Part shown: piece after piece, positions 1-64,000 of the stretch | Position numbering within the stretch: the first letter of the stretch is position 1 | Layout of the letters: every line of letters starts with the position of its first letter | Source of the DNA: Oscillatoria sp. SIO1A7 | Lineage (GTDB): Bacteria > Cyanobacteriota > Cyanobacteriia > Cyanobacteriales > Laspinemataceae | Direction of reading: 5' to 3' | Length of the DNA stretch: 64,000 bases | NCBI GenBank assembly: GCA_010672965.1 | Contig: JAAHFN010000009.1 | Location: forward strand, 1 to 64,000 | Notes under the pieces: generated by a model | What the model was told of the DNA's origin: nothing | Seen by the model: the letters and a program-made list of their open reading frames with translations, nothing else | Databases searched by the model: none | Translations under genes and position numbers: made by a program

Positions 1-1
1 T

Positions 2-46
2 AGTGGCGGTGGCTGCCCCAAACCAATCGGGGCAGCCACCGCCACT
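2..46. repeat. Perfect 18-bp inverted repeat
   Basis: Positions 2-19 and 29-46 are perfect reverse complements (arm begins AGTGGCGGTGGC) around a 9-base loop. No U-run follows, so it looks like one of the small palindromic intergenic elements of this genome rather than a terminator. The rest of 47-274 holds the right end of a family-D element (CGGATTTGATATAA near 95-110) and heptamer arrays. Confidence 0.8.
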
Positions 47-142
47 CGGACTGCCCCTACAAATGCTGTAACTGTTTAACTTTAATTTAAATTAAACGGA
101 TTTGATATAATTTGAAAGCTTATTCCCGATCGCTAAAGGCTC

Positions 143-276
143 TCTAGCTAAAAGCTAAAAGCTAAAAGCTAATTACCCAACAAGACAGGGCAAGCTAATT
201 ATTTAAAAGATTAATAGCTGACCGCTGACCGCTGACCGCTCTCTAGCTAAAAGCTAAAAGCTAAAAGCTAAAAGCT
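143..276. repeat. Heptamer tandem repeats (AGCTAAA, GACCGCT)
   Basis: Runs of AGCTAAA occur near 145-172 and 244-276, with GACCGCT repeats between them near 218-242. These are 7-bp short tandemly repeated repetitive (STRR) sequences of the kind known from filamentous cyanobacteria. The second run reaches the 3' end of the adjacent minus-strand gene. Confidence 0.8.
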
Positions 277-1423
277 AACTAACACTTGACTCTTGAATTT
301 CCATAATTACCCAGTCAAATGTTGCCATAACTTGTTTTAGGCCGTCTTCATCTCGCAAGCTGGACATGCGGAAATTGGGCAATCGGGTCTCGTTGGGGTC
401 TATGGGTAGGGATAGACCGATAGAACTCATTCGCGATCGCAATTCTAGCCATTTTTCTTGATCGTCAAATGGTGCTATAGAAGCATAACTTCGCGAGTAA
501 ATCTGAAATTCGCCAGCAATATCAATTAAGAATAGAGTCGGATACCTTCTTCCCTTTTGCTTCAGTTTGGCGCTAAACCCTCCATAGGTTCCTCCTCTTC
601 CCCATTGAACCTCTACGACTTCTCGCTCCAGCGCCCATTCATAGAGTTCTCTGGCCATATCGGCTTCTTCCGAGCCTTGTTTGACTTGGAATTCCTTGAA
701 AAAGGAGACTTCATCCCACAACTTTCTTTCCCGGGTTGCGCTAGATTTCTTTTGCTGAGCTTCTGCGGTCTGACCTATGAGCCTCGGAACCAGAGTTCTC
801 AAACCATCTTGACTGACATATTGCTTTATCTCAACAGCCAAAACTTCTATGGGATCCATCTGTTCGTTTAAGAACTCCACCACCCGTTTTAGCTCGCTAT
901 TGACTTCTTCGGCCACAAAGACCAAGCGCAACTTGCCCGCTTGAAGGTTTGTTTTTACTCTCTGCCAAAAGCGCTCTTCATTGGCATCAGCACCGAGAAA
1001 TTCTTCAAAAACTTCTTCTGGATCTCGTCCAACCTCGCTACAGTTCGATTCAAAGTGGGCAATCATTGACTCTACCGGCCAGTACAGCAAGGCATTAGCC
1101 GCATAGTCAAGCATTCGTCCAACTACTTGGCGTCGTATATCTGCGGCAGCTATCGATTTGACTTCTACTAGAGTTGGAATTCCATCCTGGTCGAAGAATA
1201 AATGTTCGATAGGCCATTGACTCGTACCGTCCTCTGCTGGCATTGTCATCTCCCGCGAGATAGATAACCATCGTCTTGGGGTTGCCCTACCTATCTGGTC
1301 TCCCGCCAGCAGATTCGGATATTTTTCCAGCAAGTCCTGTAGCTGATATTCTGAGTCATAGGCTTGTTCTGTCATTTCCACAAGCCTATCCTCACCTTGG
1401 ATTAGATATATCCCTCCACCCAT
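275..1423 (-). CDS. PD-(D/E)XK nuclease-like conserved protein
   Basis: 382 residues, no signal peptide or membrane segment. The N-terminal half has a pattern expected of a PD-(D/E)XK fold: an acidic residue in FFDQDG, then a strand ending LVEVKS (E-x-K) near residues 85-92, followed by a helix (RRQVVGRMLDYA). The opening segment (LQDLLEKYPNLLAGDQI) is typical of cyanobacterial proteins annotated as DUF91/NucS-like or 'endonuclease'. The C-terminal half is not recognised. A purine-rich AGAGGG lies just upstream of the chosen ATG; an internal Met at residue 17 (start 1375) is an alternative. Nuclease activity is inferred, not shown. Confidence 0.6.
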   Translation of the reverse strand: MGGGIYLIQGEDRLVEMTEQAYDSEYQLQDLLEKYPNLLAGDQIGRATPRRWLSISREMTMPAEDGTSQWPIEHLFFDQDGIPTLVEVKSIAAADIRRQVVGRMLDYAANALLYWPVESMIAHFESNCSEVGRDPEEVFEEFLGADANEERFWQRVKTNLQAGKLRLVFVAEEVNSELKRVVEFLNEQMDPIEVLAVEIKQYVSQDGLRTLVPRLIGQTAEAQQKKSSATRERKLWDEVSFFKEFQVKQGSEEADMARELYEWALEREVVEVQWGRGGTYGGFSAKLKQKGRRYPTLFLIDIAGEFQIYSRSYASIAPFDDQEKWLELRSRMSSIGLSLPIDPNETRLPNFRMSSLRDEDGLKQVMATFDWVIMEIQESSVS

Positions 1424-1880
1424 TAAAAATCCCTCTTGTTTGTTAGTTGAGCTGGATTGCCCTTAATTGAGTTACTATATTATTGCTTTTTCAATTTAAG
1501 ACACATCATAAGGCGCGATCGCCTTTTTTTCTAGGGCATTCCATATAAAGTTATCTAAATATAACCGTTCGATTATTCTTTTCAATAACCCCAACAATTA
1601 AGTATATTATACTGGAATCTTAACTATTTCATAGCTTGCTCGACAAACAAGCGAGTTTTTATTTTATTGCAACCTCGGCGACGAAACCACAAGCGCCAAA
1701 ATCTTATTTATTGCTATCTATAGATTTTTTAGCTAAAATGACATTTTACTAAGGGTATCTGTCCATCGACTATGGCCGCGTATAAATACATACATACGGA
1801 CAATAAGGCTCCAAACCAGGACAGGCATTCCGCCTGTCCTACAAATGGGGTAATTTATTTCTTGGCGTCCCCATAAGAGC
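1424..1880. other. Intergenic region, AT-rich, one small palindrome
   Basis: 457 bases between the 5' end of the upstream minus-strand gene and the 3' end of dapF. It is mostly AT-rich. Near 1819-1843 it holds a degenerate copy of the GGACAGGC...GCCTGTCC palindrome that recurs at 14653, 35083 and 61744. No ORF or RNA gene was recognised. Confidence 0.5.
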
Positions 1881-2738
1881 CTATATTTCATAAGAGCCAA
1901 CAAACACTTTTGTTGCTGGGCCGGTCATGTATAGCTTTTGGTCTAACTCAGACCATTCTATATTCAATTTGCCTCCCGGTAGTTCAACAGTGGCTTTGCG
2001 CAAGCAGCGATCGGTCAAGACTCCCGCTACCAGGGAAGAACAGGCTCCCGTTCCGCAGGCCAAGGTCACTCCGGCTCCCCGCTCCCAAACGCGCATTTTC
2101 AGATAGTCAGGTGCTACTACTGAAATGAATTCTACATTGGTGAGCTTGGGAAATGCGGGATGATGCTCGAATAACGGGCCAATGGTTTCTAGGGGCACCT
2201 CTTCTACATTTTCTACAAATGTAACGCAGTGGGGGTTGCCCATATTGACACAGGTCACTAACCAAGTTTGCCCTGCAACTTCTAAGGGTTCCTCGATAAC
2301 TTTGAGGCGAGAATCGCTCCCTAAAGTAGTGGGAATCATGGCTGCCTCCAGCTCCGGCGGCCCCATATCAACCCGGATTTGACCATCTCTTTGCAGGCGA
2401 GGCACGATCGCCCCAGCAAGAGTATCTATTTTATATTCTCGTTCCTGCGAGTCTCCGTTTTTCCCTTCTAATTCGGCCAGGAATTGAGCCAAGCAACGGA
2501 TGCCATTACCGCACATTTCTGCTACTGAGCCATCAGAGTTGAACATTCGCATCCTGTAATCGAACTCTGGCTGCTCCGACTTCATAGCAAAGATGACTCC
2601 ATCGGCACCTATGCCAAAGTGGCGATCGCACAATTGCACTGCTTGCTCGGAATTGAGCTTTGGTTCTGGGTTGTCGCGATTGTCAATCAAAACGAAATCA
2701 TTTCCCAGACCGTGATATTTAGTAAATTCAATCTTCAT
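1881..2738 (-). CDS. dapF: Diaminopimelate epimerase
   Basis: 285 residues, the usual length. DapF interconverts LL- and meso-diaminopimelate in the cytoplasm, feeding lysine and peptidoglycan synthesis. Both catalytic cysteines are in their signatures: CGNGIRCLAQF (residues near 75-85) and ACGTGACSS (near 228-236). The N-terminus FTKYHGLGNDFVLIDN is canonical. It is divergent from hfq, with about 200 bp of low-complexity CTTCCCAC repeats between their starts. Very secure assignment. Confidence 0.97.
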   Translation of the reverse strand: MKIEFTKYHGLGNDFVLIDNRDNPEPKLNSEQAVQLCDRHFGIGADGVIFAMKSEQPEFDYRMRMFNSDGSVAEMCGNGIRCLAQFLAELEGKNGDSQEREYKIDTLAGAIVPRLQRDGQIRVDMGPPELEAAMIPTTLGSDSRLKVIEEPLEVAGQTWLVTCVNMGNPHCVTFVENVEEVPLETIGPLFEHHPAFPKLTNVEFISVVAPDYLKMRVWERGAGVTLACGTGACSSLVAGVLTDRCLRKATVELPGGKLNIEWSELDQKLYMTGPATKVFVGSYEI

Positions 2739-2744
2739 CAGCTT

Positions 2745-2885
2745 CTCTCCTTATTTAAAATTAATTCTAATTTCCCACACTTCCCACCCTTCCCACACCT
2801 CCCACACTTCCCACACTCCCCCAATCCCCCGGTCTCCCGGTCCCTCGGTTCCCCCATCTCCCGGTCCCCCGGTCTCCCGATCGCA
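2745..2885. repeat. Low-complexity C-rich repeats between dapF and hfq
   Basis: Variants of CTTCCCACA and CCCCCGGTCTCCCGGT fill most of the divergent dapF-hfq intergenic region. Similar CCCACACTT arrays occur at 22890-23265. They occupy the place where both promoters must lie. Confidence 0.7.
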
Positions 2886-2940
2886 TTTCCTGGCTAGCTG
2901 CTGTAAAATCTTAGCAGTCTCCTATAAGCGATCGACGATC

Positions 2941-3153
2941 ATGCTTGAATTAGATACGAGTCTGCCCAGCATTCGCACCATCCAGTCTCTAATTAAAGAT
3001 AAAAAAGAAGTGGAAATGAAGCTGGTAACAGATGATTTACTGGTTGGCCGCATTTTTTGGCAGGATACTGAATGCGTTTCCTTAATAGATCGTGAGGAGA
3101 AGAAAATTATGATTTGGCGACAAGCGATCGTTTTTATCAAGCCCAAATCCTAA
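2941..3153 (+). CDS. hfq: Cyanobacterial Hfq-like protein
   Basis: 70 residues, one Sm-like domain. The order of motifs fits cyanobacterial Hfq: SLPSIRTIQSLIKD, then an Sm1-like VEMKLVTDDLLVGRIFWQD, then VSLID and the short Sm2-like QAIVFIKP. Bacterial Hfq forms a hexameric ring; in cyanobacteria it lacks the classical RNA-binding residues and is known to act with the type IV pilus ATPase in motility and DNA uptake. Start ATG follows TCGACGATC with no strong Shine-Dalgarno. Adjacent, divergent dapF. Confidence 0.9.
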   Translation: MLELDTSLPSIRTIQSLIKDKKEVEMKLVTDDLLVGRIFWQDTECVSLIDREEKKIMIWRQAIVFIKPKS

Positions 3154-3173
3154 TTAGCAATTTTTGGGCGGGT

Positions 3174-3494
3174 CAGAAACCCGGTTTTTTGGACAATACC
3201 TTCGCCATTTTTCCGGACGTTAATTGTAGAGGCGACAGCATTCCCGAGACAATCTTTGGTTTCTTCGCAAAAATCTATTGTATTGGAATGCTTCGCCCTG
3301 GGTTGCATAGCCGTCTGGGCCCGCGCATCCCTGGATAATAACTTTACCTTATAGCAACGGGGATGTCTCTCTTGTTGCTGTCGCCCCTACATCCTTTGCA
3401 CCAACGCCAACGTCAACGTCAAGAGTTCAACCCAACCTACGAATCAAGGGGTTTTTGATTTTGGCGAAGGTATTGTCCAAAAAACCGGGTTTCT
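3174..3494. mobile_element. Family-E inverted-repeat element (MITE-like)
   Basis: The ends are long inverted repeats: CAGAAACCCGGTTTTTTGGA continuing into CAATACCTTCGCCA on the left, and the complement TGGCGAAGGTATTG...CCGGGTTTCT on the right. About 320 bp with no ORF; the interior includes a GTAGAGGCGACAGCATTCCC segment shared with other repeats. Related elements lie at 14925-15178, 18221-18491 and 46484-46816, and short hairpin-only versions at 36367 and 40089. Confidence 0.75.
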
Positions 3495-3676
3495 CAAGCA
3501 GCAAGATTGGCCTATTCTCGCCCTATTCAGAATCGGAATAATTAATTTCTGGCGCGAGTCCAGAAACGAGAGTAAGAGAATCCGATAGGGGAGTGGAAGG
3601 AGCAATGGTCTGCTGCACTTGGGTCAGGGGCATTAGTCCGCCGCAAATTAGGAGGCGATCGCCGGCTTGAAATAGT

Positions 3677-3767
3677 CAGGACTTACGCTTACCTGTCCAT
3701 ATCTAGTATTTGTAGGGGCAATCCCCCCGCGACCTCCCCAATCGATAGTGTCGTTGCGTAAGTCCTG
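3677..3767. mobile_element. Family-C inverted-repeat element (CAGGACTTACGC ends)
   Basis: The left end CAGGACTTACGC and the right end GCGTAAGTCCTG are inverted repeats around about 70 bp that includes TTTGTAGGGGCAATCCCCCC. Other copies lie at 16124-16392, 32753-32889, 33191-33281 and 59745-59836. The remainder of 3154-4131 holds CCCCATG-type repeats near 3790-3850 and no gene that I can support. Confidence 0.75.
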
Positions 3768-4131
3768 ATAGTAAAACTCAAAATTCAAAACTTCCCATGT
3801 CCCCCCATGTCCCCCAGTCCCCATGTCCCCATGTCCCCTCGGTCTCCCCACGCCTGGTCTTGGAAACTAAAGGCAAAAGAGGCCGGTCATCTAGCTAGCA
3901 ATAGCATAACGACAAAGATTATAGGAGTTAGGCAAATTATAGGCTTTATATCTATATATAGCGTGTGGCGACAATTCTTTTAAGAAAAGAACGATATAAT
4001 TGGTGTCTAGTGCGCATTGCACACCCCTACTAAAGGCTACTGAAGGCAGATCGGCTGAAGGCTCAAAGCCGATCTCCTGCTATGTGCGGTAAGTCCCGAA
4101 GCAATAAAGATAAGGTAAAGATCGCTCTCAT

Positions 4132-5091
4132 ATGTCTATCTTGCGTTTGATTAATCCTGCGGGCAATGAATTGTCCGGCCCGAGCAAAAACCAGGCCAGC
4201 AGTCTGGCAGAGAAATTAATAGAAAAATTAATATCGCCGATCGCCAGAGCGAGCCTGGGAATGTCTGTTTCGTTTTTCCTGGCTTTGGGGGCAAAGGCGA
4301 TCGCTCTAGAAGTGCAGGTGACGCCCAGCAATCCCCAACTGGGGGAAACTCTATCGGTAGTAGTTGAAACGAATGCCAGGGATGCTTCGAGTCCCACTGT
4401 TTTTCTGGGAAACAAAACTTACCCGACTTTTCCTATCGGTCCGAGAAGATTTCGTGCTTTCTTGCCCACTACGCCACTTGAAGAGCCGGGAAGGCGAGTT
4501 ATCCGCGTTGCTGGGGAAGGAGAAGAAAGGAATATAGCCCTTTGGCTGGGCGATCGCGAATTTCCCGTTCAATCTATCTGGCTTCCCCCCGGCAAGTCCG
4601 ACCTGCAAGTTACCGATTATGAATGGGACCGCGTGACTGAGTTTAAGAAGCTGGTTACTCCCAAAAAGTTTTGGAATGGACCATTTCTGCGCCCCAACGC
4701 CGGTCGCGTTGCCAGCGTTTATGGCGTTCGCCGTTACTATAATGGAGTGTTTGCCGAAAACTATTACCATAGTGGGGTTGATTATGGCGCTCCTACTGGC
4801 TCGCCGATTGTGGCCCCTGCAGCAGGTCGCGTGGCTTTGGTGGGTTATGTCTCTAACGGGTTTGAACTCCACGGCAATACTGTGGGAATAGACCACGGCC
4901 AAGGGGTGGCTACTCTTTATTTACATATGAGCCGCATTGATGTTAAGGAAGGCGAACTCGTGCAACCGGGTCAAATTATTGGTGCTGTGGGTTCTACGGG
5001 TATATCCACTGGACCTCACCTGCACTGGGGGTTGTACGTTCATGGCAAGTCAGTCGATCCAGTACCCTGGCGATTTGACGGTTTTGAATAA
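4132..5091 (+). CDS. M23-family metallopeptidase (LytM-like)
   Basis: 319 residues. A hydrophobic N-terminal stretch near residues 40-58 (SLGMSVSFFLALGAKAIA) is a membrane anchor or late signal peptide. The C-terminal LytM domain (about residues 205-310) has the zinc-site residues: HSGVDYG (H and D) and HLHW near residue 299. Family members cut peptidoglycan stem-peptide bridges during wall remodelling and division, outside the cytoplasmic membrane. An internal start near the hydrophobic segment would give a more normal signal peptide, so the first ATG is uncertain. Confidence 0.88.
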   Translation: MSILRLINPAGNELSGPSKNQASSLAEKLIEKLISPIARASLGMSVSFFLALGAKAIALEVQVTPSNPQLGETLSVVVETNARDASSPTVFLGNKTYPTFPIGPRRFRAFLPTTPLEEPGRRVIRVAGEGEERNIALWLGDREFPVQSIWLPPGKSDLQVTDYEWDRVTEFKKLVTPKKFWNGPFLRPNAGRVASVYGVRRYYNGVFAENYYHSGVDYGAPTGSPIVAPAAGRVALVGYVSNGFELHGNTVGIDHGQGVATLYLHMSRIDVKEGELVQPGQIIGAVGSTGISTGPHLHWGLYVHGKSVDPVPWRFDGFE

Positions 5092-5241
5092 TTCCCTGCC
5101 ATGCTCCAGGCGATCGCTTCCTCCCACCCTGGCGTCACCCCGCTCATTTTTTGGTGTAGGATTTATCATTACGGGGATTCTAGGGCACAATAATACCGAA
5201 TATGCCCAAAATGACAAGTGCCGTGGAGCAGCAGAGGCGTT

Positions 5242-5817
5242 ATGAGTATCGAAAAAATAGTAGAGCAGGCACTGCAGGATGGTTACCTGACGCCAGCAAT
5301 GGAAGCCGAGGTGGGACGAATATGCAATACCGCCTCGGAATTGTCCATTGAAGAATATATGTCCCTGGATCGCCTAATGGGGGCTCTGTTAACTGGGGAG
5401 GTTGTCGTTCTTCCGCGCAAACAATTTATTAATGTGATGGAAGAATTGGTCTTATCTGAGGCGATCGCCCGGGTAGCAGAAATTGAAGCCACTAGCGATC
5501 GCACTTTGGATGTAGGAGATATTGCTGCCTATGCCCTAAACAGATTGCCTCCTCTTTATGCAACTACTGAAGAAGGCGCTAATTATCAACGAGAAAGAGC
5601 GAAAAAAGAACTTCAGGTTTTGATTTCCAAACAAGTGGGCGAAGCGATATCCCGCAGTTTGGATAGACCTTCTCCCTTCCCGGAACGACAAGTTTTGGGC
5701 ACAACAGGCGGTGGCGATGTTCTTGCTGGACTGAGCAAAATGCTAGAAGACATAGCCCCCAGCTATGAAGAACCAGATCGGGATAGCTATGAAGAACCAG
5801 ATCGGGATAAGCCTTGA
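5242..5817 (+). CDS. ComFB-family (late competence protein-like) protein
   Basis: About 191 residues from the chosen ATG (MSIEKIVEQ); an upstream ATG at 5218 gives an unlikely extension. The alpha-helical N-terminal two thirds (ALQDGYLTPAMEAEVGRIC, then VMEELVLSEAIARV and DIAAYALNRLPPLY) matches the ComFB family, which in cyanobacteria includes nucleotide second-messenger-binding proteins linked to competence and pili. The tail carries a perfect 24-bp direct duplication giving SYEEPDRD twice. No membrane segment. Function beyond family membership is not shown here. Confidence 0.7.
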   Translation: MSIEKIVEQALQDGYLTPAMEAEVGRICNTASELSIEEYMSLDRLMGALLTGEVVVLPRKQFINVMEELVLSEAIARVAEIEATSDRTLDVGDIAAYALNRLPPLYATTEEGANYQRERAKKELQVLISKQVGEAISRSLDRPSPFPERQVLGTTGGGDVLAGLSKMLEDIAPSYEEPDRDSYEEPDRDKP

Positions 5818-6140
5818 GGATAATCAATTATACTAAGTTCGCTCGCGATAGTAAACTAAAAGCTCGACTCTTTTAGCAATATATAGTTATCTATATAAAG
5901 GGATGTGGCAATGCCGCGTCCCTTTATTAATTGGAATTGGGGAATGGGGAAGAGCGGAAGAGCGGAAGAGCGGAATTGGGGAAGAGCGGAATTTGGCACT
6001 CCCCCCTTTCAAAGATGCATGAGTTCTATGAGAGCTTCCGAATATCGGTTGATGGTGTAGGGGCGACAGCATTCCCGAGACAGCCTTTGCTTTTAAACAA
6101 AATTATTATATTGGAATGCTTCGCCCCCAGAAACCCATGC

Positions 6141-6522
6141 CGTAGGGGCGACAGCATTCCCGAGACAGCCTTTGCTTTTAAACAAAAATTATTATATAGC
6201 AGTAAGCGGTCAGCTATCAGCGGTCAGCTATCGGTCAAAGTCTTGCCTTTCTTAGCTTAGGGCATTTCGTAACCGTCCTAACCTTACTGTGTAGTGCTAT
6301 ATTGGAATGCTTCGCCCCCAGAAACCCATGCCGTAGGGGCGACAGCATTCCCGAGACAGCCTTTGCTTTTAAACAAAAATTATTATATAGCAGTAAGCGG
6401 TCAGCTATCAGCGGTCAGCTATCGGTCAAAGTCTTGCCTTTCTTAGCTTAGGGCATTTCGTAACCGTCCTAACCTTACTGTGTAGTGCTATATTGGAATG
6501 CTTCGCCCCCAGAAACCCATGC
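6141..6522. repeat. 191-bp tandem duplication carrying a nested insertion
   Basis: CGTAGGGGCGACAGCATTCC starts at 6141 and again at 6332, and the two 191-bp units are nearly identical. Compared with the single-copy unit at 6058-6140, each has an extra block of about 107 bp (6195-6301 and 6386-6492) beginning TATAGCAGTAAGC and ending CTTACTGTGTAGTGCTATA. These block ends are imperfect inverted repeats inserted at a TATA, so an element inserted first and the composite was then duplicated. Confidence 0.85.
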
Positions 6523-6730
6523 AGGAAGGAAAGCTCTCGCCCCAAGAGGTTGCTCTTTTACCACGATCGTTACGGGCTGTTGGCCCTAATCTTAGTGCGT
6601 AAGTCCTATAAAAACTAAAAGCCGATCGCTTACTCCTAAATACGGAACCGAATGTAAAGTTTTGCAACAAAATCCCGAAATCTCGTAAAACTTGCAATTT
6701 TTCTACCGATACATCAGTAGAAGCTCCTTA

Positions 6731-6758
6731 AATCGCTCCTGCCTTGGGGCGATTTTTT
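6731..6758 (+). terminator. Candidate Rho-independent terminator
   Basis: The arm AATCGC pairs with GCGATT and is followed by a run of T (GGGCGATTTTTTCT). No plus-strand gene ends nearby; the closest gene downstream begins at 6963. It may end a short RNA or act as an attenuator in the giant gene's leader. Confidence 0.55.
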
Positions 6759-6962
6759 CTAAGGCAGCCAAAAGCAGCCGTAGGTTTGAGGGAAAACGGC
6801 GGTTCTAAAATAGCGGTCCTAAAGTGACCTATTGACACCGATAGGGTCCCAGAAAGTCGCCAATTCGGCCCTTAGAACCAGCCATGACCAGACATCAAGA
6901 TTTGTCTGTTCGCCAACCCAAACTGCACGACTGCGATCGCAAAGAAAAAATAGCAAGTAAAA

Positions 6963-9900
6963 ATGGACATTTTTAGCCATCAGAGTAGTAACTTTCCATT
7001 GCCGGTTCCTCCCGGGATTGCAAGCGATAGCTTGGGGTTAGACCCAGAGAATGCGCAATATGGGTACTTCGTAGGACCGACAGCACTAAATAGTCCTGTA
7101 GGGGATTTCGTAGGACCGACAGTAATAGATTCTCCAGAAAATCTTTCGGAGCAACCGATAAGCATTACGGGCAATTCTCCGCCGCCGCCGCCGAGGGGTC
7201 GGTCAGCTCTAAGCCCGGTAAATCCTTTTGAATCGGGCCTTGTTGAGGTGGGCGACACCGGCCAAGTGACTTTTGATTTCTTGAACGATGGAGGTCACTA
7301 CAAAGGAGAAGTCGCCGTCTTTAATATCGAAGGGATGGGCAATCTAGCATTAGATTCTTCTGCCTTTGTTGAAGAAGCGCTGCGGCGATCGCTATCGGGC
7401 AATTCCGACGACCCAGAGGGTTATATAGTCATCAGCGATCCTGTGGAAAAAGCCCGAGAAGACTTTTCCTTTGACGGTTTCTATCCAAATCAAGGGGAGT
7501 ATCTCGGGCCAAAAACTTTTCAGCTAACTCCAGGGGGCGAGTATGGCTTGTTGCAGGTTCCCAATGGAACGGTGCAAGAGGCTTTTGATGCTTTCTCCAA
7601 CGGTGTCGGACCCCAGGGAGATAAACAACCTCTGTTCTCAATGGCTACGGCCAATCCTAATGATGCTTTCCATGTCGGTCAGATTGCCGATGTTACAGGA
7701 GATAGCACCGTCTTCGTGATGGAAGACAAGCGGGTGGATACCGGATCCGATCGCGACTATAACGATATTATTTTTCGAGTAGCCGGAGCAAGGATAACTG
7801 CGCCAAATATAAAGACAGTTATCAACCCCAATCTGGATTGGACGGATACCCCTGAAGGTCAGGCATTTTTTGCAGAAGTGCAACCGCCGGCAATAGAAGT
7901 TGCTCTAGGAACCGATACGGGTACTGACAATACAGATAGTTTGACTTCCGAGGTAACGGTAGTTGGCACTGTCAGCACAACTGGAGAAATTGCCAGCGTT
8001 CGCGCCGGATTGGATAATATGCCGGTGGCCGACTTCCTAGAAGTAAAGGATTTGCTCGGAGCCGATGGCAGCTTTTCTCTTGACCGAGCCAAGCTAGAAG
8101 AAATTGCAGGCGCGGCTTTGGCAGATGGAGCCCATTCCCTTTATCTCCAATCTGTTGACGATAAAGGAAATATTTCCGATTTCTTCAAGCTGTCCTTTGA
8201 GCTGGATACTGCTGCTCCTGTCATAACTGGCGCGATCGCAGATGATACGGGAGTTAGCAATAGCGATGGGATTACTGCTTCCCCAGCGATCGCCGGCTCT
8301 GTCACAGGAGAAAGTACATCCTTTGAAGTTAGCCTCGACGGAGAAAACTTTACAACTGTCGCATTAGAAGATGATGGCAGCTTCGCCCTAGATCGCAGCG
8401 AACTAGAAACAGTTGCTGGGGCAGGATTGCTCGATGGCAATACCACCGTCTATCTCAAAGCAGGGGATGCAGCCGGGAATGAATCCAGTTCCGAGATTAG
8501 CTTCACTCTCGATAGCGCCAATCCAGCATTGACTTTTAGCGAGAATCTGGCCAATGCCGTATTAGTTCCCGGGTCGCGCCTTGCTGGTACTGCCAACGGC
8601 ACCGGCTCGGATTTAGTTTTCCTAAGCTACGCCTTTGAGGGAGTAAACGAGGAAGTTTCTATAGAACTTGGCGATTCTGGGGACTTCGAGAAAGAACTGG
8701 ATCTTACTACAGTGCCCCAAGGGGCGCAGACTCTCATTGTCAAAGCCATAGACCGGGCGGGAAATGAGACAGTTAGCAGCTATTCGGTAACAGTAGAAGC
8801 CGCTCTGGATACAACAGCTCCAGAAATAGACGTACAAGTCCAAGATACCGGCGAACTTGGGGATAGCATTACTTCTGTGGCTCGGGTAGAAGGACAAATC
8901 GTCGATACCAGCGATATCAAAGAAATTCGCGTTGGTCTCGATACTGCCCCGGAAGCAGAATTACAAGACATAACCGCAGAAGCCTGGAACGACGGGCGCT
9001 TGGTTTTGGATGCGGCCAAACTCCAAGAAATTGCTGGGGGTGACCTGCCCGATGGAGACCATGTTATCCAATTGGAAGCTACCGACATTCACGACAATAC
9101 ATCTACTGTCGAGATTCCTTTTACCCTCGATACTGCCGAACCCGTCGTGAACTTAGCTCAGTCTCTGGACAATGCCTTGTTACCCGGGTCGCGAATCAGC
9201 GGGAACGCCAGCGACAACGCAGGTTCCGGAGTTGTCGAGTTGAGCTATCGCATTGGCGACTTGCCAGAAGTTACGGTAGAAGCGGACGAAACTGGGGCAT
9301 TTGATGTCGAATTAGATCTCAGCCAAGTTGCTAATGGGCAGCAGAGTCTAACTATTATTGCTACGGATAAGGCGGGGAACGTCAGCACTCAGGTATTTCC
9401 GGTGCAAGTCGGTCCTGTACTGCCTCCCAGTGTGGATCATCCGCCAGAAATCGAAGTTTCTCTGGTTAACGATACTGGGGAATCCGATAGCGATCTAATA
9501 ACTAGCGATCCGTCGGTGAACGGACGAGTAAGCGATTCTGGGGAAGTCGCCTGGTTGCGCGTCGGCTTGGACGATATGGCGGAGGCCGATTTCGTAGATG
9601 TAGCCGTTGAGGCCGATGGCAGTTGGTCTCTAGATCGGGCTCAATTAGAGGCAATTTATGGGGATACTCTGCCAACGGGTTCCCGGGTTCTTCGCTTCCA
9701 GGCCGCCGACGAAAACGGCAATATCTCGTCAATAAAAGATTTTGCTTTTACCCTCGAACCTCGTCCCTTAGAAATTGTCGAAATATCTCCGGCTCTCACC
9801 GAGGAACATGTTTCCCTAGACCGAGAAGTCTTAATCCGCTTCTCTGCGCCGGTTAATCCCGATACGGTTAGCTCCGAAAATCTCAAAGTAATCGCTTTGG

Positions 9901-12900
9901 GTGGAGAAGTAGCGGGACGCTGGGTCGTCAACTCTACCGGCGAATTCGCTCGCTTCTTCCCGGATAATCCTTGGGCGGAAAGCGCGGAAATTCGGATTGA
10001 AATTGATGGAGAAGGAGTCTTGGGGGTAGATGGCGGCATTCTGGATGCGGATGCCAACGGAACTCCCGGAGGCGATATTTCCCATGAGTTTCGGACTACT
10101 TCCATGACCCGAATTCCCGATACCGATGTTTGGGGTTATGTTTACGATTCCTACAGCGATGGCGAGACTCCCACTCCCATTGTCGGGGCGACGATTCGGG
10201 TGGATGGTTTGCCAGAAGCAAGCGCTACTACTGACGAAAACGGGTTCTTTATTTTAGAAGATATGCCCGGGCCAGAGTTCTTCGTCCATATCGATGGCTC
10301 TACGGCGACCAATGCCCCAGCAGGTCGGACTTATCCCACAGTGGGCAAGCCTTTCCACAGCGTTCCCGGCCAGTCGGTTCAGCTCACAAGCGATGGCACG
10401 CCTTTCGATATCTATTTGCCTTCGATGGCTGTGGGAGATTTGGTTTCTTTGAGCGCGACCGAAACCCAATCGGTAGGATTCGGAGCGGCGGGCAAAGCGG
10501 CGTTGCAAGAAATTCTTCCCAATGTTGATGCGGCGGCTTGGGACCGGATGAGCGTTGAGTTTGCTCCTAATAGTGCGGTGGATAAGTCTGGTAAGGCTGC
10601 CACCCAAGCAACGGTGATTCCCGTGCCCGCAGACCGGATTCCTGGACCTCTGCCCCTGGGCATTACGCCTCAGTTGGTGGTGTCGATTCAGGCGCTAAAC
10701 GAAGATGGTTTAGTGAATAATTTTGATACCCCAGCGGCGGTGACTTTCCCGAATGTGGAAGGTCTGGCTCCGGGAGAACAAGGGCAGATTATGTCGTTTA
10801 ACCACGATTCCGGTCGGTGGGAATCGGTGGGAACGGCTACGGTTACTGATGATGGGCTGGCGATCGCCTCCGACCCAGGCGTAGGAATTACCGCTCCCGG
10901 CTGGCACGCCCTAGTTCCGTTCACTGTTGGCGATCCCTACCATCCCGAATTACTAGGCTTGCCGCCCGCTCCCACTGTGGACGTGCCGCCGATACCCGAA
11001 ATTTCGGGAGTACAGGATTACTTTTTCTACGACGATAGCGGCGAGCTAACCCTGTCCTTCGGCAACCGCGCCGACCGCCCAAATCCCAATGAGCATCCAT
11101 CAAGCCATCCAGACAATGCTGGTGCAACGCCAATGATGGTGATTATCGAGGTGGGCGGTACGAACTCTACGAACCAGGATGGTCAGCATGCCGAGGAGTT
11201 TATCGACTTGCCTATTTGGCTTGAAGATGGTGTAGGCGCGTTTGATGTACGACCCGGAGAAAAGACGGACATCAAGATTGATGTCCAAGAACTGATCGGG
11301 AGCACAACAGAGGACGCTCTTTACGGGACTAAGCTAACGATCAAGCTAGCAACCCGGACAGTGGGCGGTGGTTTCGATTTTTTTGATACCCAGGAGATGT
11401 TCGTTTATCGCTATGTAGATGCAGCGGACTCCAACCATGACGACCAAACCCTTGAAATGCTGGATACGGTCAATGATGGTGCTGGCGGAGACAAGAAAGA
11501 ACGTCCTCTAGATTTGAAATTATCTCCAAGCGTCGCAGGAACAACTATACAACTGGACGACCTAACCCATTTCTCTTACAGTTCGGGAGCCAGCTCGGGA
11601 ACCTTTACTTTCGACCCGACGGCAACCCAAGACGATCTCAGCACCACAGTTCGGGTTCGTAAACCGGACGGCGTCCAGGTTGGTCAACTGACTATCGAAG
11701 GAGACGGAATAGGGTCTTCAAATACTGGCGCTCTGGGAATAACGAAGCCCACTGCAGCAGCCTTCGGGTCTAGTCTAAGCTTCCGCAAAGTGACAGCAGA
11801 CGGCCCCGGCGGCCAAGAGGCAACGGAGAATCTGCTGCTGACGAATTTCGGTAAGAAAGCTTTAAGCCTTTCCAAGGTAAGCTTCTCGGGCAGCTCCGCA
11901 ATTAAAGTCGCGCAACCGGCCACGACTGTTCTGGCTCCGGGACAAACGACGCCCTTAGCCGTAACCTTCGACCCGACAGAAAAGGGCGAGCAAGAAGCAA
12001 CCCTGACTATCGAAAACGACGGCAACATACCCTTGTATGAATTCAGGATTGAAGGTGTCGGTCAAAGCGCCGATGGCGACATTGAGGTAACGACTGACAA
12101 TAATAATGTCGGCGGTCTTTCTGTAACGGCTGCACCCCTGACCGTAGCCGAGTTCGCTACGATCGGCAATAGCGGCAATAGCGCCCTGACCGTTCGCGAG
12201 ATTAGCATTAACGATCCTTCCGGCAAAGACCAGTTCTCGATCGCTCGCTTGGCGAATCCCTTGGTGCTGAATCCCGGCGATACATACGATCTGGACGTGA
12301 CCTTTGACGCCAAGTTTGTAGGCTTGCAGCGAGCTGAGATTTCGATTTTCTCCGACGACCCGGATACGCCTATCTTCAGCCAGACTGTGGTGGGAACTGG
12401 CTTGGCCGCTGAGGGCTCGGCCTTGAAATACGGTAAGGATTATGTGGCCATAGACTTGGAATCGGGACCGCCGTTGCGGACTCGCAGTCTGGAGTCTGGG
12501 GAATACGAGTTTTTCCTGCGTCCCAACTCCTCCTACAACCAGGCTGTTTTTGACCCGGATAGCGGCTTGATTTCCCATAATTTCGGGACTACCTCTCGCT
12601 CCGGGCAGCCGACCCATTTGCCAACCTCCGGGTTTGAGGCATCTACAGCGCCGGATAGCGATGGAGATGGCTTGCCCGATGATGTGGAATGGGCGATCGG
12701 TACTAGCCAGTCGTCAAAAGATACCGATAACGACGGAATCGACGATTTTGTCGAAATCCAGCAAAATATAGAGGGTCTCGGTGTTGGCTTCCCCACCGGC
12801 ATTATCGCTAGCTTGAACTTGCCCCCGGGTGGGGTTTCCGAACAAGTAGTGCCGGAAGGAGAACATCTCTATGTGGCAACCGGCGGCCACGGCTTGGCAA

Positions 12901-14630
12901 TTGTCGATAGCAGCGAGCCTAACAATCCCATCCAGTTAGGCCAAATCGACTTAGACGGCTATGCCTACGATGTCGGGGTTGACTCCAACCTACAGATAGC
13001 AGCGGTGGCAACTTCGACGGGCCTGGAACTGGTGGATATCTCCGATCCGAACGAACCCAAGCTCAAGCAAACCGTTTCCGGTGCTGCCCGAGAAGTTGAG
13101 GTGGCCAACGGTCTGGCCTATGCAGCCAATCGCACTTCTTTCAAGGTTGTCAACTTAGAGAATGGAGCTGTCATCCAAAACTTGACTCTACCCGGGACTG
13201 GCTCGATTACGGGTTTGGCTCGCGAAGGCACCGAGCTTTATGCTTATGTGAGCCGATTTCCAAACAGCACGCTATCGGTTATTGACATTTCTGCTGCTGC
13301 CACGGGAGGAGCGACGCTATTAGGTTCCGTGGGTGGCCTCAACAGCACTACTGTTAACCGGATCTTTGCCAGCGACGATACGGTATGGCTGCCAGGGGGA
13401 GGAATACATACTGTCGATGTCAGCGACCCCAGCAATCCACAGCGCATCCGACGGTCTGACAGCGCTCTTGCGGCGCGGAGCATTGCTCTCAACGGACCGC
13501 AGCAAAACCTAGGGGTACTGGCAGCGGATTTCCGTGCCTTTGTTGAGGTGTACGATACGAGCGACCCGAACAATACCAACTCAGACGACTTGCTCCAGCG
13601 CTTCCCGCTTTCGAGTAACCCTTACGATGTGGCGATCGGCCGAGGGATAGCTTATGTGGGCACCGAAAACGGATTGGAAGTTTTGAATTACAGCCCCTTC
13701 GATACGGAAGGGAAGCCGCCAACTCCAGTAACCATAGCCAGTCCTCTGACCGGAGCCGAACTGGTTGCCGGAGCGAGCCTTGCTGTTAGCATCGATGCTG
13801 AAGATGATTTCCAATTAAGCCATGTGGAACTCTTGGCCAATGGAGAAACAATCGCCCAAGATGTCTCTTATCCCTTCGACTTTATAACCACAGTTCCAGA
13901 ATTCAATCTGGAGGATACCGCCTATAACCTCCAAGTCCGGGCTTTCGATACTGCTGGCAATAGCACCTTATCTAATACCCTGGTTTGGAATATCTTAGAT
14001 CCCAATGACGAAACACCGCCGACAGCTTCTATTACCAGCAACATAGCTGGCAACCGAGTAGAAGTTGGCGAGCGGATTCAGATTGATGCGGACGTACAGG
14101 ATGATGTAGCAGTAAGCAATGTAGAACTATTGGTGAATGGCGAGGTAGCGGATAACGATGTTTCTGCGCCCTTCGAGTTCGTAACTGTAGCTCCAGAGAT
14201 CGCTCCCGGAGCCGAGACTTTAGAGGTACGAGTCCGGGCGACGGATACCGGCGGCAATACTACCGAGTCCAACGTGTTGGCCTGGAATCTGTTTGTTCCC
14301 GACTTGGAGCCGCCCACAATATCGATTAGCGATCGCGCGGTTGATAGCGACCCATTCAATGCTGGCCTTCAGGTCGCTCCACTAGATTCAGTACCAATTC
14401 GCCTTGATGCTTCTGATAATGTCGGCATCGGCGGTCTGGAACTATTAGTAGATGGGCAAGTGGTAGCAACTAACAACTCGGATTCGTTAGAGTACAACGT
14501 TACCGCTCCCGACGTTCTCACGGGAACGGTGATTCTCAATGTGCAAGGACGAGCAACCGATACTAACGGCAATACCGCTCTCTCTGACGAACGGAACTTT
14601 GTCGTTCACCGGCTCTTTACTCCCTTCTAA
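6963..14630 (+). CDS. Giant multidomain surface/secreted protein (DUF4114, Ig-like, TSP3, LVIVD)
   Basis: 2555 residues. In order: an N-terminal segment with a duplicated 13-residue unit (FVGPT...SP, about residues 35-62); a PPPPP linker; a DUF4114-like domain (about 95-270) ending with its hallmark DRDYNDIIFRV; six Ig-like repeats of about 100 residues (310-930) sharing DGSFSLDRAKLEEIAG and LDTAAP motifs; a Big_5-like domain (936-1050); a carboxypeptidase-regulatory-like domain (1053-1153); two choice-of-anchor/HYDIN-like domains (about 1586-1812); a thrombospondin-3-type calcium motif DSDGDGLPDD and DTDNDGIDD (about 1896-1932); an LVIVD-type beta-propeller (about 1956-2243); and three bacterial Ig domains (2252-2549). 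No N-terminal signal peptide, catalytic site or C-terminal sorting signal was recognised. Adhesin, biofilm or sheath roles are inferred from architecture. Confidence 0.85.
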   Translation: MDIFSHQSSNFPLPVPPGIASDSLGLDPENAQYGYFVGPTALNSPVGDFVGPTVIDSPENLSEQPISITGNSPPPPPRGRSALSPVNPFESGLVEVGDTGQVTFDFLNDGGHYKGEVAVFNIEGMGNLALDSSAFVEEALRRSLSGNSDDPEGYIVISDPVEKAREDFSFDGFYPNQGEYLGPKTFQLTPGGEYGLLQVPNGTVQEAFDAFSNGVGPQGDKQPLFSMATANPNDAFHVGQIADVTGDSTVFVMEDKRVDTGSDRDYNDIIFRVAGARITAPNIKTVINPNLDWTDTPEGQAFFAEVQPPAIEVALGTDTGTDNTDSLTSEVTVVGTVSTTGEIASVRAGLDNMPVADFLEVKDLLGADGSFSLDRAKLEEIAGAALADGAHSLYLQSVDDKGNISDFFKLSFELDTAAPVITGAIADDTGVSNSDGITASPAIAGSVTGESTSFEVSLDGENFTTVALEDDGSFALDRSELETVAGAGLLDGNTTVYLKAGDAAGNESSSEISFTLDSANPALTFSENLANAVLVPGSRLAGTANGTGSDLVFLSYAFEGVNEEVSIELGDSGDFEKELDLTTVPQGAQTLIVKAIDRAGNETVSSYSVTVEAALDTTAPEIDVQVQDTGELGDSITSVARVEGQIVDTSDIKEIRVGLDTAPEAELQDITAEAWNDGRLVLDAAKLQEIAGGDLPDGDHVIQLEATDIHDNTSTVEIPFTLDTAEPVVNLAQSLDNALLPGSRISGNASDNAGSGVVELSYRIGDLPEVTVEADETGAFDVELDLSQVANGQQSLTIIATDKAGNVSTQVFPVQVGPVLPPSVDHPPEIEVSLVNDTGESDSDLITSDPSVNGRVSDSGEVAWLRVGLDDMAEADFVDVAVEADGSWSLDRAQLEAIYGDTLPTGSRVLRFQAADENGNISSIKDFAFTLEPRPLEIVEISPALTEEHVSLDREVLIRFSAPVNPDTVSSENLKVIALGGEVAGRWVVNSTGEFARFFPDNPWAESAEIRIEIDGEGVLGVDGGILDADANGTPGGDISHEFRTTSMTRIPDTDVWGYVYDSYSDGETPTPIVGATIRVDGLPEASATTDENGFFILEDMPGPEFFVHIDGSTATNAPAGRTYPTVGKPFHSVPGQSVQLTSDGTPFDIYLPSMAVGDLVSLSATETQSVGFGAAGKAALQEILPNVDAAAWDRMSVEFAPNSAVDKSGKAATQATVIPVPADRIPGPLPLGITPQLVVSIQALNEDGLVNNFDTPAAVTFPNVEGLAPGEQGQIMSFNHDSGRWESVGTATVTDDGLAIASDPGVGITAPGWHALVPFTVGDPYHPELLGLPPAPTVDVPPIPEISGVQDYFFYDDSGELTLSFGNRADRPNPNEHPSSHPDNAGATPMMVIIEVGGTNSTNQDGQHAEEFIDLPIWLEDGVGAFDVRPGEKTDIKIDVQELIGSTTEDALYGTKLTIKLATRTVGGGFDFFDTQEMFVYRYVDAADSNHDDQTLEMLDTVNDGAGGDKKERPLDLKLSPSVAGTTIQLDDLTHFSYSSGASSGTFTFDPTATQDDLSTTVRVRKPDGVQVGQLTIEGDGIGSSNTGALGITKPTAAAFGSSLSFRKVTADGPGGQEATENLLLTNFGKKALSLSKVSFSGSSAIKVAQPATTVLAPGQTTPLAVTFDPTEKGEQEATLTIENDGNIPLYEFRIEGVGQSADGDIEVTTDNNNVGGLSVTAAPLTVAEFATIGNSGNSALTVREISINDPSGKDQFSIARLANPLVLNPGDTYDLDVTFDAKFVGLQRAEISIFSDDPDTPIFSQTVVGTGLAAEGSALKYGKDYVAIDLESGPPLRTRSLESGEYEFFLRPNSSYNQAVFDPDSGLISHNFGTTSRSGQPTHLPTSGFEASTAPDSDGDGLPDDVEWAIGTSQSSKDTDNDGIDDFVEIQQNIEGLGVGFPTGIIASLNLPPGGVSEQVVPEGEHLYVATGGHGLAIVDSSEPNNPIQLGQIDLDGYAYDVGVDSNLQIAAVATSTGLELVDISDPNEPKLKQTVSGAAREVEVANGLAYAANRTSFKVVNLENGAVIQNLTLPGTGSITGLAREGTELYAYVSRFPNSTLSVIDISAAATGGATLLGSVGGLNSTTVNRIFASDDTVWLPGGGIHTVDVSDPSNPQRIRRSDSALAARSIALNGPQQNLGVLAADFRAFVEVYDTSDPNNTNSDDLLQRFPLSSNPYDVAIGRGIAYVGTENGLEVLNYSPFDTEGKPPTPVTIASPLTGAELVAGASLAVSIDAEDDFQLSHVELLANGETIAQDVSYPFDFITTVPEFNLEDTAYNLQVRAFDTAGNSTLSNTLVWNILDPNDETPPTASITSNIAGNRVEVGERIQIDADVQDDVAVSNVELLVNGEVADNDVSAPFEFVTVAPEIAPGAETLEVRVRATDTGGNTTESNVLAWNLFVPDLEPPTISISDRAVDSDPFNAGLQVAPLDSVPIRLDASDNVGIGGLELLVDGQVVATNNSDSLEYNVTAPDVLTGTVILNVQGRATDTNGNTALSDERNFVVHRLFTPF

Positions 14631-14707
14631 CGGTTAGATTGGCTTTCTCTGTAGGACGGGCGTCTCGCCTGTCCTGCAACTATGCCAGTCTTAAAGGCCG
14701 CGACAAT

Positions 14708-14887
14708 TTATATCAAGTCCGGTTAATTACACATAAATAGCGTAGGGGCGGTGCCCCCGTGCCCGCCCCGGGAGCGTCTGGGGCGGCCGGGGGCGGACGG
14801 GGCGACTCTCGCATTGGGAGACGCTATGCGATCGCTCTTGGGATTGCCCCTACGCTATTTATAAGCATTTAACCGGATTTAATATTA
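14708..14887. mobile_element. Family-D inverted-repeat element (TTATATCAAGTCCGG ends)
   Basis: The left end TTATATCAAGTCCGGTTAA and the right end TTAACCGGATTTAATAT are imperfect inverted repeats. Inside are a second inverted pair (AATAGCGTAGGGGC and GCCCCTACGCTATT) and a G+C-rich centre. A second full copy lies at 40143-40277, and right-end fragments at about 95-110 and 15485-15505. Confidence 0.7.
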
Positions 14888-14924
14888 GAACGATAGAGCT
14901 AAGACTCAGAAACCTCAGAAACCT

Positions 14925-15178
14925 CAGAAACCCGGTTTTTTCGACAATACCTTCGCCAAAATGCACCCAACACCTTATAGCGTTTCTCAAATAAGTGTAA
15001 TAAACGATAGGGTAGGGGCGACAGCATCCCCCTTGACCATTTTTGCTGTATAACGGGAATTTCGGTATTGGGATGCTTCGCCCAGAAACCTTACATCAAT
15101 TTGAGAACCGCTATACTTGGGGGGATCCGACCCTGCGGAAAATAGGCGTTGGTATTGTTTGAAAAACCGGGTTTCTCG
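14925..15178. mobile_element. Family-E element with a family-A element nested inside
   Basis: The outer ends CAGAAACCCGGTTTTTTCGA...CAATACCTTCGCCA and GCGTTGGTATTGTTTGAAAA...CCGGGTTTCT match the family-E ends at 3174-3494. A complete 140-bp family-A element occupies 14976-15115. This is a nested insertion with no coding capacity. Confidence 0.7.
14976..15115. mobile_element. Family-A element (TATAGCGTTTCTCAAAT ends), copy 1
   Basis: 140 bp bounded by TATAGCGTTTCTCAAATAAG and ATCAATTTGAGAACCGCTATA. The core carries GTAGGGGCGACAGCATCCCC on one side and GGGATGCTTCGCCC on the other. It has no ORF. The TA at each end suggests an IS630/mariner-like non-autonomous element, but no transposase is in the window. 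Confidence 0.8.
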
Positions 15179-15217
15179 GGCTTCTAAAAAACCGGTTTTC
15201 TACGATTTTGTAAGTAA

Positions 15218-15357
15218 TATAGCGTTTCTCAAATTGCTGTAAGGTGTCTGGGGCGAAGCATCCCAATACGGTAATTACCGTTACACAGCCGAGATTGTCG
15301 CTCGCGATGCTGTCGCCCCTACGTTTGTTTTATTACACTTATTTGAGAAAGGCTATA
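15218..15357. mobile_element. Family-A element, copy 2 (inverted)
   Basis: TATAGCGTTTCTCAAATTGC at the left and TTATTTGAGAAAGGCTATA at the right, 140 bp, in the opposite orientation to copy 1. It sits 103 bp from copy 1. The core has GGGGCGAAGCATCCC and GATGCTGTCGCCCC. Confidence 0.8.
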
Positions 15358-15395
15358 TCATGTCGGTTTGAATGCCCCAAAAAAAAGTCAATTCT

Positions 15396-15460
15396 GCGTA
15401 GGACGGGCTTCCGAAAAGTCCCTCCAGCTCTAAGGGACTTTTCGGAAGCCCGTCCTACGC
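15396..15460. repeat. Perfect 27-bp palindrome
   Basis: GCGTAGGACGGGCTTCCG and the following bases to 15422 are exactly complementary to 15434-15460 around an 11-base loop. It shares the GTAGGACGGGC arm with the palindrome at 61744-61809. It is a strong hairpin in RNA but lacks a U-run. Confidence 0.85.
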
Positions 15461-15663
15461 GAGATTCTAAATTTTTTCTGTGGGTATTTAACCAGACTTG
15501 ATATAAGGGGCCAGGTATAATGTTTTCCTGCCAACATTTTTGGTGCCAGCAAATCTGCTGGCCGGGGATCCAGTAATGGCGGCCACAGTTGTAAGATTAG
15601 GCTATAGGACAGTCCAGAAACTCCAGAAAATGCAGAAGATACAAAAAATTTTTGCCTTCAATG

Positions 15664-15692
15664 TTGAAGTTTGAGGAAAACCGTGCTACTAT
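15664..15692 (+). promoter_or_regulatory. Candidate sigma-70 promoter
   Basis: TTGAAG at 15664-15669 and TACTAT at 15687-15692 are separated by 17 bp, the ideal spacing for group 1 sigma factors. No coding ORF follows; the downstream sequence folds into hairpins, which suggests a non-coding transcript. Confidence 0.4.
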
Positions 15693-15990
15693 GCATCTAT
15701 AGCTCCCTAGCTAAGGGGTGCATAAAAAGGGGCCACGGCTGGCCGCGACCCCATAACTTACCAGTCAAAGCAAACATTCGTTAGGAGGTTTTCAATCAAA
15801 AAGATTTCTCCCTTAAAAAAACCGAGCTGCTACGGTAAGCCTTGGACATTGGGCAACAAGTCCTTTGGCCTACTCCAATAGCTAGCCCGGGTCGGGAAGA
15901 TAGCCCACCCCAAAGTACCGCCGATTTCGCACCCTGTCGCGGCAGCGGGTGGGTTTTCCCTTGGGAGAAATTCGCTCTTTTTTTAGCACT
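15691..15990 (+). ncRNA. Candidate structured non-coding RNA
   Basis: No family recognised with certainty. Successive stems are visible: ATGCATC/GGTGCAT (15691-15723), a GC-rich hairpin GGGGccaCGGC...GCCGcgaCCCC (15729-15752), and a long-range helix between GATTTCTCCC (near 15801) and GGGAGAAATTC (near 15962), enclosing hairpins such as GTAAGCCTTGGAC...GTCCTTTGGCCTAC and CCCACCC/GGGTGGG. A T-run (CTTTTTTT) follows near 15975. The enclosed length of about 170 nt is 6S-like, but the branched fold does not fit 6S well. On the minus strand a short stretch resembles the 3' core of c-di-AMP riboswitches, though other core motifs are missing. Confidence 0.35.
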
Positions 15991-16123
15991 GGCCTTAATT
16001 CGGGACAAGGAGACTGGGAGACCGGGGGACATGGCGACTTTCGGGACTTTCAGGACTTTCGGGATATGGTCGGGCGCGATCTCTGCGATCGCCATTAATT
16101 GTTTCCCAGGCCGCTAACAATTA

Positions 16124-16392
16124 CAGGACTTACGCAACGACAAAGTGCGATCGGGGCGCAAAGACGCTATGGGCGATCGCGCAGGCTCGGCCAAGGGAGC
16201 ATTTCACTTTTGTATGTTGCCGCCTAACGCCTATAGGCGTAAGCCCCGCCTCCGCTCGCGGCTGGCGCGACTACACAAACTCTCGCCCTTAAGGGCTCTC
16301 CGTTGCAAAATTGAAATGCTCCCTCGGCCAACGCGATCGCTCGCTTGGGAATTGCCCCTACAAATAGGTACGAACAGTTTGCGTAAGTTCTG
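16124..16392. mobile_element. Family-C element interrupted by a family-B element
   Basis: The outer ends CAGGACTTACGC and GCGTAAGTTCTG are family-C termini. A 129-bp family-B element sits inside at 16195-16323, flanked by a perfect TCGGCCAA duplication. The nested order shows family B moved after this family-C copy was in place. Confidence 0.85.
16195..16323. mobile_element. Family-B MITE-like element with 8-bp target duplication
   Basis: It begins GGGAGCATTTCAC and ends GAAATGCTCCC as terminal inverted repeats. The directly flanking 16187-16194 and 16324-16331 are both TCGGCCAA, an 8-bp target-site duplication. The interior CTATAGGCGTAAGCC and GGCTGGCGCGACTACACAAA recur in the copies at 17825 and 30113. 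It has no coding capacity. Confidence 0.9.
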
Positions 16393-16745
16393 AATTATTG
16401 ATTGGTAAAATGGGGTTGCTCTTGCGAAGACGCGCAGTTTGTTTATAGGTGTTTTGCCTATGACCGGCCTATCAACCCTGTTAAGGTTTAGGAATAATTA
16501 AAATTAGCCATAACTAGCAAAATAGATTTTTGCTTTTGGGCGAGTCCAAGCCAGAATTGGAATGCTACCGAGGAATGGCTTGCGCCTATAGGTAGGTATC
16601 GGGCATCGGCGTGCAAAATTGAAATGCTCTCAAGGCGATTCGCAAAAATAGCTAATTTGTGAATGCTTAAGGGCAAGGGCAGGCCAGCTTAAATTAGGGC
16701 GATCGCTCTCTAATTGCCGAGGCTCGAAAAGCAAATTCACCTAGA

Positions 16746-16886
16746 TATAGCATTTCTCAAATAAACGTACCGAAGGAAACGTAGGGGCGACAGCATCCCC
16801 CTTGACCATCTCGGCCGTAGAACGGTAACCCCCGTAATGGGATGCGCGGGCCCCAGAGACCTCACATCAATTTGAGAAACGCTATA
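16746..16886. mobile_element. Family-A element, copy 3
   Basis: TATAGCATTTCTCAAATAAA to ATTTGAGAAACGCTATA with the same core as the other copies. The rest of 16393-16745 shows a degenerate family-B right end (GCAAAATTGAAATGCT near 16610) and no gene. Positions 16887-17274 are the AT-rich leader of the next gene. Confidence 0.8.
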
Positions 16887-17274
16887 GCGCGATCGCATTT
16901 TAGCTTTTGTTTTTTGAAGCGAAAAATTGATTGGAAAATGTTATTGATTTTCGCATTATCAGATATTATAGATTATCTCATATTCTATTGACAATCGACT
17001 AGGACACCAGACCGCATATCCCTCGTCTGTTTTTTTCAGTCGGACTTTATATTGCATTGGGTTTTCTTAGCAGTTCTGCTGCTGTCATTATACAGTAAGC
17101 GATCGCTCCTGGACTGTGACAGGGGCAATTTTCATCGATCGCGGTATAGCGAGATCGGGGGCGGGGGCGGGGCGATCGCTAAAATTCTCAAGCACACCGA
17201 GGCTGGCATAAACATACCCCTATCCTTCTATTGACCAGTGCTAAGATTAAATTAATTGCAAATTTATTGCTAAT

Positions 17275-17529
17275 ATGGCCACGATAGACATGAGTAGCGA
17301 TATTCAGTCTCTTTCGAGTTTCAAGCACAATACATCTGAATTTATCGAACAGATGAAAGAAACCCGCAAGCCCATTGTTATAACTGTAAATGGCAAGGCT
17401 GAATTGGTCGTCCAAGATGCCACGTCTTACCAAAAGTTGCTAGACGCTATGGAATATTTAGAAGCGATCGCAGGTATTAAAGAAAGATTGGCCGATGCGA
17501 ACGCCGATCGCACTCGTTCCTTAGCATAA
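17275..17529 (+). CDS. Phd/YefM-family antitoxin
   Basis: 84 residues. The N-terminal half (SSDIQSLSSFKHNTSEFIEQ, then RKPIVITVNGKAELVVQD) is the Phd/YefM DNA-binding fold, and the C-terminal tail (LLDAMEYLEAIAGIKERLA) is the flexible toxin-neutralising segment. Such antitoxins bind their own operator and wrap a RelE/ParE toxin. The partner gene starts 25 bp downstream but is broken by frameshifts and an inserted repeat, so this antitoxin may now be solitary. Confidence 0.85.
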   Translation: MATIDMSSDIQSLSSFKHNTSEFIEQMKETRKPIVITVNGKAELVVQDATSYQKLLDAMEYLEAIAGIKERLADANADRTRSLA

Positions 17530-17554
17530 TTTCAACAAGCAATGCAACAAAAAC

Positions 17555-17840
17555 ATGGTATTTCAAGTTAAACTAAGTCGTAAAGCAGAAATTGAGATTG
17601 AGACAGCTTACGAATGGGTTAAAACAAGGAAACCCTGACTATGCAGATCGGTATTTTCGAGATTTGATGAATAAGCTGGCAACCCTACAAGAAAAACCTC
17701 GGCGATATGCTTTAGCCATAGAAAACGATGTCTTTCCTGAAGAGGTTAGACAGTTTCTATACCGCCAAAAAAGCAGCCGTTTATCGTATTCTGTTTGTGA
17801 TTCGGGGCGATACTGTATATATACGGGAGCATTTCAATTT
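17555..17840 (+). pseudogene. ParE/RelE-family toxin, frameshifted and truncated
   Basis: The start ATG at 17555 gives MVFQVKLSRKAEIEIETAYE and runs into TGA after TRKP. The reading continues one frame over as NPDYADRYFRDLMNKLATLQ, then shifts again near 17764 to KAAVYRILFVIRGDTVYI. Together these make a normal ParE-like toxin of about 90 residues. The C-terminus is cut at 17825 by a family-B element, whose sequence replaces the natural last residues. Two shifts plus an insertion indicate a dead toxin. Confidence 0.8.
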
Positions 17841-18064
17841 TGCACTCCCGCCGCCAGCCCCTTGGGCTTAGCCGCTCCTAGACGGAGCCTGGCGCGGCTA
17901 CACAAACGAAGCCCAAAAGGGCTATTGTTTTCAAAAGTGAAATAGTGTCTTGTCGGTCTTGTAGGTTGGGCCCGGGAACGAAACCCAACAATGACCCTCT
18001 AGTTGGGTTGAGGAACGAAAGCCAACCTACAACTTGCTACAACTTGCAAAAGTGAAATGCTCCC
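17825..18064. mobile_element. Family-B element carrying a second repeat
   Basis: It begins GGGAGCATTTCAATTTTGCA and ends AAAGTGAAATGCTCCC. It is longer than other copies because it holds a GTAGGTTGGG...CCAACCTAC palindrome (17959-18031) after an internal end-like AAAAGTGAAAT. The same palindrome sits inside the family-B copy at 27156-27288. It lands in the 3' end of the ParE-like toxin gene. Confidence 0.7.
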
Positions 18065-18069
18065 CCGAT

Positions 18070-18219
18070 TATAGCCTTTCTCAAATTGATGTGAGGTGCC
18101 TGGGCGAAGCATCCCAATACGATCGTCCCTGTTTTACAGCATAGATGGTCTTGGGGATGCTGTCGCCCCTACATTTCTAGGGTCAGATCGTTTATTACAC
18201 TTATTTGAGAAACGCTATA
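18070..18219. mobile_element. Family-A element, copy 4
   Basis: TATAGCCTTTCTCAAATTGA to TTATTTGAGAAACGCTATA, 150 bp, inverted orientation. It starts 6 bp after the end of the adjacent family-B element. Confidence 0.8.
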
Positions 18220-18220
18220 A

Positions 18221-18491
18221 TTGGGGGAGTGTGGGGAGTGTGGGGAGAGGGGTAGAGGGGGGAGAATTTCTTCTGGTTCTTCCCACCCCTCCCACCCTTC
18301 CCACTCTTCCCCATCTCTCTTGGAGCCCCCCTTTTTAAGGGGGGTTGGGGGGATCTGACGTTGGTATTAGACCTCGCATTTGTTGTGTTACTCGCACGAG
18401 TTGGCTGCGCCAACGTTCCCGGGAAAAACCTAAAAATAAGGTTTTTTTGCGTTTTGGCGAAGGTATTGTTCGAGAAACCGGGGTTTCTCAG
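18221..18491. mobile_element. Family-E-related element
   Basis: The right end is TTTTGGCGAAGGTATTG...GAAACCGGGGTTTCT. The interior shares GGAGAATTTCTTCTGGTTCT and TCGCACGAGTTGGCTGCG with the copy at 46484-46816 in the opposite orientation. The left terminal repeat is not evident, so the copy may be truncated. Confidence 0.6.
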
Positions 18492-18551
18492 ATATTCATT
18501 TTTCCCTCTGCCAACGCCCAATTCCCAATTCCCAATTCCCAATTCCCATTT

Positions 18552-19022
18552 TTATTGCCTTAATTCAACCTTAAAAACATTTTCAATAGTCTTCCCTGCC
18601 GTTTTTTCATTCCAGGCGATCGCCGACAAAAATCGATCGGCTGAGAGAGTTTCCACCCCGTCCACTCCCCATTCCCCCGGTTGCAGAGTTTCTGGAGAAT
18701 CGCTTGTAGGCGGCGTCTTCTTTAGCCCTCCCAAAATCAAGATATCGCGACCGGGCTCGCCTTCACCTTTATCCTTGCTGCGGCTTTGGGCTAGGGCACC
18801 AGCACAGATTTCTCCAATTTGAGGTGGAGAAAAGACCTTGGGAAACAAAATTTCTACTATCCAATGGGGGTGACTTAACTGACGGCACTGGACTTCTGGA
18901 TACTGACTGAACCCATCGGCAAATATCTGAGTGAATTCTTCGCGGCTAAACTTGCGAAAACTGTCCTCTGGCAAATCGAAATTGTGGGAAATTAGCATCC
19001 GCGTGGTTTCCGACTGGCTCAT
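18552..19022 (-). CDS. Conserved hypothetical protein
   Basis: 156 residues, no signal peptide or membrane segment, family not recognised. The N-terminal two thirds (LPEDSFRKFSREEFTQIFAD and QLSHPHWIVEILFPKVF) reads as a folded alpha/beta domain with normal codon use. The C-terminal part is rich in G, P and T. It stands alone between repeats. The ATG at 19022 is followed by a plausible N-terminus (MSQSETTRM). Confidence 0.55.
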   Translation of the reverse strand: MSQSETTRMLISHNFDLPEDSFRKFSREEFTQIFADGFSQYPEVQCRQLSHPHWIVEILFPKVFSPPQIGEICAGALAQSRSKDKGEGEPGRDILILGGLKKTPPTSDSPETLQPGEWGVDGVETLSADRFLSAIAWNEKTAGKTIENVFKVELRQ

Positions 19023-19365
19023 GTAGGTCTCTTTTCTCCTGGATTTGCGTAAAATTTGATTGCGTCTAAATGAATTGGGAAATTCCTGTAGGGGCAGTCA
19101 AGAGCGTGGCTGCCCCGGCTGCTCCATACCAACCCAACCGGGGCGGGCAGGGGGAACCCCTACAGATAAATCAAGAGCGAAAATTCCTGTAGGGGCAGTC
19201 AAGAGCGTGGCTGCCCCGGCTGCCCCACACCAACCCCATACCAACCTCCATACCAACCTCCATACCAACCGGGGCGGAAGGGCACCGCCCCTACGAAAGT
19301 TGAAAAATCCCAAGCTAAGAACTTAAAACTCAAAACTCAAAATTTAAACCTCTCAAGACTTCCAA
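19023..19365. repeat. Intergenic direct repeats
   Basis: The segment AATTCCTGTAGGGGCAGTCA with its following AGAGCGTGGCTGCCCCGGC occurs twice, near 19080 and 19181. A 12-bp unit CATACCAACCTC is repeated about three times near 19233-19272. No gene is visible. Confidence 0.7.
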
Positions 19366-19851
19366 TTAACCTTGGATAAAACTCTTGAGCCGCTCGACCA
19401 TTTGATCCACTAACTGGCGATCGCCGGAGGAACTTTCGTTAACTTCCCGCTCTATGCGCTCCACTACATCGGAAGGCACCCCGAGCAGACCGATCAGTTT
19501 TTGGTAGGCTTCGGCTTCATCTTCATTTATATTCGGCTCGTCCGGGGTGCGGGCGCTAGAAGCGATCGTCTCGTAGCCCAACTGCAATACCAATTCCCGC
19601 TCTTGGGGGGACTTCAGTTTGGGAATCAGCTCCTCCAGAGGGATATTTTGCATCATATAGTCCCGCAATTCTTCTGCCAGTTTTTGCCGTTGCTCGTCGC
19701 TATTGGCAAACAAGTGACTAAAGCGATCGAGCATAATATCAATTTCCTCTTGAGCCAAGTGACCGTCAGCCCAAGCCATAGCAGTCACTACCCGCAATAG
19801 AGTCATCTGATGGGGAGCGATCGGTGGAGGTGGCGGGGGTTGTGGTGTCAT
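19366..19851 (-). CDS. TerB-like (tellurite resistance/DjlA N-terminal fold) protein
   Basis: 161 residues from an ATG giving MTPQPPPPPP; a longer reading upstream translates heptamer repeats and is rejected. After the proline-rich start, an all-helical domain carries the TerB-type motif MAWADGHLAQEEIDIMLDRF (acidic residues in a short loop) near residues 25-45. Acidic helices and a charged C-terminus follow. TerB-like domains are often metal-binding and membrane-associated; no role is evident from neighbours. Confidence 0.7.
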   Translation of the reverse strand: MTPQPPPPPPIAPHQMTLLRVVTAMAWADGHLAQEEIDIMLDRFSHLFANSDEQRQKLAEELRDYMMQNIPLEELIPKLKSPQERELVLQLGYETIASSARTPDEPNINEDEAEAYQKLIGLLGVPSDVVERIEREVNESSSGDRQLVDQMVERLKSFIQG

Positions 19852-19869
19852 TGTTTTTTCCTCTATATA

Positions 19870-20041
19870 TATCTGTAAATGGGCATTGGGCATTGGGCAT
19901 GGGGCATTGGGCATAGGAAGAGGCAGGGAGCAGGGGAGCAGGGGAGCAGGGGAGCAGGGGAGCAGGGGGAAATATTGAATAATTAATTCCCAATGCCCAT
20001 GCCCCATGCCCCATTCCCAATGCCCAATGCCCCATGCCCCA
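19870..20041. repeat. Heptamer array (GGGCATT / GGAGCAG types)
   Basis: Repeats of GGGCATT/GGGCATG, GGGGAGCA and, toward 20041, the complementary CCCATGC family. Together they form a diffuse inverted arrangement around 19950. The array separates the TerB-like gene from the M61 gene upstream on the minus strand. Confidence 0.75.
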
Positions 20042-21838
20042 TTACCGTATATCTGATAGCTCTGTCTTGAGCCAGCCTCGGAAGTTTTTTTCCTGCCCTG
20101 GCGTTGGTTGCTTCGCCGGCATTATCCGGTAGGAGCTGGGGCGAGGTTCTCCGAGAATCAGAGAACGAACGACCAATTCGTCTTGATGGAAAAGGGCGAT
20201 CGCAATCTCGTCCCCCGGTTGGTAATCTTTGAGACGTTCGGGAAGCTCCTCCGCGCTAGTTCGGAGGCCGTCGATCGCGAGCAATTCATCATCCGGATCG
20301 ATTCCTGCCCGCACTGCTGGAGAACCTACCTCCACAAACTTGACTAAATTTTTGCCATTTTCCGACTTTACAGTCAAGCCCGTGAAAGGCGCTGTATTGC
20401 CATTGCCATTGGCCTTCGTTTTAATTCTCAGACCGAATAGTTCTAAGTATTGCTCGATGGGCAACTCTTCAGTGCCATAGACGTAGCGATCGAAAAATTC
20501 TCCTAAATCCTCCCGAGCTACATATTCTATAGCTTGCTGAAGTTGCTCTGGACTATAGCCGACTTCGGCAATGCCAAACTCTTGCCAGAGATAGCGCATC
20601 ACATCGTCGAGCGATCGCTCGTTGCCAGACCGATCCCGAATGTGCAAATCCAGCACCCAACAGATCATTTCACCTTTGAGATAATAAGAAACTTGGCAAT
20701 TGTCACTATTGGCATCTCGCCGATAGAGCTTAATCCAAGCATCCCAACTCGACTCGCTCGCCGGCTGTACCAACCGCCCGGGAGTAGCCATCAACCGGCT
20801 GAAATCCTTGCTCATACTTTGCAAGAAAGTCTTGGCATCGTAAATCCCTGCCCGAGCGGGAATCAAGATATCGTAGTAACTTGTCGCCCCTTCACAAAAC
20901 CACAGAGAAGTCGTATAGTTTTCTGCTTCGTAGTCAAATTCTTCCAGAGCCTTCGGGCGGATGCGCTTGACATTCCAGAGATGAAAGAATTCGTGGGCAA
21001 CCAGTTGGATGAATCGGTGATATCGATCTTGGGAGCGGAAACCCAAGCGGGGGTAATTCAGGCTGCAGCAATTTTTATGCTCCAAGCCGCCGTAGCCTTG
21101 CGCCGAAAGATGCAGCAAAAATAAATAGCGATCGTAAGGCAGCCCGCCAAATATATCTGCCTCTACCTGAATAATTTTCTCAATATCGGGAATTATCTTT
21201 GATGGTTCGGCATTGCCTTGTCCCCAGATAGCCAATTCATGTTCTAGCCCGTCAACCTCAAAGTAATAGGATCTATGGCTGCCAATCTCGAAAGGGCTAT
21301 CAACTAAAGTATCAAAATCTGGAGCCAAGAAAGTATTGGCTTTTCCTGGCACTGGGGAAAGGGGCACAGTCACCCGCCATTCTGCTTGGGGCGGTACAAT
21401 CGTTATGCGTATAGATTGTTCCTCGCGCCCGGGTATATAAAAGAACAAAGCGGCTGGGTTAAAATAGCCGTGGGTTCCATCCAGGTGATTCGTCCGCACC
21501 GTCAGCTCGTTGGCAAAGATGCGATATCGAACTGTTATCTCCGAGACCCCAAGAGTATCTATTTGCCAGTGATTTTTGCTTATTTTGCGCCAAGGGAGCG
21601 ATCGCTCTTCCTCATCCCGCGCCGAAAAGTCTTGTAAGTGCTTGGCATATTCCCGCACCAAGTAGGAACCGGGCGTCCACACCGGCATTTTTAAATCCAG
21701 TAACGATGCCTGCCACCCCCTGACGCGCAACATCACTTCAAACAAATGCGAATTTGGGTTAGGCATCGCGACCTGATAATGCAAATCCAGAACGATGCCG
21801 CTCTTGCTGCTTGGCCGAGTTTTCGTTGCTTCAGTCAT
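20042..21838 (-). CDS. M61-family metallopeptidase with PDZ domain
   Basis: 598 residues. The N-terminal half is the beta-rich M61 region. The zinc motif is HEFFHLWN (HExxH) near residue 285, followed by RIRPKALEEFDY and CEGATSYY, which holds the third ligand Glu. A C-terminal PDZ domain (about 470-560: FTGLTVKSENGKNLVKFVEV, then GSPAVRAGIDPDDELLAIDG) is as usual for glycyl-aminopeptidase-like M61 proteins. No signal peptide is visible, so a cytoplasmic location is likely. Substrate unknown. Confidence 0.92.
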   Translation of the reverse strand: MTEATKTRPSSKSGIVLDLHYQVAMPNPNSHLFEVMLRVRGWQASLLDLKMPVWTPGSYLVREYAKHLQDFSARDEEERSLPWRKISKNHWQIDTLGVSEITVRYRIFANELTVRTNHLDGTHGYFNPAALFFYIPGREEQSIRITIVPPQAEWRVTVPLSPVPGKANTFLAPDFDTLVDSPFEIGSHRSYYFEVDGLEHELAIWGQGNAEPSKIIPDIEKIIQVEADIFGGLPYDRYLFLLHLSAQGYGGLEHKNCCSLNYPRLGFRSQDRYHRFIQLVAHEFFHLWNVKRIRPKALEEFDYEAENYTTSLWFCEGATSYYDILIPARAGIYDAKTFLQSMSKDFSRLMATPGRLVQPASESSWDAWIKLYRRDANSDNCQVSYYLKGEMICWVLDLHIRDRSGNERSLDDVMRYLWQEFGIAEVGYSPEQLQQAIEYVAREDLGEFFDRYVYGTEELPIEQYLELFGLRIKTKANGNGNTAPFTGLTVKSENGKNLVKFVEVGSPAVRAGIDPDDELLAIDGLRTSAEELPERLKDYQPGDEIAIALFHQDELVVRSLILGEPRPSSYRIMPAKQPTPGQEKNFRGWLKTELSDIR

Positions 21839-21962
21839 TCGTTCGACTAGGGTTTAGGAAAGTATAAAATTTTCTTGTCAACCTCCGCAAGTCTGAAGCG
21901 ATGAAGGAATCTATTTCTTCTCTATTCCGACGAGAACCGATTCCTTCATCCTTCATTCTCCT

Positions 21963-22646
21963 TTATCCATGTCCAGCTAACTGGGTTAACTGTCTCAGAT
22001 TGATTAAGTACATTGCCTGACGTTCTGGATCGATTTTGAGCCAGCCTTTGGAGTGCATTTTTTCCATAATTTGGGTGGTTTCTTCAAAGCCAATATCCGT
22101 AACGTCCGCCAAGTCTTTAAAGGGGATATTATAAATTTCCGTTTCCTTATCCGTGCGATGTCCGTAGTTTTCTGCCAAAAATACTAATGTATTGGCCAGC
22201 TTTACTGCTGGCGGCTTATTGCGGAGTTGAAATCGCACGTTAGTCTGCCGCAATCGCCTAACCATCAACTGTAACATCCGGTGGTGCAACTGAACGTCTT
22301 TAAATAGGGTTTGAATAAATCGCTGAGCAGAAACGCTGATTAGTTGCACTTGAGAGAGGGCAATTACATCCGTGGAACGGGGCGATTCGTCCAGAATTGC
22401 CATTTCGCCAAAAAAGTCACCTTTGCCTAGAATGGCCAGAGTCACGGCATTATCTCCAGACAGGCGCCGGACTTTGACCCAACCCGATAGCAGAAAGTAC
22501 ACGGCATTACCCCAGGCATCTTCCATCAATACAGCCCTATTGGCCGGATACTCGTGTTCGTCTGCAACGGACAGCAGCCATTCCAGTGTTTCTGGGCTGG
22601 CGCCACTAAATAGCGGAAACAGCTCGCTAAAAGCTTCGGTCTGCAT
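21963..22646 (-). CDS. Crp/Fnr-family transcription regulator
   Basis: 227 residues. The cyclic-nucleotide-binding fold spans about residues 5-120, with GKGDFFGEMAILDESPRSTD matching the phosphate-binding cassette (Glu and Arg present). A C-terminal winged helix-turn-helix (about 145-215: IPFKDLADVTDIGFEETTQI) follows. Retention of the PRST signature is compatible with cAMP/cGMP binding, as in SyCRP1-type proteins, but the ligand is inferred. It is monocistronic on the minus strand. Confidence 0.88.
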   Translation of the reverse strand: MQTEAFSELFPLFSGASPETLEWLLSVADEHEYPANRAVLMEDAWGNAVYFLLSGWVKVRRLSGDNAVTLAILGKGDFFGEMAILDESPRSTDVIALSQVQLISVSAQRFIQTLFKDVQLHHRMLQLMVRRLRQTNVRFQLRNKPPAVKLANTLVFLAENYGHRTDKETEIYNIPFKDLADVTDIGFEETTQIMEKMHSKGWLKIDPERQAMYLINLRQLTQLAGHG

Positions 22647-22839
22647 GAAAGATATTTAAGATAGAGATTGAGGATGGCCTACGCTTGGAGCTAGCAACTG
22701 CTGTTGCCCTCCCGAAGCCACCCCCTTTCTACGATCATAAAGTCGCTTGGCCTTGATGCAAGGGAAATCTCCACAATTCTTTGTTTTATCCCTCTGAGTC
22801 AGGGCAAATATTTCTTCTATATCCTTATTCTTTAAGTAT

Positions 22840-23265
22840 TTATGCTTAAAGAATGGGGGAATTGGGAATTGGGCATGGGGAGCGGGAGAGGGGGAAGTGT
22901 GGGAAGTGTGGGGAGAGGGGGAGTGTGGGGAGTGTGGGGAGTGTGGGGAGTGTGGGGGGGAGCATTCGGCTACCGAATTGTTATCAAATTCCCACTCCTG
23001 AGCCGCAACGGCCAAGCTCAGGAGAGCCCTTTCGTAGGGTCCACACTTCCCATTCCTCCCACACTTCCCACACTTCCCACACTTCCCACACTTCCCACAC
23101 TTCCCACACTCCCCACACTCCCCACACTTCCCACACTTCCCATTCCTCCCACACTCCCCACACTCCCCACACTTCCCACACTTCCCACACTTCCCCACAC
23201 TTCCCACACTTCCCACACCCCACACCCCACACCCCACACCCTACACCCACACCCCACACCCTAAA
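22840..23265. repeat. Nonamer array CCCACACTT and relatives
   Basis: From 23041 to about 23215 the 9-bp unit CCCACACTT (with CCCACACTC and CCCATTCCT variants) repeats about 18 times, followed by CCCCACA variants to 23265. The opposite orientation (GGAAGTGTGG) lies at 22890-22960. Since 9 is a multiple of 3, the array leaves long spurious ORFs in several frames; none is a gene. The rest of 22647-23325 shows nothing else. Confidence 0.85.
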
Positions 23266-23268
23266 ACA

Positions 23269-23298
23269 AAAAAACGGGTTAACCCGAGGCTAACCCGC
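23269..23298 (-). terminator. Rho-independent terminator of the ycf35-like gene
   Basis: On the minus strand CGGGTTA pairs with TAACCCG and is followed by TTTTTTT, about 28 bases past the stop codon at 23326. Confidence 0.75.
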
Positions 23299-23325
23299 AA
23301 GAAAAGGAACGCGCTGTCCTTGCTA

Positions 23326-23679
23326 TTACTTTTGAACAGCGACTTTAACATTGGCGTTCTGCAAACCAGGGCGACGTACTTGCGACAAAGCTTTGTTCAC
23401 AGCATACTTCTGATTAATAGAATTAATCAGCTCGGTCTGATTGTGCTTCTTGGCAACGCCCCATAGGTCAGCAATCAGGTCGAAAGAACCATCGCTGTTG
23501 CGAGACCAGCCGAGATCGTACTCGCCATCCATAACTGCAACTAAATCTGCACGGACGCGCTGGCCGTTATAGCCGCGAACGTCAGCATCGGTCTGAACGC
23601 TAATGCCCAGGTCGCGCAAAGAGCTTTTCAGGATTTCGGCGTCAGTGATTTTAGTGCGCAAGGTGCTGAAGTGAGACAT
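23326..23679 (-). CDS. ycf35: Ycf35-like protein (DUF1257)
   Basis: 117 residues. The sequence opens MSHFSTLRTKITDAEILKSS and contains VRADLVAVMDGEYDLGWSRN, the pattern of Ycf35/DUF1257, a small protein conserved in cyanobacteria and some algal plastids whose function is not settled. The upstream ATG context (GGAGGAAACTCAA) is a good ribosome binding site. A terminator follows. The next minus-strand neighbour upstream is argued below as RHH and ycf46 on the same strand but at greater distance. Confidence 0.9.
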   Translation of the reverse strand: MSHFSTLRTKITDAEILKSSLRDLGISVQTDADVRGYNGQRVRADLVAVMDGEYDLGWSRNSDGSFDLIADLWGVAKKHNQTELINSINQKYAVNKALSQVRRPGLQNANVKVAVQK

Positions 23680-23816
23680 TTGAGTTTCCTCCTGTAGGAA
23701 TTAGGATCTATCGACAACGTTTTGATTGAAAGAGTCGCTAGGGAAATGCGACTTTTAGCGAGACTGCTAGCTCTATCGCTAGCCCTTTGCTCCTGCTACA
23801 AGCAAGAGAAAGCTTT

Positions 23817-25334
23817 TTAGAATTCCATCCGCTGGTATTCAGCGACGGAAGATGCAGCCGGCCTAGCTCGCTGCCTAGCCCAATCGCGCAAGGCCGTTAC
23901 TTGTTCTGTCATTGTCTTCGACAGAGGCAGCGTTGATTTAATAGCTGCAATAATATCCAATTGAGTAAATTCTCTATCTTGAGCAAAAGCCTCGTACATG
24001 GCTGCGATTAAGGCCTGCTCGATTTCTGCTCCAGAAAAGCCGTCGGAAACTTTGGCAAGCTGTGCGATATCGAAGCGAGAGATATCTCGACGCCGTTTGG
24101 ATAGGTGAATCTTGAAAATCTCTTCGCGTTCGTCTGGGTTGGGAAGGTCAACGAAAAATATTTCGTCAAACCGTCCTTTTCTCAAAAACTCTCCCGGTAG
24201 CCTTTCGACTCGATTGGCTGTTGCCATTACAAACACTGGAGATGTTTTTTCTTGCATCCAGGTCAGGAAGGAGCCAAAAATCCGGCTGGAAGTTCCTCCG
24301 TCGGAGTCCGCAGAACCGGCACCACCGGCAAAGGCTTTATCTAATTCATCTATAAATAAAATAGCTGGGGAAATCGATTCTGCAGTTCTCAGGGCGCTGC
24401 GCAAGTTTGCTTCCGATCGCCCTACTGTCGAGCCATCATACACTCGCCCCATATCCAATCTTAATAGAGGCAAGCCCCAGAGGCGAGAAGTGGTTTTGGC
24501 AATTAGGGATTTTCCGCAGCCGGGAACGCCTAAAATCAGCATTCCTTTTGGTTGGGGTAGCCCATATTCTCTGGCTCTTTCTGTAAAAGCATTCGAGCGT
24601 TGCTTGAGCCACTTCTTTAGCTCTTCCAAGCCGCCAATCGAATCGATTGTCTCGTCTTCTTCTATATATTCTAAAATACCATTCCGCCGGATTAGTTGCT
24701 TCTTTTCGGAGAGAACTATTTCTACTTCTGACTCCGTTAGGCGACCGGCGGTTACCTGGGCTTTACGATAAACTTTTTCCGCTTCATCCCGCGTCAGACC
24801 TAGGGCTGCTTTAAGCAGTTTTTCCCGAGTTTCGGTATTGATGCGGCGGCTCCGACTTTTCTCTAGCTGACGCGATAGAACTTGATTTAGCTCGGCCATG
24901 TTCGGCAGAAGAAAATTGAGAACCACAACTTCCTTCTCTAATTCTATCGGTACTTGTTGTACCGGAGACATTAATACTATCGCTTTGTCCGTGCCTTTAA
25001 AGCTGGCCACCGCATCTCTTATCCACCGGATTACTTCTGCATTTCCCATCCCATCTAAAAATGGGTGCAAATCTTTAAATACAAATATCCCCGGTGTATT
25101 CTGCCTAATTACCCAATCTATTGCTGCTTGCGGCGAGACCGTGTTGTGTTGGGTCACTCTTGGTTGACCGTACTCCACCATCCCATGAGTCAGCGTCCAT
25201 ATAAACACTCGTCGCTGGGGCTTGCTGTTTTCAGCAATCTTTGCGATCGCCTGCTCTGCCCTTTCTTCCTCGAAAGTTACGAGGGAGAGAAGAGGATATT
25301 GAGCTTTTATTAATATACCGAGCTCTTCTTGCAT
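23817..25334 (-). CDS. ycf46: Ycf46-like AAA ATPase
   Basis: 505 residues. The N-terminal domain (IKAQYPLLSLVTFEEERAEQ) is characteristic of Ycf46. The AAA core has Walker A GVPGCGKS near residue 270, Walker B ILFIDELDKAF near 328, sensor 1 VFVMATANR, and the second region of homology ending EFLRKGRFDE. No transmembrane segment or HExxH motif is present, so it is not FtsH. Ycf46 is conserved in cyanobacteria and red-lineage plastids and has been linked to carbon-use regulation; its substrate is unknown. It ends 138 bp from the start of ycf35, same strand. Confidence 0.9.
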   Translation of the reverse strand: MQEELGILIKAQYPLLSLVTFEEERAEQAIAKIAENSKPQRRVFIWTLTHGMVEYGQPRVTQHNTVSPQAAIDWVIRQNTPGIFVFKDLHPFLDGMGNAEVIRWIRDAVASFKGTDKAIVLMSPVQQVPIELEKEVVVLNFLLPNMAELNQVLSRQLEKSRSRRINTETREKLLKAALGLTRDEAEKVYRKAQVTAGRLTESEVEIVLSEKKQLIRRNGILEYIEEDETIDSIGGLEELKKWLKQRSNAFTERAREYGLPQPKGMLILGVPGCGKSLIAKTTSRLWGLPLLRLDMGRVYDGSTVGRSEANLRSALRTAESISPAILFIDELDKAFAGGAGSADSDGGTSSRIFGSFLTWMQEKTSPVFVMATANRVERLPGEFLRKGRFDEIFFVDLPNPDEREEIFKIHLSKRRRDISRFDIAQLAKVSDGFSGAEIEQALIAAMYEAFAQDREFTQLDIIAAIKSTLPLSKTMTEQVTALRDWARQRARPAASSVAEYQRMEF

Positions 25335-25421
25335 AACGATCGACCTAACTTAGAACGGTGCCTACAGTACGATGAGCGCGATGCCCCTTACTTAATATAT
25401 TTAGGAATTTTTTTTAGTTTC

Positions 25422-25787
25422 TTAGCAAGGAATTAATTGTTCCTCTTCTTGTCGCTCCGTGTTCGGGTTGACCCCTGGCACTTGCTCCACCGACAAATCC
25501 TCTTCTACTAATATGCTTGGCTGGTTTTTCAGGGATACTAACTCACCATCGCGGATGACCATCGAGCTAGAACATTCTGGGCAGCTATAAACTCTATGGA
25601 CCCGCCCATATGATGACTCTATTTCATCTACTGCATCGCTGCGATCTATATAAAATCCGATCGCTCGCTCGGCGATTGTTGACATTGATTCAGAGTCAAC
25701 TGCCGCTCTTATTTTTAGTTTGCGATGCAGGTCAGGTGGTAGATACAATGTAACTTTTTGCTTATCTTGCATAAGACGCTGAATCAA
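25422..25787 (-). CDS. Ribbon-helix-helix protein with CPEC motif
   Basis: 121 residues; the start may be Met6 (MQDKQ) rather than Met1. The N-terminal 50 residues (KVTLYLPPDLHRKLKIRAAV, SESMSTIAERAIGFYID) form a ribbon-helix-helix DNA-binding fold. Residues about 68-80 hold YSCPECSSS, half of a zinc-ribbon-like site without an obvious second CxxC. The tail is acidic. It lies upstream of ycf46 on the same strand, 87 bp away. A regulatory role is inferred. Confidence 0.75.
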   Translation of the reverse strand: MIQRLMQDKQKVTLYLPPDLHRKLKIRAAVDSESMSTIAERAIGFYIDRSDAVDEIESSYGRVHRVYSCPECSSSMVIRDGELVSLKNQPSILVEEDLSVEQVPGVNPNTERQEEEQLIPC

Positions 25788-26081
25788 TTTACCCGGGTAT
25801 GTTCTATACCATAGCGACTGTTTTTGGAACTGTCAAGGGGTTTTGCCACTTTAACGGCATTATTGTAATATTTCTTTACATTTATCCCAATTAAGGACCT
25901 GTATAAGAGGGGCAGAGGGTAGGGGGGCAGAGGGGTAGGGGAGCAGAGGGCAGGGTCTGGGAATTCGATATCCAGGCGATCGCCTTTGTAATCATTTCCA
26001 TCCTCAAATCCCAAAGAAAGCACTACAATGCAGCCGTAACCAAAAAAATTTAACTACAAGGCTATATAACGGAGGAACAAT

Positions 26082-27140
26082 ATGAGCGATTCAGGACGAG
26101 TGCCGGTAGGAATTGTAGGGGCCTCTGGCTATGGAGGGGTGCAACTGGTTAGATTGTTGATGGATCATCCAGAAGTAGAAATAGTCTATTTAGGAGGAAA
26201 GGGTAGTGCGGGGAAATCTTTCTCCGATATCTATCCCCATCTGGGCGATGCGACGAATTTGGTGGTAGAGCCGGTAGATGTGGGGGCGATCGCAGAACGC
26301 TGTCAGGCAGTTTTTCTCTCCCTACCCAACGGCCTCGCTTGCAAAATAGCTCCAGAACTATTGGCTAAAGGCTGCAAAGTTCTCGATCTCTCAGCAGACT
26401 ACAGGTTTGCCAACCTAGAAACCTACCAAGACTGGTACAAAATAGAACGCACGGACCGCGATGTGGCGGCTAAAGCAGTTTATGGTTTGCCAGAACTCTA
26501 TGGGGAACGCATCAAAGAGGCCCAACTCGTGGGCTGTCCCGGTTGCTACCCCACCGCTAGCCTCCTAGCTCTCACTCCCCTACTCAAGCAGGGCATAATT
26601 ATACCGGAAACCGCCATTATCGATGCTAAGTCTGGTACATCTGGCGGGGGTCGCGAAGCCAAAACCAATCTTTTGCTGGCGGAGGCAGATAGTTCTCTAG
26701 GCCCCTATGGCGTTGCCCGCCATCGACATACTCCCGAAATCGAACAAATATGTAGCGATCTTGCCAGCCATGAAGTGCGGGTACAATTCACCCCTCACCT
26801 GATTCCCATGATTCGAGGCATCTTGGCCACCGTCTATGCCACTTTGCGGGACCCAGGTCTAGTCCGAGAAGACCTAGTCACTATATATAAGGTGTTTTAT
26901 CGCAATTCCCCTTGGGTGACCGTATTGCCCAATGGCGTCTATCCCCAAACAAAATGGGTCCTTGGTAGCAATAAATGCTCGATCGGTATTGAAGTTGACC
27001 AGCGCACGGATCGAGTTATCGTCATGTCCGCCATTGATAACTTGCTCAAGGGGCAAGCCGGTCAGGCAGTTCAATGTCTGAATCTAATGATGGGCTGGGA
27101 TGAAACTCTCGGATTGCCCAAGCTCGGGTTCTATCCCTAA
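26082..27140 (+). CDS. argC: N-acetyl-gamma-glutamyl-phosphate reductase
   Basis: 352 residues, full length. ArgC reduces N-acetylglutamyl phosphate to the semialdehyde with NADPH in arginine synthesis. The nucleotide-binding start [17 protein letters not shown] and the catalytic-Cys signature [11 protein letters not shown] (near 155) are present, with HRHTPEIEQ and [15 protein letters not shown] downstream. A strong ribosome binding site (CGGAGGAACAAT) precedes the ATG. It is transcribed alone; a family-B repeat begins 16 bp past the stop. Confidence 0.97.
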
Positions 27141-27155
27141 GATTGACCCTGGCAA

Positions 27156-27288
27156 GGAGCATTTCAATTTTGTAAGTAGTAGGTTGCGCCCGGGAACGAA
27201 ACCCAACAATAGCGCCAGTTTTGTTGGGTTTCGTTCCCGGACCCAACCTACATAGCTATGCTATCCCGTGCAAAATTGAAATGCTCCC
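27156..27288. mobile_element. Family-B element with embedded palindrome
   Basis: It starts GGAGCATTTCAATTTTG and ends CAAAATTGAAATGCTCCC. The interior is a large palindrome GTAGGTTGCG...ACCCAACCTAC. The flanks CCTGGCAA and CCGGGCAA match at 7 of 8 bases, a decayed target duplication. Confidence 0.75.
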
Positions 27289-27377
27289 TCCGGGCAAAAT
27301 TATTCCCGTTTAATTTTTTGCCAAAAAGCTTTCTGGATCTTTTGGGTAGATAGCGATCGGAAGAAGCTATAAGGGGC

Positions 27378-27406
27378 AATGGTAGGGGCAAATGGTGAAA
27401 TCGCCC
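27378..27406. repeat. GGGGCAAATGGTGAAATCGCCCC repeat
   Basis: This copy starts TAGGGGCAAATGGTGAAATC and ends GCCCCTAC. An inverted copy lies inside the next gene at 27520-27543, and a third copy at 59783-59810. No other gene is visible in 27289-27452. Confidence 0.8.
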
Positions 27407-27452
27407 CTACATAACTCTGTTTAAAAATTATCTATAATAAAATCAGTTAGCC

Positions 27453-29747
27453 ATGATGATTTTATCTAGTCGATTATCCGCCTGCTTGTTTGGGGCGGGT
27501 GCAGCATTGGTCACAAGTGTAGGGGCGATTTCACCATTTGCCCTAAACGCGCTAGCTCTGAGCCAAAGGGAGGTTGACGCGATCGCTTGGCAAGTCTCGG
27601 TATTAATTAGTCCCAATCTCACCAAACGCGGCGATCGCCTAATTATCCAGGGAGAGAAAACCGGCAGTGGAGTTATTCTGGCTCGCAATGGCAACACTTA
27701 TTATGTATTAACCGCTTTACATGTTGTTTTGAAAAGAGGCGGTTTCCACGCGATCGCGACTCCTGACGGTAGAGTCCATTACGTCGATGCCAGCTCCAAT
27801 AGCAGTGCAATTATCCCTTTGGGTTCTCTTGCGGGAAATCTGGGACAACAAATTAACGGCTTGGATTTAGCATTGCTAAAATTTGAAAGCGATCGCTCCT
27901 ATCCGGTGGCTCGGATAGCTAGCGAAAGGGTTAGAAAAAACGAATCGGTCTTTGTGAGCGGCTGGCGAAATCCCTCAGATTTAAGAAGGACGACGCGCTT
28001 TCGACGTCTAACTCCAGGCTCTATCAGAGAAATTGTTAATTCCGATTCTACCGATGGGGGTTACAGCTTGCTCTACAGCAATGAAACGGGAGCGGGTACG
28101 AGCGGCGGACCGATTTTTAACGCCAGCGGACAGTTAATCGGCATTCACGGTCGGGGGCGCGGCATTGAAAACAATTGTAGCAGCATTCCAGAGTTGAATG
28201 TAAATAATAGCTGCGGAATGCAGCTTATTGATTTTCTAAACCATCCTCAAGTGCGGGCGGCTAGACTAGAATTCAATCGCAATCCTCCAGATAGGGAAAT
28301 GATTCGCTATGGACTGACCCATCGAAGCCAGAGCGATCGCATTGGCGGCATAAACTCTCCCAATCCAACCCCTTCACCGCCGCAAGCTAATTTACCTCCA
28401 GAGAACTTACCTCCAGAGAACTTACCTCCAGAGAACTTACCTCCAGAGAACTTACCTCCAGAACCGAGTCCCGATTCAGAAGAGGGCAATATTTATTATG
28501 TCGATCCTCAGAGAGGTACTAATAAAGCGACGGCTGGCAGCCGGGACAATCCTTTTCGCTCTATTACCTATGCCCTGCAAGGAATCAGACAGGGAACGAC
28601 TATTCAGCTCGCTCCGGGGACTTATAACCAGGAAAAATTTCCGATTAAACTGAAGCCGGGGATTATTCTCAAAGGAGATAGCGATCGCCAGGGACGAGGA
28701 GTTACGATTTTAGGTGGAGGCTTTCTGGTGACGCGCACTTCTGGCAACTACAATACGGCTATTTTGGCTGCAAAAAATTCTAGCATTATCGGCTTAACCG
28801 TTACTAATAACAACCAAGGAGGCACTGGCATTGTAGTAGATGGAACCAATCCTACAATCGGCAATAATACTTTTGCCAACAATGGGCGAGATGGTATTGT
28901 AGTTGCCGGGGACGGGTCTCCCAGAATTGACAATAATCTATTTCTGAATAATAGAGGCAATGGGATTGCCGTTATTGGCTCGGCCAGTGGCGACATTAGA
29001 AATAATGATTTTCAGAATACTGGATTGGGCTTGGCTATAGGGGAGACAGCGGCACCTGTAGTGGCAGATAATCACATTCGCGCCAATAAAACTGGGATAG
29101 CGATCGGGCAACAGTCTCGCCCGACTTTGCAGGGAAATATTATAGAGAATAACCAGGAATATGGCCTGCTAGTCATGGCCGAAGCCAGAGCAGAAGTTAC
29201 GGGCAATAATCTATTTAGGAATAATACGACGAGCGATCGATTGATAGCCAGAACCAAAACATGGCCTGTAAACCCAAGAGCTGAAAGCGGACAAACTCCC
29301 ATATTTGGTTGCATAGAATATGATGGAGGCATAGCAACTTTTGCCCAAAACGGCAACTCATCTATTCCCAGACCAATGCTGACCTGGAACAATTCGCGAT
29401 CGCTTCCGCCAAAGAACCGTTGCGATTTGGCAACGCAACGACTAAGAGGAATTGTCGATAATTTCGTTCGTAATAACGGTCGGTTAGAGCAAATGTTTTT
29501 GTCTAGCGGACGAGTGAATGATAGCCCAGCAATCTGTTTGCTAGAAGACGAAGCAGAACGCTGTAACAATAGCAATATGCTGTTTTTGCTAAGTCCCGAA
29601 CAACAAAACAATCCACTAGAAGCTTTGGAGCAATTGCTTATTTTTGAGGGAGCAACGGTTTCCCCGGCTGGCTCTGAAGTGCGAGCCTCTTTAAAACCTC
29701 TGGCACAAAGCTTGCAACCAGAACTTGGTTTGTGGTTTGCAGATTAG
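27453..29747 (+). CDS. Secreted trypsin-like protease with beta-helix (DUF1565-like) domain
   Basis: 764 residues. Signal peptide near residues 1-36. A trypsin-like domain (about 40-265) shows the triad: His in TALHVV, Asp in NGLDLALL, Ser in GAGTSGGPIF. A linker has four or five copies of LPPEN (about 312-335). Residues about 345-590 form a DUF1565/right-handed beta-helix repeat (LAPGTYNQEKFPIKLKPGI, then many NNxF rungs). The last 150 residues contain four cysteines and an unrecognised domain. Expected in periplasm or outside the cell. Its second ATG (position 2) is also possible. Confidence 0.85.
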   Translation: MMILSSRLSACLFGAGAALVTSVGAISPFALNALALSQREVDAIAWQVSVLISPNLTKRGDRLIIQGEKTGSGVILARNGNTYYVLTALHVVLKRGGFHAIATPDGRVHYVDASSNSSAIIPLGSLAGNLGQQINGLDLALLKFESDRSYPVARIASERVRKNESVFVSGWRNPSDLRRTTRFRRLTPGSIREIVNSDSTDGGYSLLYSNETGAGTSGGPIFNASGQLIGIHGRGRGIENNCSSIPELNVNNSCGMQLIDFLNHPQVRAARLEFNRNPPDREMIRYGLTHRSQSDRIGGINSPNPTPSPPQANLPPENLPPENLPPENLPPENLPPEPSPDSEEGNIYYVDPQRGTNKATAGSRDNPFRSITYALQGIRQGTTIQLAPGTYNQEKFPIKLKPGIILKGDSDRQGRGVTILGGGFLVTRTSGNYNTAILAAKNSSIIGLTVTNNNQGGTGIVVDGTNPTIGNNTFANNGRDGIVVAGDGSPRIDNNLFLNNRGNGIAVIGSASGDIRNNDFQNTGLGLAIGETAAPVVADNHIRANKTGIAIGQQSRPTLQGNIIENNQEYGLLVMAEARAEVTGNNLFRNNTTSDRLIARTKTWPVNPRAESGQTPIFGCIEYDGGIATFAQNGNSSIPRPMLTWNNSRSLPPKNRCDLATQRLRGIVDNFVRNNGRLEQMFLSSGRVNDSPAICLLEDEAERCNNSNMLFLLSPEQQNNPLEALEQLLIFEGATVSPAGSEVRASLKPLAQSLQPELGLWFAD

Positions 29748-29792
29748 CTTTAGGGTGTGGGGTGTAGGGTGTGGGGTGTGGGGTGTAGGGTA

Positions 29793-29955
29793 GGGTGTTG
29801 ACTCTGTGGGGAAAGACAAAGATGGATTTCATGCAGTTTTTGTACCGCGTCTAGAGAGGGCTGAAATCCTTACTAAGAGAGGGTTTCGGGATTTTCGAGC
29901 CGGCGCGATCCCCGTTGGTAGCCAACGAGTCGGAAAACCCACAGAGTCAACACCC
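29793..29955. mobile_element. 163-bp MITE-like element with 18-bp terminal inverted repeats
   Basis: GGGTGTTGACTCTGTGGG at 29793-29810 is the exact reverse complement of 29938-29955. A TA flanks each side, as for mariner/IS630-type insertion. It has no ORF. It is inserted in a GGGTGTA heptamer array and is the only copy I noticed. Confidence 0.75.
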
Positions 29956-30112
29956 TAGGTGTAGGGTGTAGGGTGTAGGGTGTAGGGTTTAGGGTTTAGG
30001 GTGTGGGGTGTGGGGTTTAGGGTGTAGGGTGTGGGGGGCGTGGGGTTTAGGAATGAAGAATTGGGAATTGGGGGAAGTTTAAATGTTAAGATTTTAGCTT
30101 GTGAGTTTTAAA

Positions 30113-30211
30113 GGGAGCATTTCAATTTTGTACGCTGCCGCCTGACGCCTAAAGGCGCGGCTACACAAACAAAGCCCTTCGGGCTATTAGTTGCAAAAGT
30201 GAAATGCTCCC
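30113..30211. mobile_element. Family-B element with perfect 8-bp target duplication
   Basis: The ends are GGGAGCATTTCAATTTTG and GTGAAATGCTCCC, 99 bp. The direct flanks 30105-30112 and 30212-30219 are both GTTTTAAA. The interior TGCCGCCTGACGCCTAAAGG resembles the copy at 16195. Confidence 0.9.
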
Positions 30212-30303
30212 GTTTTAAATTTTAAACTAAAGAATTGCAACTCACAAGCTAAGAACTGTCCCTTGCCTCCCTACACCCTACACCCTACACCCTACACCCT
30301 TAG

Positions 30304-32676
30304 TTAGATATTAATACTGGTCATAATCCACTCCAAAGGAATGCCCGGTTCAATGCGATCGCGGTATTTCCAGAACAGATTCTTTAAAGCGACAGGGCCA
30401 ACCTCCATGATGGGATTGTAATGGACATTAGCAAGTTGCCACATCAATTTGACCTGAGCTTCCTGCTTCTCATCCACTGTATTTTGGTTGTAACTCCGAT
30501 CGCCCTTATCCCACAAACCAATAGCCGCATAGTCAACGTCGCCGCCATCTTCATACTGCTTGCCATTCACCCAAGAATGGAAAAAGGTACTGTGATAAAT
30601 CACATAGATGCATAGTTGCCTTAAGTCTTCGATTCCGGCGATCGCCAAGCTTCCCTTTTCCGGCGGGAGAATAGAATGAACTATCAAATCCCGGGACATA
30701 TCCTCGATTTCCTGCCAATGCTCGCGGATGCCCTGTCGATTTTCCTCAAAGAATTGCCCTACATATTCTTCTAGCAGGCTCCAAGTACATAGAGCTGCCC
30801 GGTCAAAATAGTTATTAACAATGCGATCGGGTAGCGCCTGCACTACCGGAGACCATTTATAACTTAGTTCCTTAACCTCATCTTTAAGAACCTCAAATAC
30901 GCTCTCGGGAGTCAGCGCCGAGGCTTCCGGCAGAAACCCAGTATTGCCGATAATCAGCGCCGCCCCTCGCTTGTTAATATTCAGCAAACCTTCCAAATGG
31001 GGTTCTAGCAATTGGCGGATGGGATTGTTCTTTACATTACGATAGAAGGCCATCGCATATTGATCCATATTCATATGCGTCCTGCCCAGATGAGTTTGTA
31101 TTTCCTGATATACAAATTCGGCGCTACGGAACAAGCGTTTTGACCATTCCCAATTCAAATCCCCCGGGAAGTGGGTGGCTATTTCCTCTCCCAGCTCGAA
31201 CTTAATCGAATGAACCTGCAAGTTCTCGCCATCCAGAACGAATCTGGCTTCTATAAACTTAGGCAACAAACCTCCTGGCTCCAGTTTATAGCGTCCGGTA
31301 TTATAGGAAATTGCGTATTGCCAGTCTTGTCCCGCGACACGGTTGAGCTTGCCCGGATTAAACCCATTCAGGCGACGCTCTACGAAGAAAGCATCGCTAA
31401 ACTTATCTGGATGGCATCGAGTCAAGTTAGCAGGCATCCACTCGGCAGCATGTTTTCCTGGCATAGCGCTAAAGCCAATCCGCTCGGATATAATCGGCGG
31501 AATTACATTGGCAAAAGGCAGGACGCGCAACCCTAGCTGAGCGAAATATTTGCCAGTAGGCTGCACGCTGGATGGCAAGGGGCGGGTAAAGTCGAATCTG
31601 GGCAGGTCGCGCCCTGCTTCTCCATAATAGGAAAAAGCTGGCTTAGATTTGTCAAACTTTTCAGTAAGCCAATAAATGAAAAAACGTACCGAGCTAGCCC
31701 ATTTATAGACCCGAGTGCGAATCGAGTTGATTGAGTTTGGATCGGATATAGATTCGCCCTCGACGATTCCTAAAGAGTCTGGTTGATTGCCAATGTTGAA
31801 GTGTAGTTTCTCCGTTTCGTCTGAAGATAGGGCTCTATCGATCGCAACTGTCGCTAAATCCAGCCAGGGAGAAGTGCTTTCATCCCAATCTTCTTCCTGA
31901 GAAAAAATCCTCTCCTTATTATCCTCTACATTTTCCTGTAGGCGCAATTGGAGCTTATAGATGATTTCTTGTTGCGAGGCTCGCTCGACATATTCTGCCC
32001 GCAAATAGTCAATAGGCCGGTTTTCAGAGTCCAGGCGCTTCTGAAGCCAAGGGGTTTCCATGTCCTTGGCAGAGGGTATTCCCGACTCTAAACCTGATTC
32101 TGGAATTAAGCGATATTTAACATAGCGAATTTTTCCATCCTTGGCTTTGAAGTAGTTGACCAGTTTGGAATAATAATAGAGCTGAGCAAATGAATCTGGC
32201 GATCGCCGCAGAGAAGTGGCAAAGATTTTCTCAAAAACTGGGTTTTCTTTTAAGAATGCCTCAAGCCCTTTGGAGCTTACGGGTTCGCCTTCTTCTCTGC
32301 CCGAGATCGAAGCCATTGTGAATTGCCAGAAGTTAATGGCATTCAGGAAAGTTCGCGGCCCTGTATTCATAATCAAATCCAGGGCAGTTTCCGATTGCTT
32401 ATCCAAGAATTTTATCGAGGCGCTGCGAATGTCCATCGCCGCGTCGTCCTCAAAAGTTACCGTCCCGTGTCTCAGTAGCACCGGAAAAGTTCGCCCCGCT
32501 TGGAAAAACTCGTGTTCTGGAAAAGCCGGATCGTCCACAATCCTAAGCTGCCCTGCCCCCCCTACTCCATATTTATGGGTAGTACGAGCTTTGTTGTTCG
32601 CGGCACCCAAGGCGAACAAGAGGCCGACTGCAATAGTAAAGAAAAACAAAACAATTTTGTCCAGAATTTTTTTCAT
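30304..32676 (-). CDS. Catalase-related/lipoxygenase fusion protein
   Basis: 790 residues with an N-terminal signal or anchor (KIVLFFFTIAVGLLFALGA). Residues about 31-350 resemble catalase-related allene oxide synthases: THKYGVGGAG holds the distal-His position (H34), followed by FPVLLRHGTVTFEDDAAMDI and IGNQPDSLGI. The C-terminal part is a compact lipoxygenase: FFVERRLNGFNPGKL, then iron ligands H529 and H534 (HLGRTH), H700 and N704 (HSWVN), and the C-terminal Ile790. Lipoxygenase makes a fatty acid hydroperoxide that the heme domain can convert, as in Anabaena and Acaryochloris fusions. The proximal heme Tyr was not located with confidence. Products are unknown. Confidence 0.85.
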   Translation of the reverse strand: MKKILDKIVLFFFTIAVGLLFALGAANNKARTTHKYGVGGAGQLRIVDDPAFPEHEFFQAGRTFPVLLRHGTVTFEDDAAMDIRSASIKFLDKQSETALDLIMNTGPRTFLNAINFWQFTMASISGREEGEPVSSKGLEAFLKENPVFEKIFATSLRRSPDSFAQLYYYSKLVNYFKAKDGKIRYVKYRLIPESGLESGIPSAKDMETPWLQKRLDSENRPIDYLRAEYVERASQQEIIYKLQLRLQENVEDNKERIFSQEEDWDESTSPWLDLATVAIDRALSSDETEKLHFNIGNQPDSLGIVEGESISDPNSINSIRTRVYKWASSVRFFIYWLTEKFDKSKPAFSYYGEAGRDLPRFDFTRPLPSSVQPTGKYFAQLGLRVLPFANVIPPIISERIGFSAMPGKHAAEWMPANLTRCHPDKFSDAFFVERRLNGFNPGKLNRVAGQDWQYAISYNTGRYKLEPGGLLPKFIEARFVLDGENLQVHSIKFELGEEIATHFPGDLNWEWSKRLFRSAEFVYQEIQTHLGRTHMNMDQYAMAFYRNVKNNPIRQLLEPHLEGLLNINKRGAALIIGNTGFLPEASALTPESVFEVLKDEVKELSYKWSPVVQALPDRIVNNYFDRAALCTWSLLEEYVGQFFEENRQGIREHWQEIEDMSRDLIVHSILPPEKGSLAIAGIEDLRQLCIYVIYHSTFFHSWVNGKQYEDGGDVDYAAIGLWDKGDRSYNQNTVDEKQEAQVKLMWQLANVHYNPIMEVGPVALKNLFWKYRDRIEPGIPLEWIMTSINI

Positions 32677-32752
32677 AGATGCCGCTTTTCTTCCTCCAGT
32701 ATTTTTACTATTAAATCAACAATATCTTTTTCCGTCAAGGGAGAACACCTTC

Positions 32753-32889
32753 AGGACGTAAACTGTCCGTATTTAGTATTTGTAGGGGCAATCCCCCGCG
32801 ATCGCTCTTGTGCGGAGCCTGCGCGACAGCGCATAGCGTCTCCCAATGCGAGAATCGCCCCTATTCCTACAATGCTTGCGTAAGTCCTA
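32753..32889. mobile_element. Family-C element, left end degenerate
   Basis: The left end CAGGACGTAAACTGTCC is altered; the right end TTGCGTAAGTCCT is intact. The interior TTTGTAGGGGCAATCCCC matches 3677-3767. It lies upstream of the fusion gene, within its probable promoter region. Confidence 0.6.
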
Positions 32890-32943
32890 ACCTTGAAAGC
32901 TACACAAACTTTTTAAGGTCCCTCGCTAAAATTTTAAGCCAGA

Positions 32944-33083
32944 TATAGCATTTCTCAAATAAGTGTAATAAGCGATCGGGTAGGGGCGACAGCATCCCCC
33001 TTGACCATCTCTGCTGTAAAACGGGGATTCCGATCTTGGGATGCTTCGCCCAGACACTTTCCATCAATTTGAGAACCGCTATA
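32944..33083. mobile_element. Family-A element, copy 5
   Basis: TATAGCATTTCTCAAATAAG to ATTTGAGAACCGCTATA, 140 bp, core as in copy 1. Confidence 0.8.
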
Positions 33084-33190
33084 GCCTGTCAAGGTAGTTT
33101 TGAAAGTCAAGTAGTTTTTTCTACGATGCCCAATACCCATAGTTAGGGTGTGGGGTGTTGGGTGTAGGGTGTAGGCAAAAGAGGCTTAAT

Positions 33191-33281
33191 CAGGACTTAC
33201 GCTTGCCTGTCCATATCTAGTATTTGTAGGGGCAATCCCCCCGCGTTCGCCCCTAGTCCTTGAGTCGATGCGTAAGTCCTG
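33191..33281. mobile_element. Family-C element
   Basis: CAGGACTTACGC to GCGTAAGTCCTG, 91 bp, very similar to 3677-3767 including TGTCCATATCTAGTATTTG. GGGTGT heptamers lie just upstream and CCCTACA heptamers downstream. The rest of 32677-33421 holds no gene. Confidence 0.8.
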
Positions 33282-33421
33282 TTAATGCTGATACTCCCCT
33301 CGTCTCCTTCTTCTTCTCCCTACACCCTACACTCTAGTTTTTTGCCCAATTCCGCTCTTCCCAATTTCCAATTCCCAAGTTATGATAGTTCTCGAAGCAC
33401 AGATATAGCCGCCCTAAAACT

Positions 33422-35002
33422 ATGCAAGCCATTGATTCGCCGCCAAAAGTAATTCAAGCATTAACCCTAGATGCACCCGTTACCACGGTTACATTGCTAG
33501 AAGACCGGGCTTTAGTACGGCGTCTTGGCAAGGCCAATCTAACCCCAGGATTGTGGCGAGTTAGGGTGGAGCAAGTAGCACCGGTGCTGTCAGACAAATC
33601 TCTGCGAGCGGAGTTTTATGGCAGTTATCCAGAAGCGCGCATAACTGACGTTCGCATTCGCCGCCAAATGCTGATTAAGGAAGAAGAGCAACCGCAGGAA
33701 ATTCAGACTTTGCTGGCAGAATGGCGATCGCTCCGCAATAGCTTCAAAAATCTTTGCGAAGATCGCCAGCATCAAGAATATAGCTTTCAGCAAGTAGCAG
33801 ATATTTTGAGCATGGGACTGGAGGAAGTGCCGGTGGATGCTATCTGGGGACAAATCGACCCTAAATCCTGGCGGGAGCAATTTCAAACTCTTTTCAATCA
33901 GTTGCGTTCTTTGCGAGGGGAGATTTTGAAAAATCATCAGAATCAAGAGCAACTAAGCGAGCGGCTCAACGACCTCAGTGCTAGAATTCAGCTTATGTCG
34001 CGGCCGGATTTGACTTACAGCGCTTATATAGAAGCTGACTTGGCGATCGCCTCCCCCGGAGAATGCGAACTAGCTTTCGATTATGTAGTTCCCAATGCCT
34101 TATGGCGTCCCTGGCACCAAGCTCGCTTGCTCCTAGACGAAACACCTTCCCTTTCCTTTCGCGTCGATGGTTGTGTCTGGCAGCGAACTGGGGAAGATTG
34201 GCATAACGTAGATTTAGTTTTTTCTACCGCTCGCGCTTCCCTAGGAACGGAGCCACCTTTGCTCCAAGACGATTTTTTAAACGTGCGGGAAAAATCCTCG
34301 CAAATTAAGATTCAAGCTCGGGAACAGAAAGTTCAAAGTACCGGAGAAGGCTCTACAGTCCCGGGTATTGTGGAACTTCCCGGAGTTGACGATGGCGGAG
34401 AAGTGCGGAATCTGCGCTCTACTACTAAAGCCACTATTCTTTCTGACGGTCGCCCCTATCGCGTGCCTCTATTTTCCTTTGAGTCTGCGGCGGAAGTCGA
34501 ATATGTTTTAATGCCAGAATTTGCAACCCAAGTAGTTCTCAAAAGCGAGCAGACGAATACGGCACCATTTCCAATTTTAGCCGGACCAGTTGACTTGCTT
34601 CGTAAGAGCGAATTTGTCGGCAAAACATCGGTATTGTTTATCGCTCCTGGGGAAAAGTTTTCTCTGGGATGGGGTGCCGATGCGGCGATGCGCGTGCAAC
34701 GCACCCAAACCAAGAAGAAAGAACAAGACCATCTGACTAAGTGGAATAGCGTTACGGTAACTACTAATTTATTTCTCTCTAATATTGGTGCCGAGCCGAG
34801 AACTATTAAGACTACGGAACGCATCCCGGTTTCCGAACTAGAGCAGGTCAAGGTAGAGGCGATCGCCGATGAAACCACAGACCGAGTACAGCCGGACGAA
34901 AATGGTTTCTGCACCTGGAATTTTAGCCTCGCGCCTTATTCCCAACTTCAAGCCAATCTCGTTTATAAAGTATCCGCAGCTCCAGAGGTTCGGGGTCTTT
35001 AG
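33422..35002 (+). CDS. MuiA-like DUF4139 domain protein
   Basis: 526 residues. The N-terminal part (VTTVTLLEDRALVRRLGKAN) is DUF4140-like, followed by a coiled-coil-forming region (about 90-185) and a C-terminal beta-rich DUF4139 region (about 200-520; VPNALWRPWHQARLLLDE, then WHNVDLVFSTARAS). This is the arrangement of 'mucoidy inhibitor MuiA' family proteins, whose biochemical role is not known. No signal peptide. It stands alone on the plus strand. Confidence 0.8.
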   Translation: MQAIDSPPKVIQALTLDAPVTTVTLLEDRALVRRLGKANLTPGLWRVRVEQVAPVLSDKSLRAEFYGSYPEARITDVRIRRQMLIKEEEQPQEIQTLLAEWRSLRNSFKNLCEDRQHQEYSFQQVADILSMGLEEVPVDAIWGQIDPKSWREQFQTLFNQLRSLRGEILKNHQNQEQLSERLNDLSARIQLMSRPDLTYSAYIEADLAIASPGECELAFDYVVPNALWRPWHQARLLLDETPSLSFRVDGCVWQRTGEDWHNVDLVFSTARASLGTEPPLLQDDFLNVREKSSQIKIQAREQKVQSTGEGSTVPGIVELPGVDDGGEVRNLRSTTKATILSDGRPYRVPLFSFESAAEVEYVLMPEFATQVVLKSEQTNTAPFPILAGPVDLLRKSEFVGKTSVLFIAPGEKFSLGWGADAAMRVQRTQTKKKEQDHLTKWNSVTVTTNLFLSNIGAEPRTIKTTERIPVSELEQVKVEAIADETTDRVQPDENGFCTWNFSLAPYSQLQANLVYKVSAAPEVRGL

Positions 35003-35082
35003 GTCGCTGGCTCCTTGTTTCCCCTAAAATAGGCGATCGAAATATATAACCTCTGGTGCGCTTCGGCGCAGCCTACACACTG

Positions 35083-35106
35083 TAGGACGGGCGTCCCGCC
35101 TGTCCG
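35083..35106. repeat. GTAGGACGGGCGTCCCGCCTGTCC palindrome fragment
   Basis: TGTAGGACGGGCGTCCCGCC is one arm of the larger palindrome at 61744-61809. Shorter relatives occur at 1819 and 14653. Confidence 0.7.
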
Positions 35107-35188
35107 AATAGTCTTGACAAAAATCGAGTTTAGATATATCTTGGCGTTCGAGGCAAAGTTAGACTTATAAAAATACGGAGTAAATTAA

Positions 35189-35746
35189 ATGGATATTGTT
35201 TTTGAATCCACAGAGCAGTTCGAGCAACAGCTAAAAGAATTTAGCGAATCAGAACGATATAACATCATAAACCAAATTAATCTCTGTTCCCAATTGCTGC
35301 CAAATGAATACAATGCTAGCAATAAACTAGAACAATTAGATAAGGTTTCTCTAATCAATGGCTACGAATCATCGCTATATTCCCTGAAAGTCTCTGCCGA
35401 CATTAGAGCGATCCTGACCATTGATGAGGATCCCATATTTGACCGATTCACCATAACCTTATTTAGGGTTGTTAACCAAGCAGATGCCCGGAAGGCTTAT
35501 CAAGCAGTCGCTCGGGCGATCTACCAAGATTTAATGCTTGAAGACAAACCAGTCCAAGTATATTCTAAGTCATGGCACAATTATGCACCAGCTCGATCGC
35601 CAATGTTTCTTTTCGGCAGACTTGCTCTGAGCGAAACGCCTGGATTGCCGACCCTTCACAGAGGAATATCTGGCTGGGATGCAGCAACCTTCAATCCCAG
35701 ACTGTTTCCACTTCCTCAGAATTGCGCAGTACCTCATCTCTGGTAA
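35189..35746 (+). CDS. RelE/HigB-like small protein with aberrant C-terminus
   Basis: 185 residues. The first 120 (MDIVFESTEQFEQQLKEFSE ... SLYSLKVSADIRAILTIDED) look like a RelE/HigB-like toxin fold: a compact alpha/beta domain with a late beta-hairpin giving FDRFTITLFRVV. The last 60 residues (PARSPMFLFGRLALS onward) are compositionally odd and overlap the 3' end of the opposite-strand PIN pseudogene by about 55 bp. The original stop was probably lost by a frameshift. No clear antitoxin adjoins it on the same strand. Confidence 0.5.
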   Translation: MDIVFESTEQFEQQLKEFSESERYNIINQINLCSQLLPNEYNASNKLEQLDKVSLINGYESSLYSLKVSADIRAILTIDEDPIFDRFTITLFRVVNQADARKAYQAVARAIYQDLMLEDKPVQVYSKSWHNYAPARSPMFLFGRLALSETPGLPTLHRGISGWDAATFNPRLFPLPQNCAVPHLW

Positions 35747-36093
35747 TCAGCTTGGCTTCCGAATAACGCGCCGTGGCGGCGATAATGCGATCGCGTATTT
35801 CAAAATTCTCTGGCATCGTCAGTATTATCTGGAAAATCTCTAAGTCAAAGGCGATCGCGGCGAATCCATCTCCTGTAGCAATCGTAGCCAGCACTTCATC
35901 AATGGTTAGTGGCAGGTTTTTCTTGCGGATGATGCGGTCAATCTCAGCGTAGCGCGATCGTGGGAACGAAGCATCGCACCTCGCCGACGTCAGCCCGATC
36001 CATAATTTGCTCTGCCACCGAGGATAACCGTCTATCTTCGGTGATGAACCAGAGCAAAGCATGACTATCGACAACATAAATTTCTTTAGCCAT
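35691..36093 (-). pseudogene. VapC-like PIN-domain toxin, frameshifted
   Basis: From ATG at 36093 the frame reads MAKEIYVVDSHALLWFITED (catalytic Asp in VVDSHA) and stops after PTIALR. The rest continues in another frame as AEIDRIIRKKNLPLTIDEVL and FEIRDRIIAATARYSEAKLI, supplying the remaining PIN acidic residues and the C-terminal TRDEVL. Joined, it is a normal VapC of about 130 residues. The shift lies near 35950-35965. The cognate antitoxin ends 9 bp upstream. Confidence 0.8.
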
Positions 36094-36102
36094 TAATCTT
36101 AT

Positions 36103-36306
36103 TTACTCCGCTAGCTGTTTATCTCGGAAAAGATCCCGCTTGGCCTCTTCTATCTCCTCATCGGTTACTTCAAATTTTCCGGCCCACATTCCTTTTAATT
36201 TGGTGGGGCGGGGCGGTTTGCCCTCCATTTCACGGGCCATTAAGTCTGTCAGCTCTGCCAATTCCTTTTGAATGCTTTGCAGACGCTTCAAAATATACTT
36301 TTCCAT
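36103..36306 (-). CDS. VapB-like antitoxin (copy 1)
   Basis: 67 residues from ATG giving MEKYILKRLQSIQKELAELT; the upstream extension is not supported. A helical N-terminus and the tail KPPRPTKLKGMWAGKFEVTD, EEIEEAKRDLF are typical of small cyanobacterial antitoxins paired with PIN toxins. It is nearly identical in layout to copy 2 at 36516-36719 and lies immediately upstream of the broken VapC-like gene. Confidence 0.75.
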   Translation of the reverse strand: MEKYILKRLQSIQKELAELTDLMAREMEGKPPRPTKLKGMWAGKFEVTDEEIEEAKRDLFRDKQLAE

Positions 36307-36366
36307 TATCTCTGCTTCCTCTTTACTTATATGGCGAGAGTCTAGGATGCGATACCGCCGGGAGGC

Positions 36367-36402
36367 AGAAACCCGGTTTTTTGAAGAAACCGGGTTTCTC
36401 AG
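36367..36402. repeat. Family-E hairpin remnant
   Basis: CAGAAACCCGGTTTTTTGAA meets AAACCGGGTTTCTC: the two family-E terminal repeats abut almost directly. It sits between the duplicated antitoxins. A similar hairpin is at 40089-40122. Confidence 0.75.
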
Positions 36403-36515
36403 ATATCGCAAATGATTTAGGATTGCCATATCGAATATCTCACCGATACTATAGAATAGCTCAATTAGAGTTTAAATGTCAAATGCGCGGTAAGGCTGGA
36501 TTTGAAGTTCGCTCA

Positions 36516-36719
36516 TTACTGCGAGATATCGATATCCAACTCCAGAGACTCTTTTGCTTCTTCTATTTCCCGATCGCTTACTTCAAACTTACCAGCCCAG
36601 ATTCCTTCTAACTTGGTCGGGCGCGGCGGCTTGCCTTCCATCTGATGATTAATTAAATACGTTAATTCTGCCAATTCCTTTTGCATGCTTTGCAGGCGCT
36701 TCAAAATATATTTTTCCAT
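36516..36719 (-). CDS. VapB-like antitoxin (copy 2)
   Basis: 67 residues, MEKYILKRLQSMQKELAELT to LDIDISQ, sharing about two thirds of residues with copy 1 (KPPRPTKLEGIWAGKFEV). No toxin follows it; only a short overlapping reading (MSELQIQPYRAFDI, 36468-36512) remains before copy 1. This points to tandem duplication of a toxin-antitoxin unit with loss of one toxin. Confidence 0.7.
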   Translation of the reverse strand: MEKYILKRLQSMQKELAELTYLINHQMEGKPPRPTKLEGIWAGKFEVSDREIEEAKESLELDIDISQ

Positions 36720-36810
36720 TGATTACTGCTTCGTCTTAATTTTTATTGCGACTGGCGCTATCTTTATTATAATAGGAAAGACCCTTGGGAATCTCTGACT
36801 CTAGCAAACT

Positions 36811-38433
36811 ATGGCTCGCACGCCTACTCTTACATATCATCGGGGCACCCTGCTGCTGCATCCGCCGCCGAGGGGAAAAGCCTGGGTTGACTTTGCCACT
36901 TGGGACGATCGAGTGGAGAAATTTCGCATTAGAGCCATTGAATACCGTCCCCTAGTGGAAACGCTCCAAGCTGAAAATATTAATTTTGTCGATGAAGCGA
37001 AGGCATTTACGCCATTGGAACTGGTTCCTAGTTTGGAAATGCCTCCTTATCCGCACCAGGAAGAGGCATTGTTAGCTTGGAAGCGGGCAAAACGTCAGGG
37101 GGTTGTAGTCTTGCCCACTGCAGCGGGCAAAACTTATTTGGCACAATTGGCAATGCAGGCAACGCCGCGCACCACATTAGTTGTAGTGCCGACTCTGGAT
37201 TTAATGCACCAGTGGTACGCTCATTTGGAGGCAGCATTTCCCGATGCCGAGGTGGGATTGCTCGGAGGCGGCTCTCGGGATAAAACGCCGATTTTAGTTG
37301 CTACTTATGATAGTGCGGCGATTCATGCAGAAACTCTAGGCGATCGCTACGCTTTAGTAATTTTTGACGAATGCCATCACTTGCCCACAGATTTTAATAG
37401 AGCGATCGCCGAATATGCTATAGCCCCTTATCGCCTGGGACTGACCGCTACCCCCGAACGCTCCGACGGCAAACATTCCGATCTCAATCTGCTCATCGGG
37501 CCGGAGGTCTATCGCAAAACTGCTGAGGAACTGGCGGGCGGGGCGCTAGCAGAGCATAAAATAGTACAAATTAAAGTAAAGCTCTCTCAACTGGAACGCG
37601 ATCGCTATAACGAGCTTATTAAAACTCGCAACGATTTTTTAGAAGCATCAAAAATTTCTCTAGGCAGCATTAAAGGCTGGCAGCGTTTTGTCCAAGCTAG
37701 CGCTCGCTCGGCTGCGGGAAGGCGGGCGATGCTAGCTCACCGAGAAGCCAAGGCGATCGCTCTGGGCACCGATGGAAAAATGCGCGTACTCGCCGACTTA
37801 CTGGCAGAGCATTACCCAGAACGCACGCTTATTTTTACTGCGGATAATGCCACGGTTTATCGCATCTCCCAGGAACTTCTAATTCCGGCCATTACCCATC
37901 AAACTCCGATTAAAGAACGCCACGAAGTTCTAACTCGCTTTCGCGCCGGGCAATATAAAACTCTGGTTGCCTCCCACGTCCTGAACGAAGGAGTTGACGT
38001 GCCAGATGCTCGGGTGGCTATCTTGCTATCGGGCACCGGTTCAAAGCGAGAATATATCCAGCGCTTGGGGCGGGTTCTGCGCAAAGGAACGACTGCCGAC
38101 AAACTGGCGATTCTTTATGAAGTTGTAGCAGAAAACACTGCCGAGGAAGGAACCTCCCAGCGGCGGCGCGGCACCAAGCGCCCAAAACCCGCTGGCTCGA
38201 AAACATCTCGGCACCTGGAAGTCGTTCCCTCTGCCCCAACCAATACGCCCTCAGAATCTAAGCCAAAACCCGTGCCAGATTCTGCGCCAGAATCTCAACC
38301 AAAACCCGCGCCAGAATCTCCAAAAGATTCTCCAGCAGCGCCAAAGCCAACTCCTATTTATGGTGTAGGGCGATCGCGTCCCAAGCGAGCTGCAGAGAAA
38401 CCAGCCAAATGGGGAGAAGATAGCGACGAGTGA
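36811..38433 (+). CDS. XPB-like superfamily 2 DNA helicase
   Basis: 540 residues. N-terminal XPB-type damage-recognition-like segment (LTYHRGTLLLHPPPRG, WVDFATWDDRVEKFRIRA). Walker A LPTAAGKT at about 101-108, DEAH-type box FDECHHLP near 183, motif III GLTATPERSDG near 210, and motif VI QRLGRVLRKG near 417. A low-complexity Pro/Lys/Glu tail (about 470-540) is unusual. The family unwinds DNA 3'-5'; archaeal and some bacterial members act with the Bax1 nuclease. A DUF790 gene follows at 38815 on the same strand, supporting a helicase-nuclease unit. Confidence 0.88.
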   Translation: MARTPTLTYHRGTLLLHPPPRGKAWVDFATWDDRVEKFRIRAIEYRPLVETLQAENINFVDEAKAFTPLELVPSLEMPPYPHQEEALLAWKRAKRQGVVVLPTAAGKTYLAQLAMQATPRTTLVVVPTLDLMHQWYAHLEAAFPDAEVGLLGGGSRDKTPILVATYDSAAIHAETLGDRYALVIFDECHHLPTDFNRAIAEYAIAPYRLGLTATPERSDGKHSDLNLLIGPEVYRKTAEELAGGALAEHKIVQIKVKLSQLERDRYNELIKTRNDFLEASKISLGSIKGWQRFVQASARSAAGRRAMLAHREAKAIALGTDGKMRVLADLLAEHYPERTLIFTADNATVYRISQELLIPAITHQTPIKERHEVLTRFRAGQYKTLVASHVLNEGVDVPDARVAILLSGTGSKREYIQRLGRVLRKGTTADKLAILYEVVAENTAEEGTSQRRRGTKRPKPAGSKTSRHLEVVPSAPTNTPSESKPKPVPDSAPESQPKPAPESPKDSPAAPKPTPIYGVGRSRPKRAAEKPAKWGEDSDE

Positions 38434-38472
38434 TATTTGGGAATGGGGAATTGGGCATGGGGCATTGGGCAT

Positions 38473-38735
38473 GGGAGCATTTCACTTTTTTGTAGGGTGC
38501 CGCACCGCGCACCAATCGCTATCTCTATAATTAAATCCTGTAGGAAAGCCGTGTAGGAAAGCATTGTGGTGCGTTTTTGTAGGGTGCCGCACCGCGCACC
38601 AATCGCTATCTCTATAATTAAATCCTGTAGGAAAGCCGTGCAGGAAAGCATTGTGGTGCGCGGTGCGGCACCCTACTTTTCAGTAGGAAAGCCCTGTAGG
38701 AAAGCATTGTGGTGCGCGGTGCGGCACCCTACTTT
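38473..38735. repeat. 87-bp tandem and inverted repeats between helicase and nuclease
   Basis: A left family-B end (GGGAGCATTTCACTTTTT) is followed by TGTAGGGTGCCGCACCGCGC, which recurs 87 bp later at 38578. Further copies of AGGAAAGC...GGTGCGGCACCCTAC run in inverted orientation to 38735. CCCCATG heptamers continue to 38790. They separate two genes that otherwise look like an operon. Confidence 0.8.
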
Positions 38736-38814
38736 TCAGTGCCCCATGCCCCATGCCCCATGCCCCATGCCCCATGCCCCATGCCCAATTCCGCTCTTCC
38801 CAATTCCCAAAATT

Positions 38815-40035
38815 ATGTTACCCACAGATTTATTGAGTTACCGCCACAATGGGGAAACTATTGTCCCCAAGTATTTGAAGCTAGATAAAAAGAATCTGGC
38901 GATCGCCCAGGAAATTATCACTTGCTTTGAGGAAGCAAAAGGCTGTAGCCAAGGGGAACTAAATCGCCAGTTGCGCGAGAGCGAGGGGGACAGCCCAGAC
39001 TACCGCCTGAAGCGGGGATTGGCTCATCTGCTCAGGGGCAGTTTTGCCACTTTTGAAGTAGTCAGCCCTCTCGATCCGCCAGAACTACGGCAGCGGGTCT
39101 TTGCCCTTTCTGCCGAAAATGTCCCTAGCGCCCAATCTAGCCAGCGCGTCTTGGAAAAATTGACAGCACAGTTGAGCCAGGAAATCGAGCGAGAGGTACA
39201 TATCCTAGAAATCAAAAGCGGTCTTTATGCAGACTTAGAAGAAAATAAAATATTGATTCAGTTTGAAGCGCCAACTACCGAAGAACTCCTGCACCGCTAC
39301 AACTTGTCTCAAGTGCAGGGGGTATTTTACCGCGCTACGAATATTGTTATCAATGCCCACCGTAATGACCCCGGGGAATACAAGCTTTTATTCCGCTATC
39401 TAAAATTATTTCAATTGATGGCCTATATTGAAGGAGATGCCGATCGCGGTTTTACTATTACTATTGACGGCCCCACTAGCCTATTTAAAGCCAACACTCG
39501 CTATGGACTAGCTCTGGCTAAAATGCTCCCCGCTCTATTGCACGTTACAAAATGGAGCCTTCGAGCTACTTTGCAAACTCGCGACTCTTACAGCGGCGAA
39601 TGGAAGTCCGGCTCCTTTACCATAACCTCCGATTGTGGTTTGATAAGTCACTATCCTCCGGGCAAGCCTTATGACAGTATGCTGGAAGCTTCTTTTGCCG
39701 ATCGCTGGCATAAATTAAAAACAGATTGGCGGCTAGAGCGGGAGGTAGATCTAATTCCCATTCCCGGCAGCGTGATGATTCCCGATTTCCGCCTAGTGCA
39801 TCCCGATGGGCGCTTCTTTTTACTAGAAATTGTCGGTTATTGGCGACCGGAATACCTGCGCAAGAAGTTTGCTCAAACTCACAAAGCCGAATGCGACTAT
39901 TTGATTCTGGCTGTTTCCGAAAGGCTCAACTTAGAAAAAGCTGGAGTCAATGTCCGGGATGTTTCGGTGCCTATTGTCTGGTTTAAAGATAAGCTCTTGC
40001 CCAAGCAAGTGCTAGCAGTGCTGGAGGAGCAATAG
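38815..40035 (+). CDS. Bax1-like nuclease (DUF790)
   Basis: 406 residues; the upstream in-frame extension only translates repeats and is rejected. The C-terminal nuclease signature is clear: IPDFRLVHPDG (Asp324) and LEIVGYWRPEYLRKK (Glu338), the hallmark of DUF790/Bax1. Bax1 is known to bind archaeal XPB and cut DNA beside bubbles, as an XPG-like activity. Its position directly after an XPB-like helicase fits that partnership. The N-terminal part (LLSYRHNGETIVPKYLK) is also family-typical. Confidence 0.88.
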   Translation: MLPTDLLSYRHNGETIVPKYLKLDKKNLAIAQEIITCFEEAKGCSQGELNRQLRESEGDSPDYRLKRGLAHLLRGSFATFEVVSPLDPPELRQRVFALSAENVPSAQSSQRVLEKLTAQLSQEIEREVHILEIKSGLYADLEENKILIQFEAPTTEELLHRYNLSQVQGVFYRATNIVINAHRNDPGEYKLLFRYLKLFQLMAYIEGDADRGFTITIDGPTSLFKANTRYGLALAKMLPALLHVTKWSLRATLQTRDSYSGEWKSGSFTITSDCGLISHYPPGKPYDSMLEASFADRWHKLKTDWRLEREVDLIPIPGSVMIPDFRLVHPDGRFFLLEIVGYWRPEYLRKKFAQTHKAECDYLILAVSERLNLEKAGVNVRDVSVPIVWFKDKLLPKQVLAVLEEQ

Positions 40036-40142
40036 CTTTTGAGATCGTAAAATAAGGGTAGGGCTGGGTTTTGTTGTCAACCGATGCGCCAGAAACCCGG
40101 TTTTTCCAAAAAACCGGGTTTCTTTGGTTTCTGGGACAGAAT

Positions 40143-40277
40143 TTATATCAAATCCGCGTAGCTGTTCCATAAATACCGTAGGGGTTCCCCGTGCCCGTCC
40201 CGGCCGCCTCAAACGCTCCCGGGGCGGGCACGAGGAACCCCTACAAACTGTGATTGTTTAACCGTATTTGATATTAT
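40143..40277. mobile_element. Family-D element
   Basis: TTATATCAAATCCGCGTAGC to AACCGTATTTGATATTATAA, with interior GTAGGGGTTCC...GGAACCCCTAC inverted arms. A family-E hairpin lies just before it at 40089-40122. Confidence 0.75.
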
Positions 40278-40297
40278 AACTTATTTAGAATTCCTAT

Positions 40298-41575
40298 ATG
40301 AGCAAGTCTCGCAACTATTATGAAATTCTAGGAGTCTCTCGGCAGGCAACCCGAGACCAAATCAAAAAAGCTTATCGGCGTCTAGTGCGCAAGTACCACC
40401 CAGACCTAAATCCAGGGGATAAGGCGGCGGCGGAAAAGGTCAAAGAAATTAATCGAGCTTATGAAATTCTCTCCGACCCGGAACGGCGAGGAAAATACGA
40501 TCGCGAAATCCGGGAGCCAGAAGAAGTAAAAGCCAAACCCCAGCAGCAGCCTTTGGATGCGGCAGGACTATACAAACAAGGTTTCAAAAAAAGTCAGAGA
40601 AAAGACTACAAAGGAGCAATAGCTAACTATACCGAAGCCTTGCGGCTCGAACCAAAATTTGCCGAAGCTTATAATATGCGGGGATACGCTCGTTTCCAAC
40701 TCAGAGACTACAGGAACGCTTTTGCCGATTACAGCAAAGCATTACAGCTCGACCCTAAAGCTACAGAAGTTTATTACTACCGTGGTTTAGCCCGCTTCAA
40801 GCTAGCGAGCATTCAGGGAGCTATAGAAGATTACACCAAGGCATTAAAGCTCAATCCCAATTATGCCCCAGCCTATTACCAGCGAGGTTTTGCCTATGCT
40901 GACATCGAAAATATAGCAGCGGCTCTGGCCGATTTGAAAAAAGCAGCTCAACTTTTTAGCAAACAACAACAAGGAGTTAATGCCCGAGAAGCTAGGGAAG
41001 CCGTTCGCCGTTTAGAAAAAAAATATGCCAAGAGCATTGTTTCTGCATCTGCCTTGTTAGCCCTACCCCAAGATACTCTCAAAGCAGTTCAAACTTTTGC
41101 TTTTAATCCAATGGGAGGATTGCTGCCTGCTTTTAGCAAACTAGAGTCATCTAAAGCGATCGCCGTTGGCAGTTTATTAGCTCTTATTTTTGACATCTGC
41201 TTCGTCTTAGGTTTATCGGCGGGAGGCGCTTCCCTCTCGACCTTAATCCTTTTTGGCATATTCCCATTTATAGGTTTTACTGGAGCGAGTGCTTTGGCAA
41301 GACTAATTTTGGGCGGCTCTGGCAGTTTCGCTGGAGATGCCTTTATTGCCGGCGCTTCCCTCTTGCCCGCCAGTGCATTGCTACTAGCCAGTTTCGTTTT
41401 AGTAAATTCCCTTCCTCAAGCGATCGCCGTCTTAGCAGTTTTTGCAGCTTCCCATACTATTCTCACCCTTTACAGCGGCTGCAATCAGATTTCCAATCTT
41501 TCCGAAACTCAATCCGCGATCGCTGTCCCAATTATCTTATTGCTTGGCAGCTTGCCCTTGACTTTCATCAATTAA
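40298..41575 (+). CDS. DnaJ-domain and TPR membrane protein
   Basis: 425 residues. The J domain is at 1-70 with the HPD motif ([10 protein letters not shown]). About residues 90-230 carry four TPR units ([60 protein letters not shown]). The C-terminal third (about 290-425) has four to five hydrophobic segments. J proteins stimulate Hsp70 ATPase; here the protein is likely membrane-tethered. There is no cysteine-rich zinc region, so it is not a type I DnaJ. Confidence 0.88.
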
Positions 41576-41578
41576 TTG

Positions 41579-41702
41579 AGGGGTGTAGGGTGTGGGGTGT
41601 AGGGTGTAGGGTGTAGGGAATTATAATTTCTCCCTTGTCTTCTCCTTCTTCCTTGTCTTCCCTCTCTCTTCTCCCACACCCCACACCCCACACCCTACAC
41701 CC
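41579..41702. repeat. Heptamer arrays GGGTGTA and CCCTACA
   Basis: GGTGTAGGGTGTGGGGTGTA at 41580-41617 and complementary CCCCACACCC...CACCCTACACC at 41673-41702 form inverted arms around a C/T-rich spacer. The same pairing occurs at 29751-30300. Confidence 0.8.
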
Positions 41703-41809
41703 TAACTCTGGCCCCGCTACAAAGAATCTTAAGGTCATGTAAAACTTATAGAGGTAACCAGCGATCGCTGCGTTAACTTGAAAAATGTAAACAGCATCAC
41801 ATTGTAACT

Positions 41810-42169
41810 ATGGAGCCAGATTCTTTACCCACAGAGATCATCCTGGCCCGAGCGTCTAGATCCTTGGGCCAGGTTCAGCTTGATTGGAATCCTCAACCCG
41901 GTCATTACCTAGACTTACAAGGTCAAACCTACGCAGTTTTGGAGCGTCGCCACAAATATCAGCTCCGTTGCGGCCGCTATCGACTAAACAAAATAGCCCT
42001 CTACGTCCAATCTGCCGAACGACCTTTGGAACAAAGTTTGCTTGACGGGCGCTGGGTCCAGGGAGATGCCACTTGTCGCTATAACGCGCGATCGGAATTA
42101 ATTCGCTGTGCCGTCAACCCCTCTGGTCCTTGTGCTGGCTGTCGCTTTTACGAAGCGATCGGCAATTAG
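41810..42169 (+). CDS. DUF6464 family protein
   Basis: 119 residues, a cyanobacteria-specific family of unknown function. Core: GHYLDLQGQTYAVLERRHKY, then YRLNKIALYVQ and a C-terminal cysteine cluster CAVNPSGPCAGCRFYE (three Cys) plus an earlier DATCRYNARSE. The cysteine spacing suggests a metal site, which is inference. ATG preceded by AACT with no strong ribosome binding site. Confidence 0.75.
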   Translation: MEPDSLPTEIILARASRSLGQVQLDWNPQPGHYLDLQGQTYAVLERRHKYQLRCGRYRLNKIALYVQSAERPLEQSLLDGRWVQGDATCRYNARSELIRCAVNPSGPCAGCRFYEAIGN

Positions 42170-42236
42170 CTTTCAGCAATTAGCTTTCAGCAATTAGCTT
42201 TCCCTGCGGGAAGAGCTTATAGATCTACAACAAAAA

Positions 42237-43283
<1,047 letters not shown>

Positions 43284-43305
43284 AGTGGCTCGCTATTATT
43301 GCTTG

Positions 43306-44694
43306 CTAGAATCCTTTCCAGGGGCTAACTTCTAGGACGCCTCTAGGGGTGAAGACAACTCGGTATTCCGCTATGGGTTCTCGGACTTCTTGGCCATTGC
43401 TTCCAGAAACTGCGGCGCTCGGATCGTGCAAGCTGCGTAGCGGAGTTTGGCCGAGATAATCCAAGGCGGGTTGATTGATAGATTCGTAGTCAACGATCGC
43501 CCCTTCCTCAGTAACCGACAAGCGGTAAACTAATGGGCGATCGAAGGTTGTCTCTTGCGTCCAGGCTTCGTTAATTTTAGAGCGCAGTTTAAACAACAAA
43601 TCTTCAATAACAGCCGGAGCTGTTATTTCTGGCGCTTCTGAAGTTACGCTATTTCCATAGCCCTGCCAGGGATTGACTTCTAAAGTCTCGTTTTCTCGAA
43701 ACACCACCCGAAAACGGGCTAGGGATTCCGAGGCAGCCGTACCGCCATCGGTAGGAACGTACAGCAATTTTGATAGTGGGTTACTGCCGCTATAATTTCT
43801 AGCTGCTTCATTGTCTGGCTTAAAGCCCAGAATAGCGCCATCGCTACTAACCCCTACTTGATATACTAAATCTTCTTCGTTGGTTCTATCCGTTCCCCAA
43901 GCTTCGTCGAGTTCTTGATAAAGTCGATCCTGCAATCGCGCCAATTGATTGGAGTCGCTAATTTCTGGTATCGAGTCTAGGGCTGACTCTAAACTGGCAG
44001 CTCCTTCCGGCGTCGGACTAGCTCCTGGTGGACTGTCGGAACCGTTGGAGCTACCTTCTGTTGCAGGGGTAGATTCTTGAGAACTGTTCTGGGGCAGGGG
44101 TTCCGTGGGTCGTTTTACTTCTGGAACCGGCAAGACGAAGAAGGCGATCGCTGCTACTGCCACGCTAGAAACTCCTATAGCCAGAGGTATCGCTCGCTTG
44201 CTTCCTTCCCCTTGGCTGCGAGCGTATTTCTTGGCAACCGGAGTTAGCTCCAGCCTTAATTTCGGCAGCGTCCGCTTGTCGGCAAAAAACTGATCTACCG
44301 CTTCTACCAAATCAAACAGTTGTGGCGTTGTCAAGTCAACCTGTATTGGCTCGGGCTTGCCATTTTTTGCTTCTAAATCTTGCACTATTAACCTGTGCAT
44401 ATTTTTTGCGCCCTTTTCCAAGCGCACCCAAGCGGGCTCCGTGCTATCGAGTTCTGGCGATCGCACCCCGCTCAAAACGCTTTGAGCATATTTGCTTACT
44501 GTAGCTACCAAGCTCTGAAAAAACTCGCTCCCGCCGCTGATGGGCTGCTCTAACCCTGGCAAGTAGCACCGCACGTTAGCCAATGTTGACATCAAAGGCA
44601 GGCCACGCGGGGCATTAGAGTCAACGATTTCCTCTGTTACCCCATCCAGAACGAGCCTGCAATTCGGAAGACTGTATTCTCGTTGAATCGTCAT
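43306..44694 (-). CDS. DUF4335 domain protein
   Basis: 462 residues. The N-terminal domain (REYSLPNCRLVLDGVTEEIV) is DUF4335. A single transmembrane helix lies near residues 168-190 (AIPLAIGVSSVAVAAIAFFV), followed by a low-complexity S/P/E linker and two related 90-residue C-terminal repeats (EAWGTDRTNEEDLVYQVGVS and EAWTQETTFDRPLVYRLSVT). Its start overlaps the stop of the DUF3038 gene by 4 bp (ATGA), so the two are translationally coupled. This pair is conserved in cyanobacteria; function unknown. Confidence 0.85.
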   Translation of the reverse strand: MTIQREYSLPNCRLVLDGVTEEIVDSNAPRGLPLMSTLANVRCYLPGLEQPISGGSEFFQSLVATVSKYAQSVLSGVRSPELDSTEPAWVRLEKGAKNMHRLIVQDLEAKNGKPEPIQVDLTTPQLFDLVEAVDQFFADKRTLPKLRLELTPVAKKYARSQGEGSKRAIPLAIGVSSVAVAAIAFFVLPVPEVKRPTEPLPQNSSQESTPATEGSSNGSDSPPGASPTPEGAASLESALDSIPEISDSNQLARLQDRLYQELDEAWGTDRTNEEDLVYQVGVSSDGAILGFKPDNEAARNYSGSNPLSKLLYVPTDGGTAASESLARFRVVFRENETLEVNPWQGYGNSVTSEAPEITAPAVIEDLLFKLRSKINEAWTQETTFDRPLVYRLSVTEEGAIVDYESINQPALDYLGQTPLRSLHDPSAAVSGSNGQEVREPIAEYRVVFTPRGVLEVSPWKGF

Positions 44695-45314
44695 TCAACC
44701 TCTCCATCAAACAAACCTATCCAAAACCTTTGCATTCCCGCTGTCCCAGTGCAGAACAGTAATTTACTCAATAATTCTAAGGCTAGCTCGTCTAGCTTCT
44801 CATTAGAACTATAAGCCTTCACCCCACTTCGGCTAGGGTTCATGCGGCTGCGAAAATGAGCCCGAAATCTTTCTAGGTATCTAGAAAGTTGTATATGGCT
44901 TTGCAAGGGAATTTCCTTCTGGCTCAGTTGCTGGTAATCCAAGAGCAACTGGCGAATTGGTGCTGTCAAGCGTCGCGCCAAATGGCAGGCGATCGCGACC
45001 AATGCCTTTGCCTCAACCAAAGTTAGAGACCGTCTTTGGCTGTAACGCCGCAGGGGGTTGGTACTGCGCAAGCGCCACAGCATCACTCTATTTTTAATAA
45101 TATCCTGTAGCTCTAGTTCCTTTGCTGCTGCCAGGATATCTTCGGAACCCCTCAGATTCAAGGCTTCAATTGCCAACAGAATCAGGTCTATTTCCAACTG
45201 GGTGCGACGGGGACACCCCCCCGCCCAGCTTCCCGGCGGATCCTGCAGATTTTCCAAAATTAGCGGTTTTAACTGCTCGGACGGACTATTTGATGGCATT
45301 ACGCTTACGGTCAT
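44691..45314 (-). CDS. DUF3038 domain protein
   Basis: 207 residues, mostly helical, no membrane segment. ELDLILLAIEALNLRGSEDI-like core (IDLILLAIEALNLRGSE) and VEAKALVAIACHLARRLTAP are family-typical. It precedes and overlaps the DUF4335 gene, and fmt follows, making a probable three-gene transcript. Function unknown. Confidence 0.85.
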   Translation of the reverse strand: MTVSVMPSNSPSEQLKPLILENLQDPPGSWAGGCPRRTQLEIDLILLAIEALNLRGSEDILAAAKELELQDIIKNRVMLWRLRSTNPLRRYSQRRSLTLVEAKALVAIACHLARRLTAPIRQLLLDYQQLSQKEIPLQSHIQLSRYLERFRAHFRSRMNPSRSGVKAYSSNEKLDELALELLSKLLFCTGTAGMQRFWIGLFDGEVE

Positions 45315-45415
45315 GCTAACTCCCTGTCTCGGTCAACTGCACGCTCCTAATATCCAGAGTTCGACTCCCAAATCCATAAAAACTTCTAAATTATAAGGAT
45401 ACCCAACTTTTCATA

Positions 45416-45665
45416 TTGGGGCATGGGGCATGGGGCATGGGGCATGGGGCATGGGGCATTGGGGCATTGGGCATTGGGCATGGGGCATTGGGGCATTGGG
45501 CATTGGGCATTGGGAATGGGGCATTGGGCATTGGGCATTGGGAATGGGGACCAGGTGACAAGGAGACTTGGGGAGGAGGAGATCGACTTGTCCCCCCATG
45601 CCCCCAAGTCCCCAAGTCCCCAATGCCCAAGTCCCCCGGTCTCCTTGTCACCTGGTCCCCGGTCG
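45416..45665. repeat. GGGGCAT heptamer array
   Basis: GGGGCAT, GGGCATT and GGGAATG units fill 45418-45548; a GGTGACAAGGAGAC...GTCTCCTTGTCACC inverted pair encloses 45552-45652. The array gives long proline-rich spurious readings on the minus strand. Positions 45666-45961 hold no clear gene apart from the apt leader. Confidence 0.85.
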
Positions 45666-45961
45666 GGGGATGGCATTGGACATCGAGGACAAGGGAAATT
45701 TCTTAACTCTTAAAACTGCCTTAACAGAGTGCTACCAGGAACCAAGAGCCCAAATACCTAAATCAACCAATCGTCTATTCTATCAATGCAAGGTAGGCAG
45801 AAAAAACCCCTGTGGTGCGATCGCTTATACTTTGCACTAGAATCTTGCCCCCCTTAGAGTCTTACATGGAGCATGGCTCATCGGACCCCGATTCCCAATT
45901 CCCTCCTGAGCCTGGTCGTTGCGACCCAATTCCCAATTCCCAATTCACCCAACGAACGTCA

Positions 45962-46477
45962 ATGGATTTAAAGTCTCTAATTCGCGATATCCCTGACTTC
46001 CCAAAACCCGGAATCCTGTTTCGGGATATTACTACTCTGCTACAAAATGCGGAGGGTCTGCGTGAGGTTGTAGATCGCATGGCCGAAACATGCCATCCGT
46101 ACAACCCCGAAGCCATTGTTGGCATGGAGTCCCGTGGTTTTATCTTTGGAGTACCGCTAGCTTATAAGCTGGGAGCGGGTTTCGTTCCAGCACGCAAACC
46201 GGGGAAACTGCCATCGGCGGTCTATTCAGCGGAGTACGATTTAGAATATGGAACCGATCGCCTAGAAATTCATCAAGATGCGATCGCCCCGGGTAAACGG
46301 GTATTAATTGTGGACGATCTAATCGCCACTGGTGGCACTGCTCGCGCTACCGCCGACTTGGTGAAGCAAACAGGAGCCGAACTGGTTGCCTTTTGCTTTG
46401 TAGTGGAGCTATTAGGCTTGAATGGTCGAGAAAAACTGCCTCCTGATGTGCCAGTTATTACTTTAGTTCAATATTAG
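45962..46477 (+). CDS. apt: Adenine phosphoribosyltransferase
   Basis: 171 residues, standard length from ATG giving [20 protein letters not shown]; an upstream in-frame start at 45812 translates repeat DNA and is rejected. PRPP loop [16 protein letters not shown] is intact, as is [20 protein letters not shown]. It salvages adenine to AMP in the cytoplasm. A family-E element begins 7 bp after the stop. Confidence 0.96.
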
Positions 46478-46483
46478 AGCTAA

Positions 46484-46816
46484 AGAAACCCGGTTTCTTA
46501 AACAATACCAACGCCTATTTTCCGCAGGGAACGATCCCCCCAACCCCCCTTAAAAAGGGGGGCTTCAAGAGAGATAGGGAAGAGTGGGAAGGGTGGGAGG
46601 GGTGGGAAGAACCAGAAGAAATTCTCCCCCCTCTCCCCACACTCCCCACACTCCCCAATGAGCGCGAGGGTTTGGGGAGATCCAGCGTTGGTAAACGATC
46701 GGGTATTTGTTGGCTTACTCGCACGAGTTGGCTGCGCCAACGTCCCAGAGCCGATACCTAAGCGTTCGAGACATTTTTGGTTTTGGCGAAAGTATTATTA
46801 AAGAAACCGGGTTTCT
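46484..46816. mobile_element. Family-E element, about 333 bp
   Basis: AGAAACCCGGTTTCTTAAAC at the left and GAAACCGGGTTTCTG at the right. The interior matches the element at 18221-18491 in reverse, including CCCCTTAAAAAGGGGGG and TCGCACGAGTTGGCTGCG. It sits directly after apt; the GGGG/CCCC hairpin could act as a transcription block. Confidence 0.75.
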
Positions 46817-46910
46817 GGGTACTAAGTCGCTTAACTGAAAGCGAGCCAAAAATTAGCGGTTGTCAAAATAGCCAGAACCCAAACCAGAAGAAAAACCATA
46901 AACCAAATTT

Positions 46911-47969
46911 ATGACTGTAAATGCTTCGTCAATGCAGCGACGGCTAGAAGCAGCTAGAAATGTTGCGATCGCCGCCATTACCAGCGACACTTGTTTATAT
47001 ATAATCAAACGAATATTGCAGGGTTTGGCTACCCTTATACTGGCATCGGCTCTCAGTTTTGCGATTATTCAGCTAGCTCCCGGAGACTACTTAGACAAGT
47101 TAGAGCAAAATCCCCAAATTTCTCAGGAAACTCTTGATGCTTTTAGATTAAGGTTTGGCTTAGACCGCCATCCCATCGAGCAATATGGGCTTTGGCTCTG
47201 GCAGATTGTCAGCAAAGGCAACTTTGGCGAAAGTTTCGCCTACCAAAGACCTGTCGCCGACCTATTGTGGGAGCGCATACCGAATACATTATTGCTATCC
47301 ATATCCTCTTTAACAGTAGTTTGGGCGATCGCAATTCCCCTAGGCATTATTGGTGCCGTCAACCAAAATCGCTGGTTCGACCGCGTACTAAGAATACTGA
47401 GCTACGCCGGACAAGGATTTCCCAGCTTGATTGCCGCCCTTTTGCTGCTATTTTTCGCTCAGAATACCGTGCCTCTATTCCCTGTAGGGAATATGACTAG
47501 CATTTATCACGATGACCTCTCGCCAATAGGGAAAATAATAGATATTGGCTGGCACATGATTTTGCCCACCTTAGCCCTAAGCGTCACCAGCTTTGCTGGC
47601 TTGCAGCGCCTTACTCGCGGTCAATTATTAGATGTCATGCGCCAAGACTACATCCAAACCGCTCGCGCCAAAGGGCTCCCAGAAAATCGCGTCATCTACG
47701 TTCATGCTTTGCGCAATGCAGTCAATCCTCTCATCACCATCTTGGGTTTCGAGTTTGCCAGCTTATTAAGTGGTGCGTTCATTGCTGAAAACATCTTCAA
47801 TTGGCCGGGATTGGGCAAGCTGATTTTGCAAGCAGTACAAGACCAAGACTTATATTTAGTCATGGCTAGTTTGATGATGGGGGCAGTAATGCTGGTCTTG
47901 GGAAATCTTTTGGCCGATTTGCTTCTCAAGTTTGTCGATCCTCGGATTAAATTGGGAGCTAACGATTAA
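46911..47969 (+). CDS. DppB/OppB-type ABC transporter permease
   Basis: 352 residues, six predicted membrane helices starting near residue 35 (ILQGLATLILASALSFAIIQ). The EAA-like loop is QTARAKGLPENRVIYVHALR near residue 245. DppB-type subunits pair with DppC, ATPases and a binding protein to import peptides or nickel; none is adjacent, so partners must be elsewhere. Substrate cannot be told. Confidence 0.92.
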   Translation: MTVNASSMQRRLEAARNVAIAAITSDTCLYIIKRILQGLATLILASALSFAIIQLAPGDYLDKLEQNPQISQETLDAFRLRFGLDRHPIEQYGLWLWQIVSKGNFGESFAYQRPVADLLWERIPNTLLLSISSLTVVWAIAIPLGIIGAVNQNRWFDRVLRILSYAGQGFPSLIAALLLLFFAQNTVPLFPVGNMTSIYHDDLSPIGKIIDIGWHMILPTLALSVTSFAGLQRLTRGQLLDVMRQDYIQTARAKGLPENRVIYVHALRNAVNPLITILGFEFASLLSGAFIAENIFNWPGLGKLILQAVQDQDLYLVMASLMMGAVMLVLGNLLADLLLKFVDPRIKLGAND

Positions 47970-48003
47970 TTGTTCAAAAACTCTTAGTCAGTGGCAGATA
48001 AAA

Positions 48004-48306
48004 ATGTTTGCGCAAATTTATTACTTACTCCGTTCCCGAACCGACGGCAGTTACCTAGTAGCTCGCCCGGATAAGGGCAAGGCCGATCGCGAAACTACAA
48101 AAACTGGCTATCTCCTCCTCTTTCGCGAGGATTTTGATGCTCTGAGCTATCTCAATAAATACGGTTCTGATGTTAGCGATCGCTTTGCCGTAGAGTCTAT
48201 ACCGGGTTCCCAGCTCAAACCGCTAGTCAACCGCTGGGGATTTACTGGCCTCGGCATCGTCCGAGATCCTTTATTGCCCGCCGTTGATTTTTTTGCGATC
48301 GATTAA
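48004..48306 (+). CDS. Conserved cyanobacterial hypothetical protein
   Basis: 100 residues from ATG giving MFAQIYYLLRSRTDGSYLVA; an upstream in-frame start at 47932 lies inside the permease gene and is unlikely. Compact alpha/beta composition (GYLLLFREDFDALSYLNKYG), no membrane segment, ends in DFFAID. Family name not recognised, but codon use and HIP1 sites look native. It starts 34 bp after the permease stop. Confidence 0.65.
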   Translation: MFAQIYYLLRSRTDGSYLVARPDKGKADRETTKTGYLLLFREDFDALSYLNKYGSDVSDRFAVESIPGSQLKPLVNRWGFTGLGIVRDPLLPAVDFFAID

Positions 48307-48485
48307 AACAAAAATTTAGGACTCGGGCGATCGCATGCCAGAAATGGCCTGTAACTGGTAAACTTATTTTATCTTGAACCAAGGTGTTGACCGGCTAGTT
48401 TCGGATGGGTACGATTAAACAGATCGAACGGGGTATCTCCCTGGGCAGAAAAGACACGGTTCCATAAATAAGGAAGAGAGAGAAG

Positions 48486-48944
48486 ATGACTCTAGAAAAT
48501 TTTGTTGCCAAAAATATAGACTTTGACCCGGCGATCGTGGTCAAAGATAAAGACGATCGTCCCATGATGTTTGTCGATGTTAGATCGTACCGGACATTTA
48601 GCTCTGAAGACTTGACTATCCATCACCTGGAGGATTATCAACAAGTACCTTTTCTGATGTTTGTCAATCTCAAACAAATCAGAATATATCAGTCTGGTAA
48701 TTATCAGCCAGCAATGACATTAAGGACTGAAGACATCTTGTCATTTTATGCTCCTAATTCTCAAGAGTATCAAGTAATTTTTCAGGACTATTTAGTTAGT
48801 TTAGTAGATGGTTGGTTAAGTGATTTATCTTATCAGTGGAAAAGCTATAATCCTCCTTATAAAACGCAAATCAATGAAATCGGTTTGACTTTTCTGCTAG
48901 AAAAAGGTGTTGGTTTTGTTGAGAGAATATGGGAGTGGGATTAA
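48486..48944 (+). CDS. PD-(D/E)XK-like protein upstream of a PIN remnant
   Basis: 152 residues. The pattern FDPAIVVKDKDDRPMMFVDV followed by a helix and PFLMFVNLKQIRIYQ resembles the N-terminal nuclease fold of type I restriction R subunits and related small proteins. The usual E-x-K is D-x-R (FVDVRSY), so catalysis is doubtful. The ATG follows GAGAGAAG. It ends immediately before the frameshifted PIN-like gene (TAAATG overlap at 48943-48947), suggesting a two-gene unit such as an antitoxin-toxin pair. Confidence 0.55.
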   Translation: MTLENFVAKNIDFDPAIVVKDKDDRPMMFVDVRSYRTFSSEDLTIHHLEDYQQVPFLMFVNLKQIRIYQSGNYQPAMTLRTEDILSFYAPNSQEYQVIFQDYLVSLVDGWLSDLSYQWKSYNPPYKTQINEIGLTFLLEKGVGFVERIWEWD

Positions 48945-49551
48945 ATGTCAGTTTTTTTGTATATTGAAACCAATGGAATCATGTCTTTGGCTCAAAAAAG
49001 AAATCCAGCAATTGAGTCATTGCTCTCTAACTTACCCGACGATGTTCAGTTAATCTTACCCAGCATTTGCTACATGGAAGCGTATTTGCTTTTCAACAAG
49101 ATAAAAGGCGGAGAAATGAATTCAATCGCTATTTAAATATTGAGATTAATGAAGCGAGTCGAAGCAATTTGAGTGCTTCGCAATTGGCGATGAATAACTT
49201 AAAAAAAACTCAAGAGAGATACGATGCACTCTCACAACATTTAGAGACTGAATTCATTCAATCTTTGATGTTTTTAGCATCTCGTCTGACTTTAATCCAT
49301 CTCCAACCCTATACGTTAATTAGAACCTTAGTCGAGCCTTGAATAAATTCACTGAAAGAAGAGATGATTTTATTTTGCGCTGTATTGTCGAACACGCGCA
49401 GAACAATTCCGAGGATAGAAAGGCATTTTTTAGTGAAAATACGAAACAGTTTGGACAGTCAACTGTTCGAGAGGTTTATCGAACAGTTGGTATCGCCTAT
49501 TTTGGTAATGTAGAAAACCTACAAGGTTGGTTGCAATCTCTCCAGTCATAA
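48945..49551 (+). pseudogene. PIN-like protein broken by two frameshifts
   Basis: Frame 1 gives MSVFLYIETNGIMSLAQKRN to FNKIKGG; the reading moves to KRRRNEFNRYLNIEINEASR near 49100, then near 49339 to NKFTERRDDFILRCIVEHAQ and SENTKQFG. Joined, about 195 residues of a large PIN-like fold result, with RDDFIL as the late acidic motif. Both shifts would need sequencing errors or real mutations; the pattern matches the other broken toxins in the window. Confidence 0.65.
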
Positions 49552-49655
49552 ATAGGGTGGGCACCGCGCATAAAGTCTAGATGTAGGGTCAGCACTGCGC
49601 AATAACCCTATATGTGGCGCTCGATATTAACATTTGCGTAAGTCCCGATCGAAAA

Positions 49656-52577
49656 TCATTCTCCAGAAAAACTCTGTCTGACAAAAACCTCAGCCTCAGT
49701 CTTATTGCTAATTTCTCCATCCAAAGTTGCCACCAACAGCGCATCTAAGATTTCCTTAAATTGCCGTCCCGGTTTGTAGCCCAGCCGCTTCAAGTCGCCG
49801 CCGTCGAGAAGCGGCTTAACCCGAGACCAACGAGTCAGATATTGCCAAATCTGTTGCCGCACTGCCCGAGGACTTCGGATCGCGATCGAAGTTAAGGTAA
49901 GCGGGTCGTATTGGCGCAACAACATTACTAACTCGCTAATGCGATCGCATCCCGGCAGCTCTGCAATTACTTTTTCCTGAACTGCTGCTAACTGTTCCAA
50001 CCGCTTAATACTATCCGCAGGAAGCTGCAAATTCATCGCCACTTTCTTGCGATATTCCGGATCTAAATAAGCAATTAAAACTTCTAGGCGCATCTGAGCC
50101 CGATTGAGAGTTTGTTCTGGGTCGAAACGGTGCAAGCAGCGATCGGCCAGACGCACCTGACGCCATAACTCCCGATCCAACTCTAAGCTGGGATGGATGC
50201 ACCGCAGAGCATCCAAATTGCCCAACAGCTTCAGAGCCGGTTTCCAGTGAGGAGATTGGAAAATATTTTTCAGCTCGCTCCCGAGTCTCGTTTCCAAAGC
50301 CGGTGCCCGTTTCTTTGCTCCCTGCACGCGATTGTAAACGCCACTGGAAATCGCGTGATGGATATATCTTCTGGTTTGAGGGTCAATCTCAAATCCCAGA
50401 CGTACCGCAAAGCGAACCGCTCGATAAATCCTGGTCGGATCTTCTATAAAACTATTAGAATGCAAAACCCTGAGCAGGCGATCGCGCAAATCTAGCAAGC
50501 CGCCAAAAAAATCTAAAATCTCTCCCGAACGTTCCTCACCAGTCAGCCGCACCGCCAGAGCATTAATAGTAAAATCCCGCCTGTAGAGATCTTGGCGAAT
50601 TGACGATGACTCTACTTCTGGATTAGCCGCTGGATAAGGATAGAATTCCGTCCGAGCTGTAGCTATATCCAACCAGAGAGATTCTAAAGCTGGGTCTTTG
50701 TGCCATAACAGGGCAGCAGTTTGAAACTTACCGTGGATTTCCAAGCGAGCCCCTGGATAGAGTTTTCGTAATGCCTTAGCCAGCTTTACCCCGGCACCGG
50801 CATCTTCCTCTCGGTGGAACCCATCCACAACTAAATCAATATCTTTTAAGAATAAGGAGTTTGGCGAGTTTGGTTTTGGTTTTTGTCTCTGTTCCTTGGG
50901 CGCGAATCGACTATCCGTCCCCAAGAGCAAATCCCGAACTGCACCGCCGACTAGATAAAGGTGCCAGCCGCGCTCCCCAGCTACCCTAGCTGCTTCCTGT
51001 AAAAGCTGCCACTGCTCTGGAACCAGATTTTGCTCTAATATTTGCCGGATAGATTGGGGTAAAGGACAATAAGATTGCCGTGGGTCTGTAGCACTAGCAA
51101 GAGGATTGCTCTTTGCTAAGGTATTTCCCCGAACACTCAGGGAAATTTTCTGGGCAATCTCTTGGGCAATGTCCTGGGCAACTTCCCGGGCAACAGTCTT
51201 GTCCTGATGCAACTGTCTCAATACGTCAGTGCGGGTGACAATCCCTACGAGGCGATCGCCTTCTAGCACTGGCAAGCGACCTATATCGTAGGTGACCATC
51301 AAGGATTCAATCTCTGGGAGCGAAGTTTCTGGGGTAATAGTCTTCAGGTTTGTTGCCATATACCCTTTCACTGGGGCGTGAGAAAAGCCGTGGTGTAAAG
51401 CGATATCGATATCTCGCCGGGAAATAATGCCCACAAGCTTGCCTTCCACATCTACCACCGATAGCCCCGCATGTCCGTAACGCAAGAGAATGCGCTGGGC
51501 TTCGTCAATTGTAGTATTGGGTCGAATAGTTCGTACCGGAGAAGACATCAATTCTCCGGCGATCGGAGGGTAGGGAATTTGGGTTTTTAGGCGATCGATT
51601 AATTGCTCTAGGATAGTTTCGGGATTCACCCCTCGAAGTCCGATCGAAGCTGCTCGGGGATGTCCGCCACCGCCTAGGGGTTTGAACAACTTCCCCAGAT
51701 TTGTGCCTGCTAAGCGCGAACGACCAATAATTATCAGCCCTTCTTTTGCCTCTCGCCGGATTTTATACCGGGCTGCCAGCAACAAAACCTCGCTTTCTGT
51801 AATGTCGAGCAATCTCGAAGCTAGGGTTGATAATCCCGGAACGTACAATTTAGTATCCAAAAGCACCCAAGATATCGTGCTGCCGCGAACTGTTTCGGTT
51901 TGCAACTGCTCTAAGGCTGTGCTTAGTAATTCTTGTAGAGTCGTAGATAGCCCGGGCTCGACATACTCGGCAATGACCGGCAAGCTCGCCCCCTGCTCCA
52001 TTAACCAGGCTAAAGCCTTTGCGTCTCGCACGGTGGTATGGTCGAAAGTCAGGGACCCCGTATCCGCATGAATGGCCAAAGCCATTACCGTAGCTTCTGC
52101 TGGAGTCAGCAATGGATAAGGGGAGGTATCTCCTGGAGTATTTGCCGGGGAATAATTGGCTATTTCGCTATTTGCTGCTAATTCATTTCCACTTTGCTTG
52201 AGAAGTTGCTCCACAATTAAAGTGGTCGTAGCGCCAACTGGCTCGATCGCAGTCTCGGTGGCAGGAATGTCTAGTTCTGCTTCTAGGTGATGGTCCCAAA
52301 CATAAATGGGCACTGGCAAGTCCAGCCACTCTGCTGCTTTGCCCAGGCGATCGCTCTGGGAAGCATCTACTATTGTTAAGGAGCGAATCTGTTTGGTACT
52401 AACCGATCGCATCTCGATCAGAGGATACTCGTCTCTATAGAAAGCCAAAAAATCTCTGACCCCCGAGTGGAGGCCGCCAGTTAGCACTATTCTGCTTCCT
52501 GGCCTCAGCCGAGCCATTCCCACCGCTGCTCCTAGGGTGTCAAAATCTGCTGTTGTATGGCACAAAATTAGATCCAT
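49656..52577 (-). CDS. DHH-DHHA1-CBS-CBS-CCA-transferase/poly(A) polymerase fusion
   Basis: 973 residues. DHH domain (1-210: CHTTADFDTLGAAVGMARLR, DASQSDRL, WDHH); DHHA1 ending GGGGHPRAASIGL near 305; two CBS domains (about 342-395 and 400-452: GLSVVDVEGKLVGIISRRD and RLPVLEGDRLVGIVTRTDVL); class II nucleotidyltransferase head YLVGGAVRDLLLG near 537 with DIDLVV; then neck and RNA-binding helices (FEIDPQTRRYIHHAI). The last half is tRNA CCA-adding or poly(A)-like; DHH is a phosphoesterase, and CBS pairs often sense adenosyl nucleotides. This fusion occurs in cyanobacteria; coupling of activities is inferred. Confidence 0.9.
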   Translation of the reverse strand: MDLILCHTTADFDTLGAAVGMARLRPGSRIVLTGGLHSGVRDFLAFYRDEYPLIEMRSVSTKQIRSLTIVDASQSDRLGKAAEWLDLPVPIYVWDHHLEAELDIPATETAIEPVGATTTLIVEQLLKQSGNELAANSEIANYSPANTPGDTSPYPLLTPAEATVMALAIHADTGSLTFDHTTVRDAKALAWLMEQGASLPVIAEYVEPGLSTTLQELLSTALEQLQTETVRGSTISWVLLDTKLYVPGLSTLASRLLDITESEVLLLAARYKIRREAKEGLIIIGRSRLAGTNLGKLFKPLGGGGHPRAASIGLRGVNPETILEQLIDRLKTQIPYPPIAGELMSSPVRTIRPNTTIDEAQRILLRYGHAGLSVVDVEGKLVGIISRRDIDIALHHGFSHAPVKGYMATNLKTITPETSLPEIESLMVTYDIGRLPVLEGDRLVGIVTRTDVLRQLHQDKTVAREVAQDIAQEIAQKISLSVRGNTLAKSNPLASATDPRQSYCPLPQSIRQILEQNLVPEQWQLLQEAARVAGERGWHLYLVGGAVRDLLLGTDSRFAPKEQRQKPKPNSPNSLFLKDIDLVVDGFHREEDAGAGVKLAKALRKLYPGARLEIHGKFQTAALLWHKDPALESLWLDIATARTEFYPYPAANPEVESSSIRQDLYRRDFTINALAVRLTGEERSGEILDFFGGLLDLRDRLLRVLHSNSFIEDPTRIYRAVRFAVRLGFEIDPQTRRYIHHAISSGVYNRVQGAKKRAPALETRLGSELKNIFQSPHWKPALKLLGNLDALRCIHPSLELDRELWRQVRLADRCLHRFDPEQTLNRAQMRLEVLIAYLDPEYRKKVAMNLQLPADSIKRLEQLAAVQEKVIAELPGCDRISELVMLLRQYDPLTLTSIAIRSPRAVRQQIWQYLTRWSRVKPLLDGGDLKRLGYKPGRQFKEILDALLVATLDGEISNKTEAEVFVRQSFSGE

Positions 52578-52728
52578 TTTCCAAAATGTTATACTATAGA
52601 TAATCTAAAAACAATAAGCAATTAGTAATAAAATATTTCCTTTGAGTTAGGGTCATTTCTTTGGTAGCTTGGGAATCGGGCAAGTCCTATATTTTTGAGT
52701 CCCGTTATTTATTCTGGAAGAGAGAAAA

Positions 52729-52917
52729 ATGTCAATTATATTTCAATTTGCACTAACTGCTCTGGTGCTGGTGTCCTTTGTAATGGTGATTGGCGTCCCT
52801 GTTGCCTACGCCTCCCCTCAAAACTGGGACCAATTTAAACCCCTACTCTGGGTGGGTTCTGGCATTTGGGTCGTCTTAGTGCTTCTCGTTGGAGCCTTGA
52901 ACTATCTCGTTGTTTGA
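52729..52917 (+). CDS. psbZ: Photosystem II protein PsbZ
   Basis: 62 residues with two membrane helices ([20 protein letters not shown] and [20 protein letters not shown]) joined by the conserved ASPQNWDQ loop. PsbZ (Ycf9) is a peripheral thylakoid subunit of the photosystem II core near CP43. A good ribosome binding site (GGAAGAGAG) precedes the ATG. ribH follows on the same strand after 105 bp, an arrangement common in cyanobacteria. Confidence 0.97.
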
Positions 52918-52951
52918 TAAAGATATTATCAACTTGTTATTAGATATGAAC

Positions 52952-52983
52952 GGCTATTGGTTGTTGGCTTGCAGCCAATAGCC
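52952..52983. promoter_or_regulatory. Hairpin between psbZ and ribH
   Basis: GGCTATTGG and CCAATAGCC are perfect 9-bp arms with a 14-base loop, 35 bp after psbZ and 40 bp before ribH. No U-run, so it may be a processing or stability element rather than a terminator. Confidence 0.5.
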
Positions 52984-53022
52984 TGCGTTACATAGGCGAG
53001 ATCGCATGGATGAAAAGAAACT

Positions 53023-53619
53023 ATGGCAGTTTTTGAGGGGACTTTTAGCAATACAGAAGGAATGCGATTCGCGATCGCCATCGGTCGCTTTAACGATCTG
53101 ATTACCGGCAAGCTTTTGGCCGGTTGTCAAGACGGTCTAAAGCGGCACGGGGTAGATATAAATCCCGATGGCAACATGGTGGATTATATCTGGGTGCCGG
53201 GAAGTTTTGAGCTGCCAACAGTAGCAAGGCAACTGGCACTAAGCGATCGCTACGATGCAGTGATTTGCCTTGGTGCAGTGATTAGGGGCCAAACTCCTCA
53301 CTTTGATTATGTGGCTGGCGAGGTAGCCAAAGGAATAGCTGCCGCTGGCTTTCAAACTGGCGTGCCGGTTGTTTTTGGCATTTTAACTGCTGACACGATG
53401 CAGCAAGCATTGGAACGAGCGGGCATCAAAAGCAACAAAGGTTGGGAATTTGCCATGAATGCTATAGAAATGGCTAGTTTGATGCGTCAACTGAAAGGCT
53501 CGCCGGATCTACCCTATAACAATACGCCCAATACTCGGACCAGCGTGACCCCAACTTTACCAACTGCCTCTTTAAAAAGTGCTAGCGTATCCCAAACCGA
53601 AATCGAACAGGAGACGTAA
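53023..53619 (+). CDS. ribH: 6,7-dimethyl-8-ribityllumazine synthase
   Basis: 198 residues; the core 1-160 is standard and the last 35 are a low-complexity T/P/S extension ([20 protein letters not shown]). Motifs: [40 protein letters not shown] (catalytic His), [16 protein letters not shown]. It catalyses the penultimate step of riboflavin synthesis as an icosahedral or pentameric assembly. Confidence 0.96.
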
Positions 53620-53819
53620 GGGGTTAGCGGTCAGCTCTCAGCAGCGATCGGCTCTCAGCAGCGATCGGCACTCAGCGATCGGCACTCAGCTCATCTCTTT
53701 GCCCCGAGGAATCAGGTCTTTGCTAAAAGTCCTAAAAGCCACAGTCAGCTCTTTGCCAAAAACTACTGGCTAGTATGTCAAGCCGAACGCGGCAGCAAGA
53801 GCTGTTGGCGCAGCCTACG

Positions 53820-53900
53820 CAGAGCTAAAAGCTGAAAGCTGGAAGCTGGAAGCTAGAATTTCAAAGCTGAAAGCTGAAAGCTGAAAGCTGAAAGCTGAAG
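53820..53900. repeat. GCTGAAA / GCTGGAA heptamer array
   Basis: About ten units of GCTGAAA and its variants precede tRNA-Gly. Positions 53620-53760 carry looser GCGATCGGC and TCAGC repeats, and no gene is visible in 53620-53985. Confidence 0.85.
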
Positions 53901-53985
53901 GCCCAAAAGCTAAATTTCAAAATTTTTTTCAAATGGGGTTGACAAAACAGAATTCTTGTGTCATATTAGTAAATACAAGGATTTC

Positions 53986-54057
53986 GCGGGTATAGCTCAG
54001 TGGTAGAGCGTCACCTTGCCAAGGTGAATGTCGCGCGTTCGAATCGCGTTACCCGCT
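53986..54057 (+). tRNA. tRNA-Gly (GCC)
   Basis: A complete cloverleaf: acceptor GCGGGTA pairs with TACCCGC, D arm GCTCAGTGGTAGAGC, anticodon stem TCACC/GGTGA with loop TTGCCAA (anticodon GCC), T arm GCGCG-TTCGAAT-CGCGT. The discriminator is T and CCA is not encoded. Two hairpins follow. Confidence 0.97.
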
Positions 54058-54063
54058 CTTAGA

Positions 54064-54100
54064 ATAAATCATAGCTGAAAATATTTAAGCTATGATTTAT
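54064..54100. terminator. Perfect 13-bp hairpin after tRNA-Gly
   Basis: ATAAATCATAGCT and AGCTATGATTTAT are exact complements with an 11-base loop, starting 6 bp after the tRNA. AT-rich sequence follows. It is a likely terminator or tRNA 3' processing boundary. Confidence 0.65.
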
Positions 54101-54109
54101 ATATAATAC

Positions 54110-54149
54110 AACCCTCAGCAACAAAACCTAGTGCTGAGGGTTATCCTTT
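54110..54149 (+). terminator. Rho-independent terminator
   Basis: AACCCTCAGCA pairs with TGCTGAGGGTT and is followed by ATCCTTTTT. This is the second hairpin after tRNA-Gly and has the better U-run. Confidence 0.75.
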
Positions 54150-54402
54150 TTAGGAGGCTATGTTTTTTGGCGATCGCCGCAAGGAGCAATCCTTATGGGC
54201 CAAACAAAGTTTTATCTAGCTAGCTAGAAAGCGCCTTGCGATCGCTCCTGCGGGAACCAGAATAAAATGGTAAAATAAAAACGAGTTTAAATAGGGCCTT
54301 ATAGCTGGTTTGAGTCTGGATCGAGCAATAACCGGCATCAAAAGCCAGCCCTCCCAGAGGGCAAGCGACCGCTAGACCGCTTTTTTGCAGACTGGATCTC
54401 TT

Positions 54403-54831
54403 GTGCGATTTCAAACCCAGAAGATTGATTTTAATGCTGAATATCCTTGTCCCTGCTGTCGGCACAAGGGTAAGTTGGTGCAGATTACCCTGACTGAGGC
54501 ATTTGGCTGCAATCTATGTCAGCAAATATTTGTGGTAGAAGAGGAAGGGTATGCCCTAGAACCACTCCCCACCGACTATCCATACAAGCGATCTTGGTAC
54601 TGGAACGGTCAATCTTGGCGGGTCGGTCGCCCAGATCTAAGGAAAAATTACTTGCGAATGGGGATTTTGATTTCCTCTATAGCCCTAATAGCGGGAGTTT
54701 TTTATTTAATCTTTATCAACAAGCCAGAATGGGAGACAGATAAAGATTCAGAGGATATCGAAAAGTCAGCCAATCCCCAATCCTTCGTCTCTGGTTATGC
54801 ACCTTCGGGACGGCCCCACATATCGAGGTAA
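54403..54831 (+). CDS. Zinc-ribbon membrane protein, conserved in cyanobacteria
   Basis: 142 residues from GTG (VRFQTQKIDF); a TTG start at 54385 would add six residues. No ATG is in frame near the beginning. Two CxxC pairs (CPCC and CNLC) around residues 15-42 make a zinc ribbon, followed by YPYKRSWYWNGQSWRVG and a single membrane helix near residues 85-105 (MGILISSIALIAGVFYLIFI). The tail is acidic and cytoplasmic or lumenal. Function not known. Confidence 0.7.
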   Translation: MRFQTQKIDFNAEYPCPCCRHKGKLVQITLTEAFGCNLCQQIFVVEEEGYALEPLPTDYPYKRSWYWNGQSWRVGRPDLRKNYLRMGILISSIALIAGVFYLIFINKPEWETDKDSEDIEKSANPQSFVSGYAPSGRPHISR

Positions 54832-55153
54832 GCTCCTTCTACAGTCAGCAGCCAACAAACCCATCCCGCACGGTAAGCTGATTTCTGGCAATAAAGATAT
54901 CCGAGCGATTCCCCTCCTGGGAGGGGAAGTTGAATTTCCTCGTCGCTTCCCGACAAACGGGGCGAGCGATACTTTTTTCCCAGAAGTCACTGACTTGTAA
55001 CAGTCCCCTTTGCTTTTCTGGCATTAAGAAATCATTCAAGTTATTTGAAGTATGGCTATTTTTATCGCGGCCGGTTGTGGTGCGATCGGATTACACTGGT
55101 GTCGGTATAGTTGGCTGCACTCTTGGTTTGGCTAGCAAAAAGGCGTTAGCTTA
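54832..55153. other. Gap before the ProA-like gene
   Basis: 322 bp with no supportable ORF, repeat family or RNA. GAGCGATTCCCCTCCTGGGAGGGGAAG (positions 54901-54928) contains a short CCCCTCC/GGAGGGG hairpin that may be a terminator remnant of the upstream gene. Confidence 0.5.
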
Positions 55154-56422
55154 ATGACAGAGGATCTTTTGAACTCGATACCCGATAATCAAATGGCGGT
55201 TGTTCGCCGCGCTTATCAAGCTTCCTTAGTTTTGGCAAGAACTAAGGGTATAGAACGAGCCCGGGTCCTTCAAGCAATGGCAGAGGCTCTTGAGGAAGCG
55301 TCGGACTATATTCTCGAAGCCAATACTCTGGATTTGGAAGCCAGTATTGAGATGGCAGTTCCAGATTTGATTGTCGAGTGGCTAAAGTTAAGTCCGGAAA
55401 GACTGCAAACAACAATTGACATTCTTTACTCTTTGGCAGAGTTGCCCGACCCGATCCGTCGGGTGATGAATGCTTCCTACCAAGTGGAGCAATCCCAGAC
55501 CTATTCTCAGTTGATGCCCTTGGGAACGATTGCTCTAATTTATGAGGCTTTTCCCGAACTGGCCGCGATCGCTGCTGGCTTATGTATCAAAACTGGTAAT
55601 AGCTTGATTCTCAAAGGCGGTAGCGAATCCAGCAACTCTAATGCAGCGATCGCTTTTGCCTTACAATCTGCTCTGACTCAGGTTGGTTTTCCCCTCGGAT
55701 GTCTCGAATCTATTCCCCCAGGCACCGGAGTTTCCATGCGGGATTTAGTCCGGCAAGACCAATACATCAACTTAGCTATTCCCTACGGACGCCCTAGCTT
55801 AGTACAGCAAGTCGTGCGCCAGTCAACTGTTCCGGTTTTAAGATCGGCAATGGGCAACTGTTACCTATATTGGTCGAGCAGTGGCACCCTAGAGCTGGCG
55901 CGACGGATCGTTATCGACAGCCACAACAGCAAACGAGATCCGGTCAATGCCATTGAAAAGGTGCTAATTCATCGCAATCAAAAACCTTCATCCTTGGCCA
56001 TGCTCTGGAATAGTCTCGAAGAGCGCGGTTTTGAAATTCGCCTAGATGCTAGCCTCAGTGCTGATTTTCCCGAACTGCAACTAGCTGACCAAAAAGAATG
56101 GAAGCAATCCTATTTAACCAAAACTGTAGCGTTTAAGTTGGTATATAGTCTAGATGAAGCGATCGCCTGGATTAACGAACATAGTAGCGGCCATGCAGAT
56201 TGCATTGTCACCGAGTCTTATCGAGAAAGCTGCCAATTTTCTGTCGGTATCAACAGCGCCTCTATATATATAAATGCATCTCCCCGATTTACTCGCTATT
56301 CCAAGCAGGGAGATGCAATTTTTCTTGGTATGTCCAACCAAAAAGGACTCCGTAGAGGCTTAATTGGTTTGGAAAGCCTTACTACCCTAAAACACGTTAT
56401 TCAAGGCAATGGCGAATTTTAG
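55154..56422 (+). CDS. ProA-like gamma-glutamyl phosphate reductase paralogue lacking the catalytic Cys
   Basis: 422 residues aligning by eye over the full length with ProA (IERARVLQAMAEALEEASDY, then LYEAFPELAAIAAGLCIKTG in place of YESRPNVT; PYGRPSLVQQVV). At the catalytic segment, where ProA has a Cys just before NAME, this protein reads KRDPVNAIEKVLIH: the Cys is missing. Cyanobacteria often carry two ProA-like proteins. This one is probably not a standard dehydrogenase; the annotation as proA would be misleading. It is followed by a heptamer array. Confidence 0.75.
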   Translation: MTEDLLNSIPDNQMAVVRRAYQASLVLARTKGIERARVLQAMAEALEEASDYILEANTLDLEASIEMAVPDLIVEWLKLSPERLQTTIDILYSLAELPDPIRRVMNASYQVEQSQTYSQLMPLGTIALIYEAFPELAAIAAGLCIKTGNSLILKGGSESSNSNAAIAFALQSALTQVGFPLGCLESIPPGTGVSMRDLVRQDQYINLAIPYGRPSLVQQVVRQSTVPVLRSAMGNCYLYWSSSGTLELARRIVIDSHNSKRDPVNAIEKVLIHRNQKPSSLAMLWNSLEERGFEIRLDASLSADFPELQLADQKEWKQSYLTKTVAFKLVYSLDEAIAWINEHSSGHADCIVTESYRESCQFSVGINSASIYINASPRFTRYSKQGDAIFLGMSNQKGLRRGLIGLESLTTLKHVIQGNGEF

Positions 56423-56475
56423 CTTTCAGCTTTCAGCTTTCAGCTTTCAGCTTTCAGCTTTCAGCTCTCAGCTCC
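56420..56475. repeat. TTTCAGC heptamer array
   Basis: Seven TTTCAGC units start at the stop codon of the ProA-like gene. It is the complement of the GCTGAAA array at 53820. Confidence 0.9.
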
Positions 56476-56801
56476 TATTTGTAGTGGCGTGACACAGCTA
56501 AAATGGTGCATTAGCATTCAGGGAAAATGCTTATCCTTCAAAGCTTTTACCCAAAATTCGTTGCACTAAATTAGCTGTGCCACGCTAGTAGGGTGCTAGA
56601 AGCGCACCAAAAGCTACACGCACCAAAAGCTACCTACATACATATAGAGTTAGACCTATAATTTGCGTAAGTCCTGTTTCAGGCTTCAGCCTTCAGCTTT
56701 GAGCTTTCATATCTCAAACTTGTAGCTGAACGCTGAACGCTGACTGCAGAAGAGCGGAGCCTGCGCGCCGTGGAGAGCATACGCTGCTTAACGCTGAAAG
56801 C

Positions 56802-56873
56802 GGAGCATTTCAATTTCGGCAAGCGGACACCTGACTTCCTTTGGGCTAGTGAGTGCAAAAGTTAAATGCCCCC
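56802..56873. mobile_element. Family-B element, shortest copy
   Basis: GGAGCATTTCAATTTCGGC to AAAAGTTAAATGCCCCC, 72 bp. CTGAAAGC flanks it at 56794-56801 and 56874-56881, a perfect 8-bp duplication. The background is a CTGAAAG repeat, so chance cannot be fully excluded. The rest of 56476-56939 shows degenerate family-C ends and GCTGAACG repeats. Confidence 0.7.
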
Positions 56874-56939
56874 CTGAAAGCTGACTGCTTAAGGCTGAAA
56901 GCTGACTGCCGAGCGCTCAAAGCCCAAAGCTAACTGCTT

Positions 56940-57806
56940 CTAAACTTTGGGTAGTTTCACGTTCCAGGCCAGACCCAAAAATTGCAGTATCTGAATCATC
57001 ATCCAGGTTGGGTCTATTTCCCACCATTGCAAGCCGTGACGAGCAGAATATTGGAAAGCATGGTGATTGTTGTGCCATCCTTCTCCGTAAGTGGTTAGCG
57101 CTACCCACCAGCAATTAGTGGAGCGATCGCCCGACTCATAAGTACGATAGCCGAATTTATGGGTCGCACTATTGACGAACCAAGTGCAGTGAAACACCAC
57201 CACTAAGCGGACAAAAATTCCCCAAACTACAAATGACCAACCCAAACCTGGGGACAACGCCTCTCCTAGAAAGTAGAGACAGACGCCAAAGACAATTTGA
57301 ATTGGCAGTAAGTATGTTTGGCAGAACTGATAAAAGGCATCGTCTTTTATATCCTTTGCAAAGCGAGGAATTTCTTTGCTAGCGGGACTCTTATAAAAGA
57401 GCCAGGCTATATGACTCCACCAAAATCCTTTATTGGAATCATGGGGATCCTGGACAGTATCCGAGTGCAAATGATGCGCCCGATGCAGCCCTACCCAATC
57501 AATTGGTCCCCCTTGGCAAGAAAGGGTGCCACAGAAGACTAGAAAATACTCTAGCCACTTAGGAACTTCAAAACTGCGGTGGCTCACGAGCCGATGAAGT
57601 CCTAGAGTAATCCCCAAGCCGCCAACAATCCAATGTAGAAGAACGGCCAACCCTACTCCAGCCCAACTAAAGGTCCCTGGAATCAAGGTTAGCAATACCC
57701 CAGCATGAACCGCTACCATAAATATAATAATGGGCCAGTCCAAATTTGGATGTTCATTTGTAGTCAGATTTTCTTCCTTATATACTGTTGTCGCAGAATT
57801 TGTCAT
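56940..57806 (-). CDS. desC: Acyl-lipid delta-9-type desaturase
   Basis: 288 residues with the three histidine boxes: HRLVSHRSF, HRAHHLHSD and EGWHNNHHAF. Hydrophobic segments at about 25-60 and 160-205 make a four-helix membrane protein. DesC introduces a delta-9 double bond into acyl chains of membrane lipids using ferredoxin. Which of the DesC1/C2 types cannot be told. Confidence 0.9.
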   Translation of the reverse strand: MTNSATTVYKEENLTTNEHPNLDWPIIIFMVAVHAGVLLTLIPGTFSWAGVGLAVLLHWIVGGLGITLGLHRLVSHRSFEVPKWLEYFLVFCGTLSCQGGPIDWVGLHRAHHLHSDTVQDPHDSNKGFWWSHIAWLFYKSPASKEIPRFAKDIKDDAFYQFCQTYLLPIQIVFGVCLYFLGEALSPGLGWSFVVWGIFVRLVVVFHCTWFVNSATHKFGYRTYESGDRSTNCWWVALTTYGEGWHNNHHAFQYSARHGLQWWEIDPTWMMIQILQFLGLAWNVKLPKV

Positions 57807-58468
57807 TTAATAACCTTACACTGTCTATCTAATTAGCCCATTTTAGGTGGGCTGCCCGGTCGAGCTTAAATCGCTCGGTTTGCTAAAAATATAAAAACCG
57901 CCTCCTCGACCGATAATTTGTCAGACGATCGCCCAACGAGAAACACCTATATACTAAGCGCAAAAAAAATACCTTGCTTGGTGTTTTTTGTTGTGATTTT
58001 TAGGCAATTTGCTGTAATTTTGTTGGTCTTTTTTTGAAAAGACATAAATGATGGCCCTTGCTTTTTAAAGCCTAGCCCTCTTATCGCTACAAGTCGCGAT
58101 CGCGGTATCTCCAGATCCAATCGAGCCTCGCATCCCATAAAGCCCGATTAAAAACGCTATATCGAAGGATCTACCCCGGGAGATATCTAGGGCGAGTCAC
58201 TATCCTTTCTCCAGGAAGAGCATTAATCTTTATCGCAAGGCTGCCCCTATTATCAAAAGGCTGCACCGATAGGAAAAAGTAAAACTCGCTTCATCAGCTA
58301 AATCCGCTTGCTTTGGCAACCGGACATATATAAGTTACTTCTCTTGTTTGCACTTAAGAGCTAGCATCCATCGTCAAAGCATAAAATTACCAGCTTGACC
58401 GTTTGAGCCTGACTATTTTAGTCTATCAGATGTTGGGGGCAAATTTCAAAAATATTTTTTTTATAATT
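57807..58468. other. Divergent intergenic region with bidirectional hairpin
   Basis: 662 bp between the starts of two divergent genes. AAAAAATACC...GGTGTTTTTT (57962-57990) is a hairpin with A-run and T-run on either side, a typical bidirectional terminator. Its place between divergent starts implies an extra short transcript; no coding frame there looks real. Confidence 0.55.
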
Positions 58469-59701
58469 ATGCCATCTATAGAGAAAACTGAGTCTTTGCT
58501 AGAGGCGGGGAAGGCGCTGTTGCCTGTTTTTGCGGAAATTGACGCTCTAGTTGGGCAAAATCTGAAACGGGTGCTGGCTGCCATGAGCCAACACCGTGTG
58601 GGGGTCCATCATTTCGCGGGAAACACCGGCTACGGACATGATGACTTGGGGCGAGAGACCTTAGATAGAGTCTTTGCCGAGGTCATGGGTGCTGATGCTG
58701 CTGCAGTAAGGGTGCAGTTTGTTTCGGGAACCCACGCGATCGCCTGCGCCTTATTTGGGACCCTTCGTCCCGGCGATGAAATGCTTGCGGTTGCCGGTGC
58801 CCCCTACGACACATTAGAAGAAGTCATTGGCTTGCGGGGCAGTAACCAAGGTTCTCTAATAGAATTTGGCATCGAGTATCGGCAATTAGAATTAGCGACT
58901 TCCGGAGAGATAGACTGGGAAGCTTTAGCTACGGCTATACGGCCCAATACCCGTCTGGTTTTTATCCAACGTTCTTGCGGCTACTCTTGGCGACCGAGTT
59001 TGGCGATCGCAGATATCGAACGCATCGTCCATACAGTCAAAAAGCAAAACCCAGATACTATTTGTTTCGTCGATAACTGTTACGGGGAATTTGTCGAAAA
59101 CCAAGAACCTCCCGCAGTAGGAGCAGATATCATTGCCGGTTCTCTGATTAAAAATCCAGGGGGCACTATCGTAGATGGCGGCGGCTATATCGCTGGAAAA
59201 GCCGATTTAGTCGAAGCTGCGGCCTGTCGTCTAACGGCCCCGGGAATAGGCAGGACGGGTGGGGCCAGCTTTGACCGCAATCGGCTCCTATTTCAAGGAT
59301 TGTTTTTAGCCCCGCAAATGGTGGGAGAAGCCATGAAAGGCAATCACCTCACTGCTTATGTCTTGGATAGTCTGGGGTATCCAGTTTTCCCCCCACCAAT
59401 GGCCCCGAGGCGCGACACGATTCAAGCAATAAAGCTCGGTTCGCCAGAAAAACTAATTGCTTTTTGTCGCGCAATTCAAAAATTTTCCCCAGTAGGCTCT
59501 TATCTAGATCCGGTGCCAGCGCCTCAGCCCGGATATGACAGTCAACTGGTTATGGCAGGCGGCACTTTTATTGACGGCAGCACCTCAGAGTTTTCTGCCG
59601 ATGGCCCTTTAAGAGAACCTTATATTGCCTTTTGTCAAGGAGGAACTCATTGGACTCATGTGGCGATCGCTCTGGAAGCAGCCATAGAGGCGATCGGTTA
59701 G
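58469..59701 (+). CDS. Methionine gamma-lyase family PLP enzyme (aluminum-resistance-protein type)
   Basis: 410 residues from ATG giving MPSIEKTESLLEAGKALLPV; an earlier in-frame ATG at 58403 is less likely. PLP fold type I: RVQFVSGTHAIACALFGTL, VFIQRSCGYSWRP, then the cofactor Lys in AGSLIKNPGGTIVDGGGYIA. GRTGGASFDRNRLLFQGLF is family-typical. It is likely a C-S lyase; the substrate is not known. Confidence 0.88.
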   Translation: MPSIEKTESLLEAGKALLPVFAEIDALVGQNLKRVLAAMSQHRVGVHHFAGNTGYGHDDLGRETLDRVFAEVMGADAAAVRVQFVSGTHAIACALFGTLRPGDEMLAVAGAPYDTLEEVIGLRGSNQGSLIEFGIEYRQLELATSGEIDWEALATAIRPNTRLVFIQRSCGYSWRPSLAIADIERIVHTVKKQNPDTICFVDNCYGEFVENQEPPAVGADIIAGSLIKNPGGTIVDGGGYIAGKADLVEAAACRLTAPGIGRTGGASFDRNRLLFQGLFLAPQMVGEAMKGNHLTAYVLDSLGYPVFPPPMAPRRDTIQAIKLGSPEKLIAFCRAIQKFSPVGSYLDPVPAPQPGYDSQLVMAGGTFIDGSTSEFSADGPLREPYIAFCQGGTHWTHVAIALEAAIEAIG

Positions 59702-59744
59702 GACTTCGGTTAAGTAAAATTGACAGCAAGTGTAGTAGATTGTC

Positions 59745-59836
59745 CAGGACTTACGCAAATTGGCCGATCGCAAACCTAAATGTAGGGCAAATGGTGAAAT
59801 CGCCCCTACCAGATATGGCGGTAATGCGTAAGTCCT
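59745..59836. mobile_element. Family-C element carrying a GGGCAAATGGTGAAATCGCC repeat
   Basis: CAGGACTTACGC to TGCGTAAGTCCT. The interior has GTAGGGCAAATGGTGAAATC, the same motif found at 27378 and inside the 27453 gene. It lies 52 bp upstream of the ATPase gene. Confidence 0.8.
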
Positions 59837-59888
59837 ATCAATAGTTTTATGACGCATTTTAGTGTTTTCTGTATTTTGATTAAATCCC

Positions 59889-61025
59889 ATGAAAATTAAA
59901 AAACTAGAGTATTACGATGAAGAGTATCAGTGGAAACTTGAAGCCGTAGAATTTTCCCCAAATTTTAATCTACTTGTCGGAGTATCCGGTGCTGGGAAAA
60001 CTAGAATATTGGAAGCAATTCGTAATTTAAAAGCGATCGCCAATGGTGCATCTCTAAACGGAGTCAAATGGAGTATTAGTTTCTCCGCAAAAAATAATAA
60101 TGATTATTATTGGAGTGGAAAATTTGAAACAAAAGATAGTTCAAGTCCAATTGATAGTGAATCAAATCAAGAAGAATATGTTAAAATTATACATGAAACT
60201 TTAAGATGCAATGAAGATACTGTTATTCAAAGGAATGAAAATGAAATTATTTTTAATGGTGTAAAAACTCCAAAACTTTCTCCTTTTGAGAGTGTCATTG
60301 AACTACTAAAACAAGAGGATATTATTTCTCCCATTAAAGAAGAATTAGATAGAATTATCCTTACAGATTCAGAACAGAGTTTTGATAAAATATGGCGCTT
60401 GCCAATTTCACTTTTCAAAAAGTATGAAAAATCTTCATTGCTGACCATTAAAGAAAGCGAGCTGCCGATTCCAGTTAAATTAGCGATTCTTTATAGAATT
60501 TTGCCGAATGAGTTTGAAAAAATAAAGCAAGCTTTTATTAGTATATTTAATCATGTTTTAGATATTAAGATAGAGCCTTTAAAAGACGAAGATATTCCTA
60601 TTAACTTATCGGACTTGTTAAAAGAAGCGACGATTGTTAGAATAAAAGAAAAAGGGGTAGAAGACTGGATTCAAAATATTTCATCAGGAATGTTCAAAAC
60701 TTTAATGTACATCAGTCAATTATATTTATCTCCTGATGATTGTGTGATTTTAATTGATGAATTTGAAAATAGTTTGGGCGTCAATTGTATTGACAGCGTG
60801 ACTGAGTTAATTGTCAATCATCAAAAATCGCAGTTTATCATTACCAGTCATCACCCTTATATCATCAATAATATTAGTCCTGTCTATTGGAAAATCGTGA
60901 CTCGGCAAGGCGGTTTAGTCACCGTTAAAACGGCTAAATATTTTCACATTTCCGAATCTAGGCAAAAAGGTTTTATTGATTTAATTAATGTCCTTCAAGA
61001 TGAGGACGAAGATTCGGAGGATTAA
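59889..61025 (+). CDS. AAA/ABC-type ATPase of a two-gene module
   Basis: 378 residues. Walker A LLVGVSGAGKTRILEAI near residue 30; ABC-like signature region NISSGMFKTLMYISQLYL near 265; Walker B CVILIDEFENSLG near 290; H-switch FIITSHHPYIINN near 318. The middle third is a long AT-rich insert of helices. This resembles the AAA15/AAA21 ATPases of OLD-, RloA- and PARIS-type systems. The stop TAA overlaps the partner's ATG (TAATG). AT content is clearly higher than in the flanks, suggesting transfer. Defence function is inferred. Confidence 0.8.
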   Translation: MKIKKLEYYDEEYQWKLEAVEFSPNFNLLVGVSGAGKTRILEAIRNLKAIANGASLNGVKWSISFSAKNNNDYYWSGKFETKDSSSPIDSESNQEEYVKIIHETLRCNEDTVIQRNENEIIFNGVKTPKLSPFESVIELLKQEDIISPIKEELDRIILTDSEQSFDKIWRLPISLFKKYEKSSLLTIKESELPIPVKLAILYRILPNEFEKIKQAFISIFNHVLDIKIEPLKDEDIPINLSDLLKEATIVRIKEKGVEDWIQNISSGMFKTLMYISQLYLSPDDCVILIDEFENSLGVNCIDSVTELIVNHQKSQFIITSHHPYIINNISPVYWKIVTRQGGLVTVKTAKYFHISESRQKGFIDLINVLQDEDEDSED

Positions 61026-61711
61026 TGAATATTTACTTTTTAGTCGAGGGCAATAGCACCGAACGGAAAATTTATCCAAAATGGCTGGGATATCTGCTGC
61101 CTGAATTAATCCGAGTTAAATATTATGACCAAGTTCAAAATAATAACTATTATCTAATCAGCGGGGAAGGCTATCCGGCTATTTTGTATGATGGTCTGGA
61201 TAATGCTATTGACAAACTTCAAGAAACCCAAAATTATGATTATTTAGCGATTTGTGTCGATGCCGATGAAGAAACGGTAGATGAAAGAATGAGTTATATT
61301 AAAAACTTTATCCAGGAAAAGAATCTAAATTTAGGCAATACTAAACTTGAAATTATTATCCAAAATCGCTGTATCGAGACTTGGTTATTAGGGAATCGGA
61401 GAATTTTTGATTCAAGACAACCCCTAGAACCACCATTATCAGATTATGTCAACTTTTATGATGTTTCTCAAGACGATCCGGAAGCAATGGGTAAGTGTGA
61501 CATGAGAAATCATGCGGATTTTCACTGTGAATACTTAAAAGAAATTTTCCGAGCAAAAAACATCGCTTATACTAAAAAATCTCCCGGTGATGCCAGAGAA
61601 AGGTATTATTTAGAGCAATTACAAAAAAGAACAGAAGATAATTCTACACATTTAAAAAGTTTTCAAGGGTTCTTGAATTTTTGTCAAATGATTAAACAGA
61701 AAATTGTTTAA
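61025..61711 (+). CDS. TOPRIM-like/RloB-like partner protein
   Basis: 228 residues. It opens NIYFLVEGNSTERKIYPKWL (the Glu of a TOPRIM motif), followed by DYLAICVDADEETVDERM (DxD motif near residue 78) and CIETWLLGN. This order is that of DUF4276/RloB-type TOPRIM-like proteins, which act as nucleases beside AAA ATPases. It is overlapped with the ATPase gene by one base, and both are AT-rich. A role in phage defence is a hypothesis. Confidence 0.7.
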   Translation: MNIYFLVEGNSTERKIYPKWLGYLLPELIRVKYYDQVQNNNYYLISGEGYPAILYDGLDNAIDKLQETQNYDYLAICVDADEETVDERMSYIKNFIQEKNLNLGNTKLEIIIQNRCIETWLLGNRRIFDSRQPLEPPLSDYVNFYDVSQDDPEAMGKCDMRNHADFHCEYLKEIFRAKNIAYTKKSPGDARERYYLEQLQKRTEDNSTHLKSFQGFLNFCQMIKQKIV

Positions 61712-61743
61712 GGATTTTAAGGTAAGGTCAAAAAAGCTAATAT

Positions 61744-61809
61744 CGTAGGACGGGCGTCCCGCCTGTCCATTTGATTCCGGGGAGGGACAGGCGGGACGCC
61801 CGTCCTACG
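61744..61809. repeat. Perfect 25-bp palindrome
   Basis: CGTAGGACGGGCGTCCCGCC to 61768 is exactly complementary to 61785-61809. It lies 33 bp after the TOPRIM-like gene and may stop transcription, though no U-run follows. Confidence 0.85.
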
Positions 61810-61868
61810 GAAAATATTACAAAACTAAAACTCAGAAAATATCGCCATTGGCTGCGATCGCTTTCTTA

Positions 61869-62020
61869 TATAGCGGTTCTCAAATTGATGTGAGGTGTCT
61901 GGGGCGAAGCATCCCAATATTAGGGTTACCGTTAGGAGCGCGCGAGATTGTCGAAGGGATGCTGTCACCCCTACGTTTCCTAACCCGATCGTTTATTACG
62001 CTTATTTGAAAAACGTTATA
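61869..62020. mobile_element. Family-A element, copy 6
   Basis: TATAGCGGTTCTCAAATTGA to TTATTTGAAAAACGTTATA with the usual GGGGCGAAGCATCCC and GGGATGCTGTCACCCC core arms. It lies between the two-gene module and the permease. Confidence 0.8.
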
Positions 62021-62054
62021 TCACGGCGCGTGCTTAGGAAATAATTGAAAACGT

Positions 62055-62861
62055 TTAACCTCTAATCCCTCGCCATATCATAGATAAAGACAAAAATAAT
62101 AATAACAATCGGAAAAGCAGAGTAACTCTTTTTGCCGGCAAGCGGGGCAACCAGCGACTGCCGACTTGAGCGCCTAAGATAGCTCCAAACCCCACGCATA
62201 ACCCAGTCATCCACAAGACATTATTTTGGTAGGCATGTCGGGCTAAACCAGAAGCAGAAATTAGCACGATCGCTCCCAAGCTGGTTCGCACTGCGGGTTT
62301 TATCGGTACTCCCAATACTAACATTTGTAGCGGCACCATCACTACCCCACCGCCAACTCCAAACAAACCAGATAGCAATCCTGCCAGCATTCCTATTCCC
62401 AGTATAGATAAGGGATTAGCAGAAATTGAGGCAAAGATTGAAGCAGGCATTGAGCTAGCCTCTGGGGTTTCGGCTGGCTCGTCCCCTTGCCGCAATTTTT
62501 GTCGCAAACCCATTAAATAAATTGAGACTAGCTGGAGGCAAGCAAAACTTAAGGATAAGACAGAATTGGGGAGCATATTTCCCAAAGCTGCACCTAACTG
62601 TGCCGTGGGAATGCCGCCCAAAGCCAAGCCTAAAGAACCGCGCAGATTCAGCTCTCCAGCACGCCAATTTCTAAAACTCCCGGATATAGAACTGAGCAGC
62701 ACGCCCACCAAAGATGTTGCCGTTGCATTGACCGCAGGCAAACCTGTAAAAGTCAGCACCGGCACCATCAGCAAACCACCGCCAATTCCCAACAAAGCGG
62801 CTACAACTCCCGTAACCGTTCCTAGCAAAAACAATAAAACCCAAGTTATTTGGAAATCCAT
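62055..62861 (-). CDS. TauE/SafE family sulfite exporter-like permease
   Basis: 268 residues with about eight membrane helices. The duplicated family motif appears twice: LLGIGGGLLMVPVLTFTGLP near 25-44 and LFGVGGGVVMVPLQMLVLGV near 170-190. Members export sulfite, sulfoacetate or related anions; substrate unknown. It is a single gene on the minus strand. Confidence 0.9.
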   Translation of the reverse strand: MDFQITWVLLFLLGTVTGVVAALLGIGGGLLMVPVLTFTGLPAVNATATSLVGVLLSSISGSFRNWRAGELNLRGSLGLALGGIPTAQLGAALGNMLPNSVLSLSFACLQLVSIYLMGLRQKLRQGDEPAETPEASSMPASIFASISANPLSILGIGMLAGLLSGLFGVGGGVVMVPLQMLVLGVPIKPAVRTSLGAIVLISASGLARHAYQNNVLWMTGLCVGFGAILGAQVGSRWLPRLPAKRVTLLFRLLLLFLSLSMIWRGIRG

Positions 62862-62924
62862 TCATCTACATTAAGGATATTTGATCTCGGCATATCCGGA
62901 TTTGGGAGCGAATATAATTTGAAA

Positions 62925-62998
62925 GTGTAGGGGCGACAGCATCCCTTAAACAGTCTCGGCTCTCGAACGGGAACTCTGTATTGGGATGCTTCGCCCAG
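62925..62998. repeat. Partial family-A core
   Basis: GTAGGGGCGACAGCATCCCT to GGGATGCTTCGCCC, without the TATAGC outer ends. It lies between the permease gene and argS, and shows that the core can occur alone, as at 3220-3300 and 6058-6140. Confidence 0.7.
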
Positions 62999-63025
62999 CT
63001 AGATCGCCGGCTTATAACTCAAGTT

Positions 63026-64000
63026 CTACATCCGCTCCAGCACCGAAATGCCCAACAAAGATAATCCTAATTTCAAGGTTCTAGCGGCTAAATGGCATAG
63101 CACCAAGCGAGACGTGCGCTCCGGTTCTTCCGCTTGCAACACCGGACAGCGATCGTAAAACTGGTTGAATTTTTGGCTCAGCTCGAATAAATACTGACAG
63201 AGGCGATTGGGGAGCAATTCTTCCTCTACAGCCGCGATCGCATCGCTCAATTGCAAGATATGCTTTGCCAGCGCCACTTCAGTTTCTTCTTTCAAGACGA
63301 TTGTCGCGTCCGCGCCCAACTTATCGAAATCAATCTCCCCTTTGCGGCTAATCCCCTGAACCCGCACATAAGCATAGAGCATATAAGGAGCCGTATTGCC
63401 CTGAAGGGCGAGCATCTTGTCATAGCTAAATACATAATTGCTAGTGCGATTTTGGCTCAGGTCGGCATACTTGACCGCACTCAAACCAACCCGTTTGGCA
63501 ACATTTGCAATAAATTCCTCAGTTTCCTGGCGCTTTTCTTCTTCCAGTCGGGCTTCTAGATCGGAGCGAGCCCGGGCAATTGCTTCGTCCAACAAGTCCC
63601 GCAAGCGCACCGTATCTCCCTCGCGGGTTTTCAGTTTCGTGCCGCCGGAACCTAGAACCAAGCCAAAAGGAACGTGAATCGTATCCACATCTTCGGTAAT
63701 CCATCCGGCGCGTCTGGCTACTTGGAATACTTGGGCGAAATGGCTAGACTGACCGATATCCGTAATGTAGATAATTCGCTGGGCTTCCTCAGATCCAATT
63801 CTGTAGCGCAGGGCTGCTAAATCTGTGGTGGCGTAGTTGTAACCGCCATTAGATTTTTGGACAATTAGCGGTTGCGGTTCTCCGGCTTTGTTAGTAAAGC
63901 CTTCTAAAAATACGCACCCGGCCCCTCCGTCTTCTTCGAGCAAGCCCAGTTTTGCTAAGTCTTCTACTACAGCGGGTAGGAAAGGGTTATAAAAAGATTC
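63026..64000 (-). CDS. argS: Arginyl-tRNA synthetase, C-terminal part (cut by window edge)
   Basis: 325 residues seen; the reading is open to the last base, so the gene begins beyond 64000. Class I Arg[22 protein letters not shown], the KMSKS-equivalent loop [20 protein letters not shown], then the DALR anticodon-binding domain ([33 protein letters not shown]) to the natural end VLERM. It attaches arginine to tRNA-Arg. Fully normal where visible. Confidence 0.96.

What the first reader, a model, noticed from the sequence alone, without database searches (positions are those of the whole stretch)
30304..32676. Catalase-related/lipoxygenase fusion with all five iron ligands
The 790-residue protein joins a catalase-like heme domain (distal His candidate H34) to a compact lipoxygenase. 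The canonical ligand set is visible: H529, H534, H700, N704 and a C-terminal Ile790. Fusions of this kind are known in few cyanobacteria (Anabaena, Acaryochloris) and in corals, and make unusual oxylipins. This one has an N-terminal hydrophobic segment, so it may act in the periplasm or at a membrane. I could not locate the proximal heme Tyr: the aligned region reads SISDPNSINS rather than a catalase RxxxY pattern, so its heme chemistry may differ.
Basis: partly seen in the sequence, partly recalled or inferred. Interest (0 to 1): 0.85.

Follow-up and report, generated by a model that had tools for sequence, protein, structure and literature searches.

The report
Cyanobacterial coral-type catalase–lipoxygenase fusion
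This cyanobacterial gene joins two fatty-acid-oxidising enzymes in one protein, as a few other cyanobacteria and soft corals do, but its heme half is of the coral type and not of the type found in the usual cyanobacterial fusions, which suggests that the same two-step oxylipin factory was assembled more than once.

Summary
The "missing" proximal heme tyrosine is not missing: Y324 (R320-T-R-V-Y324) aligns with Y353 of coral allene oxide synthase, and R31, T33, H34, R69, N104 and R331 match the other heme-site residues. So there is no evidence for unusual heme ligation here.

What is new is the kinship. The heme half is 45% identical to coral cAOS but only 31-34% identical to the heme halves of 12 Anabaena-type fusions. 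The LOX half is 54-62% identical to the LOX halves of those same 12. Both halves are closest to unfused neighbours in four named cyanobacterial records, where the order is LOX then heme gene. In Anabaena-type fusions both halves diverge in step. The window protein is therefore a fusion with a different heme partner, seen once in the genomes searched. Its clade also shares a very hydrophobic N-terminal helix, probably a membrane anchor. Best reading: a membrane-tethered two-step oxylipin synthase (LOX hydroperoxide to allene oxide or a related epoxide). Sequence does not decide the exact product.

The parts
30304..32676 (-). 790-aa catalase-related/lipoxygenase fusion gene
   Evidence: ORF; Pfam Catalase + Lipoxygenase; phmmer to 1u5u/3dy5 and 5ek8; AF2 models and superposition
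32596..32673 (-). N-terminal helix, residues 2-27, strongly hydrophobic over 8-26; likely membrane anchor
   Evidence: AF2 helix 2-27 in both models; mean hydropathy 2.61 here and 2.31-2.70 in the four unfused relatives, against at most 0.94 before the distal motif in 12 Anabaena-type fusions
31663..32676 (-). catalase-related heme domain, residues 1-338: R31, T33, H34 (distal), R69, N104, R320, Y324 (proximal), R331
   Evidence: residue map onto coral cAOS R64, T66, H67, R102, N137, R349, Y353, R360; Z 31.9 to 1u5u over 315 residues
   Evidence: codon tat read
31639..31662 (-). junction, residues 339-346, between the heme domain and the LOX start motif YYGEAGRDLPRF
   Evidence: comparison with the ends of the unfused heme proteins and the starts of the unfused LOX proteins
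30307..31662 (-). mini-lipoxygenase half, residues 339-790: ligands H529, H534, H700, N704, I790
   Evidence: alignment of 38 LOX rows; Z 29.6 to 9R-LOX 5ek8 over 385 residues, model residues 339-786
32754..32887 (-). 134-nt dispersed repeat just upstream of the gene (possible influence on its promoter)
   Evidence: own-genome search listed 42 matches, 40 of 415 first-look candidates scored; a second, partial copy at 33207-33280

Best explanation
A bifunctional oxylipin synthase. Step 1 (inferred from conserved ligands and fold): the C-terminal mini-lipoxygenase adds O2 to a polyunsaturated C18 acid and makes an R-configured hydroperoxide, most likely at C9 or at the n-7 carbon, as described for related cyanobacterial enzymes. 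Step 2 (inferred from the heme site): the hydroperoxide moves to the N-terminal coral-type heme domain, where T33-H34 above the heme and Y324 below it serve to cleave the O-O bond and rearrange the product, most likely to an allene oxide, possibly with epoxy alcohol or another epoxide. The hydrophobic N-terminal helix probably tethers the protein to the cytosolic face of a membrane near its lipid substrate. Evolution (shown by identities and trees, within the sampled sequences): the LOX half belongs to the same lineage as the LOX half of Anabaena-type fusions, but its heme partner is a different, coral-type one. The pair also exists as neighbouring separate genes in reverse order, so this fusion was formed separately from the Anabaena type, or was split apart in its sister lineage.
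For: Heme half: phmmer 8e-76 to coral cAOS; every heme-site residue listed for cAOS in PMC5617202 is kept (R64, T66, H67, R102, N137, Y353, R360); Z 31.9 to 1u5u over 315 residues, aligned from model residue 2 on, whereas ordinary catalases are aligned from residue 26-30 on. LOX half: five ligands kept; Z 29.6 to the 9R-LOX 5ek8. Partner exchange: among 66 pairs of 12 Anabaena-type fusions the heme and LOX identities run together (66.0 and 64.0%; difference +2.1, sd 3.1, range -6.4 to 8.7); window against its 4 unfused relatives 64.1 and 61.7%; window against the 12 Anabaena-type 32.3 and 57.8% (difference -25.5, range -29.8 to -19.5). Heme tree: window with the 4 unfused heme proteins 96/93, plus coral and G026 100/99; window + Anabaena-type as one clade rejected, AU p 0.0035. 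LOX tree: window with 6 rows of the unfused clade 100/98; window + 14 Anabaena-type rows (L031 and L036 among them) rejected, p 0.016. LOX-then-heme order on one strand in 4 of 4 (gaps 43, 82, 152, 42 nt). Substrate: 6 FA_desaturase-family (PF00487) matches in the own genome, one of which is a beta-carotene hydroxylase by NCBIfam.
Against: Only one fused example of this type was found. The first LOX tree with distant rows left the window unresolved; support appeared after 13 distant rows were dropped, and the groups for the AU tests were chosen after seeing trees. Positions that set AOS against lyase in coral do not settle the product: cAOS L150 is F116 here (Phe in coral lyase), and the carboxylate-binding K107 is T74; the region has gaps. 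Both models are only moderately confident (mean pLDDT 67.8 and 68.5), with residues 28-35 and 29-35, which hold most of the distal site, below 50. Only the first and last aligned residues are reported, so the alignment of the N-terminal helix is read from the range; two mycobacterial catalase-related proteins are also aligned from residue 9-11. No activity data exist. Hydropathy alone does not prove a membrane anchor.
Confidence: 0.72

Rival explanations
1. An ordinary member of the Anabaena-type fusion family whose heme half merely evolved fast; no partner exchange.
For: Same domain order and nearly the same length as Anabaena-type proteins; LOX halves 54-62% identical; the root of the heme tree is not fixed, and without an outgroup both trees put window + unfused on one side and the Anabaena-type on the other.
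Against: Within each group the halves diverge in step, and only between the groups do they part by 25 points; coral cAOS and a G026 protein join the window's heme clade at 100/99; one heme clade rejected, p 0.0035; distal Asn kept here, Ser (11) or Gly (1) in the 12 Anabaena-type; L021, whose LOX is next to this clade in the LOX tree (98/98), is 60.7% identical to the window in the LOX half but 30.9% in the heme half.
Confidence: 0.15
2. The heme half is a hydroperoxide lyase or epoxy-alcohol / leukotriene-A-type epoxide synthase and not mainly an allene oxide synthase.
For: F116 at the position of coral L150, Phe in coral HPL. An Anabaena catalase-LOX fusion makes an allylic epoxide (PMC11719350, passage). 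The defined catalytic residues of coral AOS are also conserved in coral HPL (PMC5617202 abstract).
Against: Phe at this place is common to all 12 Anabaena-type rows, the 4 unfused ones and G026, and coral cAOS L150F kept its product pattern (PMC5617202, Discussion), so Phe is not diagnostic. Overall kinship is to cAOS.
Confidence: 0.35
3. An exported, periplasmic enzyme: the N-terminal segment is a signal peptide or N-in anchor.
For: Lysines before a 19-residue hydrophobic stretch.
Against: The coral cAOS structure is aligned from model residue 2 on, so the helix seems part of the fold. In the four closest gene pairs the heme protein has the segment, but the LOX proteins start with polar MNQSSSNP-like sequence.
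Confidence: 0.2
4. A true H2O2 catalase fused to a LOX, for protection.
For: Pfam names the domain Catalase.
Against: Closer to coral cAOS (42% identity, Z 31.9) than to the catalases listed (15-19%, Z at most 24.1); cAOS does not scavenge H2O2 (PMC5617202, Introduction).
Confidence: 0.05

Closest known systems
Coral allene oxide synthase-lipoxygenase (Plexaura homomalla, PDB 1u5u, 3dy5)
   Same: Heme domain N-terminal, LOX C-terminal; 45% identity of the heme half; all heme-site residues listed in PMC5617202
   Different: Mini-LOX here against the larger coral LOX with its C2-like domain; K107 and L150 not kept; N-terminal helix very hydrophobic here (that stretch of the coral protein was not compared by sequence)
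Anabaena PCC 7120 catalase-LOX fusion type
   Same: Domain order and overall length; LOX half 54-62% identical to 12 proteins that I call Anabaena-type
   Different: Heme half only 31-34% identical; distal Asn kept where they have Ser or Gly; hydrophobic N-terminus. PCC 7120 itself was not among the records compared; the type name is my own, from their genera
Acaryochloris marina catalase-related AOS/LOX fusion (Gao et al. 2009, known here only through citing papers)
   Same: Bifunctional LOX + catalase-related AOS in a cyanobacterium
   Different: The Acaryochloris and Acaryochloridaceae relatives met here (L024, L025, L027) have the Anabaena-type heme half; the published protein itself was not compared
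Cyanothece PCC 8801 9R-lipoxygenase (PDB 5ek8)
   Same: LOX fold (Z 29.6, 385 residues) and iron ligands
   Different: Stand-alone 668-residue chain, 28% identity
Capnella imbricata hydroperoxide lyase-lipoxygenase
   Same: Catalytic heme residues; Phe at position 150
   Different: Coral protein; its Ser177 is a hydrophobic residue here; product of the window protein unknown

Membership tests
Catalase-related allene oxide synthase (coral cAOS type) | Heme-site residues R64, T66, H67, R102, N137, Y353, R360 | tested here: met
   R31, T33, H34, R69, N104, Y324, R331 (list from PMC5617202)
Catalase-related allene oxide synthase (coral cAOS type) | cAOS fold, nearer than ordinary catalase | tested here: met
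   Z 31.9 over 315 residues against at most 24.1 for the catalases listed; model pLDDT 68.5
Catalase-related allene oxide synthase (coral cAOS type) | Substrate-carboxylate Lys (K107/K60) | tested here: not met
   T74 and N28. K107 is also absent from the 12 Anabaena-type rows (which have Lys or Arg at K60), so it may not be a family mark
Catalase-related allene oxide synthase (coral cAOS type) | Leu150/Leu177 of AOS against Phe/Ser of lyase | tested here: inconclusive
   F116, and F152 or A153 depending on a one-residue numbering doubt, in a gapped region
Catalase-related allene oxide synthase (coral cAOS type) | Makes allene oxide from a fatty acid hydroperoxide | not testable with these tools
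   Needs an assay
Lipoxygenase (mini-LOX) | His, His, His, Asn, C-terminal Ile iron ligands | tested here: met
   H529, H534, H700, N704, I790
Lipoxygenase (mini-LOX) | Lipoxygenase fold | tested here: met
   Z 29.6 to 5ek8; PF00305 over cut-off
Lipoxygenase (mini-LOX) | Ligands co-locate around one iron | not tested
Anabaena-type catalase-LOX fusion | Heme domain first, mini-LOX second, in one chain | tested here: met
Anabaena-type catalase-LOX fusion | Heme half groups with the heme halves of that type | tested here: not met
   Clade rejected, AU p 0.0035; 30.9-34.0% identity
Anabaena-type catalase-LOX fusion | Ser (or Gly) at the distal Asn position | tested here: not met
   N104 here; 11 Ser and 1 Gly in 12
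Secreted/periplasmic protein | Cleavable signal peptide or proven export | not testable with these tools
   Only hydropathy was computed

The most novel reading that the evidence does not exclude
A membrane-anchored catalase-LOX fusion made by partner exchange: the LOX of the Anabaena-type lineage was re-paired with a coral-type allene oxide synthase, first as a two-gene unit and then (or before) as a fusion. If so, at least two cyanobacterial lineages, and corals separately, hit on the same two-enzyme chain, and this clade holds the nearest bacterial relatives of coral cAOS among the sequences compared here.
Probability: 0.5. Interest if true: 0.6.

Novelty: new variant of a known kind. Interest (0 to 1): 0.47.

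Why it matters
Catalase-LOX fusions are a clear case of substrate hand-off between two oxidative enzymes. A natural series (Anabaena-type fusion, unfused gene pair in reverse order, and a second fusion with a coral-type heme half) lets one test which features of the heme half set the product, and whether fusion or membrane tethering speeds transfer. It also offers a bacterial relative of coral AOS. The check removes the suspicion of odd heme ligation from this protein and points to where such a suspicion is better placed (the 774-aa class).

Tried and rejected
Unusual proximal ligand in the window protein: rejected, Y324 aligns with coral Y353.

Relics of an extra LOX or heme gene beside the window gene, as might be left if the fusion came from a tandem duplication: none; the three tblastn matches in the two flanks were 7, 11 and 16 residues long at E 2.4-3.7.

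Shared neighbourhood in the same family: 7 stretches of 16-18 kb around homologues of two neighbours, from 7 of the 13 other family genomes, each held only the queried neighbour and none of the 17 other window genes tested at E 1e-15, the fusion gene included, so there is no empty-site argument.

Rfam: 0 matches in 29700-33500. Promoter and terminator scans are unspecific. NCBIfam: no family for the protein.

Plasmids: 12 of 72,556 records match, none over 80% of the query. Viral and metagenome collections were not searched (one search failed; metagenome scans are capped at 0).

Product from sequence: not decidable. Recalled rule that Gly rather than Ala at one LOX position favours R products: position 571 is Gly in this protein and in all Anabaena-type and unfused rows, but the rule and the exact site are from memory and are not used as a test.

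Rows left out: heme tree without L010 (same as L065), L048 (the same protein as L026), L060, L056, and without L061, whose fragment was below the 150-residue limit. LOX tree without duplicates and fragments of L008, L009, L016, L017, L010, L048, L060, L027 and L036. Second LOX tree without 13 distant rows, after the first tree had left the window unresolved. In the hydropathy scan the part of L028 before its first Met was not scanned; one search repeats the scan over the whole stretch before the distal motif.

Papers: PMC5617202 seen as abstract, passages, Introduction and Discussion. PMC10813956, PMC11719350, PMC11507377 and PMC4574779 as passages only. The others only in search listings. Three key papers (PMC5267355, PMC2755933, PMC4528142) are not held. 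I did not read the Anabaena or Acaryochloris originals. [quoted passage not shown] In the listings (the last showing 10 of 25) I saw no title or abstract start about this clade, but only open-licence papers are searched.
Full report
Observation. The window holds an uninterrupted 790-codon ORF at 30304-32676 on the minus strand. Pfam gives Catalase (31-299, E 1.5e-8) and Lipoxygenase (507-620, E 3e-7), both over the curated cut-offs; NCBIfam has no family for it. Against solved structures, residues 20-331 match coral allene oxide synthase 1u5u (E 8e-76) and the LOX half matches 5ek8 (E 2.8e-40).

The proximal tyrosine. The phmmer alignment puts the window's R320-T-R-V-Y324 on coral R349-V-A-V-Y353, and a 22-row alignment agrees. 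The residues that PMC5617202 lists for coral cAOS (heme-coordinating R64, R102, R360; distal T66, H67, N137; proximal Y353) are R31, R69, R331, T33, H34, N104 and Y324 here. The suspicion of different heme ligation is therefore not supported. Two substrate-side features of coral cAOS are not kept: K107 is T74 and L150 is F116.

Structure. A model of the whole protein (20 sequences; mean pLDDT 67.8, pTM 0.52) has coral AOS-LOX, coral AOS and a Cyanothece 9R-lipoxygenase as its three best Foldseek matches. VIA-align gives Z 28.1 to 1u5u (310 residues, 3.1 A, model range 1-338) and 29.6 to 5ek8 (385 residues, 2.9 A, model range 339-786). The heme domain alone (14 sequences; pLDDT 68.5, pTM 0.74) gives Z 31.9 to 1u5u (315 residues, 2.9 A) against at most 24.1 for the ordinary catalases listed. 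The coral alignment starts at model residue 2, ordinary catalases at 26-30, and two mycobacterial catalase-related proteins at 9-11. So the N-terminal helix seems to be shared with coral cAOS and partly with that mycobacterial kind; only the ends of the aligned range are reported. Residues 28-35 (29-35 in the second model) have pLDDT below 50, so the site geometry is not tested.

Relatives. The own genome (9.08 Mb, 182 contigs) has no second fusion; it has three other LOX genes with open frames of 652-659 aa, far from this clade in the tree. One scan of genome contigs gave 19 named loci. By ORF reading and tblastn they are: 4 unfused pairs (L032 Crocosphaera MAG, L033 Calothrix MAG, L034 Okeania MAG, L038 cyanobacterium SBLK); 2 LOX genes of that clade with no heme gene seen in the locus (L035; L037, frame-broken); 11 Anabaena-type fusions (L020-L030, L025 broken at its end); 1 decayed Anabaena-type (L031); 1 truncated LOX (L036). 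In 4 of 4 pairs the order is LOX then heme gene on one strand, with gaps of 43, 82, 152 and 42 nt. 'Anabaena-type' is my name for the fusions of this second kind; Anabaena PCC 7120 itself was not among the records.

Census. A search of 388 genomes of the order with the heme half found 16 at E 1e-10. From open-frame length, identity and reading of the loci (G422 by its table row only) I sort them as: this fusion 1 (the window); intact unfused type 3 (G637, G581, G510; the TAG listed for G581 is read as its stop codon); remnants of that type 3 (G586, G595, G422); Anabaena-type fusions 6 (G423, G101, G382, G628, G030, G547); a third, 774-aa class 3 (G516, G408, G627; the last cut by a contig end). 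Several are the same contigs as named loci (lengths agree, e.g. G637 C17 and L032), so the two sets overlap. In the window's own family 1 of 14 genomes has a match at E 1e-20. Searches of three more families (61, 13 and 50 genomes) gave 2, 2 and 3 matches, all already. A search of 386 genomes of the phylum with the whole protein gave 12 at E 1e-20, LOX-only matches included. The window's architecture is thus a single case.

Kinship of the halves. Within 66 pairs of 12 Anabaena-type fusions, heme identity averages 66.0% and LOX identity 64.0%: they diverge in step. Window against the 4 unfused pairs: 64.1 and 61.7%. Window against the 12 Anabaena-type: 32.3% (30.9-34.0) for the heme half, 57.8% (53.5-61.8) for the LOX half. 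The difference, -25.5 points (-29.8 to -19.5), lies outside the range of -6.4 to 8.7 within the Anabaena-type. Coral cAOS is 45.4% identical to the window's heme half, 40.9-42.6% to the four unfused ones and 27.7-34.1% to the 12 Anabaena-type. phmmer bits to 1u5u are 259 for the window and 138.5 for an Anabaena-type protein, L005.

Trees. Heme half (22 rows): window with the four unfused proteins 96/93; these with coral cAOS and a G026 protein 100/99; the 12 Anabaena-type 100/99 apart. AU rejects all cyanobacterial fused heme halves as one clade (p 0.007) and window + Anabaena-type (p 0.0035); a clade of window, unfused and coral without the G026 row is not rejected (p 0.32), so the place of coral against G026 is open. 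Without the two longest rows the result stays. LOX half: with 38 rows the window is unresolved; without 13 distant rows it joins six rows of the unfused clade at 100/98, and one clade with 14 Anabaena-type rows is rejected at p 0.016. That removal was made after seeing the first tree, and all test groups were chosen after seeing trees. The LOX tree, rooted on L008, L009, L016 and L017, puts this clade beside L021/L031 (98/98), inside the Anabaena-type; L021 is 60.7% identical to the window in the LOX half but 30.9% in the heme half. The heme tree has no sure root, so the identity gap carries more weight than the topology. I read the whole as a change of partner. Direction (fusion here or split there) is not decided.

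N-terminus. The most hydrophobic 19-residue stretch averages 2.61 here. Before the distal motif it averages 2.31-2.70 in the four unfused heme proteins, at most 0.94 in the 12 Anabaena-type and 0.90-0.92 in the 774-aa class. The unfused LOX partners start with polar residues. If heme protein and LOX work together, as the gene order suggests, both should be on the cytosolic side; I therefore favour a cytosolic-face membrane anchor over export. This is inference.

How it most likely works. LOX half: hydroperoxide of a C18 acid. The passages read say that the A. marina LOX domain makes 9R-hydroperoxide from linoleate and attacks omega-3 acids at the n-7 carbon, and that an Anabaena catalase-LOX fusion turns 9R-hydroperoxide into an allylic epoxide (PMC11719350). 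The own genome has 6 FA_desaturase matches; NCBIfam names one of them beta-carotene hydroxylase and gives no above-cut-off name to the others, so substrate supply is plausible, not shown. Heme half: by kinship to cAOS an allene oxide is the first guess, but the defined catalytic residues are shared by coral AOS and lyase (PMC5617202 abstract), and the positions that distinguish them are not informative here. Shown: domains, residues, fold match, kinship. Inferred: both reactions, hand-off, membrane place.

Setting. The gene stands alone on its strand between a protease/beta-helix gene (27453-29747, +) and a DUF4139/DUF4140 gene (33422-35002, +). A 134-nt dispersed repeat lies at 32754-32887, 77 nt before the start codon, with a partial second copy at 33207-33280.

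Verdict. A real and intact fusion of a known kind, with a heme half of a kind not expected in it. New variant of a known kind; interest moderate, limited by the single example and the lack of activity data.

Noticed in passing
L062:3903-6224, L063:1971-4292 (G516, G408; also G627, cut by its contig end): A third catalase-LOX fusion class of 774 aa: distal Thr-His and Asn kept, but the proximal RxxxY reads GxxxH followed by Y. This is where heme ligation may really differ; its two halves match the Anabaena-type equally (32.0 and 31.6%).
   Followed up: partly
L016:109-2883 (G068); similar open frame in L017 (G072): Protein of 925 aa with Laminin_G_3 (two matched stretches) in front of a mini-LOX, beside a second mini-LOX gene; only L016 was scanned with Pfam.
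   Followed up: partly
L065:3781-5187 and 2277-4004 (-) (G026): A stand-alone coral-type heme protein (39.5% to coral cAOS) whose open frame overlaps that of a LOX of another class on the same strand: a different LOX partner.
   Followed up: partly
L060, L061, L054, L031: Decaying copies: L060 keeps the first part of the LOX and the last part of the heme gene, L061 and L054 only heme-gene fragments, L031 a broken Anabaena-type heme half before a LOX.
   Followed up: partly
window 32754-32887 and 33207-33280: Dispersed repeat with inverted ends (GGACTTACGC...), at least 42 matches in the own genome (40 of 415 candidates scored); perhaps a small mobile element.
   Followed up: partly
L003, L004 (G000 contig C123, about 49.6-51.9 kb): Two further LOX genes of about 655 aa close together on one strand in the same genome, plus one on C128 (L002): a LOX-rich cyanobacterium.
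   Followed up: no
L035 with L022, and L037 with L025: Two assemblies (both MAGs) carry both an Anabaena-type fusion and a LOX gene of the window's clade on other contigs.
   Followed up: no
window 6963-14630: 2555-aa protein with bacterial Ig-like domains, DUF4114 and LVIVD matches.
   Followed up: no
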